NCBI RefSeq assembly: GCF_032884065.1
Contig: NC_088866.1
Location: 32,345,519-32,409,518, forward strand
Direction of reading: 5' to 3'
DNA length: 64,000 nt
Source of the DNA: Artemia franciscana
Lineage: Eukaryota > Arthropoda > Branchiopoda > Anostraca > Artemiidae
Part shown: positions 1-64,000 of the stretch, in pieces
How the letters are laid out: every line of letters starts with the position of its first letter
How positions within the stretch are numbered: the first letter of the stretch is position 1
Program-made: the position numbers and the translations under genes
Notes under the pieces: model-generated
Seen by the model: the letters and a program-made list of their open reading frames with translations, nothing else
Databases searched by the model: none
Told to the model about the DNA's origin: nothing

Positions 1-1735
1 ACAGACTGCTAGCCTGCCGATTATTCCAAACAGAAGGCCCCAGATTATAAACCATATATGATGATCTGACTGTTTTTCTTTTTTCATGGCTTAAAAGTTG
101 TGAATTTCTTGTATCATAATCATGGTGCTCCTGATTCATGGGAATATAATCATGAAAATACTCAGGGCATATATGTTTCATGCTTTGGAACACAAAAATT
201 GATACCTAGTAGTCACAAATCTGACCAACATTTAAAACATTACACCAGGAAAAGCTAGCAATAATTTTGGATTCAACCTGTTCTTTTATGTCCAACATCA
301 ATCGAATGCTTTTATTTTGCAAAATCTGGATCCTTTTATAATAAGAAGAAATTGCTGGCCCAATGAACGCGACCGTATCTATATAATGATGAACAAAGGA
401 ATAATAAATGATTTTAAAAATCTTGAATGGAAATGGTTTTTTTTTTACACGTCTCCTAGAATTCCTAGACCCCTACCAATTTTTGCACCAATAACATACA
501 ATGCTTTTTCCAACTAATATTATTATCTAAATACAACCCCACATACCTAATTTCAAAAACTCCTTTAATGGGTAAACGTCAAAAAAAAATATTTTATTGT
601 TATTATGAAGTAACCTACCTGTTCTACTAAAAACAATGTAATTTGTTTTAGATGCTTTAACTGCCAGGGAACTGTCAACTGTAAAACTACGTAAATGTTC
701 AAGTGCTAAGTTAGCCTTATGTACAACCTCCACCAAACAACTACCAATTACTGTTATTGCAGTGTTGCCCACGAAAGAGGTCAGCGCCTCTTCTCCAATA
801 TGTGAAGCCAGCAAATTAATTTAAATAAGATAAAGTAGAGTTTCCAACACGTAATCTTGGGGCACTCCACACTTAAAACCGAACTCTCTGCTTAATATAT
901 CTGGTAAAGCAATTCTGCAAAAAGAGTTAAAGGAACCAGATTATTCTCAAGAGTTTTATAAACAAAACTTAAAAGATGATGTACTACACGACTAGTGGAA
1001 TGTTTACATCTGAAACTGAGCTGGTCATCATACAACATTTTCTTTGAATCCAAAAAATCATGTTATGTCATGAAAAATATCATCTCATGAAAAAAAAGTC
1101 AAGAGTTACACGGATCGGAGAGGTCCCCATCATTGTGTAAAGGTATGAGTTCTGACCATTTCAGTTCTGACAGGAAATGGCCTTTAGCAATTGACACATT
1201 TATTAAATAAACCAGTACCAGCAAAAGATATACCAACTCAAATTTAAAAGCCTAAAGGTTCAATCCATCTACACCAGAAGTATTTTATTTAAGATCACAA
1301 ACAATTTTTTAAAATTCTTCTACAATACATGGTACAATTTCAAACCCATTATGCATGCTCAAAGGATGGATGTTAAAATTGTCAGCACCACCACCTCTAG
1401 ACACTTCATTCTTTATATCATTACCAATATTAGAAAAATAATCACCCATATAATTTGCTATTTCCAATTTATCATCAATAATTCTATGATTGATTTTTAA
1501 ATCAGTTATACTTGTATCTTTCGTTCACATCCTATAACTTCATGGACAATTTCCCAAGCATCTCTTATACTACCTTCCTTATTCTTTAAAAGGTTTAAAT
1601 AATGCTCATTCTTTGCATATCTTCTTGATTTATTTACATAGTTTCTTAACTCTTTAAACTCACTTAAAATCACTTCAGATGGGTAATTGAGATATTGGCA
1701 TGTGCAAAACTAACACATTCCTTCATTCCATTGTA
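1..1735 (-). pseudogene. Decayed LINE reverse transcriptase, 3' half (runs off the window)
   Basis: Reading the minus strand in shifting frames gives the ordered blocks of a Jockey/CR1-type LINE ORF2. A linker before the RT lies near 1690-1550, with a GSIRDAWEIVHEV-like stretch. A SGVDGLN block lies near 1270, and FKCGVPQ, the start of RT block 4, lies near 880-865. The segment after the active site (814-527) includes ITVIGSCLVEVVHKANLAL and a KTNYIVFSRTGRL motif. The RT thumb (500-300) includes YYKRIQILQNKSIRLM, and the C-terminal tail (170-1) includes HDYDTRN and a GPSVWN-type block. The active-site FADD itself is lost around 815. No frame is open for more than about 100 codons, and several stops and frameshifts are present, so the copy is dead. 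The sense 3' end lies at or beyond position 1. It belongs to the same broad group as the LINE at 58.1-62.5 kb but is clearly older. Confidence 0.8.
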
Positions 1736-2084
1736 TTATGCTGTGTCTTCTAACCAAAAGTTTTGCTGTTCAGCATCTTTGCCTCCATTCCAATGTGATT
1801 TTTTCTGTTTCTTGTTCCAAGCCCTTTTCTTTAGCTGTTTCGAGCAGCTTGTTATCTTGTGTAATTTTGCATGAATGTTTAAACAGTTTGTGGTAACAAA
1901 TTGTAAGTAAGTAGTGACACAGCTCAAAATAAACCTAAAATCTCCAAAATAGAATTTTCATATCAATAGACATATAAAAAGATTTGGCTAATTGCGTTGA
2001 TTCCAAATGTGTAAGATTCATTAAGTTTGGTGTTACCCATCAAAAGCTGAATTACCTGAGAAAATTTGTTACAATTTAAGAAAA

Positions 2085-2215
2085 AAGAAAAAAACACTCC
2101 CTAAAAGTTAAAGAATCTTAATGATAATTTCACCATCAGATACAATATTGGACAACCCCATTGTAGAAATTTCAAGCTCCCATCCAAAATGTGGAATATT
2201 TGAATTTTTTAACAG
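2085..2215. repeat. Dispersed repeat fragment, inverted relative to 4325-4430
   Basis: This segment (AATCTTAATGATAATTTCAC, then a variant of the 'cattgtagaaatttcaagctcc' phrase) matches, in reverse complement, the block at about 4325-4430. A third relative lies at 26405-26520. It is a short piece of an interspersed repeat, with no coding content. The rest of 1736-2480 is AT-rich and I see nothing else in it. Confidence 0.6.
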
Positions 2216-2479
2216 ATAGCAACTGACATCAATGAAATCAAATAAAACAAAAATTCATGGAGAATAAATAATATAAGCCATGTATTTAACCTATAATGAG
2301 GTGGCATAAAAGATTATTTCTAAAATTAGAAAAAAAAACCAGTTTTATGGCTTAAAGTTCTGCTCAATCAACAGGAATTGTCTTTTCAGAACTAAGGCCA
2401 GAGAAAAAGAAACTGATAACCAAATAATAAAGCACCCAAAAATTTCAAGACAAGGTACTTCAAAATACCTTTCTGGTAG

Positions 2480-2985
2480 GCACTTCAAAATACCTTCCTG
2501 GGACATACTTTAGCCTGTAGACACATCCCTGAAAGTTTCATTTTCCTAGCCTAACCTCTTCCAAAGATAGCCAAAAGTAGCTAAAGTAAAATTTTACCCC
2601 TACTTTACCTTAAAAATGCAGTTTAAATAGTAATCTCAACAAATATATACTATATAAAAGGCTATAGTATTGGCCTAATCATTCTAAATTTTTTTCAACT
2701 AAAAATTATAGGATGGTTTAGAAACTAGGCCTGTTTGATATAGTATTATTTGACAAACTCACCAATGTGATAGCTGCCTTCCTAAAAATCAACCTTTTTA
2801 ATAACCAAAAAACTTTTTTCTGACTCCTTATGAAGCTTAGCCTATGCAAGACCGGCCTAGAACATCAAAAACCCTTTAGATCCTAAGAAATATGCATAAG
2901 ATTACTTACAGGTCACTGAAAAGCTAAGATTATTTCCACTATTTACAGTTTCCTTGTCTTTTCTCTAGATTAAATAAAAAAAAAC
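2480..2985 (+). repeat. Dispersed repeat, direct copy of 47930-48430
   Basis: The two segments align over about 500 bp in the same orientation. Shared phrases include TTCTAAATTTTTTTCAACTA, 'caccaatgtgatagctgcctt' and 'gtcactgaaaagctaagattatttccacta'. Differences are scattered point changes and small indels, so the copies are old. The copy at 48 kb is part of repeat copy Y; this one is cut off at about 2985, where the hairpin repeat begins. Confidence 0.8.
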
Positions 2986-3256
2986 AAGTTTTTTCAACTG
3001 AAAGTAAGGAGCGACATTATAACTTAAAACGAACAGAAATTACTTTGTATACGAAAGGGGCTGCTGCCTCATCAACGCCCCGCTCTTTACGCTAAAGTTT
3101 GACTCTTTCTCTCAGCTCTTCTTTTTAAAATAGTAAAAAACTTTAGCGTAAAGAGCGGGGCGTTGATGAGGAAGCAGCCCCTTTCATATACGAAGTAATT
3201 TCTGTTCGTTTTAAGTTTTAATGTCGCTCCTTAATTTCAGTTGAAAAAACTTGTTT
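2983..3256. repeat. Long inverted repeat (hairpin) with ~118-bp arms
   Basis: The left arm (about 2983-3101) and right arm (about 3139-3256) are near-perfect reverse complements around a ~37-bp spacer. They share AACAAGTTTTTTCAACTGAA at the outer end and the inner phrase GCGTAAAGAGCGGGGCGTTG. Transcribed, this would fold into a long hairpin. A further diverged copy of the right arm lies at about 3660-3775. This structure suits a foldback/MITE-like element or two abutting inverted repeat copies. Confidence 0.85.
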
Positions 3257-4640
3257 TTTTTATATTTAATTTCTGAACGTTTTTGAATCAATACATGTTT
3301 TGATTTTGGCTCTCCGCAGAGGAATTTGCATATTTTTTTTTTTTTTTAGCTAAATGGCTTTCTCATAATTTTGATCGAATGATTTTGAGAAAAAACGAGC
3401 GGGGAGGAAGCCTAGTTGCCCTTTAATTTTTGGGTTAATTAAAAAGGCATCTAGAACTTTTAATTTTTTACGAATCTTTTTATTAGTAAAAGATATACGT
3501 AACTTATAAATTAGCTTACGTAAAGAATTTTTTATTCTCATGTTTTTATTACACATATGAGAGGGTTCACCCCCTCGTCAGTACCTCTCTCTTTACACCA
3601 AATCTTAAATTTTGATCTTAAAACCCTGAATCACAAAAGCCGTAGAATAAATAGTTGACATTACTAAAAAAACTTTATCGTAAAGAGCGAGGTATTAGGA
3701 GGAGGTGAGCCCCTCATATGGGTAATAATTTCTGTTCGTCTTTAGTTTTAATGCTGCTCCTTACTTCCAGCTGAAAAAAACTTTTTCATATTTACTTTTT
3801 CTTTGTTTTTTTTTAATAATGCTAGTAAATCCTGCGCTCCCTTCATAGAAATTTTCTTCCCCCATAACAAATTCCTCGACGGAAAGTTCCCCCAGTATAT
3901 CCCCCTCTTCTCAACCCCTCCCCCAACCAAAAAATCCTCCTGAAAACGCCTGTACACTTCCCAATAACCATTACTATATGTAAGTACTGGTCAAAGTTTG
4001 TAACTTGTAGCCCCTACCACGGGGACTGTGGAGGAGTAAGTCGTCTCCAAAGACATAGTTATAAGGTTTTTCGACTACGCTGAATAAAATGGCTATCTCA
4101 GAATTTTGATCCGTTGACTTTGGGAAAATAATTAGCGTGGGAGGGGGCCTAGGTACCCTCCAATTTTTTGGGCCACTTAAAAAGGGCACTAGAACTTTTC
4201 ATTTCCGTTAGAATGAGCCCACTTGCAATATTCTAGGACAACTGGGTCGATACGATCACCCCTGGAAAAAAAACAAACAAACAAATAAACACGCATCCGT
4301 GATCTGCCTTCTAGCAAAAAATACAAAATTCCACATTTTTGTAGATAGGAGCTTGAAACTCTACAGTAGGGTTCTCTGATACGCTGAATCTGATGGTGTA
4401 ATTTTCGTTAAGATTATATGACTTTTAGGGGGTGTTTCCCCCTATTTTCTAAAATAACGCAAATTTTCTCAGGCTCGTAACTTTTGATGCGTAAGACTAA
4501 ACCTGATGAAACTTATATATTTAAAATCATCATTAAAATGCAATTCTTTTGATATAGCTATTGGTATCAAAATTCCATTTTTTAGAGTTTTGGTTTCTAT
4601 TGAGCCGGGTCGCTCCTTACTACAGTTCGTTACCACGAAC
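3257..4640. repeat. Composite interspersed repeat block
   Basis: The block contains internal duplications. The segment at 3360-3480 (phrase 'ataattttgatcgaatgattttg', then 'ggcatctagaacttttaattt') recurs about 720 bp later at 4085-4205. A copy of the hairpin arm occurs at 3660-3775. The segment 4320-4640 ends with GAGCCGGGTCGCTCCTTACT and a short palindrome around 4625-4640 (CAGTTCGT..ACGAACTG). Short ORFs here have no recognisable domains. I recall similar sequence as abundant in brine-shrimp DNA, unverified. Confidence 0.6.
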
Positions 4641-4660
4641 TGTTGTTGTTGTTGTTGTTG
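4641..4660 (+). repeat. (TTG)n microsatellite
   Basis: Six to seven TTG triplets follow the palindromic CAGTTCGTTACCACGAACTG. On the minus strand this is (CAA)n. It lies about 200 bp beyond the apparent 3' end of the LINE at 4.9-10 kb and could be the tail of the adjoining repeat. I see nothing identifiable at 4661-4870. Confidence 0.7.
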
Positions 4661-4945
4661 ATTCCAACGTTTTTGGAGCATGAATCAGCTCCGTCACGTA
4701 CGTATCAATCTTGTCCAGACAATGTGTATGGAGAATTTTTAAGAAACGATGACTACTTTCAGATTAGTGAATCACTTAGAATCGTTAATTGCAGATTCTT
4801 TATTGGTGGGAAACCATTTTTTCCACTAGTATAGCCACCTACGTCAGACCACCCTAATTAATTCTATAGTATTTACAGCCGTAAATTACAATTTACATTA
4901 AAATTCGTGGGAAACACATTAAACTTATACAATATATTGAATACA

Positions 4946-5467
4946 TTAACAAATATTTGACTTGATACAACATGACCCAAGACTGTTAAAGCACATCGAA
5001 TAAACTTGAAGTTCTAATAAACAACCCAGTGCAGAAACAGACACCCTACGAGCCCACGGAGGGGCGGATGAATGACCCACCACCGCACGGAAAGTAAAGG
5101 CACCAAAGAGCTTTAGAACTTTTCTTTTTAATATTTCACGCTGGATATAATACTTTTTACACGACATTATAACATGGCGGACATCTTCATATACATCACA
5201 TACAATGCAATTTGGGGAGTCAACCAAATTCCATTTAAAGAGAACAGAATTCACTTTAGCATGGCCAGATCTGATTCGAAATATTGTTGTGGCAATTTTC
5301 CTCTCACTGTGAATTAGGTCCAATGGAGGAGGCTTAAAATCATATAGATCCAAGATTGTATTAGTGGACTTTCTTGTGAAATCAGCTTTCTCATCAATTG
5401 CGGATTTGGCCTCATAACCCTGAATATATTCACTCAGGGACAAGTTTACATCCAACAATTCACCATT
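4946..5467 (-). pseudogene. C-terminal segment of LINE ORF2 beyond an in-frame TGA
   Basis: This frame is the direct continuation of ORF2: the stop at 5470-5468 is in the same frame, and the next codons read on without a break for about 170 residues. The segment carries a C-x2-C-x-H-x-C type motif (CIVCDV..., then RHVIMSC), as found after RNase H in I-clade LINEs, and ends in a natural stop at 4948-4946. ORF2 of this copy is therefore interrupted by a single nonsense codon between RNase H and the zinc-binding C-terminus. That makes it probably inactive or truncated, unless the stop is a sequencing error. Confidence 0.75.
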
Positions 5468-8400
5468 TCAGCAAGCCCATTTTGCCATTTTGTCAGCTGA
5501 CTCGTTCCCAGGAATACCTGCATGTGCTGGGACCCATGTAAGTTGTAGATCATAACCATGTATTAGAAGGTCATCAACTATTTTTTCAATTTGTGCAGCA
5601 GTTTCTTTGGCATCATTTCGTTTCATAGCTAAGTAATTTAACACAGATAGAGAATCAGAACAAATCAAAAAGCTACCAACTATACCGTTTGACTTAATAT
5701 AAAGAAGTGCTTGATAAATAGCAATCATTTCTGCAGAAAAAACAGTAAGCTTGTCAGGTAGCTTAAATCCGCAAGAAGTACCAGTTGACGGGACTACAAA
5801 AGCGCAGCCTACACCCATTTCCGACTTAGATCCGTCAGTATATATGTGAGTAAAGTCAGTCCATTGCAGAGTCAGCCTATACCACTCTAATTTTAAAATT
5901 ATTGTTCCTGAATCACTAATTCTATTATCTAGAGCTAAATTAATTACATTACCTATTCCGTTGAAGCGTGAGGAAAGGTCATCTATATTTGGGGTTGGAA
6001 CTAGGCCTGGAAGGCCAGCATTACTCATCAGACAAGAATATTTATAGACTGTAGGGGAAAACCTTGGTCTAAACTGGAGATCTTGATTCCATGTAGCAAT
6101 GCATTCTTTATAAACAATATGATTTGTTGATCCCATTTTTTTTAGAAAGTAACGGGCTTGAAGATTATTTCTTCTCCTCTGAAGTGATGTGACGCCAAGC
6201 TCACAGTAGAGGGCTGGGGTGGGGGTGGTTTTTAAGCAGCCTAGAGCTCGTCGGAGAACTTGATTAAAAGCTGAATCAAGTTTCTGGAGGTTGTGCTTAG
6301 TTGCTTCCCTATAGAACATGCTACCATAGTCCAGTTTGCTGGTGATTGTTGCTCCAATTAGTTTTGAAACACAAGAATATGGGGCTCCTCTTTTAGAGAG
6401 GCAGATTGCATTGAGAAAGTTTGCCCTACTTCTCAGGTTACCAACAAGATAGTCGATGTGGTTAGTCCATAGCAACTTTGAATCCAGTAAGACTCCTAGA
6501 TAGCAAAATTTCTCTGCATGTTGGATGTCCACTCCTGCTAAAGACACAATGGGGGGTTGAACATTTGTTCGATTTTTCCTTGAGAAAAGAACACTTACTG
6601 ACTTCTCTGTTGAAAATGACATGTAGTTTTCCATTGTCCAATTTTCTAAGTAATACAGGGCTTTTTGGACTGAAGCCTTAAGGCATCCCCTATCTCGAGA
6701 GGAGGCAGCTACTGCAATGTCATCAGCATATAAGTATAGTTTACAACCCAGTATCGTATCTAAGTTTATATCGTGACAATATACTAAAAACAATAAAGGA
6801 CTTAGTACCCCTCCTTGGGGGAGACCCACATTATTTGGAGCACTAAAAAAGCCAGACGAATGATTTTCTAAAGTTATTTCTATTTTCCTCTCAGTCAAGA
6901 AATTACCAATCCATTCCACGATTTGAGGGCTAATATTTAGCTTCTTTAGTTTTGCCATTAGAGTAGGGATATTCACTCTGTCAAATGCTGAAGTCATATC
7001 AAGGAAAACAGCTAGAGTTTCTTTTCCTAGGCGGAATCCCTGTTTTATTTGATTTTCAAGCCTCACAAGACAGTCTATTGTACTGCGTTGGGGCAGAAAG
7101 CCTAGTTGTTCTGGCTGAACTACTTTCTTAATTTCTGGTAGAACTTTCTTTTTTATCAGTCTCTCCATTAGCTTGCAGAGGCATGAAGTCAAGGCAATTG
7201 GGCGATATGATTTTGGGGATGTAGGGTCCTTTTGGGGTTTCAGGATTGGTATTATTGCAGCTTTTTTCCAAAGCGATGGGACATAACCTTCCTTGATGGA
7301 CCTATTAAACAAAGTTAAGACAGAAGCCTTAAGCAGGGGGGACATGTTGGACAGCATCTCATTGTGAATCCTGTCTGGACCCATAGCCCCTGGTTTTAAT
7401 TTTTTAATAATCGTATCAATATCCTGTTCTACAAGTTCAATATCATTCTTAGGGAAGACCTGTGTAGGTTGCATAGTGGGTCGGTTTTGAGTAGAAAGTT
7501 GTGGAGGAATGTTTGCAATTAGATACTCTTTCAGAAGTTTTATTTTCTCGGGTGTTGTGGCGGCAGTGGTTCCGTTGTGTATCATGAAGCCAGATATTGG
7601 GGAAGACATTTGTCCAGTGTAGACTTTCCAGTTCCTCCACAACTCTTTGATTGATGTAGTCTTCGTAAACTTTGTCTCAATTAGAGTCTTCCATCCATTC
7701 TTGATTTCTTGGGGAACAATTTTCCTAAAGATGGCTTGTTTTGCATTCATTTCAATTTTGTTTGTAACTGTAGGATTTCTTCTAAACTTGTTTCTTGCCG
7801 TGTTTCGTTCCTTATAAGCTTTTTGGCATGCAGCATTCCACCCTGGTGTGGAGTTTCTAGATTTTCTTTTAAGTTTTACATACCCAAATACCCTTTCACT
7901 AGCATTCACCATAACTTGAGTTAACTTCTCATTAAGCTCCTCAACAGAGGTAGGTAGTTCAACATCCGTCAGATCCGAGTCTACCTCTCTCTGCCATTCA
8001 GGCCAGGACTCCTTGCGGAACTTCCAACTCACCGACTTCATTAACTGAAGTCTATAAGCAGAAAAATTAAGCACTGACATTACTGGGAAATGATCAGAGT
8101 CAAAGGGTGACGGTATAACAACCTCAAAGTCAACTGAAAGGTCTAAAGAAGCAATTGTTAAATCTATAGTAGAAGTCTTCCCATTTAAGGGGTTTAGCCT
8201 AGTACCTAGATCTATTGGAGTGATAAGACAAACCATATTTTGAGGATCAGTAATAAAATCTGCCAGTAAATTAGAATTATGATTTGGAGAAGATGTTGAG
8301 TCCCACATTGGGTTATGAAGGTTGAAGTCACCAGCAATTATTTTCCTCTCTTTACATTTCTGAAAAGCATCTTTAAACTGCTTAAAATCAAAGTCAGTTG

Positions 8401-8740
8401 CAGTCCTGTTATAATAGTTGATAACGGATATCCAGTTATCCGTTCCATCCTCTTTGACAGATATAATCCCAATTTCATTTTTTCCTGGGGTAAAATCATC
8501 TACTATTTTAAACGGGATATTATCCTTAACTAAAGTCATAAGTCCTCCCCCTGGTCCTGTCTTCCTATCCCATCTAGCCATGCTATAGCCTTTAAAATTT
8601 GGGGAAGTTTTCTGTTCATTCAATAAAGTTTCCTGAATTAGTACAATATCTGGCTTACTCCTCACTAGAAGGTTTTTCAATTCTACTACCTTTGATTTTC
8701 CCATTCCCCTAATGTTTAGTTGGATTACCCTTGTAGTCAT
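5468..8740 (-). CDS. LINE ORF2: endonuclease, reverse transcriptase, RNase H
   Basis: The 1090-residue replication protein of the LINE nicks target DNA and primes reverse transcription. Endonuclease (residues ~1-230): N9 in QLNIRG, E37 in IQETLL, GDFN at ~137-140, and SDHFPV near 220. Reverse transcriptase (~430-720): RPIALTSCLCKLMERL, VFLDMTSAFDRV, GLPQGGVLSPLLF and the active-site YADD. RNase H (~960-1088): IYTDGSKSEMGVG, SAEMIAIYQAL, CSDSLSVLNYL and WVPAHAGIPGNESAD, so all catalytic acidic residues are present. The ATG at 8740 overlaps the ORF1 stop (ATGA), suggesting coupled reinitiation. The ORF ends at an in-frame TGA directly after RNase H, and the expected C-terminal zinc motif follows in frame. 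Otherwise it is remarkably intact for so decayed a neighbourhood, which suggests a young insertion. Confidence 0.93.
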   Translation of the reverse strand: MTTRVIQLNIRGMGKSKVVELKNLLVRSKPDIVLIQETLLNEQKTSPNFKGYSMARWDRKTGPGGGLMTLVKDNIPFKIVDDFTPGKNEIGIISVKEDGTDNWISVINYYNRTATDFDFKQFKDAFQKCKERKIIAGDFNLHNPMWDSTSSPNHNSNLLADFITDPQNMVCLITPIDLGTRLNPLNGKTSTIDLTIASLDLSVDFEVVIPSPFDSDHFPVMSVLNFSAYRLQLMKSVSWKFRKESWPEWQREVDSDLTDVELPTSVEELNEKLTQVMVNASERVFGYVKLKRKSRNSTPGWNAACQKAYKERNTARNKFRRNPTVTNKIEMNAKQAIFRKIVPQEIKNGWKTLIETKFTKTTSIKELWRNWKVYTGQMSSPISGFMIHNGTTAATTPEKIKLLKEYLIANIPPQLSTQNRPTMQPTQVFPKNDIELVEQDIDTIIKKLKPGAMGPDRIHNEMLSNMSPLLKASVLTLFNRSIKEGYVPSLWKKAAIIPILKPQKDPTSPKSYRPIALTSCLCKLMERLIKKKVLPEIKKVVQPEQLGFLPQRSTIDCLVRLENQIKQGFRLGKETLAVFLDMTSAFDRVNIPTLMAKLKKLNISPQIVEWIGNFLTERKIEITLENHSSGFFSAPNNVGLPQGGVLSPLLFLVYCHDINLDTILGCKLYLYADDIAVAASSRDRGCLKASVQKALYYLENWTMENYMSFSTEKSVSVLFSRKNRTNVQPPIVSLAGVDIQHAEKFCYLGVLLDSKLLWTNHIDYLVGNLRSRANFLNAICLSKRGAPYSCVSKLIGATITSKLDYGSMFYREATKHNLQKLDSAFNQVLRRALGCLKTTPTPALYCELGVTSLQRRRNNLQARYFLKKMGSTNHIVYKECIATWNQDLQFRPRFSPTVYKYSCLMSNAGLPGLVPTPNIDDLSSRFNGIGNVINLALDNRISDSGTIILKLEWYRLTLQWTDFTHIYTDGSKSEMGVGCAFVVPSTGTSCGFKLPDKLTVFSAEMIAIYQALLYIKSNGIVGSFLICSDSLSVLNYLAMKRNDAKETAAQIEKIVDDLLIHGYDLQLTWVPAHAGIPGNESADKMAKWAC

Positions 8741-9996
8741 TCTTTGATTTTTTGTTTATGAACACGCTTATTTAATGTCTTTTTCTCTGGAGAGGACAAA
8801 ATTTTCTTTGGAACAAAGTTATCTTCATCCATACCATCCTCTGAGTCTGTTTCATTTCCAGAAACAAAGGATTCAGATTTCTTCAGTGAAGACAGGATCT
8901 TCTGTACCTCTGACTTCGAGCTTTTGCTTAACTTTACACTGGAAGCAATCAGTGAGCACAATGATGACACTACTGTGGTTAGTTGGTCTATTTTTTCTCT
9001 CAGTAAGACAACTTCCTTGTTAATTGGTTCCTGTATTTTTGCTTCTGGTGGGATTGAAGGGTGAACAAGGACTGGAAAATTTTCAAAGTTTAAAGCTGGT
9101 GGTGGTGTGTGCAGAGTCTTCCCTTTGGTGTCAGTGAAAGCTTGAACTGCATCTTTGAATGATATACCTTTTGTGACTGACGTTTTCAGAATTGCAGCTC
9201 TAAACTTGTAATCCTGGCACTCTTTACTGAGGGCAGTGTGCTGTCCATTACAGTTTGCACATCTTACTTTTTGTTCATTTCTGTTTTTGTTTAACTCAGG
9301 GCAAGCTGTCATGGGGTGATTATCTCCACAAATACCACAAGTATCTTTACCCCAACAGTTTAGAGAGTTATGGCCAAATTTCTGGCACTTGAAACATCTC
9401 AACGGTTTTGGTATGAACTGTTTCACCACAGTGAGGGCACTCCATATAGGAATTATTGTAGGAAAATCCATTTCTTGAGAGAAGTCAACATGTATAGTGT
9501 AGCTAGTGTATGGTTTACCATCTCTAGATGTGGGATGAGGGTTTAGTACAGTTGCCTTTGTAACCTGTTCTACTTGCTGAATCTCCTTACAGAGTTCTTC
9601 AGGAGTAGCTAAGTCCCTGGGGACGTATAGTACTCCTTTTCTGCTTGAGTATAACATATTTGCTGGCTTCATTTCAAATTTGATCACTATATTATTCAAT
9701 GTGAGATCCCTTATGCCTAAGATCTTATTAGCTATGTCTAGATTTTTTGGAACAACTTCAAGAGAGCCTCTAGGACCTATTCGTGGGAGTATTTTCCCAT
9801 AATCATTTCCTAGAGCTACAGCCAATCTATGCCCTAGATATCCAGCAGAAGTCTTTGATAGAGGGACTAGCATACCCTTGTCATTAGTGTCAGTAATTTT
9901 TGTCATATCATGACCTTTAGCCAACAAATTTGGTACAGTGGGTCCACCTCTAACTCCCCCACAACCTCCACCCTTCCCAGGACTACCAGGAACCAT
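8737..9996 (-). CDS. LINE ORF1: gag-like RNA-binding protein with three CCHC knuckles
   Basis: An open frame of about 419 codons from the ATG at 9996. The frame extends four codons upstream without another ATG. The N-terminus is Gly-rich. A middle region of about 170 residues (DLTLNNIVIKFE, then KATVLNPHP) looks like the RRM-like part of I-type ORF1 proteins. Three zinc knuckles follow: CFKCQKFGHNSLNC, CGICGDNHPMTAC and CANCNGQHTALSKEC. The C-terminus is Ser/Lys-rich. In this family ORF1 coats the element RNA and acts as a nucleic-acid chaperone in the cytoplasmic RNP. The stop overlaps the ORF2 start. It is intact in this copy. Confidence 0.9.
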   Translation of the reverse strand: MVPGSPGKGGGCGGVRGGPTVPNLLAKGHDMTKITDTNDKGMLVPLSKTSAGYLGHRLAVALGNDYGKILPRIGPRGSLEVVPKNLDIANKILGIRDLTLNNIVIKFEMKPANMLYSSRKGVLYVPRDLATPEELCKEIQQVEQVTKATVLNPHPTSRDGKPYTSYTIHVDFSQEMDFPTIIPIWSALTVVKQFIPKPLRCFKCQKFGHNSLNCWGKDTCGICGDNHPMTACPELNKNRNEQKVRCANCNGQHTALSKECQDYKFRAAILKTSVTKGISFKDAVQAFTDTKGKTLHTPPPALNFENFPVLVHPSIPPEAKIQEPINKEVVLLREKIDQLTTVVSSLCSLIASSVKLSKSSKSEVQKILSSLKKSESFVSGNETDSEDGMDEDNFVPKKILSSPEKKTLNKRVHKQKIKE

Positions 9997-10059
9997 TACG
10001 TCTTTCACGTGACAAGCTTACTTTGCAGAGAAAAAAAAATAAATAAAAAAATAAAAAAG

Positions 10060-10740
10060 TGAATGCACAAATACGATTAAACAGACCTCAATAAAGTAAA
10101 AAGAGAGGCAAAAATACAAGCAAATAAGGGCACTATATACAACACATACATACAAGTAAGCAATATTTCATATGGCACAAAATCTCAAGGAGATAAAAGA
10201 GCCTAAAAGGTGGTCTGAATATCAACCATACAGTCCCTTCACTGTTTTGCATCTACCAAAATTCAATACACTTTTTCACCTTCACATTAATTTGTTATTT
10301 TTGTTTTTTCAACCATCAAAATCTTCAGGTATTACTAATTTCTACAACTTGAATTGTTGCCAAGCAGCGATTTAACAGCACTTAAATTGATTATTTTGAA
10401 CTTGTATCACTAATCCCAAGTTGAATAATTGCAGTTTAACCACAAAATGTTTTATTCAACCATGTTCTTATAGGCTACCAATTCCAATAGACTAGAGAAC
10501 TTTATTATGACTTTTATATTCCTGTGTAATTCTTAAATTACTTTCTTCTGTTTCTTTCAATATCTTTTCCCGTACCTTGGTTTTTCAAATATTTTTCACC
10601 ACGAACTGTTTGATAACGATTTCCCGTGTTTATCCATTTAAAAAAATATGTAACAATGACGTCACTTGTCCTCAATAATCTTTTTTTTTCGGGGTTAGAA
10701 AGTGCAAGCCCGCGGACAAGAATCCTGAGCATTTGAGGGA
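10060..10740. other. No gene seen; possible LINE 5' leader and AT-rich DNA
   Basis: The A-rich stretch 10030-10160 may be the 5' untranslated leader of the LINE. The remainder has only short chance ORFs and no recognisable motif. Confidence 0.4.
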
Positions 10741-13700
10741 GTAATCCGAGTAACCTCTGAGTTGCGTTTGATTCAGTTTTCAAGTTGACTCAAACCAGCA
10801 TTCTGACGTTTTATTTACGATTCTGAGTTAACTTTTTGCGTTCGATTTGTAAAAGTTGACTGAAAGTTAAGGCCTTTTTTCGCGTCAACCAAAGAGACTG
10901 TTTGAGCTCAACCACTCGGTGTGGTTGAGCTCAACCGCTGTTTTTGCGTGAAACAGGGATAAACCAGGTTGTCATGAAAAGTGTTTTTGCGTGAAACAAT
11001 CGATTGGTTGAACTCTAATTTAACCAGAACTGTCATTGTTTTTAACCTTAGGGTTCTACCATTTATTATTGTTGGTTGAACTTTTCAGGCGTAGATTTCG
11101 AAAAGAAGAATTTGTAGGCTATAAATCAGTGTACATAAAATAAGGATTATAAGCTGACAAATAAAATTCTAGCCACTTAAAAGTATAGTTTAATTGTGTT
11201 TTTTTGTATTAGGGCTATTTGGATAAGTGTTGGGTTATATCCTGCAATTTGATTCACATAGGCCTTAAGACAGTAAGTCAAGAGTTTGAATTTGCTTTTG
11301 AAAACTTATGTAGATACTTGGAAATCTTTGTTTCATCCTTTTGATGCCCTAGGCTGACCTTGGCTCGGTAATTTGGGGTCAGAGATAAAACCTTGATGAA
11401 GCAAGACCCTAGTGGTTATAAAGCATTGTTTATCCAATTACTATTCTTACTAGATGCTTCAAAATGTGTTGCATCTTTGTCAGAATTCTTTACATTTCAG
11501 CCTTACCCTATAGGGCTATGGATAAATTTTCAGGTCAAACTCTAGTTTGGCTACTGTTTGCTATCTTAGAAATGGGTTAGGTCAGGAAAATAGAACTTCC
11601 AGTAATGAATCCAAAGGAATAAATATGTAAAATTCTAGTTTAGCTAATTTTCACTATCTTGGAAAGGGAATAGGTTACAAGAATGACACTCAGTAATTGA
11701 TCCAGGGTCAAAAACACACTCTGGGAAGGTACTGCCAAGCTTCTATGTCAACCCTTTTCTGATTTCTAAGTCTTAGAAAATTGCTTACTCAAAAAGTCTA
11801 TACCTATACTATTGAAATGTTGACAAAACGAGATTTACCTTAATTATCAATTATCAGTTTCTTTTACTCTGGCTTTAGCTCTGAAAATGCAATTCCTTTT
11901 ATTTGAGTAGCATTTTAAGCCATATTAGGGTTTTTTTCAAAATTTAGTAATTGTACTTGCATATCTTTAAAACCTTATAAAGTGGATTGAGGAAAGCTGT
12001 GAAACAGTTTCTTTGTACTCCATGTAAGCAGACCTTCCCAGGATATACTTTAGCCTTTAGACCTATCCCTGAAAGTTTTTTTTTCTAATTTCACCCCCTG
12101 GTGCTCTTTTGCACATTGTATAAATTGTGAAGAAATGCCTGCCCCCTTATTTAACAGAATTGGCTAAAAGTCTTAGAAGTATCTTATATCAACATACACC
12201 TGATACAGTTTAATTTTTTAGAGATGACACAGAATAGCATTAAAGCTGAGTATTTGCTTTGCAAAAAATGTGTCCCTTCTGTTGTAAAGCATTTTGGATA
12301 GACACTAATCTAACCATGGGCGTATTGCTGTTGCAAGCGGTTTTGCTTAAATGAGTTTTTGGAAAACAAATAGCAAATGTAAATTTGCTTTTTTTATTAT
12401 TTAAGACTAGAATATCACAAAGCTATGCAATCACATTGCTTGTATCTTAAGTAAACACAATCCCTGACGGAGTTTTGTTGATATCTGTCTTAAAATTAAT
12501 TTGTCTAAATAAAATATATTGTTTGTGGACAGTAGAGAAAATGGCAACAACCATTAATTGAGTTTTTTTTTCAATATTTTTTTTTTTCAAATAATAGTTC
12601 TCTGGTCACATTTGTGTTCCTTGCTAAGTTGTTGGCACTCTGGTTGTTGCATGTTAAGTAAAGCAATCCCTGCTGGAGCTTTGTTGACACCTGCCTTAAA
12701 ATAACTTGTCCGAGTAAAATACAATGTGTATTGAAGATTAGTGAAAATGGCTGTAAATCCATCTTGTTTTTGTTTTTTCATTTTTTTTTAAATTGTTGTT
12801 TTACTCTGGTCATAATAATGTTCTTGGCTAAGTGGAAAGCACTCTTAGTAAGAAATCCTTTGTCCATAGGGTACAGGTTTGATTCCTGGTATTGCCAGTT
12901 TATTTGTTGGGGGTCAGTGATGTTAGACAGATTTAAACCAGCTCTAAATAGGCAAATGGAGAAATATGCATAAGGTAAGCAGGAAGGGTGTACAAAAGCA
13001 CAGGATTTCTAGCCTCCAGCCCTTAATTGCAATTCTTGGCCAAAGGGTGACAAAGTGTAAATTAGCACTGCCAGTTTAGACCTTGATGTATCAGTGCTGC
13101 CATACTTACTTACTTGCACTATCTAAAATCATTTAGACAATCAGCTAACTGTCTCAAAGCACAATTAATACTGAATAGTTTTTGGGCCTTACTGACTTTC
13201 CCTTTATAGCAAAGGTTTATTGTTGTGTATAATGTAGATATTTTAAAGTAATAAATCATTAAGAAGTCCCTTTTAGTTTTATCAAGTTTTTGAGTAATAA
13301 ACCTTTTTAATTACCTTAATATTTATTCAGGTCCTTTACTATTGGCTGCCCTTTATATTACACTATTGATTGAAATATATTGTGGTCACTAAAAATTTGG
13401 ATAATCCAACCTATTTTACCACCTTAAGGTTGTTTACAAAGGTGTACAAACTATTTAAGTACTGACTTAGCTACAGAAAACTTCTAGATATAATAAAATG
13501 TAAGCAAGATGGTTCTTACTTTGACCATATCTATGGAAGCACTAATGAGAGAGTGGGGCATTTGATGAATTTGTAGAATTGAGTGAGATGAGAAAAGAAG
13601 TGTAGGTTTGATGAGAGATGGCTGGTGAATGTGGTGAGGGATGAATGTTTTGCAAGATTTAAAAATTTTGGACAACTTCTCACGTTGACAGTAGAGTGCA

Positions 13701-14250
13701 GAAGTAAAATTTTGTAATTTTTTTTCTTTGTTCCTGTTATGTTAGACAATGCCGAATATTCTAAAGTGAAGTTTCTTTTTTGTTTTGAATTATCGTAGCC
13801 CTAGGGCTTTAGTGCAATACAAATTACTAATGTTTAATCACTTTCTTTAAACAAACACAAAGTCTATGTCTCCTAGCTTTAACAAAGTCAAATGTAATTT
13901 TAAGACCAGGGATTTCAAAGTAGGTCAAATGAACTTCTGGTTAAAATGAGCAATTTATGAAACATCTAGATTAAAAAAAAGTCTTTTAGAAAACAAAGAA
14001 GACAATAGAATAAAGAAAAGTACCTTATATCATAATTGTTGTGCACTCTTAAGATAGAAATGATCAAAGCTTCAATAAAGAATCTGTTTTGTTTAAACAG
14101 ACAGAAGGGACAAACCTCCAAGCTTTGACAAATACAATCTCACTTTGTGGCTCCTATCTTTTCAAAGGGGAGTTTCTTTGGATTTTTTCTATCCAACTAA
14201 AACCAAAAAGGATAGCATGATATACGAGTGACCTTCCAATTACCCTACAT
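10740..14250 (+). repeat. Long dispersed repeat copy X (paralogue of interrupted copy Y)
   Basis: Several blocks match, in reverse complement and collinear order, sequence on both sides of the LTR retroelement. 10740-10870 (GAGTTGCGTTTGATTC...) matches 48590-48470. 11570-11760 matches about 48050-47940. 12300-12560 matches 20190-20010 and continues into 47859 onwards. 12590-12990 matches 20010-19720. 13540-13690 matches about 19560-19480. 14090-14240 matches 19045-18900. Identity is roughly 75-85% by eye. There is no coding capacity. Copy X lacks the LTR element and so serves as the empty-site reference at about 12350. Confidence 0.75.
10845..11045 (+). repeat. Repeat arm matching 16935-17115 in inverse orientation
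   Basis: It shares TTGAGCTCAACCA, TTTTTGCGTGAAAC, AAGGCCTTTTTTCGCGTCAA (TTTGCGTCAACC in the partner) and a GTAAAAGTTG end with the reverse complement of 16935-17115. The motif TTTTTGCGTGAAAC occurs twice inside this arm. The two arms could be terminal regions of a decayed DNA element or independent inverted copies. Confidence 0.65.
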
Positions 14251-15595
14251 AGCAAGAGAAAATCATCAAGTTGGGCTATGCTTTATCTCAATCCCCCTCC
14301 CAATGTGCAGAAATATGGCTCAAATCTCATATTTCAATGCACTTAACCTGCTGTCACCTCTTTTTCTAAGTATTGTTTGTCACATTTGTTTAATTTACAG
14401 CTACATGGGATGAAGTTAGAGAGACAGATTCACAAAACAAATGGAAAATAGGACATTTCAGCAATAGATTTTTATATTGGGAGGACTGAGGGGTAAAGTT
14501 GAGCAAAGTTGTATATAAAATGTGTTACCAACTATTGTTCTAAACATTATGAAGCATCAATTATTTTTTTTATTATGTTTCTTTCTCTTCAGGTCCTTCT
14601 CTAGGGCTTTACCAAATCAAACATTCTCTGCCTGGAAAAATTAGCAACAAGCTATAGTCTATATACATAGGCTTATGTTATTTAACTATGAATATGGAAT
14701 CTATATGGCAATCAGGAACTGGATACAGGCTAAAGCAAGTAAAAAAAAAACTTCCTTAGTTAGCTCAGGAGACTTAATAGATTACTCTTCTGATAATTGC
14801 CTATCATACATAATTTAAATATTTACCCCTGTACAGTAGGGCGTTAAAACAATCTCTCAAAATGTAAGATACAGTATATTTAGATATGATGCTGATTTAA
14901 TTCCAGGATTCTTTGTTGTAGTTTTCATAATTTTGTTGATAAAGTTTTATATATTCATCATATTTTATTTTATGTCATTAACATTAGCAAAACTTAACTT
15001 CTCAATAGAACTTGAATGTAGTGGCTATAATGCACAAGTACTGCAAAAATCTTACAATACATTATGTGTTATGGTAACTGTTCAGTGAGAAAAAAAGTAT
15101 TTTCCTAGTTTAGCTTAATTTGTTATATTTCTGCACTTATCAGAAATATTTTGTTAATTTTAGGCAGCTCTCCCCCCCCCCTCAGAAAATTCTTACACAT
15201 TTGCTGGTTTATACTTAGCTAGTATTCTACTGAAAACAAAAATTAATATATATTTTGTATTGAAGAAACATAAAGCCCTTTGGATTTTTTTATTAAGATT
15301 AAGCAGTTTGCTGTTTTCTTTTGATTATAGAACTGCACTTAATTTTTTATGATTTTATTAAATTTGAGTTAATTCTAACAAATAGCTGTTCTTTAGGTTA
15401 TAAAAGAGCTATTAGATTGTTATATTGCAGACATGTTGGGTATGAAGCATTAGGACCAGAGAATGACATTATAATTTGACTTCAAAGCAACTTCTCTGTT
15501 TCTAAGCCAAATAAAATTCTAGATAAATATTGCTCTCTGAATTCAGGGTTCTTATGTTTTGAGTAAGGTATTGATAATCAAATGGAATTTTTGGT

Positions 15596-15640
<45 letters not shown>

Positions 15641-16930
15641 ATTTTTTTCAAATCAGTTAGGTAGGCCTACTGTTCTTTTGTTAGGCTAAGCCTGTAATAG
15701 TGCTTTATTGAGAATAGTCAACATTTGTAGGGATTGCAAAAGCTAGCCTGAAGAATATGTTAATACAAATTATGAGGTTAAACTTCTGTTAGGTAAAATT
15801 CTAGTTTAGATAAATTTGTATTATCTTGAAAAAGGTTTAGGTTAGGAAAATGAAACTTTTAGGGATGGGTCTAAAGACTGAACTATATCATGGGAAAGTG
15901 TTTTGGAGCATTTAACTCTACTCTTTCTCTCTCTTAAAAATGTTTGCCTTAAATCAGCTTAAATCACATTGTCTAATGAAATAAGGATTAAACCCTGTAG
16001 AATTGCTGGGTAATGATGATGACAGTTGGAAATCTCAATATTTGGTCCACACCCTTAAAAATGCTTGTGTTATAAAAGTGAAACCCTTGGAAAATAAATC
16101 TTCTACTTAAATGACAAGAAAAAAAGTGTTTTTAGTGTCATAACTTTGCTCAATTTCAATTTATGAAGTTTCCAAGATTTGGAGACTTTCAGGAACTACA
16201 TTTCTTAAATTTAAATATGAAACACTGATATGGCTTAAAATTCTACTCAAATAACAAGAATTGCATTTTCAGAGCCAAAACCAGAGAAACAGAAACTCCT
16301 TGTTGAAAATTAAGGTAAGATGTTGTTTTACCAAAAATTTAATAGTTACAGACCAGTCAAGTATGCAAAATTCCCACCCTTAAAAACAGAAGAGGGTTAT
16401 CACATAAGCTTAGCAATAGCTTCTCAGAGCATGTTTTTAGTAATGGATTAATCACTGAAAGTTTCATTCTCCTAACATAACCCCTTTCAAAGATAGCAAA
16501 AAGTAGCTAAACTGGAATTTGACAGGAAATTTAATATATAGCCTGGTAGGCTAGTAGAATTCCAAATCAAAACAAAATTAAGTCAAACTAGAATTTTATC
16601 CTCTGTTTCGGGTAGCTCAACAAAGTTAAAGTCTTATCATTTAGGAAATTTTATAAATGATTTTGCTTTTACAGTATGAATACAACATTTTCCAAAATAT
16701 TACCTGAACAATTTAACCAAAGATTCCACTAATTCAGACCTTCCTATCTCTTCAAATATACCAGAGGATTTTTTAGATCATTTTCAATTCACTCTGACCT
16801 CAAATTAATGTGAAATATGTCAAATCCAGAGGAAATTAAGCCAGTACTAAATCATTTAATTATAATAGAATGACACTTTTAGCACTTTACGGATGTTCTA
16901 TGTTTGAAATCTTTTGCCCAATCTGACAAG
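14250..16930. other. Repeat-rich AT DNA with a (TA)n tract, no gene
   Basis: (TA)n runs at about 15598-15639. Pieces of the same interspersed family as 11.6 kb and 2.5 kb recur at about 15790-15900 and, inverted, at 16440-16520 (phrases such as GGTTAGGAAAATGAAACTTT). Short ORFs show no domain. Confidence 0.5.
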
Positions 16931-16934
16931 TAAA

Positions 16935-17115
16935 AAGAGTATTTTTGCGAAGCAGTTTTGTTTGAGCTCAACCATGTGTATTGGTTTTCCATTTTTGCGT
17001 GAAACATACAAGCTGGTTAAACCAAAACTGCCATTGGTTAAACCAACTGGTTGACGCAAAAAAAGGCCTTTAATGAAAAGTTGACTTTTAACAACTTTTA
17101 CATTTTGTACGTTCA
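16935..17115 (-). repeat. Inverted partner of the repeat at 10845-11045
   Basis: The reverse complement contains GTAAAAGTTG, GGCCTTTTTTTGCGTCAACC, GTTTCACGCAAAAA (inverted motif) and TGGTTGAGCTCAAAC, in the order seen at 10845-11045. No gene is seen at 17115-18340, only short local repeats such as TTATCACTGTATAAA, twice at 17747-17777. Confidence 0.6.
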
Positions 17116-18339
17116 TCTCAAGTTAACTCGGAAAGAAGGCAGAAGTTTCAATTATAGCTAATCACGGAGTATATCTTCAGATGCCAATCCAAGATGAAGG
17201 CACCACTTTTGTGTACCAGTGTGGTGAGTTATTGAGCTTGATTTTTTGTTGTTGGGTAGGTTGCACTAAAATAGACTTGAAAACTATGTTATTAGCCTAG
17301 TTGAAACTGGCATTTTTCTTGTGTGGATAAGTCGGTTTTTTTCTTTTACTGGGTGGATGGGATAGGTAGATAATAAAATGGTTAAGAAAATCTTATAAAG
17401 TTATTGCAATATTAGTTAAAGTTACTACTAAGCTACTTGAGCAATTATTTCAGAGCTGGGTATCTTAATACAATTTGTGTGGCCACAAGTTTAATTGTTT
17501 GATTGCAAATTGTGATTTTATTTGTCTTCTTTTAGTCATTCCATTCAAGATGCTTTGGATAATTTTTTTTATTGTGATAGATTGTCTTAATGCTCTGAAA
17601 AGGGAAAATATTTCAATTGCATAGGATAGGAAAATTTCAGTAGGCTAATCAATTTAGCCTAATCAATTTAATCAATTTAGTCCTAAATTAGCAAGGGAAG
17701 TGTTTACTTCACTAAAAAATCACTTGTATACAGTGATTTTTTATCACTGTATAAATTTTTCTTATCACTGTATAAAAAGTGAAAGGGGGCCCTGTTTTTG
17801 TCTCCTTTAGCCTATATCCAATTCCTGTTTGTTATTTAGCCTAAATTTCATTTTTTCTGTTACTCATTTCTTATCAATATTACTAAGGGTTCATAGTTAA
17901 GCTTTAGAGAAGTCATTGTTAAATAACATGTGCTTATGTAGCCTATATATAGCTTGTTGCTACTTATTCTTCTCTGGGTATACAATTGTTGATGTGGTAA
18001 AACCCAAGAGAAGGACATGTTGGCCTATAGAAGAAAACCTGTTAAAAAAGGTGACTCTTTATAATTTACATAAAAATTATAGGTAACATGTTCTACATGC
18101 AGCCCTGCTTTACTTTACCCACAACCCTCCAAAAATGGAAATCTAAAGCTGAAATTACATATTTTCTATTGATTCTGCCAATCTATCCCTCAACCCTAGT
18201 ACCTGATAACTGAAGCAACTGTGGCAAAACGAGAACTGGAAAAACAAGTAGGCTAAAAGGTGGCAGAATACATTGGCAGAAATATATAATTTGGGCTATA
18301 TATTTGCAAATTAGGCAGGTTGGGAGTAATTTTTTTTGT

Positions 18340-18830
18340 TCATATTTTGACTTAAAAATAAAGTGAATATACCATTTGATGCCTTTTTGTATGTTCTTTA
18401 CAAATATAATAATTGCTTATATTGCTAATTGGAATTTAAGCACTTTTTGACCTAACTTAACAAATTTTGACAGTGAAAACCTACATTATTTTGTCAAAAA
18501 TGACCACAAATACATACTTTAATTCAAAATTTGGCATCAAAGAAGAAGAAAACAGCATAGTATTGTAAAATTTATTAATTCAACTTAATTGTGGATTATC
18601 AGTGCTTGTGGATTATATAACATTTAGAAAATGGATTAAGAATCAAACAGTAAGTTTGAGACCAATGTTTTAAGCTTTTTTTTATACCCAAAAACTAGAA
18701 ATATTTTGGTCATTTTCTAGAGCTCAAAAAGCACTTAAATTTGAACTTGCAATTGAAGCACTTATTATGTTTGTAAAGAACATAAAAAAAAGGCATCAAG
18801 GGGTATGTTCACTTTATAAGTCAAATATAT
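18340..18830. repeat. Imperfect palindrome (~110-bp arms, ~260-bp loop)
   Basis: The left arm at about 18343-18450 and the right arm at 18716-18826 are reverse complements with mismatches. Shared phrases are TTGATGCCTTTTT, ATGTTCTTTACAAA and AAGCACTTTTTGA. This suits a MITE-type foldback element. Confidence 0.65.
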
Positions 18831-18869
18831 GAAGAATAAAAGTTTTACCAATTATTTGTAAAGAGTTGA

Positions 18870-20203
18870 ATGATTTTCTCCTGGGTATATAGGCTAAATG
18901 GAAGGTCACTTACACCTGATTGTGTCCCCACTGTTTTTAGTTGGTTGGAAAAAAATCCAAAGAAAGTTCCTATTGAAAAGGAAAGAGCCCAAAAGTGAGA
19001 TTGAATTTGTCATAGCTTGGAGGTTTGCCCCTTCAGTCTGTTTAAAGAAAACAGATTCATAATGGAAGCTTTGTTAATTTCAATCTTAAGGGTGACCTAC
19101 ATTTGTGACACTTCATTAAATGGTTGTAAAGGATACTTTTATTTATTTGTCTTGTTTGTTTTCTACATTATTGTTTTTTTAACCTTTAAATTGATATACA
19201 TTTCTTACAAATTCATTAGTTACACCACGGTTCCATTTGCAAGTTTTGACCTACTTTGTAACCCCTGGTCTAAAAATTGCATATAAATTTATTGAAGCTA
19301 GGAAAAATAGGAATCCTGTCTGTTTAAAAGAAAATGAATAGACATAAGTAGGTTTTAATACACAAAATTTCCAAGGCCATGGCAATTAAAACAAAACAAT
19401 GAAGATTAACTTTAAAATACTTGACAATACATAAATAAAAGAAAAATCATTCAAAAAATTTTAATTTTGTACTCAGTTGCCAACCTGAGGAATTGTCCTA
19501 AATTTTCAAACCTTGCAAAGCATTCACAAGCCATTTCTTATGACCTACACTCTTGTCTATACACCAACAATTCATTGAAAAGGAAGGCCCACCTTACTGG
19601 TATTTTTTCCTTTATATTCTTATTTAATGGGTTTAAAAGAAAACTTCTATGGCTAAGTCAGAAGCACAGTAAAAAACCAGGTGGTCCTTTAGCCAGGAAG
19701 TGCAATAAGAAGCAGGGGACCAGTCATCGTATGCTTTTGCAAGCCCTTCCTGCTTACTGACCCTAGATTTCTCTAGGTAACCTTTCAAGGTTGGGTCAGT
19801 TCTGGCTGAACCTACATAGTCACATCACTGACGTTTTTCCCAAACCAAATAAACTGGTAATGCCAGGAATTAAACCTGTGCCCTTTGGACAAAGAATTCT
19901 CAACCTAGAGTACCAGCCACTTAAGAAGGAACACAAATGTGACCAGAAAACAAAAATTGTTTGAAAAAACAAAATACTGAAAAAAAACAACTTAGTCATA
20001 GTTCCTACCATTTTTCAGTGCTGTCCCATAAGCAATATCTACTTTATTTAGACAAATTAATTTTGAGACAGGTATCAACAAAACTCCCATCGGGGATTGT
20101 ATTTACTTAAAATACAATTAGCAATATAAATGCTCAGTTTTGTGATATTCTAGTCTTGAAATAGAAAAAAGATAAATTATATGTTCTATTTGTTTTCCAC
20201 TAG
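18870..20203 (-). repeat. Dispersed repeat copy Y, left part (split by the LTR element)
   Basis: It is the reverse complement of copy X (see 10740-14250): 18900-19045 pairs with 14240-14090, and 20010-20190 pairs with 12560-12330. The homology stops exactly at the retroelement edge and resumes at 47859. The ORFs overlapping it are not conserved as proteins. Confidence 0.75.
20200..20203. repeat. 4-bp target-site duplication CTAG, left copy
   Basis: CTAG directly precedes the element end TGTTACGGGG. The same CTAG follows the other end (47855-47858). Four to six bp is the usual duplication length for Ty3/gypsy integrases. Copy X of the host repeat has one equal-length tract (AAAA in reverse complement) at the matching place, supporting duplication on insertion. 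Confidence 0.8.
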
Positions 20204-21879
20204 TGTTACGGGGTGGTTTCTTAAAATAATAGTTTGGGTTGTGATTTTACTTAAAGGGGGTTTGCGTTGAGTTGCTTGGGACTCTTCTAAGTCTTAATAG
20301 CTTAATGTGGATATGGGAGCTAAATTATTAACAAAATAAAAAGGCTTCGTATAGAATCCCCAGTAACCTGGGAGACAGAACCATCTCAGTGTTGTTCGAG
20401 GTCTCCTGAAACAAATATAGATTCCCTTGGGACCGTACCTGAAGGCTAGAGGAACTGTACCTGATGCCCTAATACATAGACAGAAGATGATTAAATACAA
20501 TAAGGTTTATTTACTTACAATATACAACTATTGACGAAACAGCTTCAATGACTTATTGCATGAAAAGGTGAACATGAGCAAATTGATCTAATGCATTCGA
20601 ATCTCTCCTTAAAACTGACTATTTGCCCTTGCGTTGGGCTCATATATCCAACGCGCGATTTCTCTGAAAAAACACCCGCCGGACATGCTTGGTGACCTGT
20701 GGAAGTTGACCTCCACTACTATTGGTAATATTTAATCATGTGACTAGTCTAGCATCCAAAAGTTGTTTTTCTGGCAATGATTTCCCTTTTAGTTTTGAGT
20801 TGAAAAACTCAGGGGTCAGAATAACTGGTTACTTAACTTGTTAAGTAACATTTAACTTATCTAAATGCACGTAGTCCAACTGCGTTGGACTATGCAGACT
20901 GTTAAATTTAGCAACTGTTAAATTCTAAATGATTTTATTCAAACCTTTTTCTAATTGAAATTTACTAAAGGAGTGTGACTGAGAAATTTAGTCCTGAATT
21001 TAAGAGTTCCTAGAAGAGTATGGATGAGAGATTTGGTCCTATATTTGAGGATTTCTAAGGGGATGTGAATGAGGGATTTGAATTTTATATTAAATTTTAT
21101 GAGGGTCCTAAATTTTATAGAGGGGAGGGGGCTGGTCTATATGTTACATATCCCCTTTCCCATTGTAGATTGATGTCCCCATCAATCAGTCTAATCTCTT
21201 TCTTTAAATATTGCATTTATTCCTTATTGTCTATAAAAATTTTGTTATAATTCCATAACCTTGTAAATGATGATTAAAATTTAAGAAATATTTTCCTACA
21301 CCTTATATATATATGTCCTGCACCTAGCACTAAAAAAATTATTTAACCACAACACTTGACATTAATTGTTATTACACACGAATACCTGGTTCCAATTGTT
21401 TATTTTTACTTGAAGTTTTAACTGTTATATTTGATTTTTAATTGATCCCAGGTATTTTAACAATAAAAATAAAAATACACAACGTAATATAAAAAGATTT
21501 CCACTGGCACTTTTATTTACTTAAATTTATAATTTACTATTTGGCACTTTTTAAATGTTCATCACTTATTAGTTCTGGATATTAGTTTCACACCAATCAC
21601 AATTTTCGTGTCCTTGCCCTATTTACTGATTGAACAAATATAATGTCATTTTCTAATTTATCACCATTTAGCAAAAGTAAAGACTTTTTGTTTTTACGCT
21701 TCTACAAAATGGGAAGCGCGGGACCAAGAATCACCTATCCCCAGCAGTTTAAGTACAAAGGTACGGCCGGTACTACAGTTCTTCTGTCCTGCTCCCGCTC
21801 TCTTCTGCATTTAAGCGTTATCTTTATTGTCTTTGGCGTTATCTTAATTTAATTCAATAGACTGGAGTACTATCTAACA
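20204..21879 (-). repeat. 3' LTR (complete, ~1676 bp)
   Basis: The sense strand begins TGTTAGATAGTACTCC (at 21879) and ends CCACCCCGTAACA (at 20204), i.e. TG...CA ends. The sense-strand poly(A) signal AATAAA lies at 20511-20506. Compared with the LTR copies at 45.3 and 46.2-47.9 kb it is about 98% identical over the first 420 bp by eye, and it carries a ~24-bp partial duplication near 21090. A 68-codon sense frame (20500-20294) and a 69-codon antisense frame (21643-21852) recur in the other copy, but I read them as incidental. Confidence 0.9.
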
Positions 21880-23010
21880 CCTTACTTGTTAGTTGATTCC
21901 TAAGTTAAAAAATCAGGACTTAGGATCTCCTGTTTTAAAACTTCATTAGGTCTGTGAGGGTTTCCATATTGAATTGGATTCACTAATGGTGTTTTTGCGT
22001 GGGTATGTTGTGGTCGTACCCGCTGGCTGGATGTTTCGTCTTCTTTAGTCTACATTTTTCAGTCAGAAATGTAAGTAGTAGTCAGATAGTAAGTAGTTGG
22101 TTTTATTTGGGATGTACCTTGGGTGATAGTTTTCCGGTTGAATCAGATGTGTCTTGGGCATTCTTCGGTGGTTGATAAATCATGATAGGTGTTTTGTAGT
22201 CTTTGATCATGACGTTTGTTGGCCAATGTTAGTAGTATGCCAAATTCTGTAATAAAAATTTCCAAGCAGAATCATGTTGTTAACATATAAAATGGTACTA
22301 GTGATACGATTATATAAAGCATTATTGTAATATGAAATTGCATAATAATAGCACATAATTGCATAACAGCAATATTATTTTTTTTTCAAACATTCAAAGT
22401 GAAATCGAATGTACGATTTCTTAAAAGAAGTTTTAAATTCTAATAGTTTTCAGGTACATTTGAAGTAACGTGAGGTATATTTGGTCATATAGCAATTAAA
22501 AATTGTTTTATTTGTACTACACTATTACTATATTATTATGATTACATGTAAATATAAAATTACGGCACTAAAGAGGGTTATAAGATTATATAGAGGTCTT
22601 AATGTTCTGGATCATACTTTAATCAAAAAAAATTTGAACCTCCAATGCGTGATTAGTCGAAAAGTAATACATTTTGCATCATAGCCTTTCAATTATCCAG
22701 CCTTGGAACGTTTTTGTCTTGGAATAGATCAGCAAAATTACAAGAGATGACCTCTTAAATCTCTTGCACATAAAAAGATAGGAACGAATTTTTTCGTGCT
22801 TGTTAGAGGTCTATATTTACATAAAGATTTTCTGCCAAGAGTATTTTTGATGTATATGCCAAAAAGTAATACAGTATGTTGTATCATAGCCTTTTAGCTG
22901 TTATACACCAACAATATTTCTACAGTAGGGAAAGGATGTTACGTACGGAGAAAGACCTCTCAATTTCCCCGGATTATTACATCCTCCCTCTTAAAATGGC
23001 TTAAATATCA
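21880..23010 (-). other. Region between env and the 3' LTR
   Basis: About 1.1 kb of non-coding AT-rich DNA. The sense strand immediately before the LTR reads AACAAGTAAGG, only weakly purine-rich, so a canonical polypurine tract is not evident. Confidence 0.6.
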
Positions 23011-25965
23011 TTAGGAGCAGTAGGGTTCAATTGATGCATCTCTTTGTGCTTCAATTGCATCATTATTTATCCTTTTTCTCTTCAGCAGTTTCCCATAGTT
23101 AATTGTTAGTAGGGCTCTTATTGTTAGTGAAATAAGAAATACCATGAATATAGTGATTATAATATTATACCAGAGTTTGGTGAGAACAAACCGTATTGGC
23201 TCTCCATGTATTTCAATCTTTGTTCTTCGTCAGTGAATAAGGGTATTTGCATATCTAACGCTTCCTTTATTTTTGTTAATTGCATTGTACCTTTAATCTT
23301 TTCTATTTTTGGCCATATGGATGTTTTAGATTCTTCATCATTTATATTCGGAATCGTGAAGGACAAGTTTATTCCTTGAAAATTTATTATTTTTGGGCTC
23401 ATGACGTTAGTGCTGGTTGTGATTAGAGGTGTTTGGACGGTTGTTTCTTTAGTTACAAGTCTGCAACCTTGTTTGATTGTAATAGTCCCAACATCCTGTA
23501 ATAATATTTCGGTTCGATAGCTGGGGTCAATTTTTTCTGTATTGTTATAGCAGGATAGGGTTCCTACCGTCTTTTTAGGTACTGTAAATAGCCATAAGTC
23601 GTTCCGTAAATTAATGAAAGTTTCTCTTTTGGTATTTCCTATTAAGGCTTCACAAGAATCAGGAATATTTTGTTGCTGCGATTCCTTTAGGAATAGATCT
23701 AGCATGCATGATCCTATCTTTACGTTATATATAGGTAATGTAAGTTGGCAGACCAAATTTTTAAATGACACGCATTCTTTTAATTCTTCGGTATTTGCTA
23801 GTGCGTATTTTCTTCTATCTTGATCTATTAACATATATTCTGCTTCTGGGATGATGCTAATGAAGGAGTTTGTCTCTTTAATATTGATGGGAAATGTAAA
23901 TATTTTGTATAGGTCATATATGGATTGTTGATTACTCAAAGGAATTGTGACTAAAGCGAACAGTTGCTCATTGATCTCGGTGATATGTACCTTTAGTTTG
24001 GTATAATATAAAAACAAGTTAGCTACTTCTGGTTCTACTGGTAAGTGGAGACCAAATGTTAAGTGAGTTTTTATTTCGTTTAGGATGTTCTTAAGATCCG
24101 AGGGATCCACTAAGTCGTAAGAAAGAGTTCCTCCTGTTAACTCAAATAACGCGAATTCAAATTTACTGACGTCAGTGGCCAATATCAACAAAGACATAAT
24201 AACAATGTCGAGTGACACCATCGTTAGGCTGGAATCAGAGATTACTCTGTCTACTTTATTTTTTAAATAGTTCATTGTGCTGACTGTTCTTGATATTTTT
24301 TTGGATATAGCCTCGATTTTGTCTTTTTGATAATTGGCGATACTTGCTTGTATTTTTTGGACATGTAGTGTTGTATTCATGGCTGTGTTGAGTCTTTTAA
24401 CATTATCTCTTAGTATATTCAAATCTTCTTCGGTTGACAATTGGGATTAGACTTGTTGATCGTTTATATTTACTTCTTCGGAAAAATACTTCGAATATAC
24501 GTGTAGTGCTTTGTTTAAGTTTTTGTATTTCTGTATTGAATAGTTCAAATAACGCCTCTAACCTTTGTCTATATAAGATAAGGAATGCCTGATGAGTTGA
24601 GATTTTATGAGCATTTTCCATGGTTAATTCCGGGAGGGGTTCTAATTCATCCTTTGCTGGTTCGTCGGCCATGGCCAGTCGCGCGCAAATTTTTTTACCA
24701 TCTATTGTCCAAAATTCTCTCCAGTGACTTTCATCTTGACATTTTTTGTCTCCATCCACACATCGTGTTCTACCATAGTCTGTCTCGACAAAAGGGATGT
24801 GCCATCTAACTTGTATTCTTCCCTTTTTCGAAGAAGTCCATATCCAGCTAGTTGATTGCCATGGTTGCCTTACTGTTATTAAAATTTCATCGTTTTTAAT
24901 TGGCATTAGTACACCAGGGATAGTTTCTGTAGCAATTTCTGACATTGAGGTGTCTAATTCTATTGGTTGTGGGTCAGTCGTCGTGGGGTTTGACGAGGGG
25001 AATGTTTCTTCCACTTCTGTTATTGGGGTATGTTCAGTTTCGATTGTTGTTGGTGTAAAATCAGTTTCTGCTGTGGTTTCCTCGTTCTGAGTATCGTATT
25101 TCCAGAAGGTAGTCGTTTCGTATTTCTTGGAGGTGCTTGTGGAGATTTCCATTAATTCGTTTGTGCTTTCTTCGGTATAAGAAGTAAGATGTGGAACATG
25201 GGAGGTCGTGTTGATTTTGGTAGCTTCCGTTGTGACGTTTATTATTCTACAGAAGTATTGACATTTAAACTTGTATTTCGGTTTGCTGGTACCATTAGTG
25301 GAATTTAATCCCACTTCAATATTTTCTATACCTCTTATTATCTCTGGTATTTTATTTGTTCACGTTACGAGGTCAGATACAATGCTTGTTGTTTGGGTTT
25401 CAATTGTAGCGGTTTGCTGTGTGTATGGGGAAATACTGGTTATATCTTTCGTCTTAACCTTCGTTGGTTTTGTTTCAGATAAATTTATTTTTTCTTGTAT
25501 TGGTTTGTTCTTAGCCCTGTTAATTTGTTTTGGTCCATTCCATAGTTCTTTGAAGAAATTCCATACTGTGGGCAATTCGTTCAATAATGCATATTGTCCA
25601 TCGTAAAATTTTCTTTGTCTAAGTTGTGTCTTTATTGGCTCAGTTGTATCTTGGGTCTCTTTATCGATATCTGAGTTTTGGTCTTCGTTAATTGACTCAA
25701 TGGTTTTTCCGAATCCTATAGCTTTATCGATTTCGGCCATTTTCGCATCAAAATCATCTACTATTCTTTTTGTTTTGACTTCGGGAGAGTTAGGGGATGT
25801 TTCTTTCTTTTCTTTATGGTTGTTTTTGCTTGGTTGTAGTCCCTTATCTGATTTTAAAAATTGAAAAATTGATTCTTTCAGGTCAAATGTATTTTTCTCC
25901 AGTCTTATAACTTGTTGGAATAATGTTTCAAATGGTTTAAGGTCTAGCTTCATAAAGTTTTCCAA
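23011..25965 (-). pseudogene. env: Baculovirus F-like envelope gene (errantivirus Env type), broken
   Basis: Three pieces are visible on the minus strand. Piece 1 (25953, first ATG, to 25360) is a charged N-terminal part without a clear signal peptide. After an in-frame TGA the same frame continues through a Thr-rich region and a Cys-containing domain to 24403; it ends in a basic furin-like motif, RSKYKR, followed by a short hydrophobic stretch. A one-step frame change near 24440 leads to the large membrane-side subunit (to 23157), beginning STEEDLNILRDNV. Its long heptad-rich helix and later Cys pattern are typical of the Baculo_F family. A second frame change near 23170 precedes a ~23-residue membrane segment and a short basic tail ending at 23011. 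In intact relatives this is a class I fusion glycoprotein at the cell and virion surface. This copy cannot make it as it stands. Confidence 0.8.
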
Positions 25966-27059
25966 GCGTTGTTACTAGTTAGAAGTAAATTTTAACCTAT
26001 ACACATGTTAAACCTATACACATGGTCGTCAAAAATGTTAAGATCATCATTCTTATCTGTAATTAACATTTAATCAATTATTTCTGACAAAGTATAATAG
26101 AAAGAAAAAACGGATTGCGTGACGCTTTATTAAGTATTAATGGAGTTTTTGAAGATAGATTTAAGGGGCTAATACGCTATCGTCATTAAGATATAGTATT
26201 AAAAAAATCAATTTAAAAATATTAATAATTCTATATTGGGGGATTAAAGAATATCGAAGATGCTTCCAATGAAGACTCGTGTCTGAATAGACTAAAGGGC
26301 CATTACGAAAGATCTTTGGCACCACCCATTTCAGAAAAGGGGCTATTTTAAATAGAGGAAAACAAGGCATTTTTGAAAATAGGGGGGAACAATCCCTAAA
26401 AATCACAGAATCTTAACGAAAATCATACAATCGTATTCTGAGGATCAGAGAACCTAATAGCAAAAGTCTCATGTATCTTTCTTCAAAAATGTTGAATTTT
26501 TGTCAGAAAATTAATAATGGGTGTGTGTGTTTTTAGAAGATAAAATAATAATATTTCAAGGGTGCAATCATTAGGTATTTAGCAAATTAAAGTACTAACT
26601 TAGTCTTACTAATAATCTATTAGGGACTTTTTTTTTAAAGTTTTATTTTAGGTCTAGGATGGAGTTAATTCAAGACCTATTAGATGTTCATTACTCTCAT
26701 TGGGGGAGATGGATAGACATTGGCAATATTTATATTAAAGTTATTTTATTTCTTACAAAAATACATAGATATAAAAAAATTAATAGCACTTGTATTTTGA
26801 GAGGATCGCCGTTAAACTTCTTTATGACTCAAAATAGTTGAAAACGAAAACTGTTTGAAATTTTGCTAACCAAGGGTAAAATTTGCTTAAAACACATATC
26901 TGATAAATGTATGAGACACTTTATTTATTTGTTACGGCCGGAAACTTAAATTATTTGTCATGTATGTATAATAGAAGGGTAGGCTTATTTTGTTGTTAAA
27001 GTTTGATGCCTAGTTTCAATTAATTGGTTAAATTTAATTATGGATTAGTTAACTTAATT
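25966..27059 (-). other. Non-coding part of the retroelement with an inserted repeat
   Basis: About 26150-26530 carries a fragment of the dispersed repeat seen at 2.1 and 4.3 kb (phrase GAATCTTAACGAAAAT, then 'ggatcagagaacc'). The rest is AT-rich, without recognisable genes. Confidence 0.55.
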
Positions 27060-27195
27060 TGGAGTTTAAAAGTAGGGATCATTATTATATATGTATAATA
27101 ATTAATAATAATTTATTTGTTACCCGCTTGTTTTGACAAATTAAGCAGAGTAAAAACATTAAGGAAAGAAAAACGAAATAACACAAACAATACAA

Positions 27196-29846
27196 TTAAT
27201 ACAGTCTAATCAAAGGGTGGTAAGGGCCAAAGCGTTGACAGGCCTCAGCACCTAATCTAGCATAGAGTTTTTTATAAACGAAAATAATATCAGTGGCACA
27301 AAACTTTCTGATAATCTTCTGATTTCTATAAGAACGCGGCAGATACAATAAATATTTACAATAAAGAAAATACATAACTCTTATGCCCTGCAAATCTTGA
27401 TTATTAAACAACGGGCGCAAACCGGAAAGAAACAATATAGAATGATCGCAATATGTAGAATAAAGTCTGGATAAAGCCTTTCGTGAAAATCTGCCTCGGT
27501 TCGGGACAATTTTCGCGTACCCTTTTTTAAGTTTACTTTTAATATCATTTAGCCCACAGGATCGAAAAGCTGATAAAGATGAACAAATATTAATACCAAG
27601 CCACCGAATCGAAGAAACGAGCTTAACTGAAAAATAACCACAATCAAGATCACTACTTTGATGCTTAGCATTAAAAACCAAATATTCACATTTTTCAGTA
27701 TTAAGTTTGAGGCCGATTTCCTCAAAAGACTTAGAAACAAGCTGGGTCGACTTAATTAGGCTAGATTTAGTGCGGCTGATCAAAAGTAAATCATCTGCAT
27801 ATGCAATGTACGAAAGATTAGTTAGGCCTAAAAAACATGATGGATTAATACGTGGCAAAACAGAATAAAGACAAGCTTAAAAAGATAAGGGGATAAGACT
27901 CCTCCTTGCCTAAGACCAGAACGGATGGGGATATTACCAACGTAGGTGTCACCTGACTTGAGTCGAACATATGAATTAGCATACCAAAAACGAAGAGTTG
28001 ATATAATAGACACATTTGCACCAAGTTGGATTAAAGAATACCAAAGTTGGCTATGACAAATTGAATCAAAAGCTTTTGAAACATCGAGTGCACAAAAATG
28101 AACCTCAAAACCATTTTTATGCGCTTCAAGTAATAGCGAAACTATAGCACGATGAGCATGTTGGCATCCTATATACGGCTTAAAGCCAAACTGATTAGAC
28201 ATATAATCTACATTAGACAGGAGATCAGGGAGCAAAACATATTCAAATACTTTACTTAAAGTACAAGCAACCGTAATAGGCCTATACGAAGCGCAACTAG
28301 TTGGGTCCTTACCGCGTTTTAAAATTGACGTAATGTTACCAACTAAAAAAGAATCAGGGACTAAAGAAGAGCATAAACACATCTGAAAAAGTAACTGCAA
28401 GTGATAAACTAATTCCTCCGAATCGGTGTTGAGGTGAAAAGCACTGATCCCGTCTATATCATAAGAATTCGATTTTAGTCTCTCTACACTTCTTTTGACA
28501 CGGTCAACACTAACGGGAGGTACTTGACCTTGAATGATTTTGTTAGGCAACAGATTAGAACAGAGCTTGGCAAAACGAAAATGAACCGCATATATCACTG
28601 TATCGAAAATGTTACTATAATGATTGATCCATGATACATTAGGGATTCGGTCAGCCGTAGGCGATCTATCAAACTTCGCGACATTGATCACTTTTTTCCA
28701 CTGGCTAGGAGACTTAGGAAATTCAGCACCATTGTACCTAATTTTTCGAAGATAGCGTTTAAAATCAAGCTTTGTTCTTTGTTTAATATCGAAAACATTA
28801 CCCTTTAAGGGGCGGCCGCAAGCTATCCAAATTTTTAGCCACAACTTAGCCCGATTTTTTATTGTTTTGAGCTCTGGGTCATTCTTCCAAATTGAACTTC
28901 TTGTTTTTGCTCTAAAGCGACATAGGGGAACAGCTACTTCTTCAGACCTCTTTAAGCACGATACAATGTGGCTATAATAAATATTAAGCTGAATTCTGGC
29001 TTGTGGGGACCCAACGCTTGTACAGAACAGATTAAAAGGGACTTTAATCGTTGATAGAAGGCTAACAATCGTAGAAAAACAAAGAGGCCAGTCAGCTTTG
29101 TTCCATTCTCTTTTAGAAATCCATTTTCTAGAATTGGGACGAAGGTTCTTCTCCGCAGTAGCATTAAGGGTAACAGTGAGGGATAGGGGGAGATGGTCGT
29201 AATCACGCTCATCCTGATCAACATGGACTTCGCCACAGATGAGACCAGAAGAAACGATACAATGGTCAATGTCTGAAAGTGAGCCACTATTATGGATATA
29301 GGAATGGGAGGCATCTTTCTTCAAAATTTTGTAACTATTCGGTAAGGAATCTAACAGAAGCTCAGTCCGCACTGATGAAGAGTGAATGTTACAGTTCAGA
29401 TCACCGATTAATAACCAATCCAGTCCACTACTCTCAATGCCATTCAAAAGACTTTTTATTTATGCGCAAAATTTTGTAAATTTAGTTAAACTTCGGAGGG
29501 ATTTCTGGTCGCAGGGGAGATAAACATTAATGAGGACAAGGTTGGCAAGACGAATAGCAATATAACAATCACTCTCGTGATAGCATAAATGGGGTGGTGA
29601 AAACAGCGTCTTTTTTATTAAACATGCTAGGCCACCTGATGGTCTGCCAGAGGTTTTGCGTGCACTTTTAGAAAAAACTGAGTGTTCGTCACTTCTCTGT
29701 AGGGAGTTTAAGCTCACTAAAGGTAGGAGATGCTCCTGGAGGAATAAAACATCAAAATTTTCTAATTTCTGATCCAAAGAAACGTCTTTATCCTTAGTAC
29801 CGTTAATATTGAACGAAAATATAGTGAAATTAGTCTTAGCACTCAT
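27196..29846 (-). pseudogene. LINE ORF2: endonuclease and reverse transcriptase, two lesions
   Basis: It starts at the ATG of the ATGA overlap (29846). Endonuclease: FNINGT, FLQEHLLP, GRPSGGLACL and, after the break, LIGDLN, SDIDHCIV and DYDHLPLSL. RT: SYRPITVACTLSKVFE, CALDVSKAFDS, SGLRQGGVLSPYLF and the active site YADD (just past the second break). There are two lesions. An in-frame TAA at 29462-29460 lies within the endonuclease, and the frame resumes immediately. A frameshift at about 27858 lies between RT block 4 and YADD. The C-terminal ~110 residues after RT show no RNase H or zinc motif. In an intact relative the protein would carry out target-primed reverse transcription. Confidence 0.85.
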
Positions 29847-30931
29847 TTTCTAGTATAGGACGATCGTTTCGACAGAAGTTCACGAAGAATTCGGCATTTC
29901 ATTGAAAATGACACATGATTGCCTTGACAGTTCGCACATTTTGGTGTAGCCTGGCACGGAGAATCAGGCGAGGATTCATGTTGCCCTGCGCAACGGGAGC
30001 AGCATTTTTCTTTATCACAATTTGATTTTAAGTGATTTGGTGATTGGCAATTATAACAGCATTTGGGTGGGCGTTGGTATTCGTAAACTTGATATATCTC
30101 ATACCCAATCTTTATACCAAGTTGAAGTGCATTAGCCAGCGCAACAGCGTTTTCAAAAAACACTCTAACAGCCAAAGAATTGCCTATTCGCTTCGCATGA
30201 GTAATATTATTGCAATCAATTAACATTTCCTCATCAAAATTGGTCGGTATACCTTTAATGATTCCAATATATTTCGTTTCTTTTACTTTGACGTCACAAT
30301 CTCTCATTACATTTGGAACGGCATTGCAAAAGTTCCTTGCAGCAATCTTGTCAATTCGTACCACTAGCTTATCGCCAGAGGGCTTAATGCTGTGAATACA
30401 TTCATGACCTGGAATAAAGTCTATTATTTCGCGACGCTTGGCAGGATTATCTAATTCTGATGGGACTTTAGAAATAACAACGGTCGTCAGATCGGGATTC
30501 AATGACTGAGCGCCAGGGCTGCTAAAAGGGGGGAATTTAAGATCATACGACGAAATCTTCTCACGGATTTGCTTAAGTTCCGAATCAATGCTTACAAGCT
30601 TTGAGGCGAAGCTAGAATAAGCCACAGCAGGAATAACAGGAACCTCGGTAGGTAAAATAATCACGTATGTAGGCAAAGACAAATTTTCGCTGTCGCATTT
30701 CTGGAAGATTTCCATCATGTCCTTAATGTGACGGTAATTAGCTTGATCGCCTTGGCGTCTTTGCACACGTTCACCCTCGTAAACATGAGACCAAAGTTCT
30801 ATTTTAGCCGCCATAATAGACTTCTCATCGAAAAACCCAACAGCATGGTTAGCAATAACTTCATCACTTACTCCTTTTTTAAGATTTGATTGCACGAAAT
30901 TCAACACCGACGAATGTACATATTCCGTCAT
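29843..30931 (-). CDS. LINE ORF1: gag-like protein with CCHC knuckles
   Basis: An open frame of 362 codons from the ATG at 30931; the frame is open nine codons further upstream without an ATG. The C-terminal third has three Cys-rich knuckles: CCYNCQSPNHLKSNC, CCSRCAGQHESSPDSPC and CANCQGNHVSFSMKC. The preceding ~180 residues (PDLTTVVISKVPSELDNPAK, then GIIKGIPTNFDEEML) look like two RRM-type modules, as in ORF1 proteins of I/Jockey-type LINEs. The role is RNA packaging. The stop overlaps the ORF2 start by ATGA. Confidence 0.85.
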   Translation of the reverse strand: MTEYVHSSVLNFVQSNLKKGVSDEVIANHAVGFFDEKSIMAAKIELWSHVYEGERVQRRQGDQANYRHIKDMMEIFQKCDSENLSLPTYVIILPTEVPVIPAVAYSSFASKLVSIDSELKQIREKISSYDLKFPPFSSPGAQSLNPDLTTVVISKVPSELDNPAKRREIIDFIPGHECIHSIKPSGDKLVVRIDKIAARNFCNAVPNVMRDCDVKVKETKYIGIIKGIPTNFDEEMLIDCNNITHAKRIGNSLAVRVFFENAVALANALQLGIKIGYEIYQVYEYQRPPKCCYNCQSPNHLKSNCDKEKCCSRCAGQHESSPDSPCQATPKCANCQGNHVSFSMKCRILRELLSKRSSYTRK

Positions 30932-31000
30932 AATGGTATAACCAACAAATGTGAACAATTAGCCAAAGTCCAAAATCAAATCAAATTATTACTCACCATG

Positions 31001-33092
31001 CTGTCAAACAGCTAACATCCGATTAAATTAGTTTCAGAATAATCCTTTTCAAAGTAACTGAATTCGTTATTTTCGTCACACTAAAGTAGACCGGTTTTAC
31101 TCACAGTTTATAAATATCCAATTCAAACCAAATCCTTTTACTTTGAACTCCGAATCAATATAATCCAGTTATTTGAGATGTTCTCACTCTGAAAGCTAGG
31201 TATAAGATTGCAAAGCCTAGTAACTACGTTTTAAAGATCACAGCCATTTTTTTTGCTTGCACTTTGAGAAATAATTTTAATCATTTCTAAAATTGTTGAA
31301 AATTGAAGTGTTCTTTTTTGCATTTGAATCTCTTTTAGTTTTGAATTAAGTATCTTAGTTGTTAAAATGGAAAAAAAACAAAAAATTTGATATACAAATT
31401 AAATTGACTTATAATTTAATTTTAGTAGAATTTTAGCCTCATTTAATTAATAAGTTGTAGGCTATTGGTATTTCTATTGGTCTATTGGTTTGTAGGCTAT
31501 AGGCTTAATTACTATATTTAAATTTATACACCTACGTACATAGGTAATAATAATGTAGTTTAACTTTAAAATGAAAGCATTTATGATTAATTAGAATTTC
31601 TTTTTAATTTTTAACCAAAGTAGCTGAATATTACACCAAAGGGATGGTTTATATTATAATTAATTGGTTCCCATAAACCATTTTACCTATAATTTTAAGT
31701 AAAATTAAGTTCTTAAGGCTGTTTTATTTTAAATGAAAAAAATATTTTTTTTGAAATAGCATAAAAATTGCTCGAATTATAAGCACACAAAATACTGCGT
31801 TTAACTTTCAACTGGATTTTTTTTTTTTATTATCATAATTTTTGCTTAGGTTGAACGGAAATGAAATTTTTTTATTAATATACTCAGAGTTTGTCATTGC
31901 GTAGTGTTAACTTTTTAAATAAGGTAAGTGTATTACTTTCAATTCGATTTAATTAAAAAAAACGCATTTTTCCATTAGGCGAAGACACCCTTTTAACGCA
32001 ATTATTTATATTGATTTAAGGTATGATTTTAATCATGGCACTTTTGAAAAACCTTTAGGTTTTTGGGTTATTATCAATTAGACAGAATATGAACATAGCC
32101 CAGGTATCTAATCCGAAGTTTACGGCTTTGTTACTTAGGCTCTTAAATAGATCCTACTTGATTTTTCGGAAGATAAAAGTTGAAAGTTTTATTATGGTAC
32201 GTTGCTTTGGGTCGAGATTTAGTTAAAGTAAGTCTTGTTTGATTCTTCAGAAGATAGTACGTTGCATTTGGGTTGAAAGTTAGTTAGATTTAGAACAATG
32301 TATTACTTTGTAATGATGTAGCCATGTTTCAAGGGGATGAGGCAACTAAGCAGGTCTTAATACTAGGGGTTGTTTTTGCTTATCGGTATACAAAAGTCCC
32401 GTCTGACCCTACATTGTTCAGTTGTTCCGAAAGGATTGGAAGACCGTATTCTGTCATCTAAGTGGGATATATAAGTATATTTGTGAACAAATGTTTATTT
32501 AATGTAGTTATTGTGTTTTGATAGTTTTCAAAGCTTGTATTTTGAAAGACTGATGTTTGAAGTATTTTTCAAAGTTCCGACCGCGTCGTGGATCCATGTA
32601 GATCGGATAAGGTAAGAGATTGAATTTTGTTAAATGTTTTTGGGACTTTTTTTGTTAAAATTAAGAGAAGAGAAAAAAAAAAATTTTCTATTTATGACAC
32701 GCTATAGTCACATATAGTCACTCCGATTCTCCAAAAATTTTTTTTTTTTTTTTATTAGCCAGTCTAATTTTATTGAATGTATATATTAATATTATAAGGG
32801 GTCAGTAGGCTAAGTGTTAAGTTTAGACTTTTCGTGTGGTATATGTTATTACACTTATTTATAATAGTTTGTAAAGTTCACAGATCCGGCGATTTTGGTA
32901 ATTTTAAACATATTTATCTTACTATAAGTATATGGATTAAGATAGTTATACGGAGGTTATATATATTTTTTTTGCAATGTTAGTTTTGGTAAGCGTAATT
33001 TATTTTGAAAAATCATTACCTTACCGCCATATATTTCCTGTTTCGTTCTCTTTCCTGTTCCTGAAATGTTTTTACCTCATTTTTTTTTACTT
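31001..33092 (-). other. AT-rich spacer inside the retroelement
   Basis: About 2.1 kb between the 2H gene and the LINE insertion, with poly(A/T) runs. A short imperfect duplication occurs at about 32150-32290 (a variant of TGATTCTTCAGAAGATAGTA and GTACGTTGC, each twice). I see no coding motif on either strand. Confidence 0.5.
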
Positions 33093-33728
33093 TTAGTTGC
33101 ATTTAGGGGTGTTTTGTTCAAATGTTACTTCTGCTATTATCTCGTAATAGTTTTCTTGGCTTTTGGGTCCGAAAATTGATAGTAATTGTAACCCGTTTAC
33201 AAGTTCTCTTCCAAATTTCATGTTTTTAAAATTGGAAGTTAAGGAGGGGTGAAGTTTTCGTGCCTCTTTCCTTAGCTTTTTTACTTTTCTTAGGCCAACT
33301 AACGTTAAATGTGGCTTCCAGTTTTCTTGATTTACAGTTTGTACTCCGCTTTTGGTAATTTCTTTAGAGATTTCTTCTATGATTGGATTTAAGCGCGTTT
33401 TAACTACCTCTTCGTTCTCTAATTTTGCATATATAATTTGCTCAAAGAAATCCCCGATGCCTTGAAAATCAAGATAAAGTTTTTCATTTGTAAAATTTTG
33501 TCTATATTTTTCTATGGTTTTGACGAAAGCACTTTTTACATGTTCAATTTCAGTATTATTTTTCAGATGCAATACTTTTAACGTTAGATGGAAATAGTTT
33601 TGTTTGATTAAGGCTTTTGTTAACATAGGGTTTGTTTCAATTACGTGTTTTTGCATTAATGAAGCATTCATCCTTATCTGAGGGTTTTTAACTTGGATTG
33701 CGAGGAAGTAATTCGGCCGAGATTCCAT
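33093..33728 (-). CDS. 2H phosphoesterase, AKAP7-like (possible 2',5'-phosphodiesterase)
   Basis: An intact 211-codon frame with a clear ATG at 33728. The protein has the two HxT motifs that define the 2H superfamily, FHLTL (H47, T49) and PHLTL (H140, T142), 93 residues apart. Surrounding blocks are those of the AKAP7 central domain: PNYFLAIQV at 5-13, DFQGIGDFFEQIIYAKL at 87-103, and a KFGRELVNGLQLLSI-like block at 171-185. Known members of this branch, in some coronaviruses and rotaviruses, cleave 2-5A, and a phage 2H enzyme (Acb1) cleaves cyclic nucleotide messengers. The fold and catalytic residues are seen; the substrate is inferred. The gene lies downstream of the two SOCS-box genes on the retroelement's sense strand, so it is probably expressed from the same or a spliced transcript. 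The alternative is a captured host AKAP7-like cDNA with RNA-processing activity. Confidence 0.88.
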   Translation of the reverse strand: MESRPNYFLAIQVKNPQIRMNASLMQKHVIETNPMLTKALIKQNYFHLTLKVLHLKNNTEIEHVKSAFVKTIEKYRQNFTNEKLYLDFQGIGDFFEQIIYAKLENEEVVKTRLNPIIEEISKEITKSGVQTVNQENWKPHLTLVGLRKVKKLRKEARKLHPSLTSNFKNMKFGRELVNGLQLLSIFGPKSQENYYEIIAEVTFEQNTPKCN

Positions 33729-33857
33729 TACTTCAAATCTTTAGACCAGTCCAATTTCTAAAAAAAATTAAATTGGGTTATATTAATAATCATTGGGTGG
33801 AGTTAGGCATGTTTTCATAGATAATTTCGCGGGATTAGCTGTTTGTTACTCAGAGGT

Positions 33858-34957
33858 TTAAAATTTTTGTAAAGTAGACAGTTTTGTTCCACAGTTGATG
33901 TCAAAATTATTTTGCACATTGAAAATTGGTCCGCCTATATATGTTAAAAAATCTTTTGATCTTGGAATATGAGCTGACCAAAAGGTTAATTCAGATATTT
34001 GACCTTTATTTTCTGAATTGTCTTCCGTGAACATTAGATATTTTTGTAAATTTTTAGGTATTTGAAGGCTCCACAGGGTATAATTTATATTTCTTTTCCG
34101 CATAAGGAGTCGGACGTGCTTTCTACACTGTTCTTTTAAAGTTAAGGGTCCTGACACGTTATGGATTACTTTGAAATTTTATGGAAAAATAGGGGGTCTC
34201 TACAGTTCATTAATTTTTCAAATACGATTATATCTGTTTGAGGCGCTATTTTTGACGCAAAATTGTCATCGCATTCGCTACAGGTAAAGATTATTTGTTT
34301 CAGTTCATTGTAGTCTGGTTCATAAATGTGGAATTTTGGACCGTTTCTTATCAAATTACTAGCTGAATAATGGTTCTTGTAGTCTTTATAAATTTTGTTT
34401 AGTATGCTTGGTTTTTCCAACAAGACATTTGTATTTCTTTTTATCAACATTGACAAAAATCTGAGAGGCCATATGATTGTATAGCCTCCTTCATTATAGA
34501 TTCTCCAGAAATTTTCGCTGATCAATGTTGCTACTAGAGGGTATTTTTTGAGGGGGATTTTGTTAAGTAAGATCGTAAAGGTCCGAGACGCAAGTTGCTG
34601 TTTATATTGGAAGTTTTCTTTTCTTATCTTGCGTGTAAATGAACAAAATAACAAGATGAACAAAATTCTTGTTATTAACTTATTAGTGATGCTTACAGGA
34701 ATTTCGAGAAGTTGGTAGAGAGTTTGGTATTGTAATTCTCTTGTTGCTTTCTTAACGGCATTTTCTAAATCTTGGTCTAATAATTTGTGTTCAATTTTTG
34801 ACAAATTTGGCAAACTTTGTGTTTTACATGGAAACCAAGCTGTTCGGTTTTTCAGGTATCTAGGGGGAGTTTTTATGGTTCTAGTTTTTATATAAAAACT
34901 TTCCCCATTCCTCAACCTGGTAAGGTTGGGATAACTTAAGGTTCTTTTTAATGGCAT
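33858..34957 (-). pseudogene. Second SOCS-box protein, paralogue of the upstream gene, frameshifted
   Basis: The ATG at 34957 opens a 263-codon frame that stops at 34166. A different frame continues to 33858 with the missing C-terminus, so one small indel near 34160 splits the gene. Along its length it matches the 363-residue neighbour: N-terminus MPLKRTLS versus MPGQRTLS; LQYQTLYQLLEIPV versus LEYNTLYSLLQVPV; YPLVATLISENFW versus YPLIASLIRENFW. After the break the BC-box TLKEQCRKHV is followed by a LQIPKNLQKYLMF segment. Tandem duplication with divergence of well over half the residues implies an old duplication under constraint. The ubiquitin-ligase adaptor role is inferred from the SOCS box. 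Confidence 0.78.
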
Positions 34958-35124
34958 GATATTTCTTTTTAAATTTTTGTTAGTTATAAGCAGGTTAGTA
35001 AGTTAATTGGCGGTTACCTTGACACTGGTTTCTTCTAGAATCTCGTATGACGTGTTTATTAAGGTATTGATTTCTATTCTCTGCCAACCAAATTTTTCTT
35101 TTATTTTACACGGTTCTTCCTTGT

Positions 35125-36216
35125 CTACAAATTAGAAAAGTTACATAAGGGGGGAGGAGAAAAAAGGGTAAAGGGTAAAAAGGGACCGTCAATTTCATAA
35201 TTTTCCGTTATTCTTAAAATTGGGCCACTATTGGCCAGTAAATTGTACTCTGACTTTAAAAGGTAGGGGGTTTTAAATGTTAACTGGAAGTCCTTGTCAT
35301 TTATATCGGGGCCGTTTTCCATGTACATTATATATTTCTTTAGGAAAGTGGGAATATGGAGCCTTTGCATGGAATAATTAATGTCCCTTTTCCTTAATAT
35401 TTGCCGTATTTTCTTCCTGCATAGATCTTTTAGACTGAGTTTATTTGAGGTCGTGTGAATTATTTTATAAGTCAATTCCTTACGAAAGCATAGCGGGCTA
35501 GCTGTGTCTAGGAATTTCTCATACACAATGATGTCTTTATCTGGCAAAATTTTTGATCCAAAATTTTCATCATTCATGTAGAATTTTGTCGTTACATTTA
35601 TTAACTCCATATACTGTTCATCATAAATATAATGGGTTGAATTTTTTACAATTATTGGGTCAAAATTGGCACTGTATCTCAAATAATGTTCATATATTCC
35701 CAACAATATATTTTCATCTTCCACTATTTTGTAATTCACATTTAGTAGTAAGTCCAGAAACTTTAAGGGCCATAGTATTTTGAAACCTGATTCTTGTTCT
35801 ATGTGCCAAAAATTTTCGCGTATTAAAGATGCTATTAAAGGATACGCAACGGGGGGCATTGCTTGGAGTAGGGCTGCGAAGGTGTACGAAGCATTTTTGT
35901 GCCTATAATCGTAATCTTTGCTCAATATATCTAGTGAAAATGATCCGTATAATAGGATGATTATTCCGTGTATTATGAGATCCTCGTTAAAAATAACGGG
36001 AACTTGCAATAATGAATATAAGGTATTATATTCCAAGTTCCTTATTGCATTAGTTATTGCGGATTCGAAGATTATTTCCCGTAATTCATAGTCTATTACC
36101 GAGAGGTTTTTTAAACTTATGGTTTTATTTGAAATCCAAAATTCTGGTCTCGCAAACATCAGGTCTTGGTCGGGTTCTAGGGTGTCGGTATTACTTAAGG
36201 TTCTTTGTCCCGGCAT
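35125..36216 (-). CDS. SOCS-box protein (putative Elongin BC-Cullin adaptor)
   Basis: An intact 363-codon frame, ATG at 36216. Residues ~260-299 form a SOCS box. The BC-box SLKDLCRKKI (S261, L262, C266, I270) fits the Elongin C-binding pattern [STP]LxxxCxxx[AILV]. LHIPTFLKKY at 286-295 follows, in the place of the LPLP Cullin box and the conserved YL end. The N-terminal ~240 residues are predominantly helical in appearance, with repeated hydrophobic patterns (TLYSLLQVPV, YPLIASLIRENFWHI, ILWPLKFLDLLL). They recall degenerate ankyrin repeats of ASB proteins but show no clean ankyrin signature. A C-terminal extension of ~64 residues follows. SOCS-box proteins recruit Elongin B/C and Cullin 5 or 2 to ubiquitinate the partner bound by the other domain. 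It lies in the pol-env interval, same strand, directly upstream of its paralogue. The target is unknown. Confidence 0.82.
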   Translation of the reverse strand: MPGQRTLSNTDTLEPDQDLMFARPEFWISNKTISLKNLSVIDYELREIIFESAITNAIRNLEYNTLYSLLQVPVIFNEDLIIHGIIILLYGSFSLDILSKDYDYRHKNASYTFAALLQAMPPVAYPLIASLIRENFWHIEQESGFKILWPLKFLDLLLNVNYKIVEDENILLGIYEHYLRYSANFDPIIVKNSTHYIYDEQYMELINVTTKFYMNDENFGSKILPDKDIIVYEKFLDTASPLCFRKELTYKIIHTTSNKLSLKDLCRKKIRQILRKRDINYSMQRLHIPTFLKKYIMYMENGPDINDKDFQLTFKTPYLLKSEYNLLANSGPILRITENYEIDGPFLPFTLFSPPPLCNFSNL

Positions 36217-36328
36217 TTTCCCGGTTAGTACTGGTCACACGTATAAGCAGGCTAATTATCTAATGAGTAATTACCTTTTTCCGCCTTGAGTCCTTCTGGT
36301 GTTTCGTCTAAAAAATTGTAGATTTTGT

Positions 36329-36847
36329 TTATTGTTTGAATTTTCTTGATTTTAATTTACTTTTAAATGCGTCTTTTTTTGCTTCTACCGATTTTTTTCT
36401 CTTTAAGAATATGTTATTTCCCCTTACTGCGTAATCTTGGGACGTTGGATCATACATAAATTTGGCATAATGTCGGATTTCATCTAAGGGGTGGTGAATT
36501 CCTTCGTACTTAATACAATTTTCATTTCCTTCGATCTTATAGCAAATTTTCGGTGGCCTACATTTATCAATTAAAAGTAGATCAGTTTGATTTGGGCCCT
36601 TGCAAAACCAATAGCTTATATTAAATTTTTGTTGTAATTTTCTTATTAATAGTTGAAGGCTTGTCAAATTTTTTCCTTTCTTACTTTTATTTGAATATTT
36701 TATTTTTACTTCTCCTCTCGCGGGTTGATATTTAGGAGTATTCGCTAATTTTAAGCCAAATCTATATGTATGAGGTTCAAATTTTGTTAAATCGTAATTG
36801 AGGTACCATGTTTCAGCATACACCTCTTTACCATTCTCATCCTGCAC
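36329..36847 (-). CDS. Unrecognised accessory ORF between pol and the SOCS-box genes
   Basis: The frame has no ATG at its upstream edge: the first listed codon is GTG at 36847, and the frame is open for about 19 further codons to a stop near 36905. The real start may be a splice acceptor. The product (172 or ~190 residues) has a Tyr-rich N-terminal part (AETWYLNYDLTKFEPHTYRF), four Cys in the middle (WFCKGP, DKCRPPKICYK, NENCIKY) and a strongly basic C-terminus (KKSVEAKKDAFKSKLKSRKF) that could bind nucleic acid or act as a nuclear signal. I do not recognise the family. It is on the retroelement sense strand, 112 bp before the first SOCS-box gene. Confidence 0.55.
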   Translation of the reverse strand: MQDENGKEVYAETWYLNYDLTKFEPHTYRFGLKLANTPKYQPARGEVKIKYSNKSKKGKNLTSLQLLIRKLQQKFNISYWFCKGPNQTDLLLIDKCRPPKICYKIEGNENCIKYEGIHHPLDEIRHYAKFMYDPTSQDYAVRGNNIFLKRKKSVEAKKDAFKSKLKSRKFKQ

Positions 36848-36905
36848 TAAAATCGCGGCCGCATATATAATGTTTTCCTTAGCATGGATAATTGAAATAA
36901 ATTAT

Positions 36906-38035
36906 GTATCTATAATGGCTTTGGACATATTTTGGTGGTAAGTGGGGTAGTCAATTTAGTTAAAAGGGACTTAATAACTTGGAGATATTGGAAATTAGAA
37001 AAAATGAATATTTCTTAAATTATCAATTACGCTTCAAGTAATAAGTAGAGAAACACAACGTATATGGATTTTTATTCTAATTCATTCAAACAATGTGTGA
37101 GTATTATATATTACGGGTTGAATTGATTGGTCTAACATGAGTTGAAGCAATGAAGAAATAGTAACTAGGAAATCGAATTAGTGCTCTCAACGAACTCAGA
37201 CGAAGTTCGTAGACAACACCAACTCCAACTACCGATTATTGGCTTACGGGGAATTTGGGTTTGGTAAAATTCAATTTACAGTTTGTTGCAATGTACTTTC
37301 ACTTTGACTGAACAAAATGTATTTTGTTCACTTTATGGCTGGCTGTAACAATGAAGAGGTAGCTTTTAAGGAGTCCTTAAAGGCTGTTTGTGGTCATGCA
37401 AGTTGAAACACGACAAGCCTTGCCACTACAACCCGCAAGGGCGCCTCGTTTTCTCTATTCAGGTTTCGTGTATAGTAGACTTCTTGTAATTTCGATTGTA
37501 ATTCTAGTTTCCAAACCTAAATCGTCTGTCTATGCGTAAGCTTTAGCAATATTAATAAGCTTTCTAATTAACGTTTTGTTACAGCTGACTTATACTTGTG
37601 GTAAGATAGTCTACCAAGCTACGGGTTATATTATTAGAGAAATTAAAGTTCAAGAATTAGGAAGTGGCTCGCCTACTTATCTGGCGAAACGTTTAGTCGA
37701 CGAGGCAGTTCTAATTTTAACCCTTAAGATAATCCTTAACCATAAGGAATTATTTTAAGAAAAATGTTAATGAAGCAGTTACACTCTTACAATTAATCTT
37801 AGCAAAAAATGTGATTTGGAACTTACTTAGAATAATGAGCACTCTTTGATAAGATAGGCCAATTTTTCACTTGGAGTCTTTCAGCTTTCCTGAAAGGTAC
37901 TTTCTTTTAAGGATGTTTTATTACGGGATGGTTTCTTAGGGTAACCAATTAACAATTAGCAAAAAAAATGACTATTTTATTTTTATATATATTTTTTTTT
38001 TATTAAGGACTGGTAGATTTTTCTTTTTTTTTTTA
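36906..38035 (-). other. Spacer between pol and the accessory genes
   Basis: About 1.1 kb with no convincing ORF on either strand. It could hold splice sites for subgenomic mRNAs, but I cannot identify them. Confidence 0.5.
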
Positions 38036-41002
38036 TTAATAATCTAATTTATCTGGTTTTTTGACAACTCGGCCTGACCTTGTTGTTACCTTCTCTTCGG
38101 TAGACTCGGTTTTTTTCTTTGGCTTCGCTAGCAATATCAAGTCAAACTTTTTATATTGTTTTTTAAGAAATTTTTGCCCTTTAATTTGTGCCTTTTTAGC
38201 CTGGGCAGTTGCACTCTGTGGTCTTGTTCCTTCCATATCTTTGGGCTCATTTGTGCCTGATTCACTCTCAGTATCTGAGGAACTAGTTGTAGATTTAGTA
38301 TCTGGTTCTCTTGAAGTAGAAGTTTGATATTTAGGTTTAGATCCAGCCTGACCTTCGTAAATTTCTTCACCTCGTGAAGTGGAGGGTTGATTGATTGACT
38401 CGTCCTGTTGATCTCTGGGCTCGGGAGAACTGAACGATTCTTGGGAGCTTTGAGAGGATTCAAATGTCTTCTTGGGGTGCCTCCACTGCTTGAAAGCCAT
38501 GTCTTCCGGGGGGTGAGGAATTGTTTGTATTAAGGTTTCCTTCCAAGATACCCAGTCCTTTGGTTTTGCCTTTGAGACGGTTATATCGTGATATTGTTGT
38601 TCATCTGTAGCTGGATTAGTATCAAGTGTACTTTGTCTAGTTTTAGTTGGGTAATTAATAAGATCCATAGCCTCCCGCAATGTTTGCCGTTGCGATTGGT
38701 AGACCTTTTCTGACTCTATGTCACCAGGGGTCTGTATAGCCTTATTTAATTCATCTTGTAACGAAAAGGGTCTGTCTATTGGTGTGACAGGGTGTACCAA
38801 ATCGTCGGGGAAACGTTTTGGTGGAAAAGGTGTCGAAATTCGATCCGGGAAAAATTGCGTTTGTGGAGAAATTGTATAGTCCAATTCTTCTGATTCTTCA
38901 CTGGAAGATGAATCGCTATTCCTCCGTCTCCGCGTAACGGGGGTACTTTTTTTTGGGGGGGGGGGGGTAACCATATTTGTCATGGTTAGAAATTCATTAA
39001 ATTTTTCTTCGTCACTACTGTTTTCAAAATATCCTTGTTTGAAATTAAAAGGTTTAAGCTCACTTAATCTAGAGCGAGGTGGTTGATTTGCGTCCTCCGA
39101 GGTATTTGATGTTGAAGGTTGAGGGGTCCATGTTTCTGTGAATTTTGCCCTTTTTATACGACTAACATGGGTTTTATAGATTTTTCCTGTTTTTGGTTTT
39201 AATAGTTTAAATGTATTATCATACCTTTTAATTATTCTTAACGGTCCTAGGTACCGGTCCGAAAGTTTCTTGCCGTCCGATTTGTTTTCATTTTTTAAAT
39301 AAACGCAATCTCCTACTTGGAAATCGAGTTTACCTTTGACATTAGGAATATTTTTTGCTTCTTGCTTTCTTTTCAATCTTTCTATTTCTTGCTTTACAAG
39401 TTTATAAGTTTTCCTCATTCTATTGATAAATTCTTGTTTATAATCTTGAGAATCATTATAAAATTGTCGTGACTCTATAGTTTCATTATAAGGGATTCTA
39501 AAGTCTCGTCCGAATAATATGTAGAATGGGTTATCACGAATGACATGGGAATAAGCTGTATTAATTACATTTGTTAAATAAGGTAAGGTTTCGTGCCAAT
39601 CCCTGCGATTTTCTTTCGTATAAATACTTAAAATATTAGAGAATAGTTTGTGTCTGTTCTCGATTTTCCTATTGGCCTGTGGATGATAGGGGGTCGATAC
39701 CAATTTATTTATTTGAAGGAAAGACATTAAATCCTTGGTTAGTTTCGATACAAAATTAGGGCCATTGTCGCTCAATACTGTATTAGGAATAGCGAAATTA
39801 AGAAATATTTTGGCAAGAGCTTTCGAAGTCGCATAAGCGCTTTGATTTTTTAATGGTTTAGCAAATGTGAAACCGGAAAAATGATCGATTACTGACAGTA
39901 CACAGGTATGTCCTTCATTAGACGTGGGTAATCCTCCACTTGTACCATATAAATCAAAAGAAACTATGTCAAATGGTAACCGGGCCGTAGGCGTGCTTCC
40001 TATCGTTGGATTCGGGTAGACTTTAGGATTTTTTCTTAAATTACAGGTTTCGCAATTATTAACATAATTCTTTAACTTTGTTAAGGCTGAAGTAACGAAA
40101 AAGTATTGTTTTAGTCTATGGAATGTCTTATCTATTCCCAAATGACCTCCTACTTCAGAATGAAAAAATTCAAAAGCGGGTTTTTCCAAAATTTGGGGTA
40201 AAACTGGTATAATGGAAGTTTGATTTCTTTTCTCGCTATCTGTCATTATCCTACATAGTATTTTTTCGTCGAAATCATAATAATAGTTATCAATTTCTTT
40301 TTTAAAAGATTTCATTTCATCAGGTAACTCTTTATCATATAAGAAATATTCTATTAGAGCGGCACAAGTATCATCTTTCTTTTGATACATTTTTATAGAA
40401 TTCAAGGAAAGTGGGCTGTTTTTCTGTTCCTTCTCAACCGAATTATTCTCAACCGATTTCATTTTTAAACCCTTCTTTCTTGGAACATACTTTGCTTTTA
40501 TTGTGTTGACTTCTTCGTTTTCATTTTCTACTTTGATATTATCTGGAAACCTACTTAGATAGTCACATGGGGCATTTTGCTTTCCCTTAAGATGTTCAAA
40601 TTCATAATCTAAGTCTTGGATTTTCAAAATCCATCTCGCGAGTATTCCCGTTGGCTTTTTGAAAGTTTGCAAATATTGCAGGCTTTTGTGGTCCGAACGC
40701 AGTTTAAATTTTCTGCCTACCAAATAATGTCTGAACTTGTCCAAATGGTGGATAATCGATAATAATTCAAGCTGTGTAGCAGAATAATTACTTTCTCCAG
40801 AAGTCAGGGTGCGAGAAGCGTACGCTATTACTCTTTCTTCCCCATTTATTATTTGGGAGAGGATCGCCCCAATTCCCTTGTTTGAGGCATCCGTTGTAAC
40901 AACGAATTGTCCTGTTTGGAAGTCGGGTAGCGATAAAATTGGTTCTGAGGTTAGAGCCTTTTTTAAATGATCTAATGCATTCTGAGCTGTATTAGACCAC
41001 AC
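38036..41002 (-). CDS. pol: Pol, C-terminal part: RNase H, integrase and a long tail
   Basis: An open frame of 988 codons; its upstream edge is a frameshift, not a true start. RNase H (residues ~30-150): D38 in TTDASNKGIGA, E79 in SATQLELL, D104 in LRSDHKSL. Integrase: zinc-binding H281, H287, C317 and C320; catalytic D350 (FDIVSFDLYG), D412 (VLSDNGPNF) and E448 (RKIENRH), a complete DDE triad. A GPY/F-like module follows near residues 560-610 (DRYLGPLRIIKRYDN). The last ~350 residues are Pro/Ser/Glu-rich and acidic, ending TTRSGRVVKKPDKLDY, a type of end seen in gypsy/errantivirus Pol. Integrase inserts the cDNA. The frame is fully open despite lesions on both sides. A G13 run at ~38957 encodes a Pro stretch. 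Confidence 0.93.
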   Translation of the reverse strand: MWSNTAQNALDHLKKALTSEPILSLPDFQTGQFVVTTDASNKGIGAILSQIINGEERVIAYASRTLTSGESNYSATQLELLSIIHHLDKFRHYLVGRKFKLRSDHKSLQYLQTFKKPTGILARWILKIQDLDYEFEHLKGKQNAPCDYLSRFPDNIKVENENEEVNTIKAKYVPRKKGLKMKSVENNSVEKEQKNSPLSLNSIKMYQKKDDTCAALIEYFLYDKELPDEMKSFKKEIDNYYYDFDEKILCRIMTDSEKRNQTSIIPVLPQILEKPAFEFFHSEVGGHLGIDKTFHRLKQYFFVTSALTKLKNYVNNCETCNLRKNPKVYPNPTIGSTPTARLPFDIVSFDLYGTSGGLPTSNEGHTCVLSVIDHFSGFTFAKPLKNQSAYATSKALAKIFLNFAIPNTVLSDNGPNFVSKLTKDLMSFLQINKLVSTPYHPQANRKIENRHKLFSNILSIYTKENRRDWHETLPYLTNVINTAYSHVIRDNPFYILFGRDFRIPYNETIESRQFYNDSQDYKQEFINRMRKTYKLVKQEIERLKRKQEAKNIPNVKGKLDFQVGDCVYLKNENKSDGKKLSDRYLGPLRIIKRYDNTFKLLKPKTGKIYKTHVSRIKRAKFTETWTPQPSTSNTSEDANQPPRSRLSELKPFNFKQGYFENSSDEEKFNEFLTMTNMVTPPPPKKSTPVTRRRRNSDSSSSEESEELDYTISPQTQFFPDRISTPFPPKRFPDDLVHPVTPIDRPFSLQDELNKAIQTPGDIESEKVYQSQRQTLREAMDLINYPTKTRQSTLDTNPATDEQQYHDITVSKAKPKDWVSWKETLIQTIPHPPEDMAFKQWRHPKKTFESSQSSQESFSSPEPRDQQDESINQPSTSRGEEIYEGQAGSKPKYQTSTSREPDTKSTTSSSDTESESGTNEPKDMEGTRPQSATAQAKKAQIKGQKFLKKQYKKFDLILLAKPKKKTESTEEKVTTRSGRVVKKPDKLDY

Positions 41003-41034
41003 AATTGTTTGTGGGTTGCCTCTCGTGAGGTCCG

Positions 41035-42404
41035 TTAAAGGTTTTGCAACTTGTGCGTAATTATATTTTTAACGGATTTTATTTTTTGAGGGTCTGGGGA
41101 AATTTGTCCTTGCGTTACAACTACTCCTAAAAATTTTAGTTTTGTTTGAAAAAGATTTACTTTTTCTGGTCTACATTTTAAATTGCCTTCTCTAAATTTC
41201 TCAAATACTTTCGCTAGGGTCACTAAGTGGTCCTCCGCGTCTTTGTCCATAGCTATGACGTCATCCACAAAATGAATTATGTTATTTAGGCCTCTTAGTA
41301 AATGAAGGAGGGGTCTACACAATGCACTTGAACTAGCTTTTAGTCCAAATGGTACTCTTAAGTATTCATAAGAACCACATTCTGATGTTGAAAAAGCTGT
41401 TTTAAATATATCGGCCCCTTTTATTTTTACTTGATGATAACCTCAAATCTAGGGAAGTAAATATTTTATTTTTATTTGATATTGAATCTAGAATTTCGTC
41501 TATTCTAGGTAGGGGAAATTTGTCACTCACTACCTGTTTATTTAAAGCTCTATAATCTACCACTAATCTAAGGTCATTATTCTTTTTCGGGACTAAAATA
41601 ACGGGGGCAGAGTATGGGCTTATGCTTGGCCTTATGATTCGATTTTTTTCGAGTTCATGTATTTTGTTTATTAGCCATTCCTTATGTTTATAAGGAATTC
41701 TGTATGGTTGTTTTGCAACTGGCGGCCCCGTGGTTTGTAGTGCGTGTTCAATAAAATGGGATAAGTCCTATGTCATCTTCAGATGTCGAAAAGACATCTC
41801 TATATTCCCATAATAAGTCGCATAACTTTTGTTTTAATGACAGGTCGACTATGTGACTTAGTTCGAATTTCTCAAGGAATTGAGATCGCGTCAGTGGATA
41901 TTTTTTGTCAACGTGAACATTAATATTATTCACGAAGTTTTTTTTCCAAATTTTTCCAATTATTAATATCGGATTCCGATACTACTTGTATCTCTACTAA
42001 ACATGTACCTTTACTTAGGGTAATTAGGTCATTTTCGTGGGTGTTCGTTACCCAAATGTAACCTTCTCCCTTTTCGTAATTTATAATTTGTTCTTCACAA
42101 ACTACATATTTCGGGAGATCTTCCGACGGCGATGCTACCCAAATTTCATTTTTATCATTAACTGGTTCTAACATTTGTGATATTTGGACCCTCTGCATTG
42201 ATTTAGGGGAAATTTTTGTTTTACGCATTACGAATCCATAATATTTTTCGTTATTTTCTTCTTTTATTGAATTTAGAAGATTCTCTGCTGGTTTTTTTCC
42301 TGGAGTTTCTATTTTTTCAAGTTTTTTCCATAAATAACAAATTTCTTGAATTTGTTTGTTTCTATACTCTTTCATGTTACCTATATTTTCCCTTACTTTG
42401 TTTG
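41035..42404 (-). pseudogene. pol: Pol, reverse transcriptase part, frameshifted
   Basis: Minus-strand frames change at least three times. 42404-41926 holds the pre-RT linker. 41933-41748 holds the RT N-terminal segment, LKQKLCDLLWEYRDVFS then SEDDIGL. About 41740-41450 holds the fingers, with a VPKKN/LRLVVDYRALNK-type block. About 41450-41035 holds YEYLRVPFGLKASSSA and the active site FVDDVIAM. All expected blocks of a Ty3/gypsy RT are present in order, so the lesions are recent, or partly sequencing errors. No functional protein can come from this copy as shown. Confidence 0.85.
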
Positions 42405-43353
42405 CTTGTATCGATTGGATCATGAAGCGCGCCATGCAATCTGCCAGAGGCGTTGAAGTAAGCCCTGACTTCTCCATCAAAGACCTTGACTACGCGGATG
42501 ACATTGCCTTGCTAGAAAACGATATAGATCATGCGCAAGCCATGCTGTGTAATGTTGCTGCTACTGCAGATTTGGTTGGGCTGAGGATCAGTAAGGATAA
42601 AACCAAAATTCTGACAAATTCTGAGGTTGTACTCACAAGGGGCATCTCTATCGACAACTCCCGTTTAGAGGTCGTTGACCAGTTCAAGTACCTGGGATCC
42701 CTCATCGATATTTCCGGCGGCTGCAGTAAGGAAGTCCAGAGCAGAATATCATCAGCATCGATAGTCTTTGCTCAACTTAGGAAGAACCTGTGGAGACAAA
42801 GAGACGTCCTACTAAAAACAAAAATCCAGATCTTTGAAGCAACCGTCCGCTCCGTACTCCTTTACGGATGCGAGACATGGCCCCTGAAAGCAGCGGATGT
42901 TCATGCTCTCAAAGTATTCGACCACCCCTGCCTGAGACAAATCCTCGGTGCCTCCTTCTGAGACAGAATTAGAAACGTCGAAATTCGTAGACGATGCCAC
43001 CAGAAGCATGACATTGAAACTCTAATAAAAAACACCGACTAACTTGATTTGGCCATTTTTGTCAGAGGTCAGATGACACCCTCACTAAAAAGGCGCTATA
43101 CTGCAAACCCCTCGTACACTGGAAGAAGAAGCGAGGTGGACAAGTCAAGACCTGGCTTAACACACTCAAGGCGGACCTAGAGCCGATTGGTGGTTTCCGA
43201 CGACACGACCGAAGATGGGACAAGCAGTGGCTTGAAATATGTGCACCACACACACACGACCGAGCGGCTTGGCACTCAACCGTCTGCCAGATCATAGCGC
43301 CAGGGAGAGCTGAAGAGCTTGTGTCCTGAAACAAGTATAAGTAAGTAAGTAAG
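42405..43353 (+). mobile_element. 5'-truncated RTE-type LINE fragment inserted in pol
   Basis: On the + strand, opposite to pol, the fragment begins near 42405 (IDWIMKRAM, typical of the region before the RT active site in RTE-like LINEs). It reads LDYADDIALLENDI (active-site YADD), VVDQFKYLGSLID and LLYGCETWPLK through 42961, where a TGA interrupts, and continues recognisably as RIRNVEIRRRC. It ends in an (AAGT)n tail at about 43332-43353, as in this clade. It is visibly GC-richer than the surrounding DNA. It splits the protease from the RT coding region and is itself dead. Confidence 0.85.
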
Positions 43354-43709
43354 ATATGGTGTCCGTTGGATAGATAAACTTTGAATTTGCTACATCTAAT
43401 AATATTTTATTTAATTTTAAAAAATTTTGCGCCTATTATCGCTTCGTATGGAAAATTCTTACAAACCATAAATCGAGTATAGAAATTTATGTTATCCTTG
43501 CGCAGGGCTAGGTACACAGTGCCTTTCACATCCAGGTCGTGTCCGGTTACACTTGACAAATTGGGACAGATATTGCTCATTCGTCGTTTAATATAGTTTG
43601 GTAATTTATTAAATACGGATGTATTTATCACATTTACGGTTGCTCCTGAATCTATAAGGGCTGAGAAATAAATATTCCCTGCGTTAAAATTTTCAAATAC
43701 TGGTAACAT
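43354..43709 (-). pseudogene. pol: Retroviral-type aspartic protease segment of pol
   Basis: The 100-codon frame has the catalytic signature ALIDSGATVNVI and the C-terminal AIIGAKFF block (the ILG-type motif of retropepsins). An in-frame TAA at 43409-43407 follows the latter, after which the same frame continues (KFKVYLSNGHHI) up to the RTE insertion. The enzyme would process Gag-Pol. It is inactivated as part of the polyprotein by the stop and by the insertion. Confidence 0.8.
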
Positions 43710-43786
43710 ATTATTATTATTTGCACTTAAAAATGGTATTATTACTGGAGGGGACCTATAAATTATCTTGCCACCAAATTTTGGTC

Positions 43787-44967
43787 CTACGAATTTTGGG
43801 GGCTTATATCGTTTCCCTGGGATTCCCAGATGTTAGATGTAGAACTTTCATTTGTTCTGTTTTGGGTTCCTTGATTATTATTTGAGATGGAGCTATTATA
43901 TGGCTGCCGTCGGCTGATGTAACTTCCTTTTGTATTTCTGTTCCAACTATTATTGGTTTGATTTGGCCTTCCACGACACCCTCCTTGATATTGATACGTA
44001 TTGCGTTCGAAATTTTGATTTTGGGTGGGATAATTATTTCTTGTTACAAAGGTGTTCCCTCGATTGCCTCTAGGGGCATACCCACTATAGTTTGTCCCCC
44101 TGGACAAACGGTTACCCGTTCCCCTAATATTTGGGCGATAATTATTGTTTGCGAAACAATTTCTTGCGATATGTCCTAACCGGTTACAGGTATAGCACCT
44201 TAATGGTTCATTGTTAGTTTGTGCCCTCAATTGATTATTGGGGGCAAAACGTACTTGTCTTGGAGGTGTGGTGGTTCGAATTTGATTTCGAACAGGTTTG
44301 GGCGATGATTCTCGGGAGAAAAATCGCGGAGAGGAATCTCTTGACTTTATCGGGGCTTTGTTTTCTATAGCATTTATTGACAGTTTTTGATGCTGCAGGA
44401 CAATCGAATCAATTTCTACGGCTCTTTCTATTTCCTGAACTGCTAGTTCTAGGTTATCAATATTTTTAGCTATCAAAAGGCGGTATAACTTTGGGTTGAG
44501 TCCCTGTTTAAATGCATTTAGTATGATTTTTCATATAATTCCCCTTCTCCTGGACCGTATCGCGCTTCTGTTGCGATTCTAACCTTATGCAAGTACTCAT
44601 GAAAGTTTTGGGTCTGTTCGAAAGTAACTAGGCCATGTTTCAGTTTATTCAATGAACTTGTTTCAATGAATCTTTTCTGGAAGGCCTGTTGCAATAATTC
44701 TATTGAGTTAATTGTTGAGGTTGCTTCTGTACCTATGGAGTTTTCGATTTGTTTTAGGAATGTTAGCGCCTGTCCTTTCAGTCTTAAAAGTAACATATTT
44801 TTTAATACTTTTAGGTCAATTTTTGTCATTTCCACAAATTGTCCTAAATGGATGTTGAATTGATCAACGTCCGTATCTCCTTCATATTCTGGTAATGATT
44901 TTGCAATTTCTACCGAAGTTGCAATAATTTGTTGCGCTTTTAATATTTCATCTTGTTCCTGGTCCAT
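43787..44967 (-). pseudogene. gag: Gag with CCHC knuckle, one frameshift
   Basis: The ATG at 44967 (MDQEQDEILKAQQIIATSVE) opens a 149-codon frame with a retrotransposon-gag capsid pattern (LLLRLKGQALTFLKQI, then LQQAFQKRF). The frame breaks at about 44520 and is continued in another frame to 43787. That part carries Arg-rich sequence, the zinc knuckle CYTCNRLGHIARNC, and a long Asn/Arg/Gly-rich tail. Gag forms the particle and binds the RNA. The first ATG lies about 300 bp inside the PBS-like site, consistent with a genomic-RNA start. Confidence 0.88.
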
Positions 44968-45263
44968 ATTTATTGTAGTCTTTTTTTTTTTAAGTATGCG
45001 GTTTAAAATAATCTCAATTTTTTTTTAATTTTATTACTGTTTATTTTAATTTCTTAAAGATTTTGATTTTTTTTTGAATGGGGTATACCTATATATAAAA
45101 AAAATGCAAAAATAGAAATAAAATCGCACTGCACCTAAAAATTCAAAAAGCGAGATAAAATTTCACTGCACTTAAAAATCAAAAAATAAAATGTAAATAA
45201 TCATACTTGTCCATGTTAGTAGGCATTCATTGTGTAGGTACTTTCAGTTCCTTTTGCTTCTTT
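44968..45263 (-). promoter_or_regulatory. Retroelement 5' leader
   Basis: About 300 bp between the PBS-like site and the gag ATG, with a repeated AAAATTTCACTGCACTTAAA-like phrase (about 45125 and 45160). No ORF. Packaging signals would be expected here but cannot be recognised by eye. Confidence 0.5.
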
Positions 45264-45281
45264 CTTTTTCCGTCCGCGCCA
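45264..45281 (-). promoter_or_regulatory. Probable tRNA primer-binding site
   Basis: On the sense strand the LTR end GTAACA is followed by TA and then TGGCGCGGACGG. TGG starting two bases after the LTR is the usual position and first triplet of a retroelement PBS, complementary to a tRNA CCA end. The tRNA identity was not determined. Confidence 0.7.
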
Positions 45282-45283
45282 TA

Positions 45284-46205
45284 TGTTACGGGGTGGTTTC
45301 TTAAAATAATAGTTTGGGTTGTGATTTTATCTTAAAGGGGGTTTGCGTTGAGTTGCTTGGGACTCTTCTAAGTCTTAATAGCTTAATGTGGATATGGGAG
45401 CTAAATTATTAATAAAATAAAAAGGCTTCGTATAGAATCCCCAGTAACCTGGGAGACAGAACCATCTCAGTGTTGTTCGAGGTCTCCTGAAACAAATATA
45501 GATTCCCTTGGGATCGTACCTGAAGGCTAGAGGAACTGTACCTGATGCCCTAATACATAGACAGAAGATGATTAAATACGATAAGGTTTATTTACTTACA
45601 ATATACAACTATTGACAAAACAGCTTCAATGACTTATTGCATGAAAAGGTGAACATGAGCAAATTGATCTAATGCATTCGAATCTCTCTTTAAAACTGAC
45701 TATTTGCCCTTGCGTTGGGCTCATATATCCAACGCGCGATTTCTCTGAAAAAACACCCGCCGGACAGGCTTGGTGACCTGTGGAAGTTGACCTCCACTAC
45801 TATTGGTAATATTTAATCATGTGACTAGTCTAGCATTCAAAAGTTGTTTTTCTGGCAAGGATTTCCCTTTTAGTTTTGAGTTGAAAAACTCAGGGGTCAG
45901 AATAACTGGTTACTTAACTTGTTAAGTAACATTTAACTTATCTAAATGCACGTAGTCCAACTGCGTTGGACTATGCAGACTGTTAAATTTAGCAACTGTT
46001 AAATTCTAAATGATTTTATTCAAACCTTTTTCTAATTGAAATTTACTAAAGGGGTGTGACTGAGAAATTTAGTCCTGAATTTAAGAGTTCCTAGAAGAGT
46101 ATGGATGAGAGATTTGGTCCTATATTTGAGGATTTCTAAGGGGGTGTGAATGAGGGATTTGGTCCTGAATTTTATAGAGGGGAGGGGGCTGGTCTATATG
46201 TTACA
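45284..46205 (-). repeat. Truncated 5' LTR
   Basis: It matches 20204-21149 of the 3' LTR in the same orientation, including the AATAAA signal (45592-45587), but stops at TATATGTTACAT. About 730 bp of the sense 5' (U3) end are missing. It joins directly to an LTR in the opposite orientation, with at most 1-2 bp of shared sequence at the junction. Confidence 0.9.
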
Positions 46206-47854
46206 TAGATAGTACTCCAGTCTATTGAATTAAATTAAGATAACACCAAAGACAATTAAGATAACGCTTAAATGCAGAAGAGAGCGGGAGCAGGACAGAA
46301 GAACTGCAGTACCGGCCGTACCTTTGTACTTAAACTGCTGGGGATAGTTGATTCTGAGTCCCGCGCTTCCCATTTTATAGAAGCGTAAAAACAAAAAGTC
46401 TTTACTTTTGCTAAATGGTGATAAATTAGAAAATGTCATTATATTTGTTCAATCAGTAAATAGGGCAAGGACACGAAAATTGTGATTGGTGTGAAACTAA
46501 TATCCAGAACTAATAAGTGATGAACATTTAAAAAGTGCCAAATAGTGAATTATAAATTTAAGTAAATAAAAGTGCCAGTGGAAATCTTTTTATATTACGT
46601 TGTGTATTTTTATTTTTATTGTTAAAATACCTGGGATCAATTAAAAATCAAATATAACAGTTAAAACTTCAAGTAAAAATAAACAATTGGAACCAGGTAT
46701 TCGTGTGTAATAACAGTTAATGTCAAGTGTTGTGGTTAAATATTTTTTTAGTGCTAGGTGCAGGACATATATATATAAGGTGTAGGAAAATATTTCTTAA
46801 ATTTTAATCATCATTTACAAGGTTATGGAATTATAATAAAATTTTTATAGACAATAAGGAATAAATGCAATAGTTAAAGAAAGAGATTAGACTGATTGAT
46901 GGGAACATCAATCTACAACGGGAAAGGGGATATGTAACATATAGACCAGCCCCCTCCCCTCTATAAAATTCAGGACCAAATCCCTCATTCACACCCCCTT
47001 AGAAATCCTCAAATATAGGACCAAATCTCTCATCCATACTCTTCTAGGAACTCTTAAATTCAGGACTAAATTTCTCAGTCACACCCCTTTAGTAAATTTC
47101 AATTAGAAAAAGGTTTGAATAAAATCATTTAGAATTTAACAGTTGCTATATTTAACAGTCTGCATAGTCCAACGCAGTTGGACTACGTGCATTTAGATAA
47201 GTTAAGTGTTACTTAACAAGTTAAGTAACCAGTTATTCTGACCCCTGAGTTTTTCAACTCAAAACTAAAAGGGAAATCCTTGCCAGAAAAACAACTTTTG
47301 GATGCTAGACTAGTCACATGACTAAATATTACCAATAGTAGTGGAGATCAACTTCCACAGGTCACCAAGCCTGTCCGGCGGGTGTTTTTTCAGAGAAATC
47401 GCGCGTTGGATATATGAGCCCAACACAAGGGCAAATAGTCAGTTTTAAGGAGAGATTCGAATGCATTAGATCAATTTGCTCATGTTCACCTTTTCATGCA
47501 ATAAGTCATTGAAGCTGTTTTGTCAATAGTTGTATATTGTAAGTAAATAAACCTTATTGTATTTAATCATCTTCTGTCTATGTATTAGGGCATCAGGTAC
47601 AGTTCCTCTAGCCTTCAGGTACGGTCCCAAGGGAATCTATATTTGTTTTAGGAGACCTCGAACAACACTGAGATGGTTCTGTCTCCCAGGTTACTGGGGA
47701 TTCTATACGAAGCCTTTTTATTTTATTAATAATTTAGCTCCCATATCCACATTAAGCTATTAAGACTTAGAAGAGTCCCAAGCAACTCAACGCACACCCC
47801 CTTTAAGATAAAATCACAACCCAAACTCATATTTTAAGAAACCACCCCGTAACA
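46206..47854 (+). repeat. Extra LTR in inverted orientation
   Basis: It begins TAGATAGTACTCC, i.e. the LTR start lacking only its first three bases (TGT), and ends CCACCCCGTAACA at 47854. AATAAA lies at 47546-47551. It is otherwise complete and near-identical to the 3' LTR, but lacks the ~24-bp duplication seen there. Its outer end is the LTR 3' end, the same kind of end as at 20204. Confidence 0.9.
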
Positions 47855-47858
47855 CTAG
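47855..47858. repeat. 4-bp target-site duplication CTAG, right copy
   Basis: Directly follows GTAACA. It pairs with 20200-20203. Confidence 0.8.
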
Positions 47859-48600
47859 CTCACTTGAGCAAAATCATTTGTGTCCAACAAAATCATTGTT
47901 GGACCCTCTAGAGAGAAAAGAAGTGGAGGTAGGTACTTTAAATACTTTCCTGAGACATGCTTTAGCATCTAGAGACATACCTGAAAGTTTCATTTTTCTA
48001 ACCTAACCTCTTTCAAAGATGGCCAAAAGAAGCCAAAGTAAAATTTTACCCCTACTTTATGTCAAAAATACAGATTAGACAGCATTCTCAATGAATATAG
48101 ACTATGTAATGTAGGCATTGACCTAACCATTCTAAATTTTTTTCAACTAAAAATTATAGGTTGGTTTAGAAAGTAGGCCTGTTTGATTTGAAAATATTTG
48201 AACAACTCACCAATGTGATAGCTGCCTTCCTAAGAACCAATGTTTTAACAACATAAAAATTTTCTTCTGATTCCTTATTAAGCTTAGCCTATGCAAGGTG
48301 GGCCTAGACAATCAAAAACCCTTTAAATCCTAAGGAACATTCATAATATTACTTAAGGGTCACTGAAAAGCTAAGATTATTTCCACTATTAACGCTTTCA
48401 ATGTCTTTTCTTTAGACTAAACGATTTCATACTTATAATTTTTTTCCAGTGAAGCGTTCGATTGGCAATTCTGTGTTGACTTTCTAGGTCGACTTCTTAC
48501 TAAATAAAACGGCAGCAGAGAAAAAAGTCACCTTTTAAGTTAACTTTTTCAAGCCGAATCAAACGCAACTCTGATGTCATGTGCTTCTCATAAAACGCTT
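47859..48600 (-). repeat. Dispersed repeat copy Y, right part
   Basis: It continues copy Y after the LTR element. CTCACTTGAGCAAAAT here matches (reverse complement) the base run next to the empty site in copy X at 12340-12356. 48590-48470 matches 10740-10870. 47930-48430 is also a direct copy of 2480-2985. Confidence 0.75.
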
Positions 48601-51126
48601 GGATTAGTCAAATAAGTAATCGGACAAGTAAAATAACACGGGTTTATGTCGACAATGTTTAGATTTATTTACTAGAAGAAGCTGAAAACAAATCACGTGA
48701 GTCACATGAAAAAAGAAAAGTAGGCTATACAAATAGTTAATGGAATGATGCAAATTTTAAGCTATATAGGCTAGTTCTAAAGAATTATGCAGGATAAGAA
48801 ATGCCTTATAAGACCCTTTTTGCTTATGAGGGAACTACATGTGCTGGATGAAAGAAACTTCTAAGCATAGGCCAGTCTAGGACTTGAGTAGGCTAGAGTC
48901 CAAAGTTGAGCCTGTGAAGATGTTTCTAAGGCTAACAGCTCCCGTCCCTTAGTAAATCCTTCTATAAAAGTTTTATCACTTGGTTCTCTAATCAGTGCTC
49001 TCAAGGCTGGCCTGTAATAGCACAAACTTATTTTTAATAAGTTACAAATAATTTTAATAAATTTTTGACAACAACTGATAGTTTTAAAAATTACAACTGA
49101 TAGTTTTATAAAAATAAATTTTAATAAGTTACATTGCACAGCACAAACTTATTTGCACGCCTAATAAATTGCTGAACAGATATGGCTCTCAGGACACTTT
49201 TTAATTACTGTGTTGTTTATTTTGGCTTTTTAGCAAATCAATTGGCTGGTGCCTGCTCTAGGCTATATACAAACTAAAAGAAAGGACATGATATATTTAT
49301 TGAATTGATATAATTTCTTTTACAATGACAAGATGCTGTTAGCAGGTTAAAAATTCCACCCAATAATTAAGAGATTGACAATTCAAGTAGCAAAGAAATA
49401 GCAGAGAAATATGCTAATTAAAATAATATGCTTTAGGGCTATATCTGCAACAAATAGAGGAGGAGTAGTATATATTGTCATGGTATCAAAGTTAAGCTTT
49501 GATATAATGTTGATTAGGGAATTTGATGGTACTACTTTTGTATCTTATAGTATTTCATCCAGAAGAAAATATCTACTATACTATTACTTTTTCCAAGTTC
49601 CTTCCTTTACTTTTTCCATTCAGAACATAACATTTCCACCAATTCCAAAAACTTCTATGCTGAGTGAATAACATTCTCAGGAATGGAACTACAGATCCAA
49701 ATAAAGGTTACATAAAGTGTTTTCAACCCCATACTTTTGTTCCTTTCAGCAAATTTATCTACCTCTAAATCCCCCATTGAATGTTATTTCTAATGCAATA
49801 ATCATAGTATATTTTTCTTTGGCCTAGGACAGAAATAAGATGCAAAAAAGAAAACATACCATTTGATTCCCTATCTAGTGCTCTTTCTAAATATAACAGT
49901 CACATTCAACAAAATTGTATTTCAGCCCCCTCTTCCCCAACAATTTTTTGATTCAATTTTTAATTTGGAAACCCTAGCACCTATAAAATTAAATCAAAAA
50001 GCAAAATAAAGCAATAAGCAAATCAAGTAATTCATAAGACACTAAGGAAGTAAGTTGTTAGGGTGTATTTTTAACCAACTCCAACCATTGCATCTCCCTT
50101 CTTCATTAATTGAGGTTGTAGTCCCTGTACTCTTGAGGGGGCTTTTGGTTGTGTACAGGTTTGTGATGACTTTCTCCAGGGGGTTCTTTTCTAAGTCCCT
50201 GGGGCATTTGTTGGGTGCTTTGCTGGGATATGTTTTAGCAACAACTGAACTGATCTAATTTGCTTGATTAGTAAGTTTCTCAGTTACTTCCAGCTGATCC
50301 ATGCACTCAAGTTTGTTTCCACTTCTGATTGTAGAATTGTGCATTTTTTTCTCAGTGGCTGACTTGATTGTTAGACTCCTTTCATAAATATTTTTCAATT
50401 TCCTAGAAACTAAATCAAATGAGCATGGTTGACAGGTTTTATATGCAATTCTTACTTTGTATGTGCCCTAAACATGAATCTTTTGACTACAGAAACTTGT
50501 TAGTAATTTGTTTGTTAGTATATTTGAGGGGTAAGCTTTAGTTTATTAATGAAGTTCCTAGAGGATGTGCAATGCTGTGCTACAATGTCAATTTTTGATA
50601 TTTCGTTGAGCTGATATTCAGTATTAACGTTTATGGATCATTCACATTTGAACTTTGTAATTTCTTATTACAAATGTTTTTGTAATTTTGATTTTTTTGC
50701 TACTTTTTTCACAGTGATGTTATCCAGCAGGCATTATTTCTTTGCTACTGACAAGATTGTGATTTCTACTTATTTATGTAGGATCTTTTGCAGGGAATCC
50801 CTATAAAAAAAATAAAAAATGAATGCATGAGTTTGAAAGGAAAATTAAAAGTTTTTATGTATAGTTTGTTTTTTTTTGTTTTGGCTTTGGCTTTTGTCTT
50901 GTCATATATTTTAGAAATTGGTTAATGATTTGATATTTGTGTCTTTTTCAATCATGTACTCTTTTATTTATTTCTTTATTAATAAACTTGTCAGCTATTA
51001 GTTTCTAAATTCTACTAAGAAGTAGTTTATTTTGAACATTAAGCAAAAAATATTTCACTTATTGTGCCTCTCTTAGCACAAATTTAGACACTGCTATAAA
51101 CTTCAATTTTAACTCTTTTTTATTAG
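48601..51126. other. AT-rich region upstream of the V-ATPase C coding start
   Basis: No ORF has a recognisable domain. Because the first coding exon is preceded by a splice acceptor, a 5' non-coding exon and promoter must lie upstream, perhaps here, but I cannot place them. Confidence 0.5.
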
Positions 51127-51303
51127 GTTTGACAACGTCCTGGTTTCAAGGTCACCAATCCATTTGACAGAATGAGTGAATTTTGGCTTGTTTCTGTACC
51201 TGGAGATAAAACACCTCAGCAAGCCTTTGACAAGCTTAATGATGTTACAAATAATCAAAATGGCCTCAGTGAAAACTATAAATTCAATATACCAGACCTT
51301 AAG
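51127..51303 (+). CDS. Vha44: V-type proton ATPase subunit C, first coding exon
   Basis: The exon begins after the acceptor TTTTTTATTAG (AG at 51125-51126), with 45 bp of 5' UTR. The ATG is at 51172. The 44 codons start [14 protein letters not shown] and end [10 protein letters not shown] at the donor AAG|GTAAAA (51304), phase 0. This is the conserved N-terminus of the V1 subunit C family (ATP6V1C / Drosophila Vha44), including the SxPGDKT motif. Subunit C joins the peripheral stalks and the a subunit, and its release disassembles V1 from Vo, controlling organelle acidification. The next exon is 5.6 kb away at 56883 and in phase. The rest of the gene lies beyond the window. Confidence 0.95.
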
Positions 51304-51409
51304 GTAAAAACCTTTACTTAATATTGATTTTTGGATGAGCTGTCCTTTTTAAGTCAATTTTTTTTGTTAAGCTTTTAGAGGTTAAATGAATCAGTTTACA
51401 CATAAAGAA

Positions 51410-52650
51410 AGAGACTGATGGGGAGAGAGAGAAAATTAACCACCAGACGTTTGAAGGTGTCAAAGGAATGACAGCCCCATGATGCAGCTGGAAGCATATT
51501 CCATAATCTTGAATATTCCATCAGATGGCTGAAATCAGACCAAATGCATGATATGACAGGGACTTTTATGTTGTAAGAACAACATAATTAATATAATAAC
51601 CTATCAGATACTAATTAAGGGGTCAGAAGACAATTGGAAGTGTCCCATGGAGCCATGCATAAGTAAATGAAGCAAACATAAGGACATAAACTGAAAAGAG
51701 GTATATGAGGGGTTAAAAATAGATGGATTTGCAAGCTTTACAACTAGTCTGTCCTTCTCATAAAAAGACACCATTCTCTGCAAATTAAACTGGGATATAG
51801 ACTTCCATGTAGTAGGACATAAGAAACATATGGTTGGATCAAGGTCAAGAAAAGTAGCCATAGGATGGATCCTGGGAATTTGTGCTTCAGCCTATGTGTG
51901 ATGCCAAGATTCCTGTCGATCTTAGTTTTTATACATTAATATGGAATTTGTAAGACAAACTCTCGTCAAGAAGAATTCTGAAAAATTGGACATTACAACT
52001 TTCAGGTCTAAGAAGAATACCACTTGATGTACATACTACACAAAAACACGTAAAAGCTGTAGAAATTCTGGAATAAAAACCCAAAAATATGGCTCAGGCA
52101 TTAAGAGTCAAATAGTTCACATAAACCATGAAAGATTCTAAAATAAAGCAAAAGGATGCTTTTCCAGCAAAGCTTGATCAAATGCTACCAGCAACCTGTC
52201 ATTAGCGAATGCAACTAGGATGTCATCAGTATTTGACTAGAACTTGGTTTTACCAGCTGGAGTGGGCTGACACAAACTGCACCACACTTTTGAATGCACG
52301 TTTATATTGCGTGAAAAAGATCATTAATATAAAGGAAAAAAGTTTTAGGCCCAGGAAAGGCCCTTGCAGAACTTAAGATTCAACTTCAAAGTTATTTAGA
52401 CAGTTCTTGCCAATAAAAGTCATCCTATAAAAGGTACGAATGGAACAAAGATTCTATGCTACACAGGATCTGCATAGTATTGTTGTTACTTTCTAAAAGA
52501 GTATGGCAAGCAGATACAATACCCAGACATCCAATGCCCCAGAAGCCTGATACCCTCTTTCTATATATGTTTTGGTCTGAAGAATTTAGGGAGCAGTCTG
52601 AGTGTGCTCATAATTCTCATGTCTATTAATTACATTCTCATTTTCTGATG
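51410..52650 (-). pseudogene. Decayed LINE in V-ATPase C intron
   Basis: Minus-strand fragments in several frames: a KTFFLYINDLFHAI block (after RT block 4) at about 52360-52300; a DDILVAFANDRLLVAFDQALL-like block near 52230-52160; a LDESLSYKFH piece near 51960-51930; and the C-terminal SRLWNMLPAAS, DTFKRLVVNFL tail at 51530-51430. It is a CR1/Jockey-like remnant with many stops. Confidence 0.7.
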
Positions 52651-53353
52651 AAATAATTTTCATTATTGAGGCTTCTAAATGAGCATGAATGTCAGTTTTT
52701 GGTTAACGATAATGCCCGAGTATTTAATAGAATTTGTTGTTAATATTTTGCAATAAACTAGTGCTCTGGATATGATTTCACCACAGCTGTGTACCTTTCT
52801 CCTCCACCCTAAAGCGTTCAGAGCTTCATTCTTTACTTTCTTTGATGGAGACGCTTTTTCCTTTGAAGTTTTTGTCATGCCTTGTTCCTTCTTACTGGAG
52901 GACGTCCAGTTTTGTATGGCCTCAGTTGCATTGCCCAATAACATGTTTTTTCGGCAGCCCATTCATCCATTAAATGAGACTAATCACCTTAATGTTTCTT
53001 TTATTATAGCCCCAGAAAATGGAACCAGAACTGCTTTTCTCTAAAAACCTATTGTTTGATTAGCAGCTGTTCAAAAGATCACCCAAAGCTATCCATAGAA
53101 AATTTATCTGCAAGACATCTAATGTATTGTCCCCATTTTTCAAAGTGACCATATTCCATAACAATGCTTCATAACTGCCCTTACTATGGCTTCTAACACT
53201 GTAATCGTAGTTCCAAAAATTGTCTTCCTAACAGTTTAATCATTATATTTTAACAAAAAGGATAAGACCATAGAATGAAATTTAATTTTAAAACTTCTTT
53301 CACAGCATGGTTGCCCAATTTGAATTTTACGTCACTAATAGCTCTAGTTATCG

Positions 53354-53355
<2 letters not shown>
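52651..53355. other. Intronic AT-rich sequence
   Basis: It may include more of the decayed LINE (the minus-strand frame 52962-52675 is basic but unrecognised). Nothing else is visible. Confidence 0.4.

Positions 53356-53434
<79 letters not shown>
53356..53434. repeat. (AT)n microsatellite, ~39 units
   Basis: An uninterrupted AT dinucleotide tract. ORFs across it encode only Ile-Tyr repeats and are artefacts. Confidence 0.97.
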
Positions 53435-53437
<3 letters not shown>

Positions 53438-53639
53438 TCGATGTCATCAAAACAACTTGACCTTCACTTCAAAGATAATTCATTGTACAAAATACATGAA
53501 TAAGATGAGTCAAAACTTAGTTAACAAGGCAAAAAGAAAAAAAACAAATAGACAACAATAAAATTAATGACTAGTTTTCCTGGCTATTATATAATTCTAT
53601 AAAACTCGGGACAAAACTCTTGTAATATATTTTTTATGG

Positions 53640-55690
53640 CACTTGGTATTAACCAAGTGACATATAGCAATCGCAAGTTCTGTCAGTCGTTCTGTTGGTC
53701 TGTCTGCCCAGTTTTGCTAGTTCAGGCAGTTCCAGATAAGCTAGGACGATGAAATTTGGCAGGCATATTAGGGATCAGACTAGATTAACTTAGGAATAGT
53801 CGTTTCTCCGATTCGACCATCTGGGGGGGGGGGATTGGAGGGACAGTTGATTCAGTAAAGTTAGAAAAAATGAGATATTTTTAACTTACGAACGGGTGAT
53901 CGGATCTTAAGGATATCGTGTCTCAGAGTTTTTATTTTGAATCCCGACCGGATCCGGTGACACTGGGGGGGGGGGTAGTTGGAGGGAGAAACCTAAAATC
54001 TTGGAAAACGCTTAGAGTTGAGAGAGCAGGATGAAACTTGGTGGAAAAACTAAGCACAAGTCCTAGATACGTGATTGACATGACCAGAACGGATCCGCTC
54101 TCTTAGGGGAGTTGGGGATAGGGTTAATTCTGAAAAATGAGGTATTTTTGACTTATGAAGGAGTGATCGGATCCTAATGAAATTTCATATTTAGAAGGAC
54201 CTCGTAACTCAGATCTCTTATTTTAAATCCTCACCGCATTCAGTATCTTTAGGGGGAGTTGGGGGGGGGGGGGGCAGAAATAATGGAAAAGGCTTAGAGT
54301 GGAGGGGTCAGGATGAAATTGGTGGTAAAAATGATCGTAAGTCCAAAATACGTGATTGATATAACCGGAACAGATCTGCTCTCATTCGGGGAGTTGGGGG
54401 GAGGGTTAAATTAGAAAAAAATGAGGTATTTTCAACTTACAAAAGAGTGATCGAACCTTAATGAAATATCATATTTAGAACGAATTCGTAACTCAGATCT
54501 CTTATTTTAATTCTCAACCGGATCCAGTGTCATTGGGGGAGTCGGGAGGGGGGACCGGAAATCTTGGAAAACGCATAGAGTGAAGAGATTGGGATGAAAC
54601 TTGGTGGTAAAGCACAAGCTCAAGATACGTAACTGACACAACCGGACTGGATCCGCTCTCTTTGGGCGAGTTGGGGGGGGGTAATTGAGAAAAATTAGAA
54701 AATATGAAGCATTTGTAACTTCAAACGGTTGATCAAATATTCATGAAATTTGATATTTAAATGGATCTTGTGCTTCTGAGCTTTTATTTTAAATCACGAC
54801 CAGATCTGGTACACTGGGGAGGAGTTGGAGGGGGAAACGGGAAATCTGGGAAAATGTGAAAATTGAGGTTTCTTTATCTTACGAATGGGCGGTCGGATCT
54901 TAATAAAACTTGATATATAAAAATATCTTATGTCTCAGATGCTCCATTTTCATTTTGAATCGGATCCGGGGATATAGGGGGTTGGAGGCTTGGAAAAGAG
55001 AAATCTTTTAAAACACTTATAGTGGAGAGATCGGGATGAAACTTTATGGGAAAAATAAGCACAAGCTCTAGATACGTGATAGACATAATTAGAACGGATC
55101 CGTTCTCTTTGGGGGAGAGGGAGGGGGAGATGTTAATTCGGAAAAATTAGAAAATTGAGGTATTTTTAACTTAAGAACGGGTGACCAGATCTTAATGAAA
55201 TTTGATATTTATAAACAACTTATGTCTCAGAGCTCGATTCCGACGAGATCTGATGACATTGGAGGGGTTGGAGGGGGAAACCAGAAATCTTGGAAAACGC
55301 CTAGAGTGGAGAGATCGGGATGGAACTTGGTGGGTAGACTAAGCAAATATTGTAGATACGGGATTGACATAACCGAACCAGATCCGCTCTCTTTGGGGGA
55401 GTTAGGCGGGGGGGAGTTCAGTACTTTGGCGAGTTTGGTGCTTCTGTATGTGCTAGGACGATGACTATTGGTAGGCGTGTTAGGGATCTGCACAAATTGA
55501 CTTGATAAAGTTGTTTTCCCCGATTCGACCATCTGGAGGGAGGGAGGGGGGATGAAAGGAGAGGAAAAATTAGAAAAAATTAGGTATTTTTAACTTACGA
55601 GTGGGTGATAGGATCGTCATGAATTTTGATATTTAGAAGGAGCTTGTGTCTCAGAGCTCTTATTTTAAATCCTGACCGGCATTAAGCCTC
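53640..55690. repeat. G-rich ~280-bp degenerate tandem repeat
   Basis: The phrase GATACGTGATTGACAT and its variants recur at about 54067, 54349, 54625, 55072 and 55356. Most spacings are 276-284 bp, with one of 447, where a unit is degenerate. Each unit contains a run of 6-13 G (e.g. after 'ggatccggtgacactg' and after 'gagttg'), a GGTGATCGGATCTTAATGAA phrase and a GATGAAACTTGGTGG phrase. About seven diverged units are present. The + strand is the G-rich strand, and it is the transcribed-sense strand of the host intron. Short ORFs here are not genes. Confidence 0.85.
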
Positions 55691-55739
55691 TGATTTTCCT
55701 TTTAAATCAATCTATTGATTCTTAGAATTTTGCTAGAGC

Positions 55740-56510
55740 TTATGCCATATGGGCTCTTGGCTCTTCCGACCTCGTCACAAGTACCATATAAGCTCTTACC
55801 TCTTGTTGTTTAGCGGGAATGTGAGTTAGTTTGGGGACTTTTTGATATTTTATACGAGACGGTCTGTTGCAGGTGGGAAGGTAGGGTTCGGGGATGATGG
55901 AACATAATCGAGGAACAGACTGGGTCTTGGTAAAGAAACGAAGGCACAGGAGGTTCCTTCTTTTGGCCAACGTGGTGAGCTTAAACCTACCTAGTAGATA
56001 ATGATATGTCATCTTCCCTTCATCATTTATACTGCTCGTTTTTGGACATTTTCAATCTTATAAATATGCCTTTAAGAAAGACCGAAATGCCACACTGGAC
56101 AAACAAACTCCATTTTGGCCGAATAAAAGAACAATAAAGTTGGAAGAGATCCTTATGGGGGCAAAAATATTTTATCAAGGTTTTAGAAGGGACTACAAAG
56201 AGGAAGCTTGTTTGAGTTTGTTTTGAACATGGGCATCCCACTTCATGTCAGCAATACTTGTCGCCCCAAGTAGTTTGATGTATGTGACAGAGATTTTGGG
56301 AGGAATGGGGTTTGTGAAAGAAGGGGGTAATTTTATAAAATTTACTGTCAGAACTGACGTTTTTTTAGAGTTAACTTTCATCTTTGACAAAAAAGCTTCC
56401 TGTTCGATGTCGCCAAGTAACGTTATAATTGAGATTTTAGTATTTTGCCGACAAACCTCAAGTACGGTTCTGAAACGGGGACGCTTCAAAAGGTCAAGGA
56501 GGATTTGTTA
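55740..56510 (-). pseudogene. LINE RT fragment in the intron
   Basis: The minus-strand frame 56489-56193 ends in ISVTYIKLLGATSIADMKWD, the post-active-site YLG-type block. It is followed in another frame (56241-56023) by a LFQLYCSFIRPKWSLFVQCG thumb block, and in a third (56012-55740) by the C-terminus. It is a frameshifted 5'-truncated Jockey-like fragment. The region 56511-56882 has no recognisable coding sequence other than intron. Confidence 0.65.
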
Positions 56511-56882
56511 AATATTTTCAGAATGAATTGTCACAGTCTCAGGCACTCGTTTGACTGAACATATATCAGACGATAATTCGCATGAAAAAAGTAATTCGTT
56601 CCCACTTTCTATGGCTGTAATGAAGCAAAGTTTAAAGTGGATATAACAGTTTACAGATGAATATTGGCTGATTGCCAAAGATTGGGGTTTTGGCCAGCCA
56701 TCGGAGGTCAAACAAAAAGCAGGTCGTCCCTGAAAAGATTTGGAAGAGGTTTGAATGGGTTTGGGTGGAGGAGGAGCGTGCGCAGATGTCAGAGTCATTC
56801 GGGCTGGTGCTGCTGTACAATGTTTGTAGCATTAATGGTACAAGTGGATGTAATTATTTTATCAATTTATTTGTTTGTACAG

Positions 56883-57036
56883 GTTGGAACACTGGATCAG
56901 CTTGTTGGTTTATCTGACGACCTTGGAAAACTTGACGGATTTGTCGAACAAGTAACAAAGAAACTTGCAAATTATCTTGGCGAGGTCTTAGAAAATCAAA
57001 GGGACAAAATCTCCGAAAATTTGCTTGCAAACGGAG
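56883..57036 (+). CDS. Vha44: V-type proton ATPase subunit C, second coding exon
   Basis: The acceptor is TTTGTTTGTACAG (AG at 56881-56882). The frame continues in phase from exon 1 and reads [18 protein letters not shown] through ENLLANG, a highly conserved stretch of subunit C. The donor is GGAG|GTAGTA at 57036/57037, leaving phase 1. The following residues of the family (a segment with an FQWD motif) are not found before 64000, so the downstream intron is at least 7 kb. It contains the LINE at 58.1-62.5 kb in antisense. Confidence 0.93.
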
Positions 57037-57884
57037 GTAGTATTCCTATGTTATGTTCGTTTATTTCCAATCTATTTCAGGCTTCCTACGTGGTCGGTAT
57101 TTCAACAAGATTCACTATTTTTAAAGCTCGTCACTATGTGGCAGTATTTTTGGAAAATGGTCACTAAAGTCATTTTCATTAAGAAAATGGCTGAGTTTTT
57201 CTTTTTCCAAGAATTTGTGCTTCCAGGCCAACGCGAGCACCCTTTAGAGTGGAAGGATTTGAGAAAAAAGCCATTTTTTCGCGCTGCACGGCTCTCACTT
57301 TTAGAAGCTGCTCCCCAAATATATAGCCGGTCTCCACTCAGGTTCTTTTATTTGTGGACAAACGTAACATCAGCAGCTGACAAGGTAGGTTCCAGTATTT
57401 GACTTTTAACCAAAACGGTAAGACTGCAGTGCTGCTCATCTTTTCTTCTTGATATAAGTTTAAAAACGGAATACTTTGTCGTTGTCGTAACATATATGGC
57501 TGAAACTGTCTTCTTGTATTCCTTAGAAGTGCTACTCAGGTTTTTGTTTTCATTTTATGTAAAGCTGTTGCATGTAAATGAGAGCAGAGAGAGGGATTGA
57601 CGATCCTTGCCTGTGGAGTCTGAGATTAGGTTAATAGATGACGTCCTTTCAGAAGGAGGCAGATTAAGATCAACTTGATTAGTATATTTGAATTAGAGAG
57701 AGAGGACACTTTTATTATACATATCATCAATATACAAAAAAAACCACATCAGCCACTTTAGAAAGTCAGAGACTTGTTAGTAGTGGCTGATAAACATTAA
57801 TGAGCACCAATACCAACAACATTAACAAAAAAAAAAAAAAACAAAAAAAAAACAAAACAAAAAAAAAACAAAAAAAAAAACAAA
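57037..57884. other. Intronic sequence, no gene recognised
   Basis: A 125-codon + frame at 57025-57402 runs out of the exon but has no recognisable domain. An A-rich stretch starts at 57829. Confidence 0.45.
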
Positions 57885-58004
57885 ATGAAACAAAAAAATT
57901 GGGAACAAGAAAACAACTTGAAAACAAAGAATAAGAAAAAAAAAAAAAAAAAAATGAAACAAAAAAATTGGGAACAAGAAAACAACATGAAAACAAAGAA
58001 TAAG

Positions 58005-58067
<63 letters not shown>
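57885..58067. repeat. 69-bp tandem duplication and poly(A) run next to LINE 3' end
   Basis: Two copies of a 69-bp unit start with ATGAAACAAAAAAATTGGGA at 57885 and 57954, with one visible substitution. They are followed by an A run of about 60 bp (58005-58067). On the LINE's strand these are T-rich, so they are not a poly(A) tail. They lie just past its 3' UTR. Confidence 0.85.
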
Positions 58068-58068
<1 letters not shown>

Positions 58069-58120
58069 AGCAACACTTAAAAAAAACAAATCAATAAGCC
58101 ATCCAATTTAAATTATTTAT

Positions 58121-60115
58121 TTATTTTCTACTCAGAAGGTGATTCTTCAGTCTACTCTTAAACTGGCTAACATTTTCAGATAACCTTATACTCATTGGTA
58201 AAGAATTCTACACTACTGGTCCAGCAAACTTGGGACCAAAACTTCCCCTCTGAGAGCTGCGACACTCATATACCAAATCATCCATATTTCTAGTCTCATA
58301 ACTGTGGTATGAAGAATTCCTTATAAACATTTGACGAAAAATTTCAGGGGACAAACCATAAATACTCTGAAATACAAATATAGCAAGTTGATAATCATGA
58401 AGTTGGCTAACATTAAAGATCATAAGTTTCCTATAGCAATTAACTGTATCATTTTCACCATGGACATAATTTCCTAGTAGTCTAATAACTTTATTTTGTA
58501 AAACCTGAACACGTTTAAAATTTGTATAAAATCCACCAGCCCATATCACACAACCATAAGAAATATAAGGCATGACAATAGAATGATAAAGAGTTAAAAG
58601 GGCAGAATGAGGTAACTGATTTCTCAGACGCCGAATCAATCCAAGCCCTCTAGATACCCTAGCTGCCACCTGATCACCATGTGCTTTCCAATTCAGATTT
58701 TGATCAAGCTGGAAACCAAGGTATCTCACCACAGCTACTTGTTTCAATGGCCTATTACAAAGAAATATTTTTCCATTTAAATCAACTGGACTTCCTTTCC
58801 TACTAAATAATATAAAATGAGTTTTTAAAACATTCACTGATAAACGGCTAATCTTTGTAAAAATTAAAAGATGACTTAAAGCTTGATTAATTTTCTCCAC
58901 AAGATCATCAGCATTTCTTGCAGCAGCTGAAAATACCGTGTCATCAGCGAAAGAAGTATTAACAACACCCGGAACATAAAACCGCATAGTATCTACATAT
59001 ACAAGATATAGTAAGGGACCCAAAACAGAACCTTGCGGAACACCACAACTTATAAAAAATTTATTAGATATAACATCATCAAAACATACACGTATCGACC
59101 TCCCTATCAAATAAGATTCAAACCACTTTAAAATACTACCTGTGACTCCAAGTGACCTTAGCCTATCAATTAAAATTTTAAAATCAACCGTGTCAAACGC
59201 TTTTTTAAAATCTATAAAAACCGATAAAGTCATTTCACCATTTTCCATTGATGTATTCAGAAAATCAAGAAAATGCTGCATAGCATGAACAGTAGAATGT
59301 CCTTTCCTGAATCCGAACTGACTATCACTTAAAAAACCATGTTTTGTTAAATGTGCATAAAGCTTTTTATGCATAACTTTTTCATACATTTTCGAGAACA
59401 CCGACAGTAGAGAAATCGGCCTCCAGTTAGTCAGATCAGTCTTTGAGCCACTTTTGTGAAGAGGAATCACTCGCGCCTCTTTAAGCTTTTGCGGGAATTC
59501 TCCCGATTTCAGTGATAAATTAATCATGTAAACAAGGCATGGTAGGAGATAAACCATAATAAGCTTGAATGTCTTAAGGCTTATACCGTCACTACCTGAA
59601 GAGTTGGACTTAATACTATTTACAATTTCTTTCAACTCCTGCATATTCGTTTCTTCAGCCTCCATTATTAGTCCCAGGCCTCTATCATCAATGAAAGCTT
59701 CCTCACTTGTTCCTTGACTCAGTGGCTGGTCTTGCTTTTGAACCACTTCACCAATCGTCGAGAAGTAGGCACCAAAGTGATTCACAATGCTCTGCTTGCC
59801 TTCATAGACTTTTCCATCCACAATTAGTGAAGTTGGTGTATTTTTCTTCTTGTCACTACCCAACACTTCTCTCAAAACCTTCCATGTTCCCCTTGAGTCC
59901 CCCTTTGTTTCCCCAAGTTTCAATTCATAATAACTCTTGACACAAGATCTTCGTAATGTATTCACTTGATTTCTTATTTTTTTGAACTCTTCAAACATAT
60001 CAGCACTTTGGCAATCTAAAAATGACTGATACAGTAGATTCCTCTTCTTAATCATCTGAAGAAGTTCTGATGTAACCCACGGCTTTCTCGGTGATTCCCT
60101 TGTATTTCTCAACAC
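58121..60115 (-). pseudogene. LINE ORF2, reverse transcriptase part
   Basis: The frame starts after a one-base shift from the endonuclease frame near 60113; the first true residues are around PRKPWVTSELLQMIKKRN. RT motifs: NWRPISLLSVFSKMYEKVM, VFIDFKKAFDTVDF, CGVPQGSVLGPLLYLVYV, active site FADDTVFSA, RYLGFQLDQNLNWKAH. It ends at a TAG (58210-58208), in the place of the Trp of the conserved WNSLP-type block. The next codons read NSLPMSIRLSENVSQFK, then run on to a natural stop at 58123-58121. There is no RNase H. The CR1/Jockey-like group is indicated by FADD and the C-terminal tail. In intact relatives it performs target-primed reverse transcription. Confidence 0.88.
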
Positions 60116-61148
60116 TTATTGGACATGTTTTATCATATATCGGCTGGAGAATATTCATAAAAATATCAAATGCATAGGATGCATCTTCTGTCTCATCAAA
60201 AACTGGTTTCCATGAAACCTTACTAAGTTCCTCAGCAAGGTTTTCCATATTCTGCTTCCTTAATTGCCGTATTTGCTTTTTTTCTGCCTTTTTCTCTTTG
60301 GCCATTACTAGTGGCACAGAAGCTACAACTGGGAGATGATCCGAACATGGGAATACCAGAACATCAGCAGCACTAGATTTCAGGTACTTCGAACTAACAA
60401 AAATGTTATCTATTATAGTTGCTGAATGACTAGTTATACGTGTCGGGACCCCAACAAGGGGAAATAAATCATTTGAAACCATCAAATTTAAAAAATCAAG
60501 ATTAATAGCATGTAAATCATACAAATCAAAATTAAAATCTCCCATACAAATAAAATCTAACTTGCTAGATACCGCAGCTCTCATTAATATCTCAAATCCT
60601 TCCGTGAAATCCTCCAAACGAGCACTTGGTGGTTTATAAACCTCACTTACAATAAGTTTTTTTGAATCAATAGCCAGTTCAAGAGTAAACGATTCAACCT
60701 TACCCTCTATCCAAACATCGACATCCCCCCTTTGACGGCAAAATATCCCATTTTTTACAAGGAATGCTAGACCTCCCCTTAACATCAGCTCACGGTTTTT
60801 CACAAATAATTGGTAACCTGGAAATTGAAATGAAGGCAGAAAATGCTCAGAAGTCAAAAAAGTCTCGCAAAAACCAATAACATCAAAATAGCTATTAGAC
60901 AGATCTAGCAAATGCAAGATATCATTATAACTTGTAGTTAGATGACAATTCCAATGGCATACACTAAGAAAATTCTCACTTTTTTCCCATGACGACGACG
61001 TAACTGGAATATATTTACTCAATCTTTGGCAATCAAAATCAATTGCAAAATAATCATTTGCTATTCCATCGCGAAGTATATCATTCAGTCGAAAAGGGTC
61101 AGATTCAAATTTTCGCAACCGATTCATGCCATTCAACTGATCAGACAT
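60048..61148 (-). pseudogene. LINE ORF2, endonuclease part
   Basis: The ATG at 61148 opens 366 codons. Endonuclease/exonuclease/phosphatase motifs are: VCHWNCH (the N-x active-site segment), VIGFCETFL (metal-binding E), RGGLAFLVKN, IVSEVYKPP, MGDFNFDLYDL, SHSATIIDNIF and CSDHLPVVASVP. All catalytic positions are present. The last ~20 codons are out of the ORF2 frame because of the shift near 60113. An N-terminal extension of ~75 residues before the nuclease domain has no recognised motif. Confidence 0.85.
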
Positions 61149-61458
61149 ATAGTACGTAAATAATCAGTTTGCGAATCATTATAAACGCATAGTTAACCTA
61201 TATGAATAATTTTTTTTTTGCAATACGGGGACAGGTGGAATAATAATGAAAAAAAAAAAAAAAAAAAAAAAATAAAAAAAAAAAAAAGGGGTTCTCCATA
61301 GGGGGGGGGGGGGGAGTGGCCAACAAGACGAATCATAAGCAAAACAATGGTAAAAGAAGATAAGCAAGATAACTCACAAAAAAGAAAAGATCAAACAAAC
61401 GAAGACAAAACAATAAACAAATAAATACTACAAACGAGAAATAAAATAAGATACTAAT
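61149..61458 (-). other. LINE inter-ORF spacer with homopolymer runs
   Basis: It contains an A-rich run (about 61248-61287) and a G15 run at about 61300-61314. No coding potential is visible. Confidence 0.6.
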
Positions 61459-62505
61459 CTAGAAGGTATCTTCAACCTTCCTAAGCCTCCTAGAAGAAGC
61501 TTCACCTGGTAGGCGAGCAAAAATACGGCCTTGGTCCGACCAAACGTTCTTTGCTCCGAACTTATCTCTAGCACTGTCCAGGATAATCTTGCGCTGCTTC
61601 GTGAGATATTCATTCACAAAAACACCAGATTTCGCTAGCTTAGACTTCGCTTTAAAGACAGTATGCGCAACATCTTTATTAGAAAATTTGACAATCACAG
61701 GGGCAACTCGACTTTCATCACTAATCTGAGCTGTAGGGTTGGGTAAGCGAAAACGTTGCATAGAAAGAATTTGATCACTCATAAGAGCACTCAAGCCCAT
61801 TTTGTCCTTTATTATATTGTGCATTGTTACTTTAAGGTCAACACCAGGGGCCTGTTTGACCCCTACGAATACAAGGGAATCAAGCTGAGCTTCTTGTTGA
61901 TACTCGTCAAGTCTATCTTCCATTTTTGTAATACGATTTTCCAGCGACTCTATTTGAGCTCTTAACCCCTTAAGTACTTTGCCAATTTTATCAAATTTAC
62001 CATTATATTCGACTGATAATCCATCATAAACTTGGGATATTATCTGTTCAGCAGTAACTGGGTTGATGCTATTTTTTTGTGCTACCTTTTCTGTGACCAA
62101 TTTCCCGATATCATTGAGCATATTTTGCTTTGTTTGTGCTAACTCTTGTTCCGTAGAAACTAACTTTTCAACAAGAACAGCTACCGATGATTTTTCAGAA
62201 TTTGAGCCAGTTTGAGCGGAGGGAGCTTTTTTTAAATACTGTAAGTAGATATCCGGGAAAATCTCCAGGTCCTGAAATGCCTTATTCACGCTCCGTTCAG
62301 TTTTATGTGATGCTTTTTTAGACTTTTCCGCATAGAGAACTAAATTTACTTCTAAGACTGTCTGAAGATCATGGGATCCATAACAGAAAACTAGAAACTT
62401 TGATGCTTTTTCTGATTGGGTGTTAACGTCTACAATTCTTACTGGCCAAAGCGGGTAATTTCTAAATTTTGCCAACGCCAAATCCCCTTTCTTGAACTTG
62501 CTCAT
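61459..62505 (-). CDS. LINE ORF1: PWWP domain, coiled coil and L1-ORF1-like domain
   Basis: An intact 348-codon frame, ATG at 62505. Residues 3-60 form a PWWP domain: FKKGDLALAKF, then YPLWPVRI (residues 17-24) in the place of the PWWP signature, then FLVFCYGSHDLQTV (37-50), matching the strand that carries the third cage aromatic and the G-T/S-H-D turn of HDGF/LEDGF-type domains. A Lys-rich helix (61-90) continues the HDGF-like pattern. Residues ~110-210 are coiled coil (LVEKLVSTEQELAQTKQNML; LRAQIESLENRITKMEDRLD). Residues ~215-345 resemble the RRM/C-terminal RNA-binding region of L1-like ORF1 proteins (MQRFRLPNP, PVIVKFSNKDVA, VFVNEYLTKQRK, GRIFARLPG). PWWP domains bind H3K36-methylated nucleosomes, so ORF1 probably targets the RNP to transcribed chromatin; that is inference. 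Confidence 0.87.
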   Translation of the reverse strand: MSKFKKGDLALAKFRNYPLWPVRIVDVNTQSEKASKFLVFCYGSHDLQTVLEVNLVLYAEKSKKASHKTERSVNKAFQDLEIFPDIYLQYLKKAPSAQTGSNSEKSSVAVLVEKLVSTEQELAQTKQNMLNDIGKLVTEKVAQKNSINPVTAEQIISQVYDGLSVEYNGKFDKIGKVLKGLRAQIESLENRITKMEDRLDEYQQEAQLDSLVFVGVKQAPGVDLKVTMHNIIKDKMGLSALMSDQILSMQRFRLPNPTAQISDESRVAPVIVKFSNKDVAHTVFKAKSKLAKSGVFVNEYLTKQRKIILDSARDKFGAKNVWSDQGRIFARLPGEASSRRLRKVEDTF

Positions 62506-62590
62506 TTCAAACTTCAGAACTGGCTAACTTAACTCACTCCTCCTTCCTCTCGTTTCTTTTTCTTTCCTCTCCCTCTCTCCTTACATTCAA

Positions 62591-63118
62591 TTTAAGTCCA
62601 CAGAATAACAAATATGTAAAATCAATAGATGTTGACACCTTGATAAACCGTCACACAAGTTTTAATTAAAACTGGTATTTTGCCAAATACTGCGAGATCT
62701 AGCAAGTGGGATTAAAATTCATACCTCAGACTATCAGGTCTGTGAAAATGAAAAATAATCCGATTAGTTTAGATGTTGACACCATGAAAGCTATTTCAGT
62801 ACTAATTCTAATGTTGATCCCATTTGTCTTCCTCTTAGTAGTTTTTCATGCATAACCTGTCCTGTTCCTCACTCACGAGGTTTGATGTGGTGGCACATCT
62901 GATCTCTCATCTAGTATAAAACTTTCTAAAGAATCATCTGTAACCTAGATGAATGTAGGCTAAAGGTTTCAGTTTTAATGGAAGTATTGTTTTTCTGGAT
63001 CAAACGTTTGGTAAAGAAAAGATAGATTTTGTTTTTGATTTTTACATGAAATTGAGCCGGTATTGTATTTTCCTTTTATTTTTTTTTAGTAACTTTATAC
63101 TAAAGTGAGACCTGCACA
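62591..63118. other. No gene seen
   Basis: AT-rich, possibly including the LINE 5' leader (62520-62590 is pyrimidine-rich on the + strand). No motif recognised. Confidence 0.45.
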
Positions 63119-63800
63119 ATGTGGAAGCGCGAATTTTTGAAGGAATGGCTGTCAAAAGATGATCCCACCGGTCGACCCTATAAAGACTGGTGTACTAAAG
63201 TGCTCAGTGATGCTCTTGCATTTTTCTGCTGCTCGTGTATCGGTACATTGAGCTACTCTAGCATGCTCTGGAGCATGCATGCTAGGAGAGAAAGTTATTG
63301 GCAAAACGTGCGCGATAAGTTAGATCCTTTTTAGCTACGGATGGCAGTAGCATCTCGCGTTAACGCTAGTGGAGACTCTTTGCCTTCTGAATCTCAGCTA
63401 CCCTTCGTTTGTTTGAATAGCAATACTTTGAAAGCTGAACTTATCTCTATGTCTCGTCAAATCTTCCTGCTGTATCTTGTGATGGTTTTGCAACCACCTT
63501 CAAAGCTATGTTTGGGGATTGGATTCCCAAAAACTTTGCTCTTGGAGCTGATTTGCATACATCATAGCTGACGTTTTATCGCCTCACTTTAAGAGGATGA
63601 TCTTGGGTGATGTAAATGGTACCTACTACGTTATTGAATTTGATGAGAGACAAATGAAGATAGTAAGAAAGAGCTTCAGTTTCGAGTCAGATTCTGGTCT
63701 GAGAAAGTGAACAGGACTGTCAGTCGTCACTTAGCTACCTATTTCATTGGCCGTGCCAAAGCAGAAGATTTAAAACTTGAATTTAAGCCTTAGAAACCTT
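63119..63800 (+). pseudogene. Decayed hAT-like transposon-derived coding sequence
   Basis: The first frame (63119-63334) reads FLKEWLSKDDPTGRPYKDWC and a CCSC zinc-type pair, then a RRESYWQNVRDKLDPF segment. Later pieces appear in other frames: ATTFKAMFGDWIPKNF (~63490), TYYVIEFDERQMK (~63625-63660), then ELQFRVRFWSEKVNRTVSRH (~63675-63735) and LATYFIGRAKAEDLKLEF. The order (N-terminal zinc finger, then an acidic FDE segment, then RFW) matches a widespread animal family of hAT-like transposase-derived proteins, named from memory. At least three frame changes make it a pseudogene. It lies on the + strand in the V-ATPase C intron or beyond. 63801-64000 holds nothing identifiable. Confidence 0.6.
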
Positions 63801-64000
63801 CCTATGATAGGGAGTGACGGACCTTTCTTTAATAAAAAAAAAGTTCGGTGCTTGACAAAGAGTGAAAAGGTTCAAATAACTGAAGGTCAAAGCAAAGAAT
63901 TTTTAGATATTAGGACATATAAGATCCATATTGTCCATAATGCTTTCTGAAAAGGACTAAAAGCTATTGCAAACGATGTTTCACTGTTGGTTATTGCAGT

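What the first reader, a model, noticed from the sequence alone, without database searches (positions are those of the whole stretch)
33093..36905. Candidate counter-defence cassette in an env-bearing retroelement: 2H phosphoesterase plus two SOCS-box proteins
Between pol and env, on the retroelement sense strand, lie an unknown ORF, two tandem SOCS-box paralogues and an AKAP7-like 2H phosphoesterase. Errantiviruses normally have only gag, pol and env. Complex viruses independently use exactly these two biochemical tools against innate immunity: phosphodiesterases that remove nucleotide second messengers, and Elongin BC-Cullin recruitment to degrade restriction factors. Their presence together in one endogenous, envelope-bearing arthropod element suggests a retrovirus-like lineage with accessory genes. 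The domains are read from sequence; the anti-immune role is inference.
Basis: partly seen in the sequence, partly recalled or inferred. Interest (0 to 1): 0.95.

Follow-up and report, generated by a model that had tools for sequence, protein, structure and literature searches.

The report
Brine-shrimp retrovirus-like element with accessory genes
A family of retrovirus-like elements in a brine shrimp genome carries, between its replication and envelope genes, a conserved set of extra genes resembling tools that vertebrate viruses use against host defences, but what they do has not been tested.

Summary
The best database match names the host as Artemia franciscana. The window copy is one decayed member of a multicopy, envelope-bearing Ty3/gypsy-type family. 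Of 52 distinct integrase-envelope pairs found on one strand, 48 have the 2H gene between them. Two layouts exist. Layout A, as in the window: unknown ORF, SOCS-box gene 1, SOCS-box gene 2, 2H, env. The accessory genes show dN/dS below 0.5 in all gene-level comparisons. 2H and SOCS proteins differ far more between layouts (dN 0.33-0.43) than integrase or env (about 0.04). Catalytic motifs of 2H are intact in 20 of 21 copies. So this is a real, selected cassette, not a chance insertion. Counter-defence is the best explanation but is inference: no STING or OAS domain was found in the genome, in searches without a positive control. Layout B suggests a two-step idea: AKAP7-like enzymes release 2',3'-cyclic phosphate ends, and ANGEL2 removes such ends.

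The parts
20204..21879 (-). 3' LTR, about 1.68 kb, TGTTAG...CGTAACA
   Evidence: 98.5% identical over 885 bp to the partial 5' LTR; ends read by eye
45284..46161 (-). partial 5' LTR (3' part of an LTR)
46206..47858 (+). LTR copy in opposite orientation close beside the partial 5' LTR
   Evidence: 96.5% to the 3' LTR, inverted
45270..45281 (-). primer-binding-site-like sequence beginning TGGCGC, two bases after the LTR
   Evidence: read by eye; tRNA not assigned
43787..45024 (-). gag, two overlapping frames, CCHC zinc knuckle
   Evidence: zf-CCHC 1.5e-5 over cut-off; Retrotrans_gag 7e-4 below cut-off
43407..43832 (-). protease region (DSGA motif)
   Evidence: RVP 0.011, below cut-off; motif read by eye
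41035..41767 (-). reverse transcriptase, interrupted in this copy
   Evidence: RVT_1 6.4e-16 on 41035-41442
38036..41068 (-). RNase H, integrase and C-terminal extension
   Evidence: RT_RNaseH 2.1e-33, Integrase_H2C2 8.2e-13, rve 1.9e-9
36329..36901 (-). unknown ORF, conserved in both layouts (79% identity); interrupted near its start in this copy
   Evidence: 150 genome matches, the cap; alignment; no Pfam family over cut-off and no PDB match
35125..36216 (-). SOCS-box protein 1, 363 aa
   Evidence: SOCS_box 3.1e-7; 94% to annotated A. franciscana LOC136028777
33858..34960 (-). SOCS-box protein 2, frame broken near 34170 in this copy
   Evidence: SOCS_box 2.9e-5 in the second piece; open as one 372-aa frame in L010, L012, L013, L014 and L016
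33093..33728 (-). AKAP7-like 2H phosphoesterase, 211 aa, little more than the catalytic domain, two HLT motifs
   Evidence: AKAP7_NLS 8.1e-37; AKAP7 in PDB 2.1e-25; motifs
27196..30958 (-). non-LTR retrotransposon coding region inserted between 2H and env in this copy
   Evidence: RVT_1 9.8e-15; in L012, L015 and L016 (layout A) env-like sequence begins about 2.5-2.7 kb after 2H
23157..25971 (-). env, in three frames in this copy; one open frame of about 1045 aa in L030
   Evidence: 98 loci; L030 open frame matches PDB 'fusion protein' 9w4c at 1.4e-13; hydrophobic N-terminus, RKRR site, C-terminal hydrophobic segment

Best explanation
This is a decayed copy of a recently active, envelope-bearing Ty3/gypsy-type retrovirus-like lineage of Artemia. 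The lineage has an accessory cassette between pol and env. SHOWN: the cassette is shared by most copies in which pol and env could be paired, occurs in two layouts, keeps its catalytic and SOCS-box motifs, and evolves under purifying selection. INFERRED: it works as counter-defence. The 2H enzyme cleaves a 2',5'-linked nucleotide signal or RNA. In layout B the ANGEL-like enzyme removes the 2',3'-cyclic phosphate ends that such cleavage or host ribonucleases leave. The SOCS-box proteins use a helical N-terminal domain to bring a host protein to Elongin BC-Cullin 5 for degradation, as lentiviral Vif does. My confidence is about 0.97 in the shown part; the number below is for counter-defence as the general role.
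For: Order: 48 of 52 distinct integrase-env pairs have 2H between; gene maps of 20 fetched copies and of one env region for each layout. Selection: dN/dS within A and within B 0.36 and 0.24 (2H), 0.30 and 0.15 (SOCS1 and its layout B counterpart), 0.24 (SOCS2, A only), 0.29 (ANGEL-like, B only), 0.13 and 0.16 (unknown ORF), beside 0.07 and 0.12 for integrase. Motifs: both H-phi-T motifs in 20 of 21 copies. The 2H protein is little more than the catalytic domain: residues 3-200 of 211 align to AKAP7; loss of the AKAP7 nuclear signal is what lets AKAP7 rescue a coronavirus NS2 mutant (PMC8406329, passages). AKAP7-like enzymes were captured repeatedly by nidoviruses and rotaviruses against OAS-RNase L (PMC10835031, passages), and LigT-like enzymes of poxviruses cleave cGAMP (PMC11410667, passages). 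The ANGEL-like protein hits ANGEL2 at 7.8e-60 against about 3e-31 for CNOT6L and PDE12. 2H and SOCS proteins diverge most between layouts (dN 0.33, 0.43) while env does not (0.035), as expected if the pressure is on intracellular factors.
Against: No activity, binding or expression data. No STING ligand-binding domain or OAS1_C found in the genome (no positive control rang, and exons may be missed). The cGAS-like search did not complete. A dN/dS below 1 shows use, not which use; for SOCS1 against older relatives it rises to 0.49. The higher divergence is partly confounded: dS between layouts is 0.44 for integrase, about 1.1 for env and near saturation for the cassette, so parts have different histories. 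No window of the SOCS genes exceeds dN/dS 1; in 2H only codons 1-60 within layout A do (1.27), on few changes. The layout B second SOCS-like protein is below the Pfam cut-off. The SOCS N-terminal model is weak (mean pLDDT 49.6) and matches no known fold. At least three copies have lost the block (two at C4:20.27-20.28 Mb; one on C20 with only remnants).
Confidence: 0.58

Rival explanations
1. The enzymes serve the element's own RNA: 2H and the ANGEL-like protein trim or heal RNA 3' ends (2',3'-cyclic phosphates, tRNA primers, spliced mRNAs) or keep RTCB from ligating cut transcripts, and the SOCS proteins time the turnover of element or cell-cycle proteins. No immune signal is involved.
For: NCBIfam gives the 2H protein a sub-cut-off match to RNA 2',3'-cyclic phosphodiesterase. 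ANGEL2 removes 2',3'-cyclic phosphates and lowers RTCB ligation; RTCB also acts in SOS splicing against transposons (PMC13247085, passages). OAS and STING domains were not found in the genome (uncontrolled).
Against: 2H and SOCS proteins diverge far more than pol and env, unlike a housekeeping role. The 2H protein is AKAP7-type (8.1e-37) rather than LigT-type (0.002).
Confidence: 0.27
2. The genes are passengers captured by chance in one or a few copies, without use to the element.
For: Template switching seems to shuffle this family: P0024 joins a SOCS-like N-terminus to the pol C-terminus, and some copies have lost the block.
Against: 2H lies between integrase and env in 48 of 52 distinct pairs; dN/dS 0.13-0.36 within layouts and 0.05-0.17 between; 78 of 150 2H matches are full length without a stop (rows counted).
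Confidence: 0.03
3. The accessory genes now serve the host, for example as immunity genes against this or other elements.
For: NCBI predicts genes over these ORFs (LOC136028777, LOC136034345 and AKAP7-like entries).
Against: They move with pol and env in many near-identical copies; six layout B ANGEL-like genes on six contigs are 100% identical (three of the six contigs are small and unplaced and could repeat another locus). Constraint is seen across the mobile copies.
Confidence: 0.07

Closest known systems
Drosophila gypsy-type errantiviruses (Ty3/gypsy elements with env)
   Same: LTRs, gag, protease, RT-RNase H-integrase order, env open frame with a match to a solved viral fusion protein
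   Different: Four to five extra genes between pol and env; env about twice the usual size (usual size recalled). Lineage by RT tree not tested
Bdelloid rotifer LTR retrotransposons with enzymatic ORF3 (DEDDy exonuclease, GDSL esterase), PMC5408684 (abstract and discussion read)
   Same: LTR elements of small aquatic animals that captured enzyme genes as an extra ORF, with modular exchange
   Different: There a single ORF3, env-like or enzymatic, with no significant departure from neutrality; here a multi-gene cassette beside an env frame, under clear purifying selection
Viral 2',5'-phosphoesterases: NS2, NS4b, rotavirus VP3 (PMC8406329, PMC10835031; passages)
   Same: AKAP7-type 2H domain with two H-phi-S/T-phi motifs captured by a virus
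   Different: Here in a retroelement of a crustacean; substrate unknown. 'retrovirus', 'retrotransposon', 'invertebrate' and 'arthropod' do not occur in the main text of PMC10835031
Lentiviral Vif and other viral Elongin BC-Cullin 5 adaptors (PMC4812663, passages)
   Same: Element-encoded BC box plus Cul5-box-like segment, expected to recruit a host ubiquitin ligase
   Different: Full SOCS box recognised by Pfam, unrelated N-terminal domain, no Vif family match; binding untested
ANGEL2 (6rvz), CCR4-type 2',3'-cyclic phosphatase
   Same: Nearly whole-length match 7.8e-60, residues 18-369 of 372
   Different: Encoded by an endogenous retrovirus-like element; activity untested

Membership tests
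Ty3/gypsy-type LTR element with env (errantivirus-like) | LTR pair, gag, PR, RT-RNase H-integrase order | tested here: met
   the protease match is below cut-off and rests on a motif read by eye
Ty3/gypsy-type LTR element with env (errantivirus-like) | membrane fusion glycoprotein | tested here: met
   L030 env matches 9w4c 'fusion protein' 1.4e-13 (organism not shown); N-terminal and C-terminal hydrophobic segments and RKRR site. No Pfam env family at E <= 1
Ty3/gypsy-type LTR element with env (errantivirus-like) | RT or integrase branches inside genus Errantivirus | not tested
   no tree made
AKAP7-type 2H phosphoesterase | AKAP7 catalytic domain profile over cut-off | tested here: met
   127.5 bits, cut-off 24.4; layout B 133 bits
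AKAP7-type 2H phosphoesterase | two H-phi-S/T-phi motifs | tested here: met
   20 of 21 copies; L026 has HVK at the first
AKAP7-type 2H phosphoesterase | cleaves 2',5'-linked oligonucleotides | not testable with these tools
   needs enzyme assay
SOCS-box proteins | SOCS_box profile over cut-off 23.5 | tested here: met
   SOCS1 30.9, SOCS2 24.6, layout B first SOCS 27.6
SOCS-box proteins | same, for the layout B second SOCS-like gene | tested here: not met
   19.4 bits; kept only as SOCS-like by paralogy (32% to SOCS1)
SOCS-box proteins | binds Elongin B/C and Cullin 5 | not testable with these tools
   BC-box and Cul5-box-like segments read by eye only; the motif rules are recalled
ANGEL/CCR4 EEP family (layout B only) | EEP domain, closest to ANGEL2, catalytic residues present | tested here: met
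   Exo_endo_phos 7.4e-16; ANGEL2 7.8e-60; LQEV in 5 of 7 copies (absent from the two shortest frames), NTHL, GDLN and SDH in 7 of 7; role of these motifs recalled
Lentiviral Vif | Vif homology | tested here: not met
   no Vif family among Pfam matches; 'works like' remains open

The most novel reading that the evidence does not exclude
An invertebrate retrovirus-like lineage has evolved a modular counter-defence cassette independently of vertebrate complex retroviruses, and layout B holds a two-enzyme pathway: an AKAP7-like 2H enzyme cuts 2',5'-linked nucleotides to 2',3'-cyclic phosphate ends, and an ANGEL-like phosphatase then erases those ends, so that neither the messenger nor its immunogenic or RTCB-ligatable product remains, while SOCS-box proteins degrade a host restriction factor. 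This would point to a 2',5'- or cyclic-phosphate-based antiviral pathway in crustaceans.
Probability: 0.2. Interest if true: 0.95.

Novelty: new variant of a known kind. Interest (0 to 1): 0.85.

Why it matters
Retroviruses with several accessory genes are known mainly from vertebrates (general knowledge). A multicopy, recently active invertebrate lineage with a selected cassette of a 2H phosphoesterase, SOCS-box proteins and an ANGEL-like enzyme would be an independent case, and its targets could reveal what a crustacean cell uses against retroelements. Each gene makes a direct test possible: identify the nucleotide that 2H cleaves and the protein that the SOCS proteins bind.

Tried and rejected
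Chance insertion into one copy: rejected. Host gene cluster: rejected, since the genes move with pol and env. ANGEL-like remnants in layout A: none by tblastn in the window stretch and 13 fetched layout A copies. Viral contigs: no relatives of the unknown ORF or 2H in IMG/VR (the tool may leave out records of this genome). The unknown ORF has no Pfam family over cut-off and no PDB relative, and its single-sequence model is poor (pLDDT 37.6). By eye it has DTE, TDLL and HHPL-(D/E)-E spaced like a DEDDh exonuclease; this is a lead only and the motif rule is recalled. The fold search with the SOCS1 model gave no match at E 0.001 or better. Host immune genes: STING and OAS1_C not found, without positive control. 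The full boundary of a layout B copy on C14 was not found: the upstream stretch missed the LTR and the downstream one has a gap. No Rfam family in 19-48.5 kb, no tRNA. Literature, by listings: SOCS box + retrotransposon + LTR + envelope gave 4 papers, none on this by title; 2H phosphoesterase + retrotransposon gave none; Artemia + retrotransposon + envelope + gypsy gave 2, neither on this by title; captured genes in LTR elements gave 16, of which the bdelloid paper was opened.

Counts to read with care: genome searches score only the best candidates (150 of 343 for 2H, 98 of 1278 for env, 116 of 1584 for integrase), so absences are not proven and totals are lower bounds. One search gave 50 of 54, but there two integrase matches could share one env; one search pairs each env once and gives 48 of 52. 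For the ANGEL-like gene, one search used 51 loci picked by hand from 113 rows (32 with 2H); one search merged all 113 rows into 69 loci, 53 of them with a best E of 1e-20 or lower (33 with 2H within 6 kb); the 16 weak loci include exon-like matches of what I take to be host genes. One second-piece env row was dropped, leaving 98. Copies for one search were chosen from the 2H hit list, so they lean to copies with an intact 2H gene. Env selection rests on three copies only.
Full report
What was checked. The window is C4:32345519-32409518 of a 1.27-Gb genome. Its SOCS protein is 94% identical to an annotated Artemia franciscana protein, so I take the host to be A. franciscana or a very close relative. 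On the minus strand lie, in order: a partial 5' LTR, gag, protease, RT, RNase H-integrase, an unknown ORF, two SOCS-box genes, a 2H gene, env in pieces, and a 3' LTR. The two LTRs are 98.5% identical over 885 bp, so the insertion is fairly young. An inverted LTR copy lies beside the partial 5' LTR. A non-LTR element sits between 2H and env. The window copy is defective in RT, the unknown ORF, SOCS2 and env.

The cassette is a property of the family. The 2H protein finds 150 genome matches (the cap), all below 1e-55, in bands of about 95, 80, 67 and 53% identity; 78 of the 150 are full length without a stop. Of the 150, 88 have a SOCS-box profile match within 3.5 kb upstream on the same strand, and 61 of 98 env loci have a 2H within 20 kb upstream. 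Of 117 integrase matches, 80 have a listed 2H within 15 kb downstream and 37 do not. When each env is paired with its nearest integrase within 28 kb, there are 52 distinct pairs, and in 48 the 2H gene lies between. The four exceptions are two neighbouring copies on C4 where env follows integrase directly, one copy on C2 with the unknown ORF but no listed 2H, and one on C10. A copy on C20 has only 2H and env remnants. Deletion derivatives therefore exist, but among paired copies the cassette is the rule.

Two layouts. I fetched 10 kb (one 4.7 kb) around the block in 20 copies and mapped ORFs. Layout A (eight close relatives of the window, plus five older, partly decayed ones) has unknown ORF, SOCS1, SOCS2, 2H, then about 2.5 kb without a recognisable gene, then env. 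Layout B (seven copies) has unknown ORF, one SOCS gene (45% to SOCS1), 2H (53%), an ORF of up to 393 aa (broken in two of the seven), then a further SOCS-like gene, which I saw whole, with env after it, in one copy (L029) and in part in others. The 393-aa ORF is an ANGEL-like member of the endonuclease/exonuclease/phosphatase family: Pfam 7.4e-16 and ANGEL2 (6rvz) at 7.8e-60 over nearly its full length, far ahead of CNOT6L and PDE12. Merging all 113 rows gives 69 loci; 53 have a best E of 1e-20 or lower, and 33 of these have a listed 2H within 6 kb upstream. Layout A copies show no trace of it. In a small tree the first SOCS genes of A and B group together (support 0.97), so the first SOCS gene and probably 2H predate the split.

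Selection. Pairwise dN/dS (Nei-Gojobori, my script): 2H 0.36 within A (36 pairs), 0.24 within B (21), 0.13 between (63); first SOCS gene 0.30, 0.15 and 0.17 (44 of 63 between-layout pairs saturated); SOCS2 0.24 (36); ANGEL-like 0.29 (21); unknown ORF 0.13, 0.16 and 0.05 (9 of 49 saturated); integrase 0.07, 0.12 and 0.10; env 0.08 (1 pair) and 0.03 (2 pairs). Against older layout A relatives the values are 0.21-0.28 for 2H, 0.25-0.27 for SOCS2 and 0.33-0.49 for SOCS1. All are below 1: the proteins have been used while the copies multiplied. Between layouts dN is 0.43 (SOCS), 0.33 (2H), 0.12 (unknown), 0.045 (integrase) and 0.035 (env). Because dS also differs (0.44 for integrase, 1.1 for env, above 2 for the cassette), recombination has probably given pol a different history, and the faster protein change of the cassette is suggestive, not proven. 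Windows along the SOCS genes give no ratio above 1; in 2H only codons 1-60 within layout A do (1.27, few changes).

Recent activity. Six layout B copies on six contigs encode an identical ANGEL-like protein, eight env matches share one score of 858.1 bits, and the frame that holds integrase is open for 1640-1649 aa at 22 of 117 matches (hand count). Some of these contigs are small and unplaced and could repeat another locus.

Proteins. The 2H protein is little more than the AKAP7 catalytic domain, with both H-phi-T motifs in 20 of 21 copies. The SOCS proteins have a C-terminal SOCS box with BC-box and Cul5-box-like segments (read by eye) behind a predicted helical domain of low model confidence with no fold match. 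The unknown protein is the most conserved of the cassette (79% between layouts) and has no recognised relative; its DTE...TDLL...HHPL(D/E)E pattern suggests to me a DEDDh exonuclease-like protein, unproven. The env frame has a hydrophobic N-terminus, an RKRR or RKKR site, a C-terminal hydrophobic segment and a match to a solved viral fusion protein.

How it may work. AKAP7-type enzymes cleave 2',5'-oligoadenylates into products with 2',3'-cyclic phosphate ends, and cytoplasmic AKAP7 can rescue a coronavirus NS2 mutant (PMC8406329, passages). Nidoviruses and rotaviruses captured such genes repeatedly (PMC10835031, passages), and poxvirus LigT-like enzymes cleave cGAMP (PMC11410667, passages). 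ANGEL2 removes 2',3'-cyclic phosphates and thereby lowers RTCB ligation (PMC13247085, passages); RNA with such ends can be immunostimulatory (PMC8406329). Layout B thus holds two enzymes whose known relatives could act in series. SOCS-box proteins recruit Elongin BC-Cullin 5 (PMC4812663, passages), as Vif does. I judge counter-defence most likely (0.58) and an RNA-processing role the main rival (0.27). Against a 2-5A or STING target stands that neither OAS1_C nor the STING ligand domain was found in the genome, though no control rang and exons may be missed.

Comparison. Bdelloid LTR elements also carry captured enzymes, but as a single ORF3 and without a significant sign of selection (PMC5408684, abstract and discussion). 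In the listings of searches I saw no paper describing SOCS-box, 2H or ANGEL-like genes in an LTR element. I rate this a new variant of a known kind: an envelope-bearing LTR element with a multi-gene, selected accessory cassette.

Recounts changed 50 of 54 to 48 of 52 distinct pairs and 32 of 51 to 33 of 53 ANGEL-like loci; ten env matches of one score became eight.

Noticed in passing
C4:20267956-20272089 and C4:20280012-20284145 (G000): Two neighbouring copies in which the integrase frame runs directly into env as one open frame of 1963 and 2335 aa, with no room for the accessory block.
   Followed up: partly
window 36329-36901 and relatives L009, L022, L023, L028: Unknown ORF with a DTE...TDLL...HHPL(D/E)E pattern that resembles a DEDDh exonuclease; no database match.
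   Followed up: partly
L009, L010, L013, L015, L018, L025, L028, L029, within 75 bases upstream of SOCS starts: A recurring AGGTAA (donor-like) and CTAAC (branch-like) pair before SOCS genes, and acceptor-like polypyrimidine-AG before 2H and env (read by eye): possible spliced accessory mRNAs.
   Followed up: no
window 45284-47858: Partial 5' LTR beside an inverted LTR copy (98.6% over 924 bp), a palindrome-like arrangement.
   Followed up: no
P0024: Predicted protein joining a layout B-like SOCS N-terminus to the pol C-terminal extension, a likely template-switch chimera.
   Followed up: no
C3608:246000-303000 (G000): Cluster of six unknown-ORF matches, with three 2H and four SOCS-box matches, within about 57 kb.
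   Followed up: no
window 4946-10017, 42350-42961, 58208-62523: Further non-LTR retrotransposon ORFs or fragments, read by eye.
   Followed up: no
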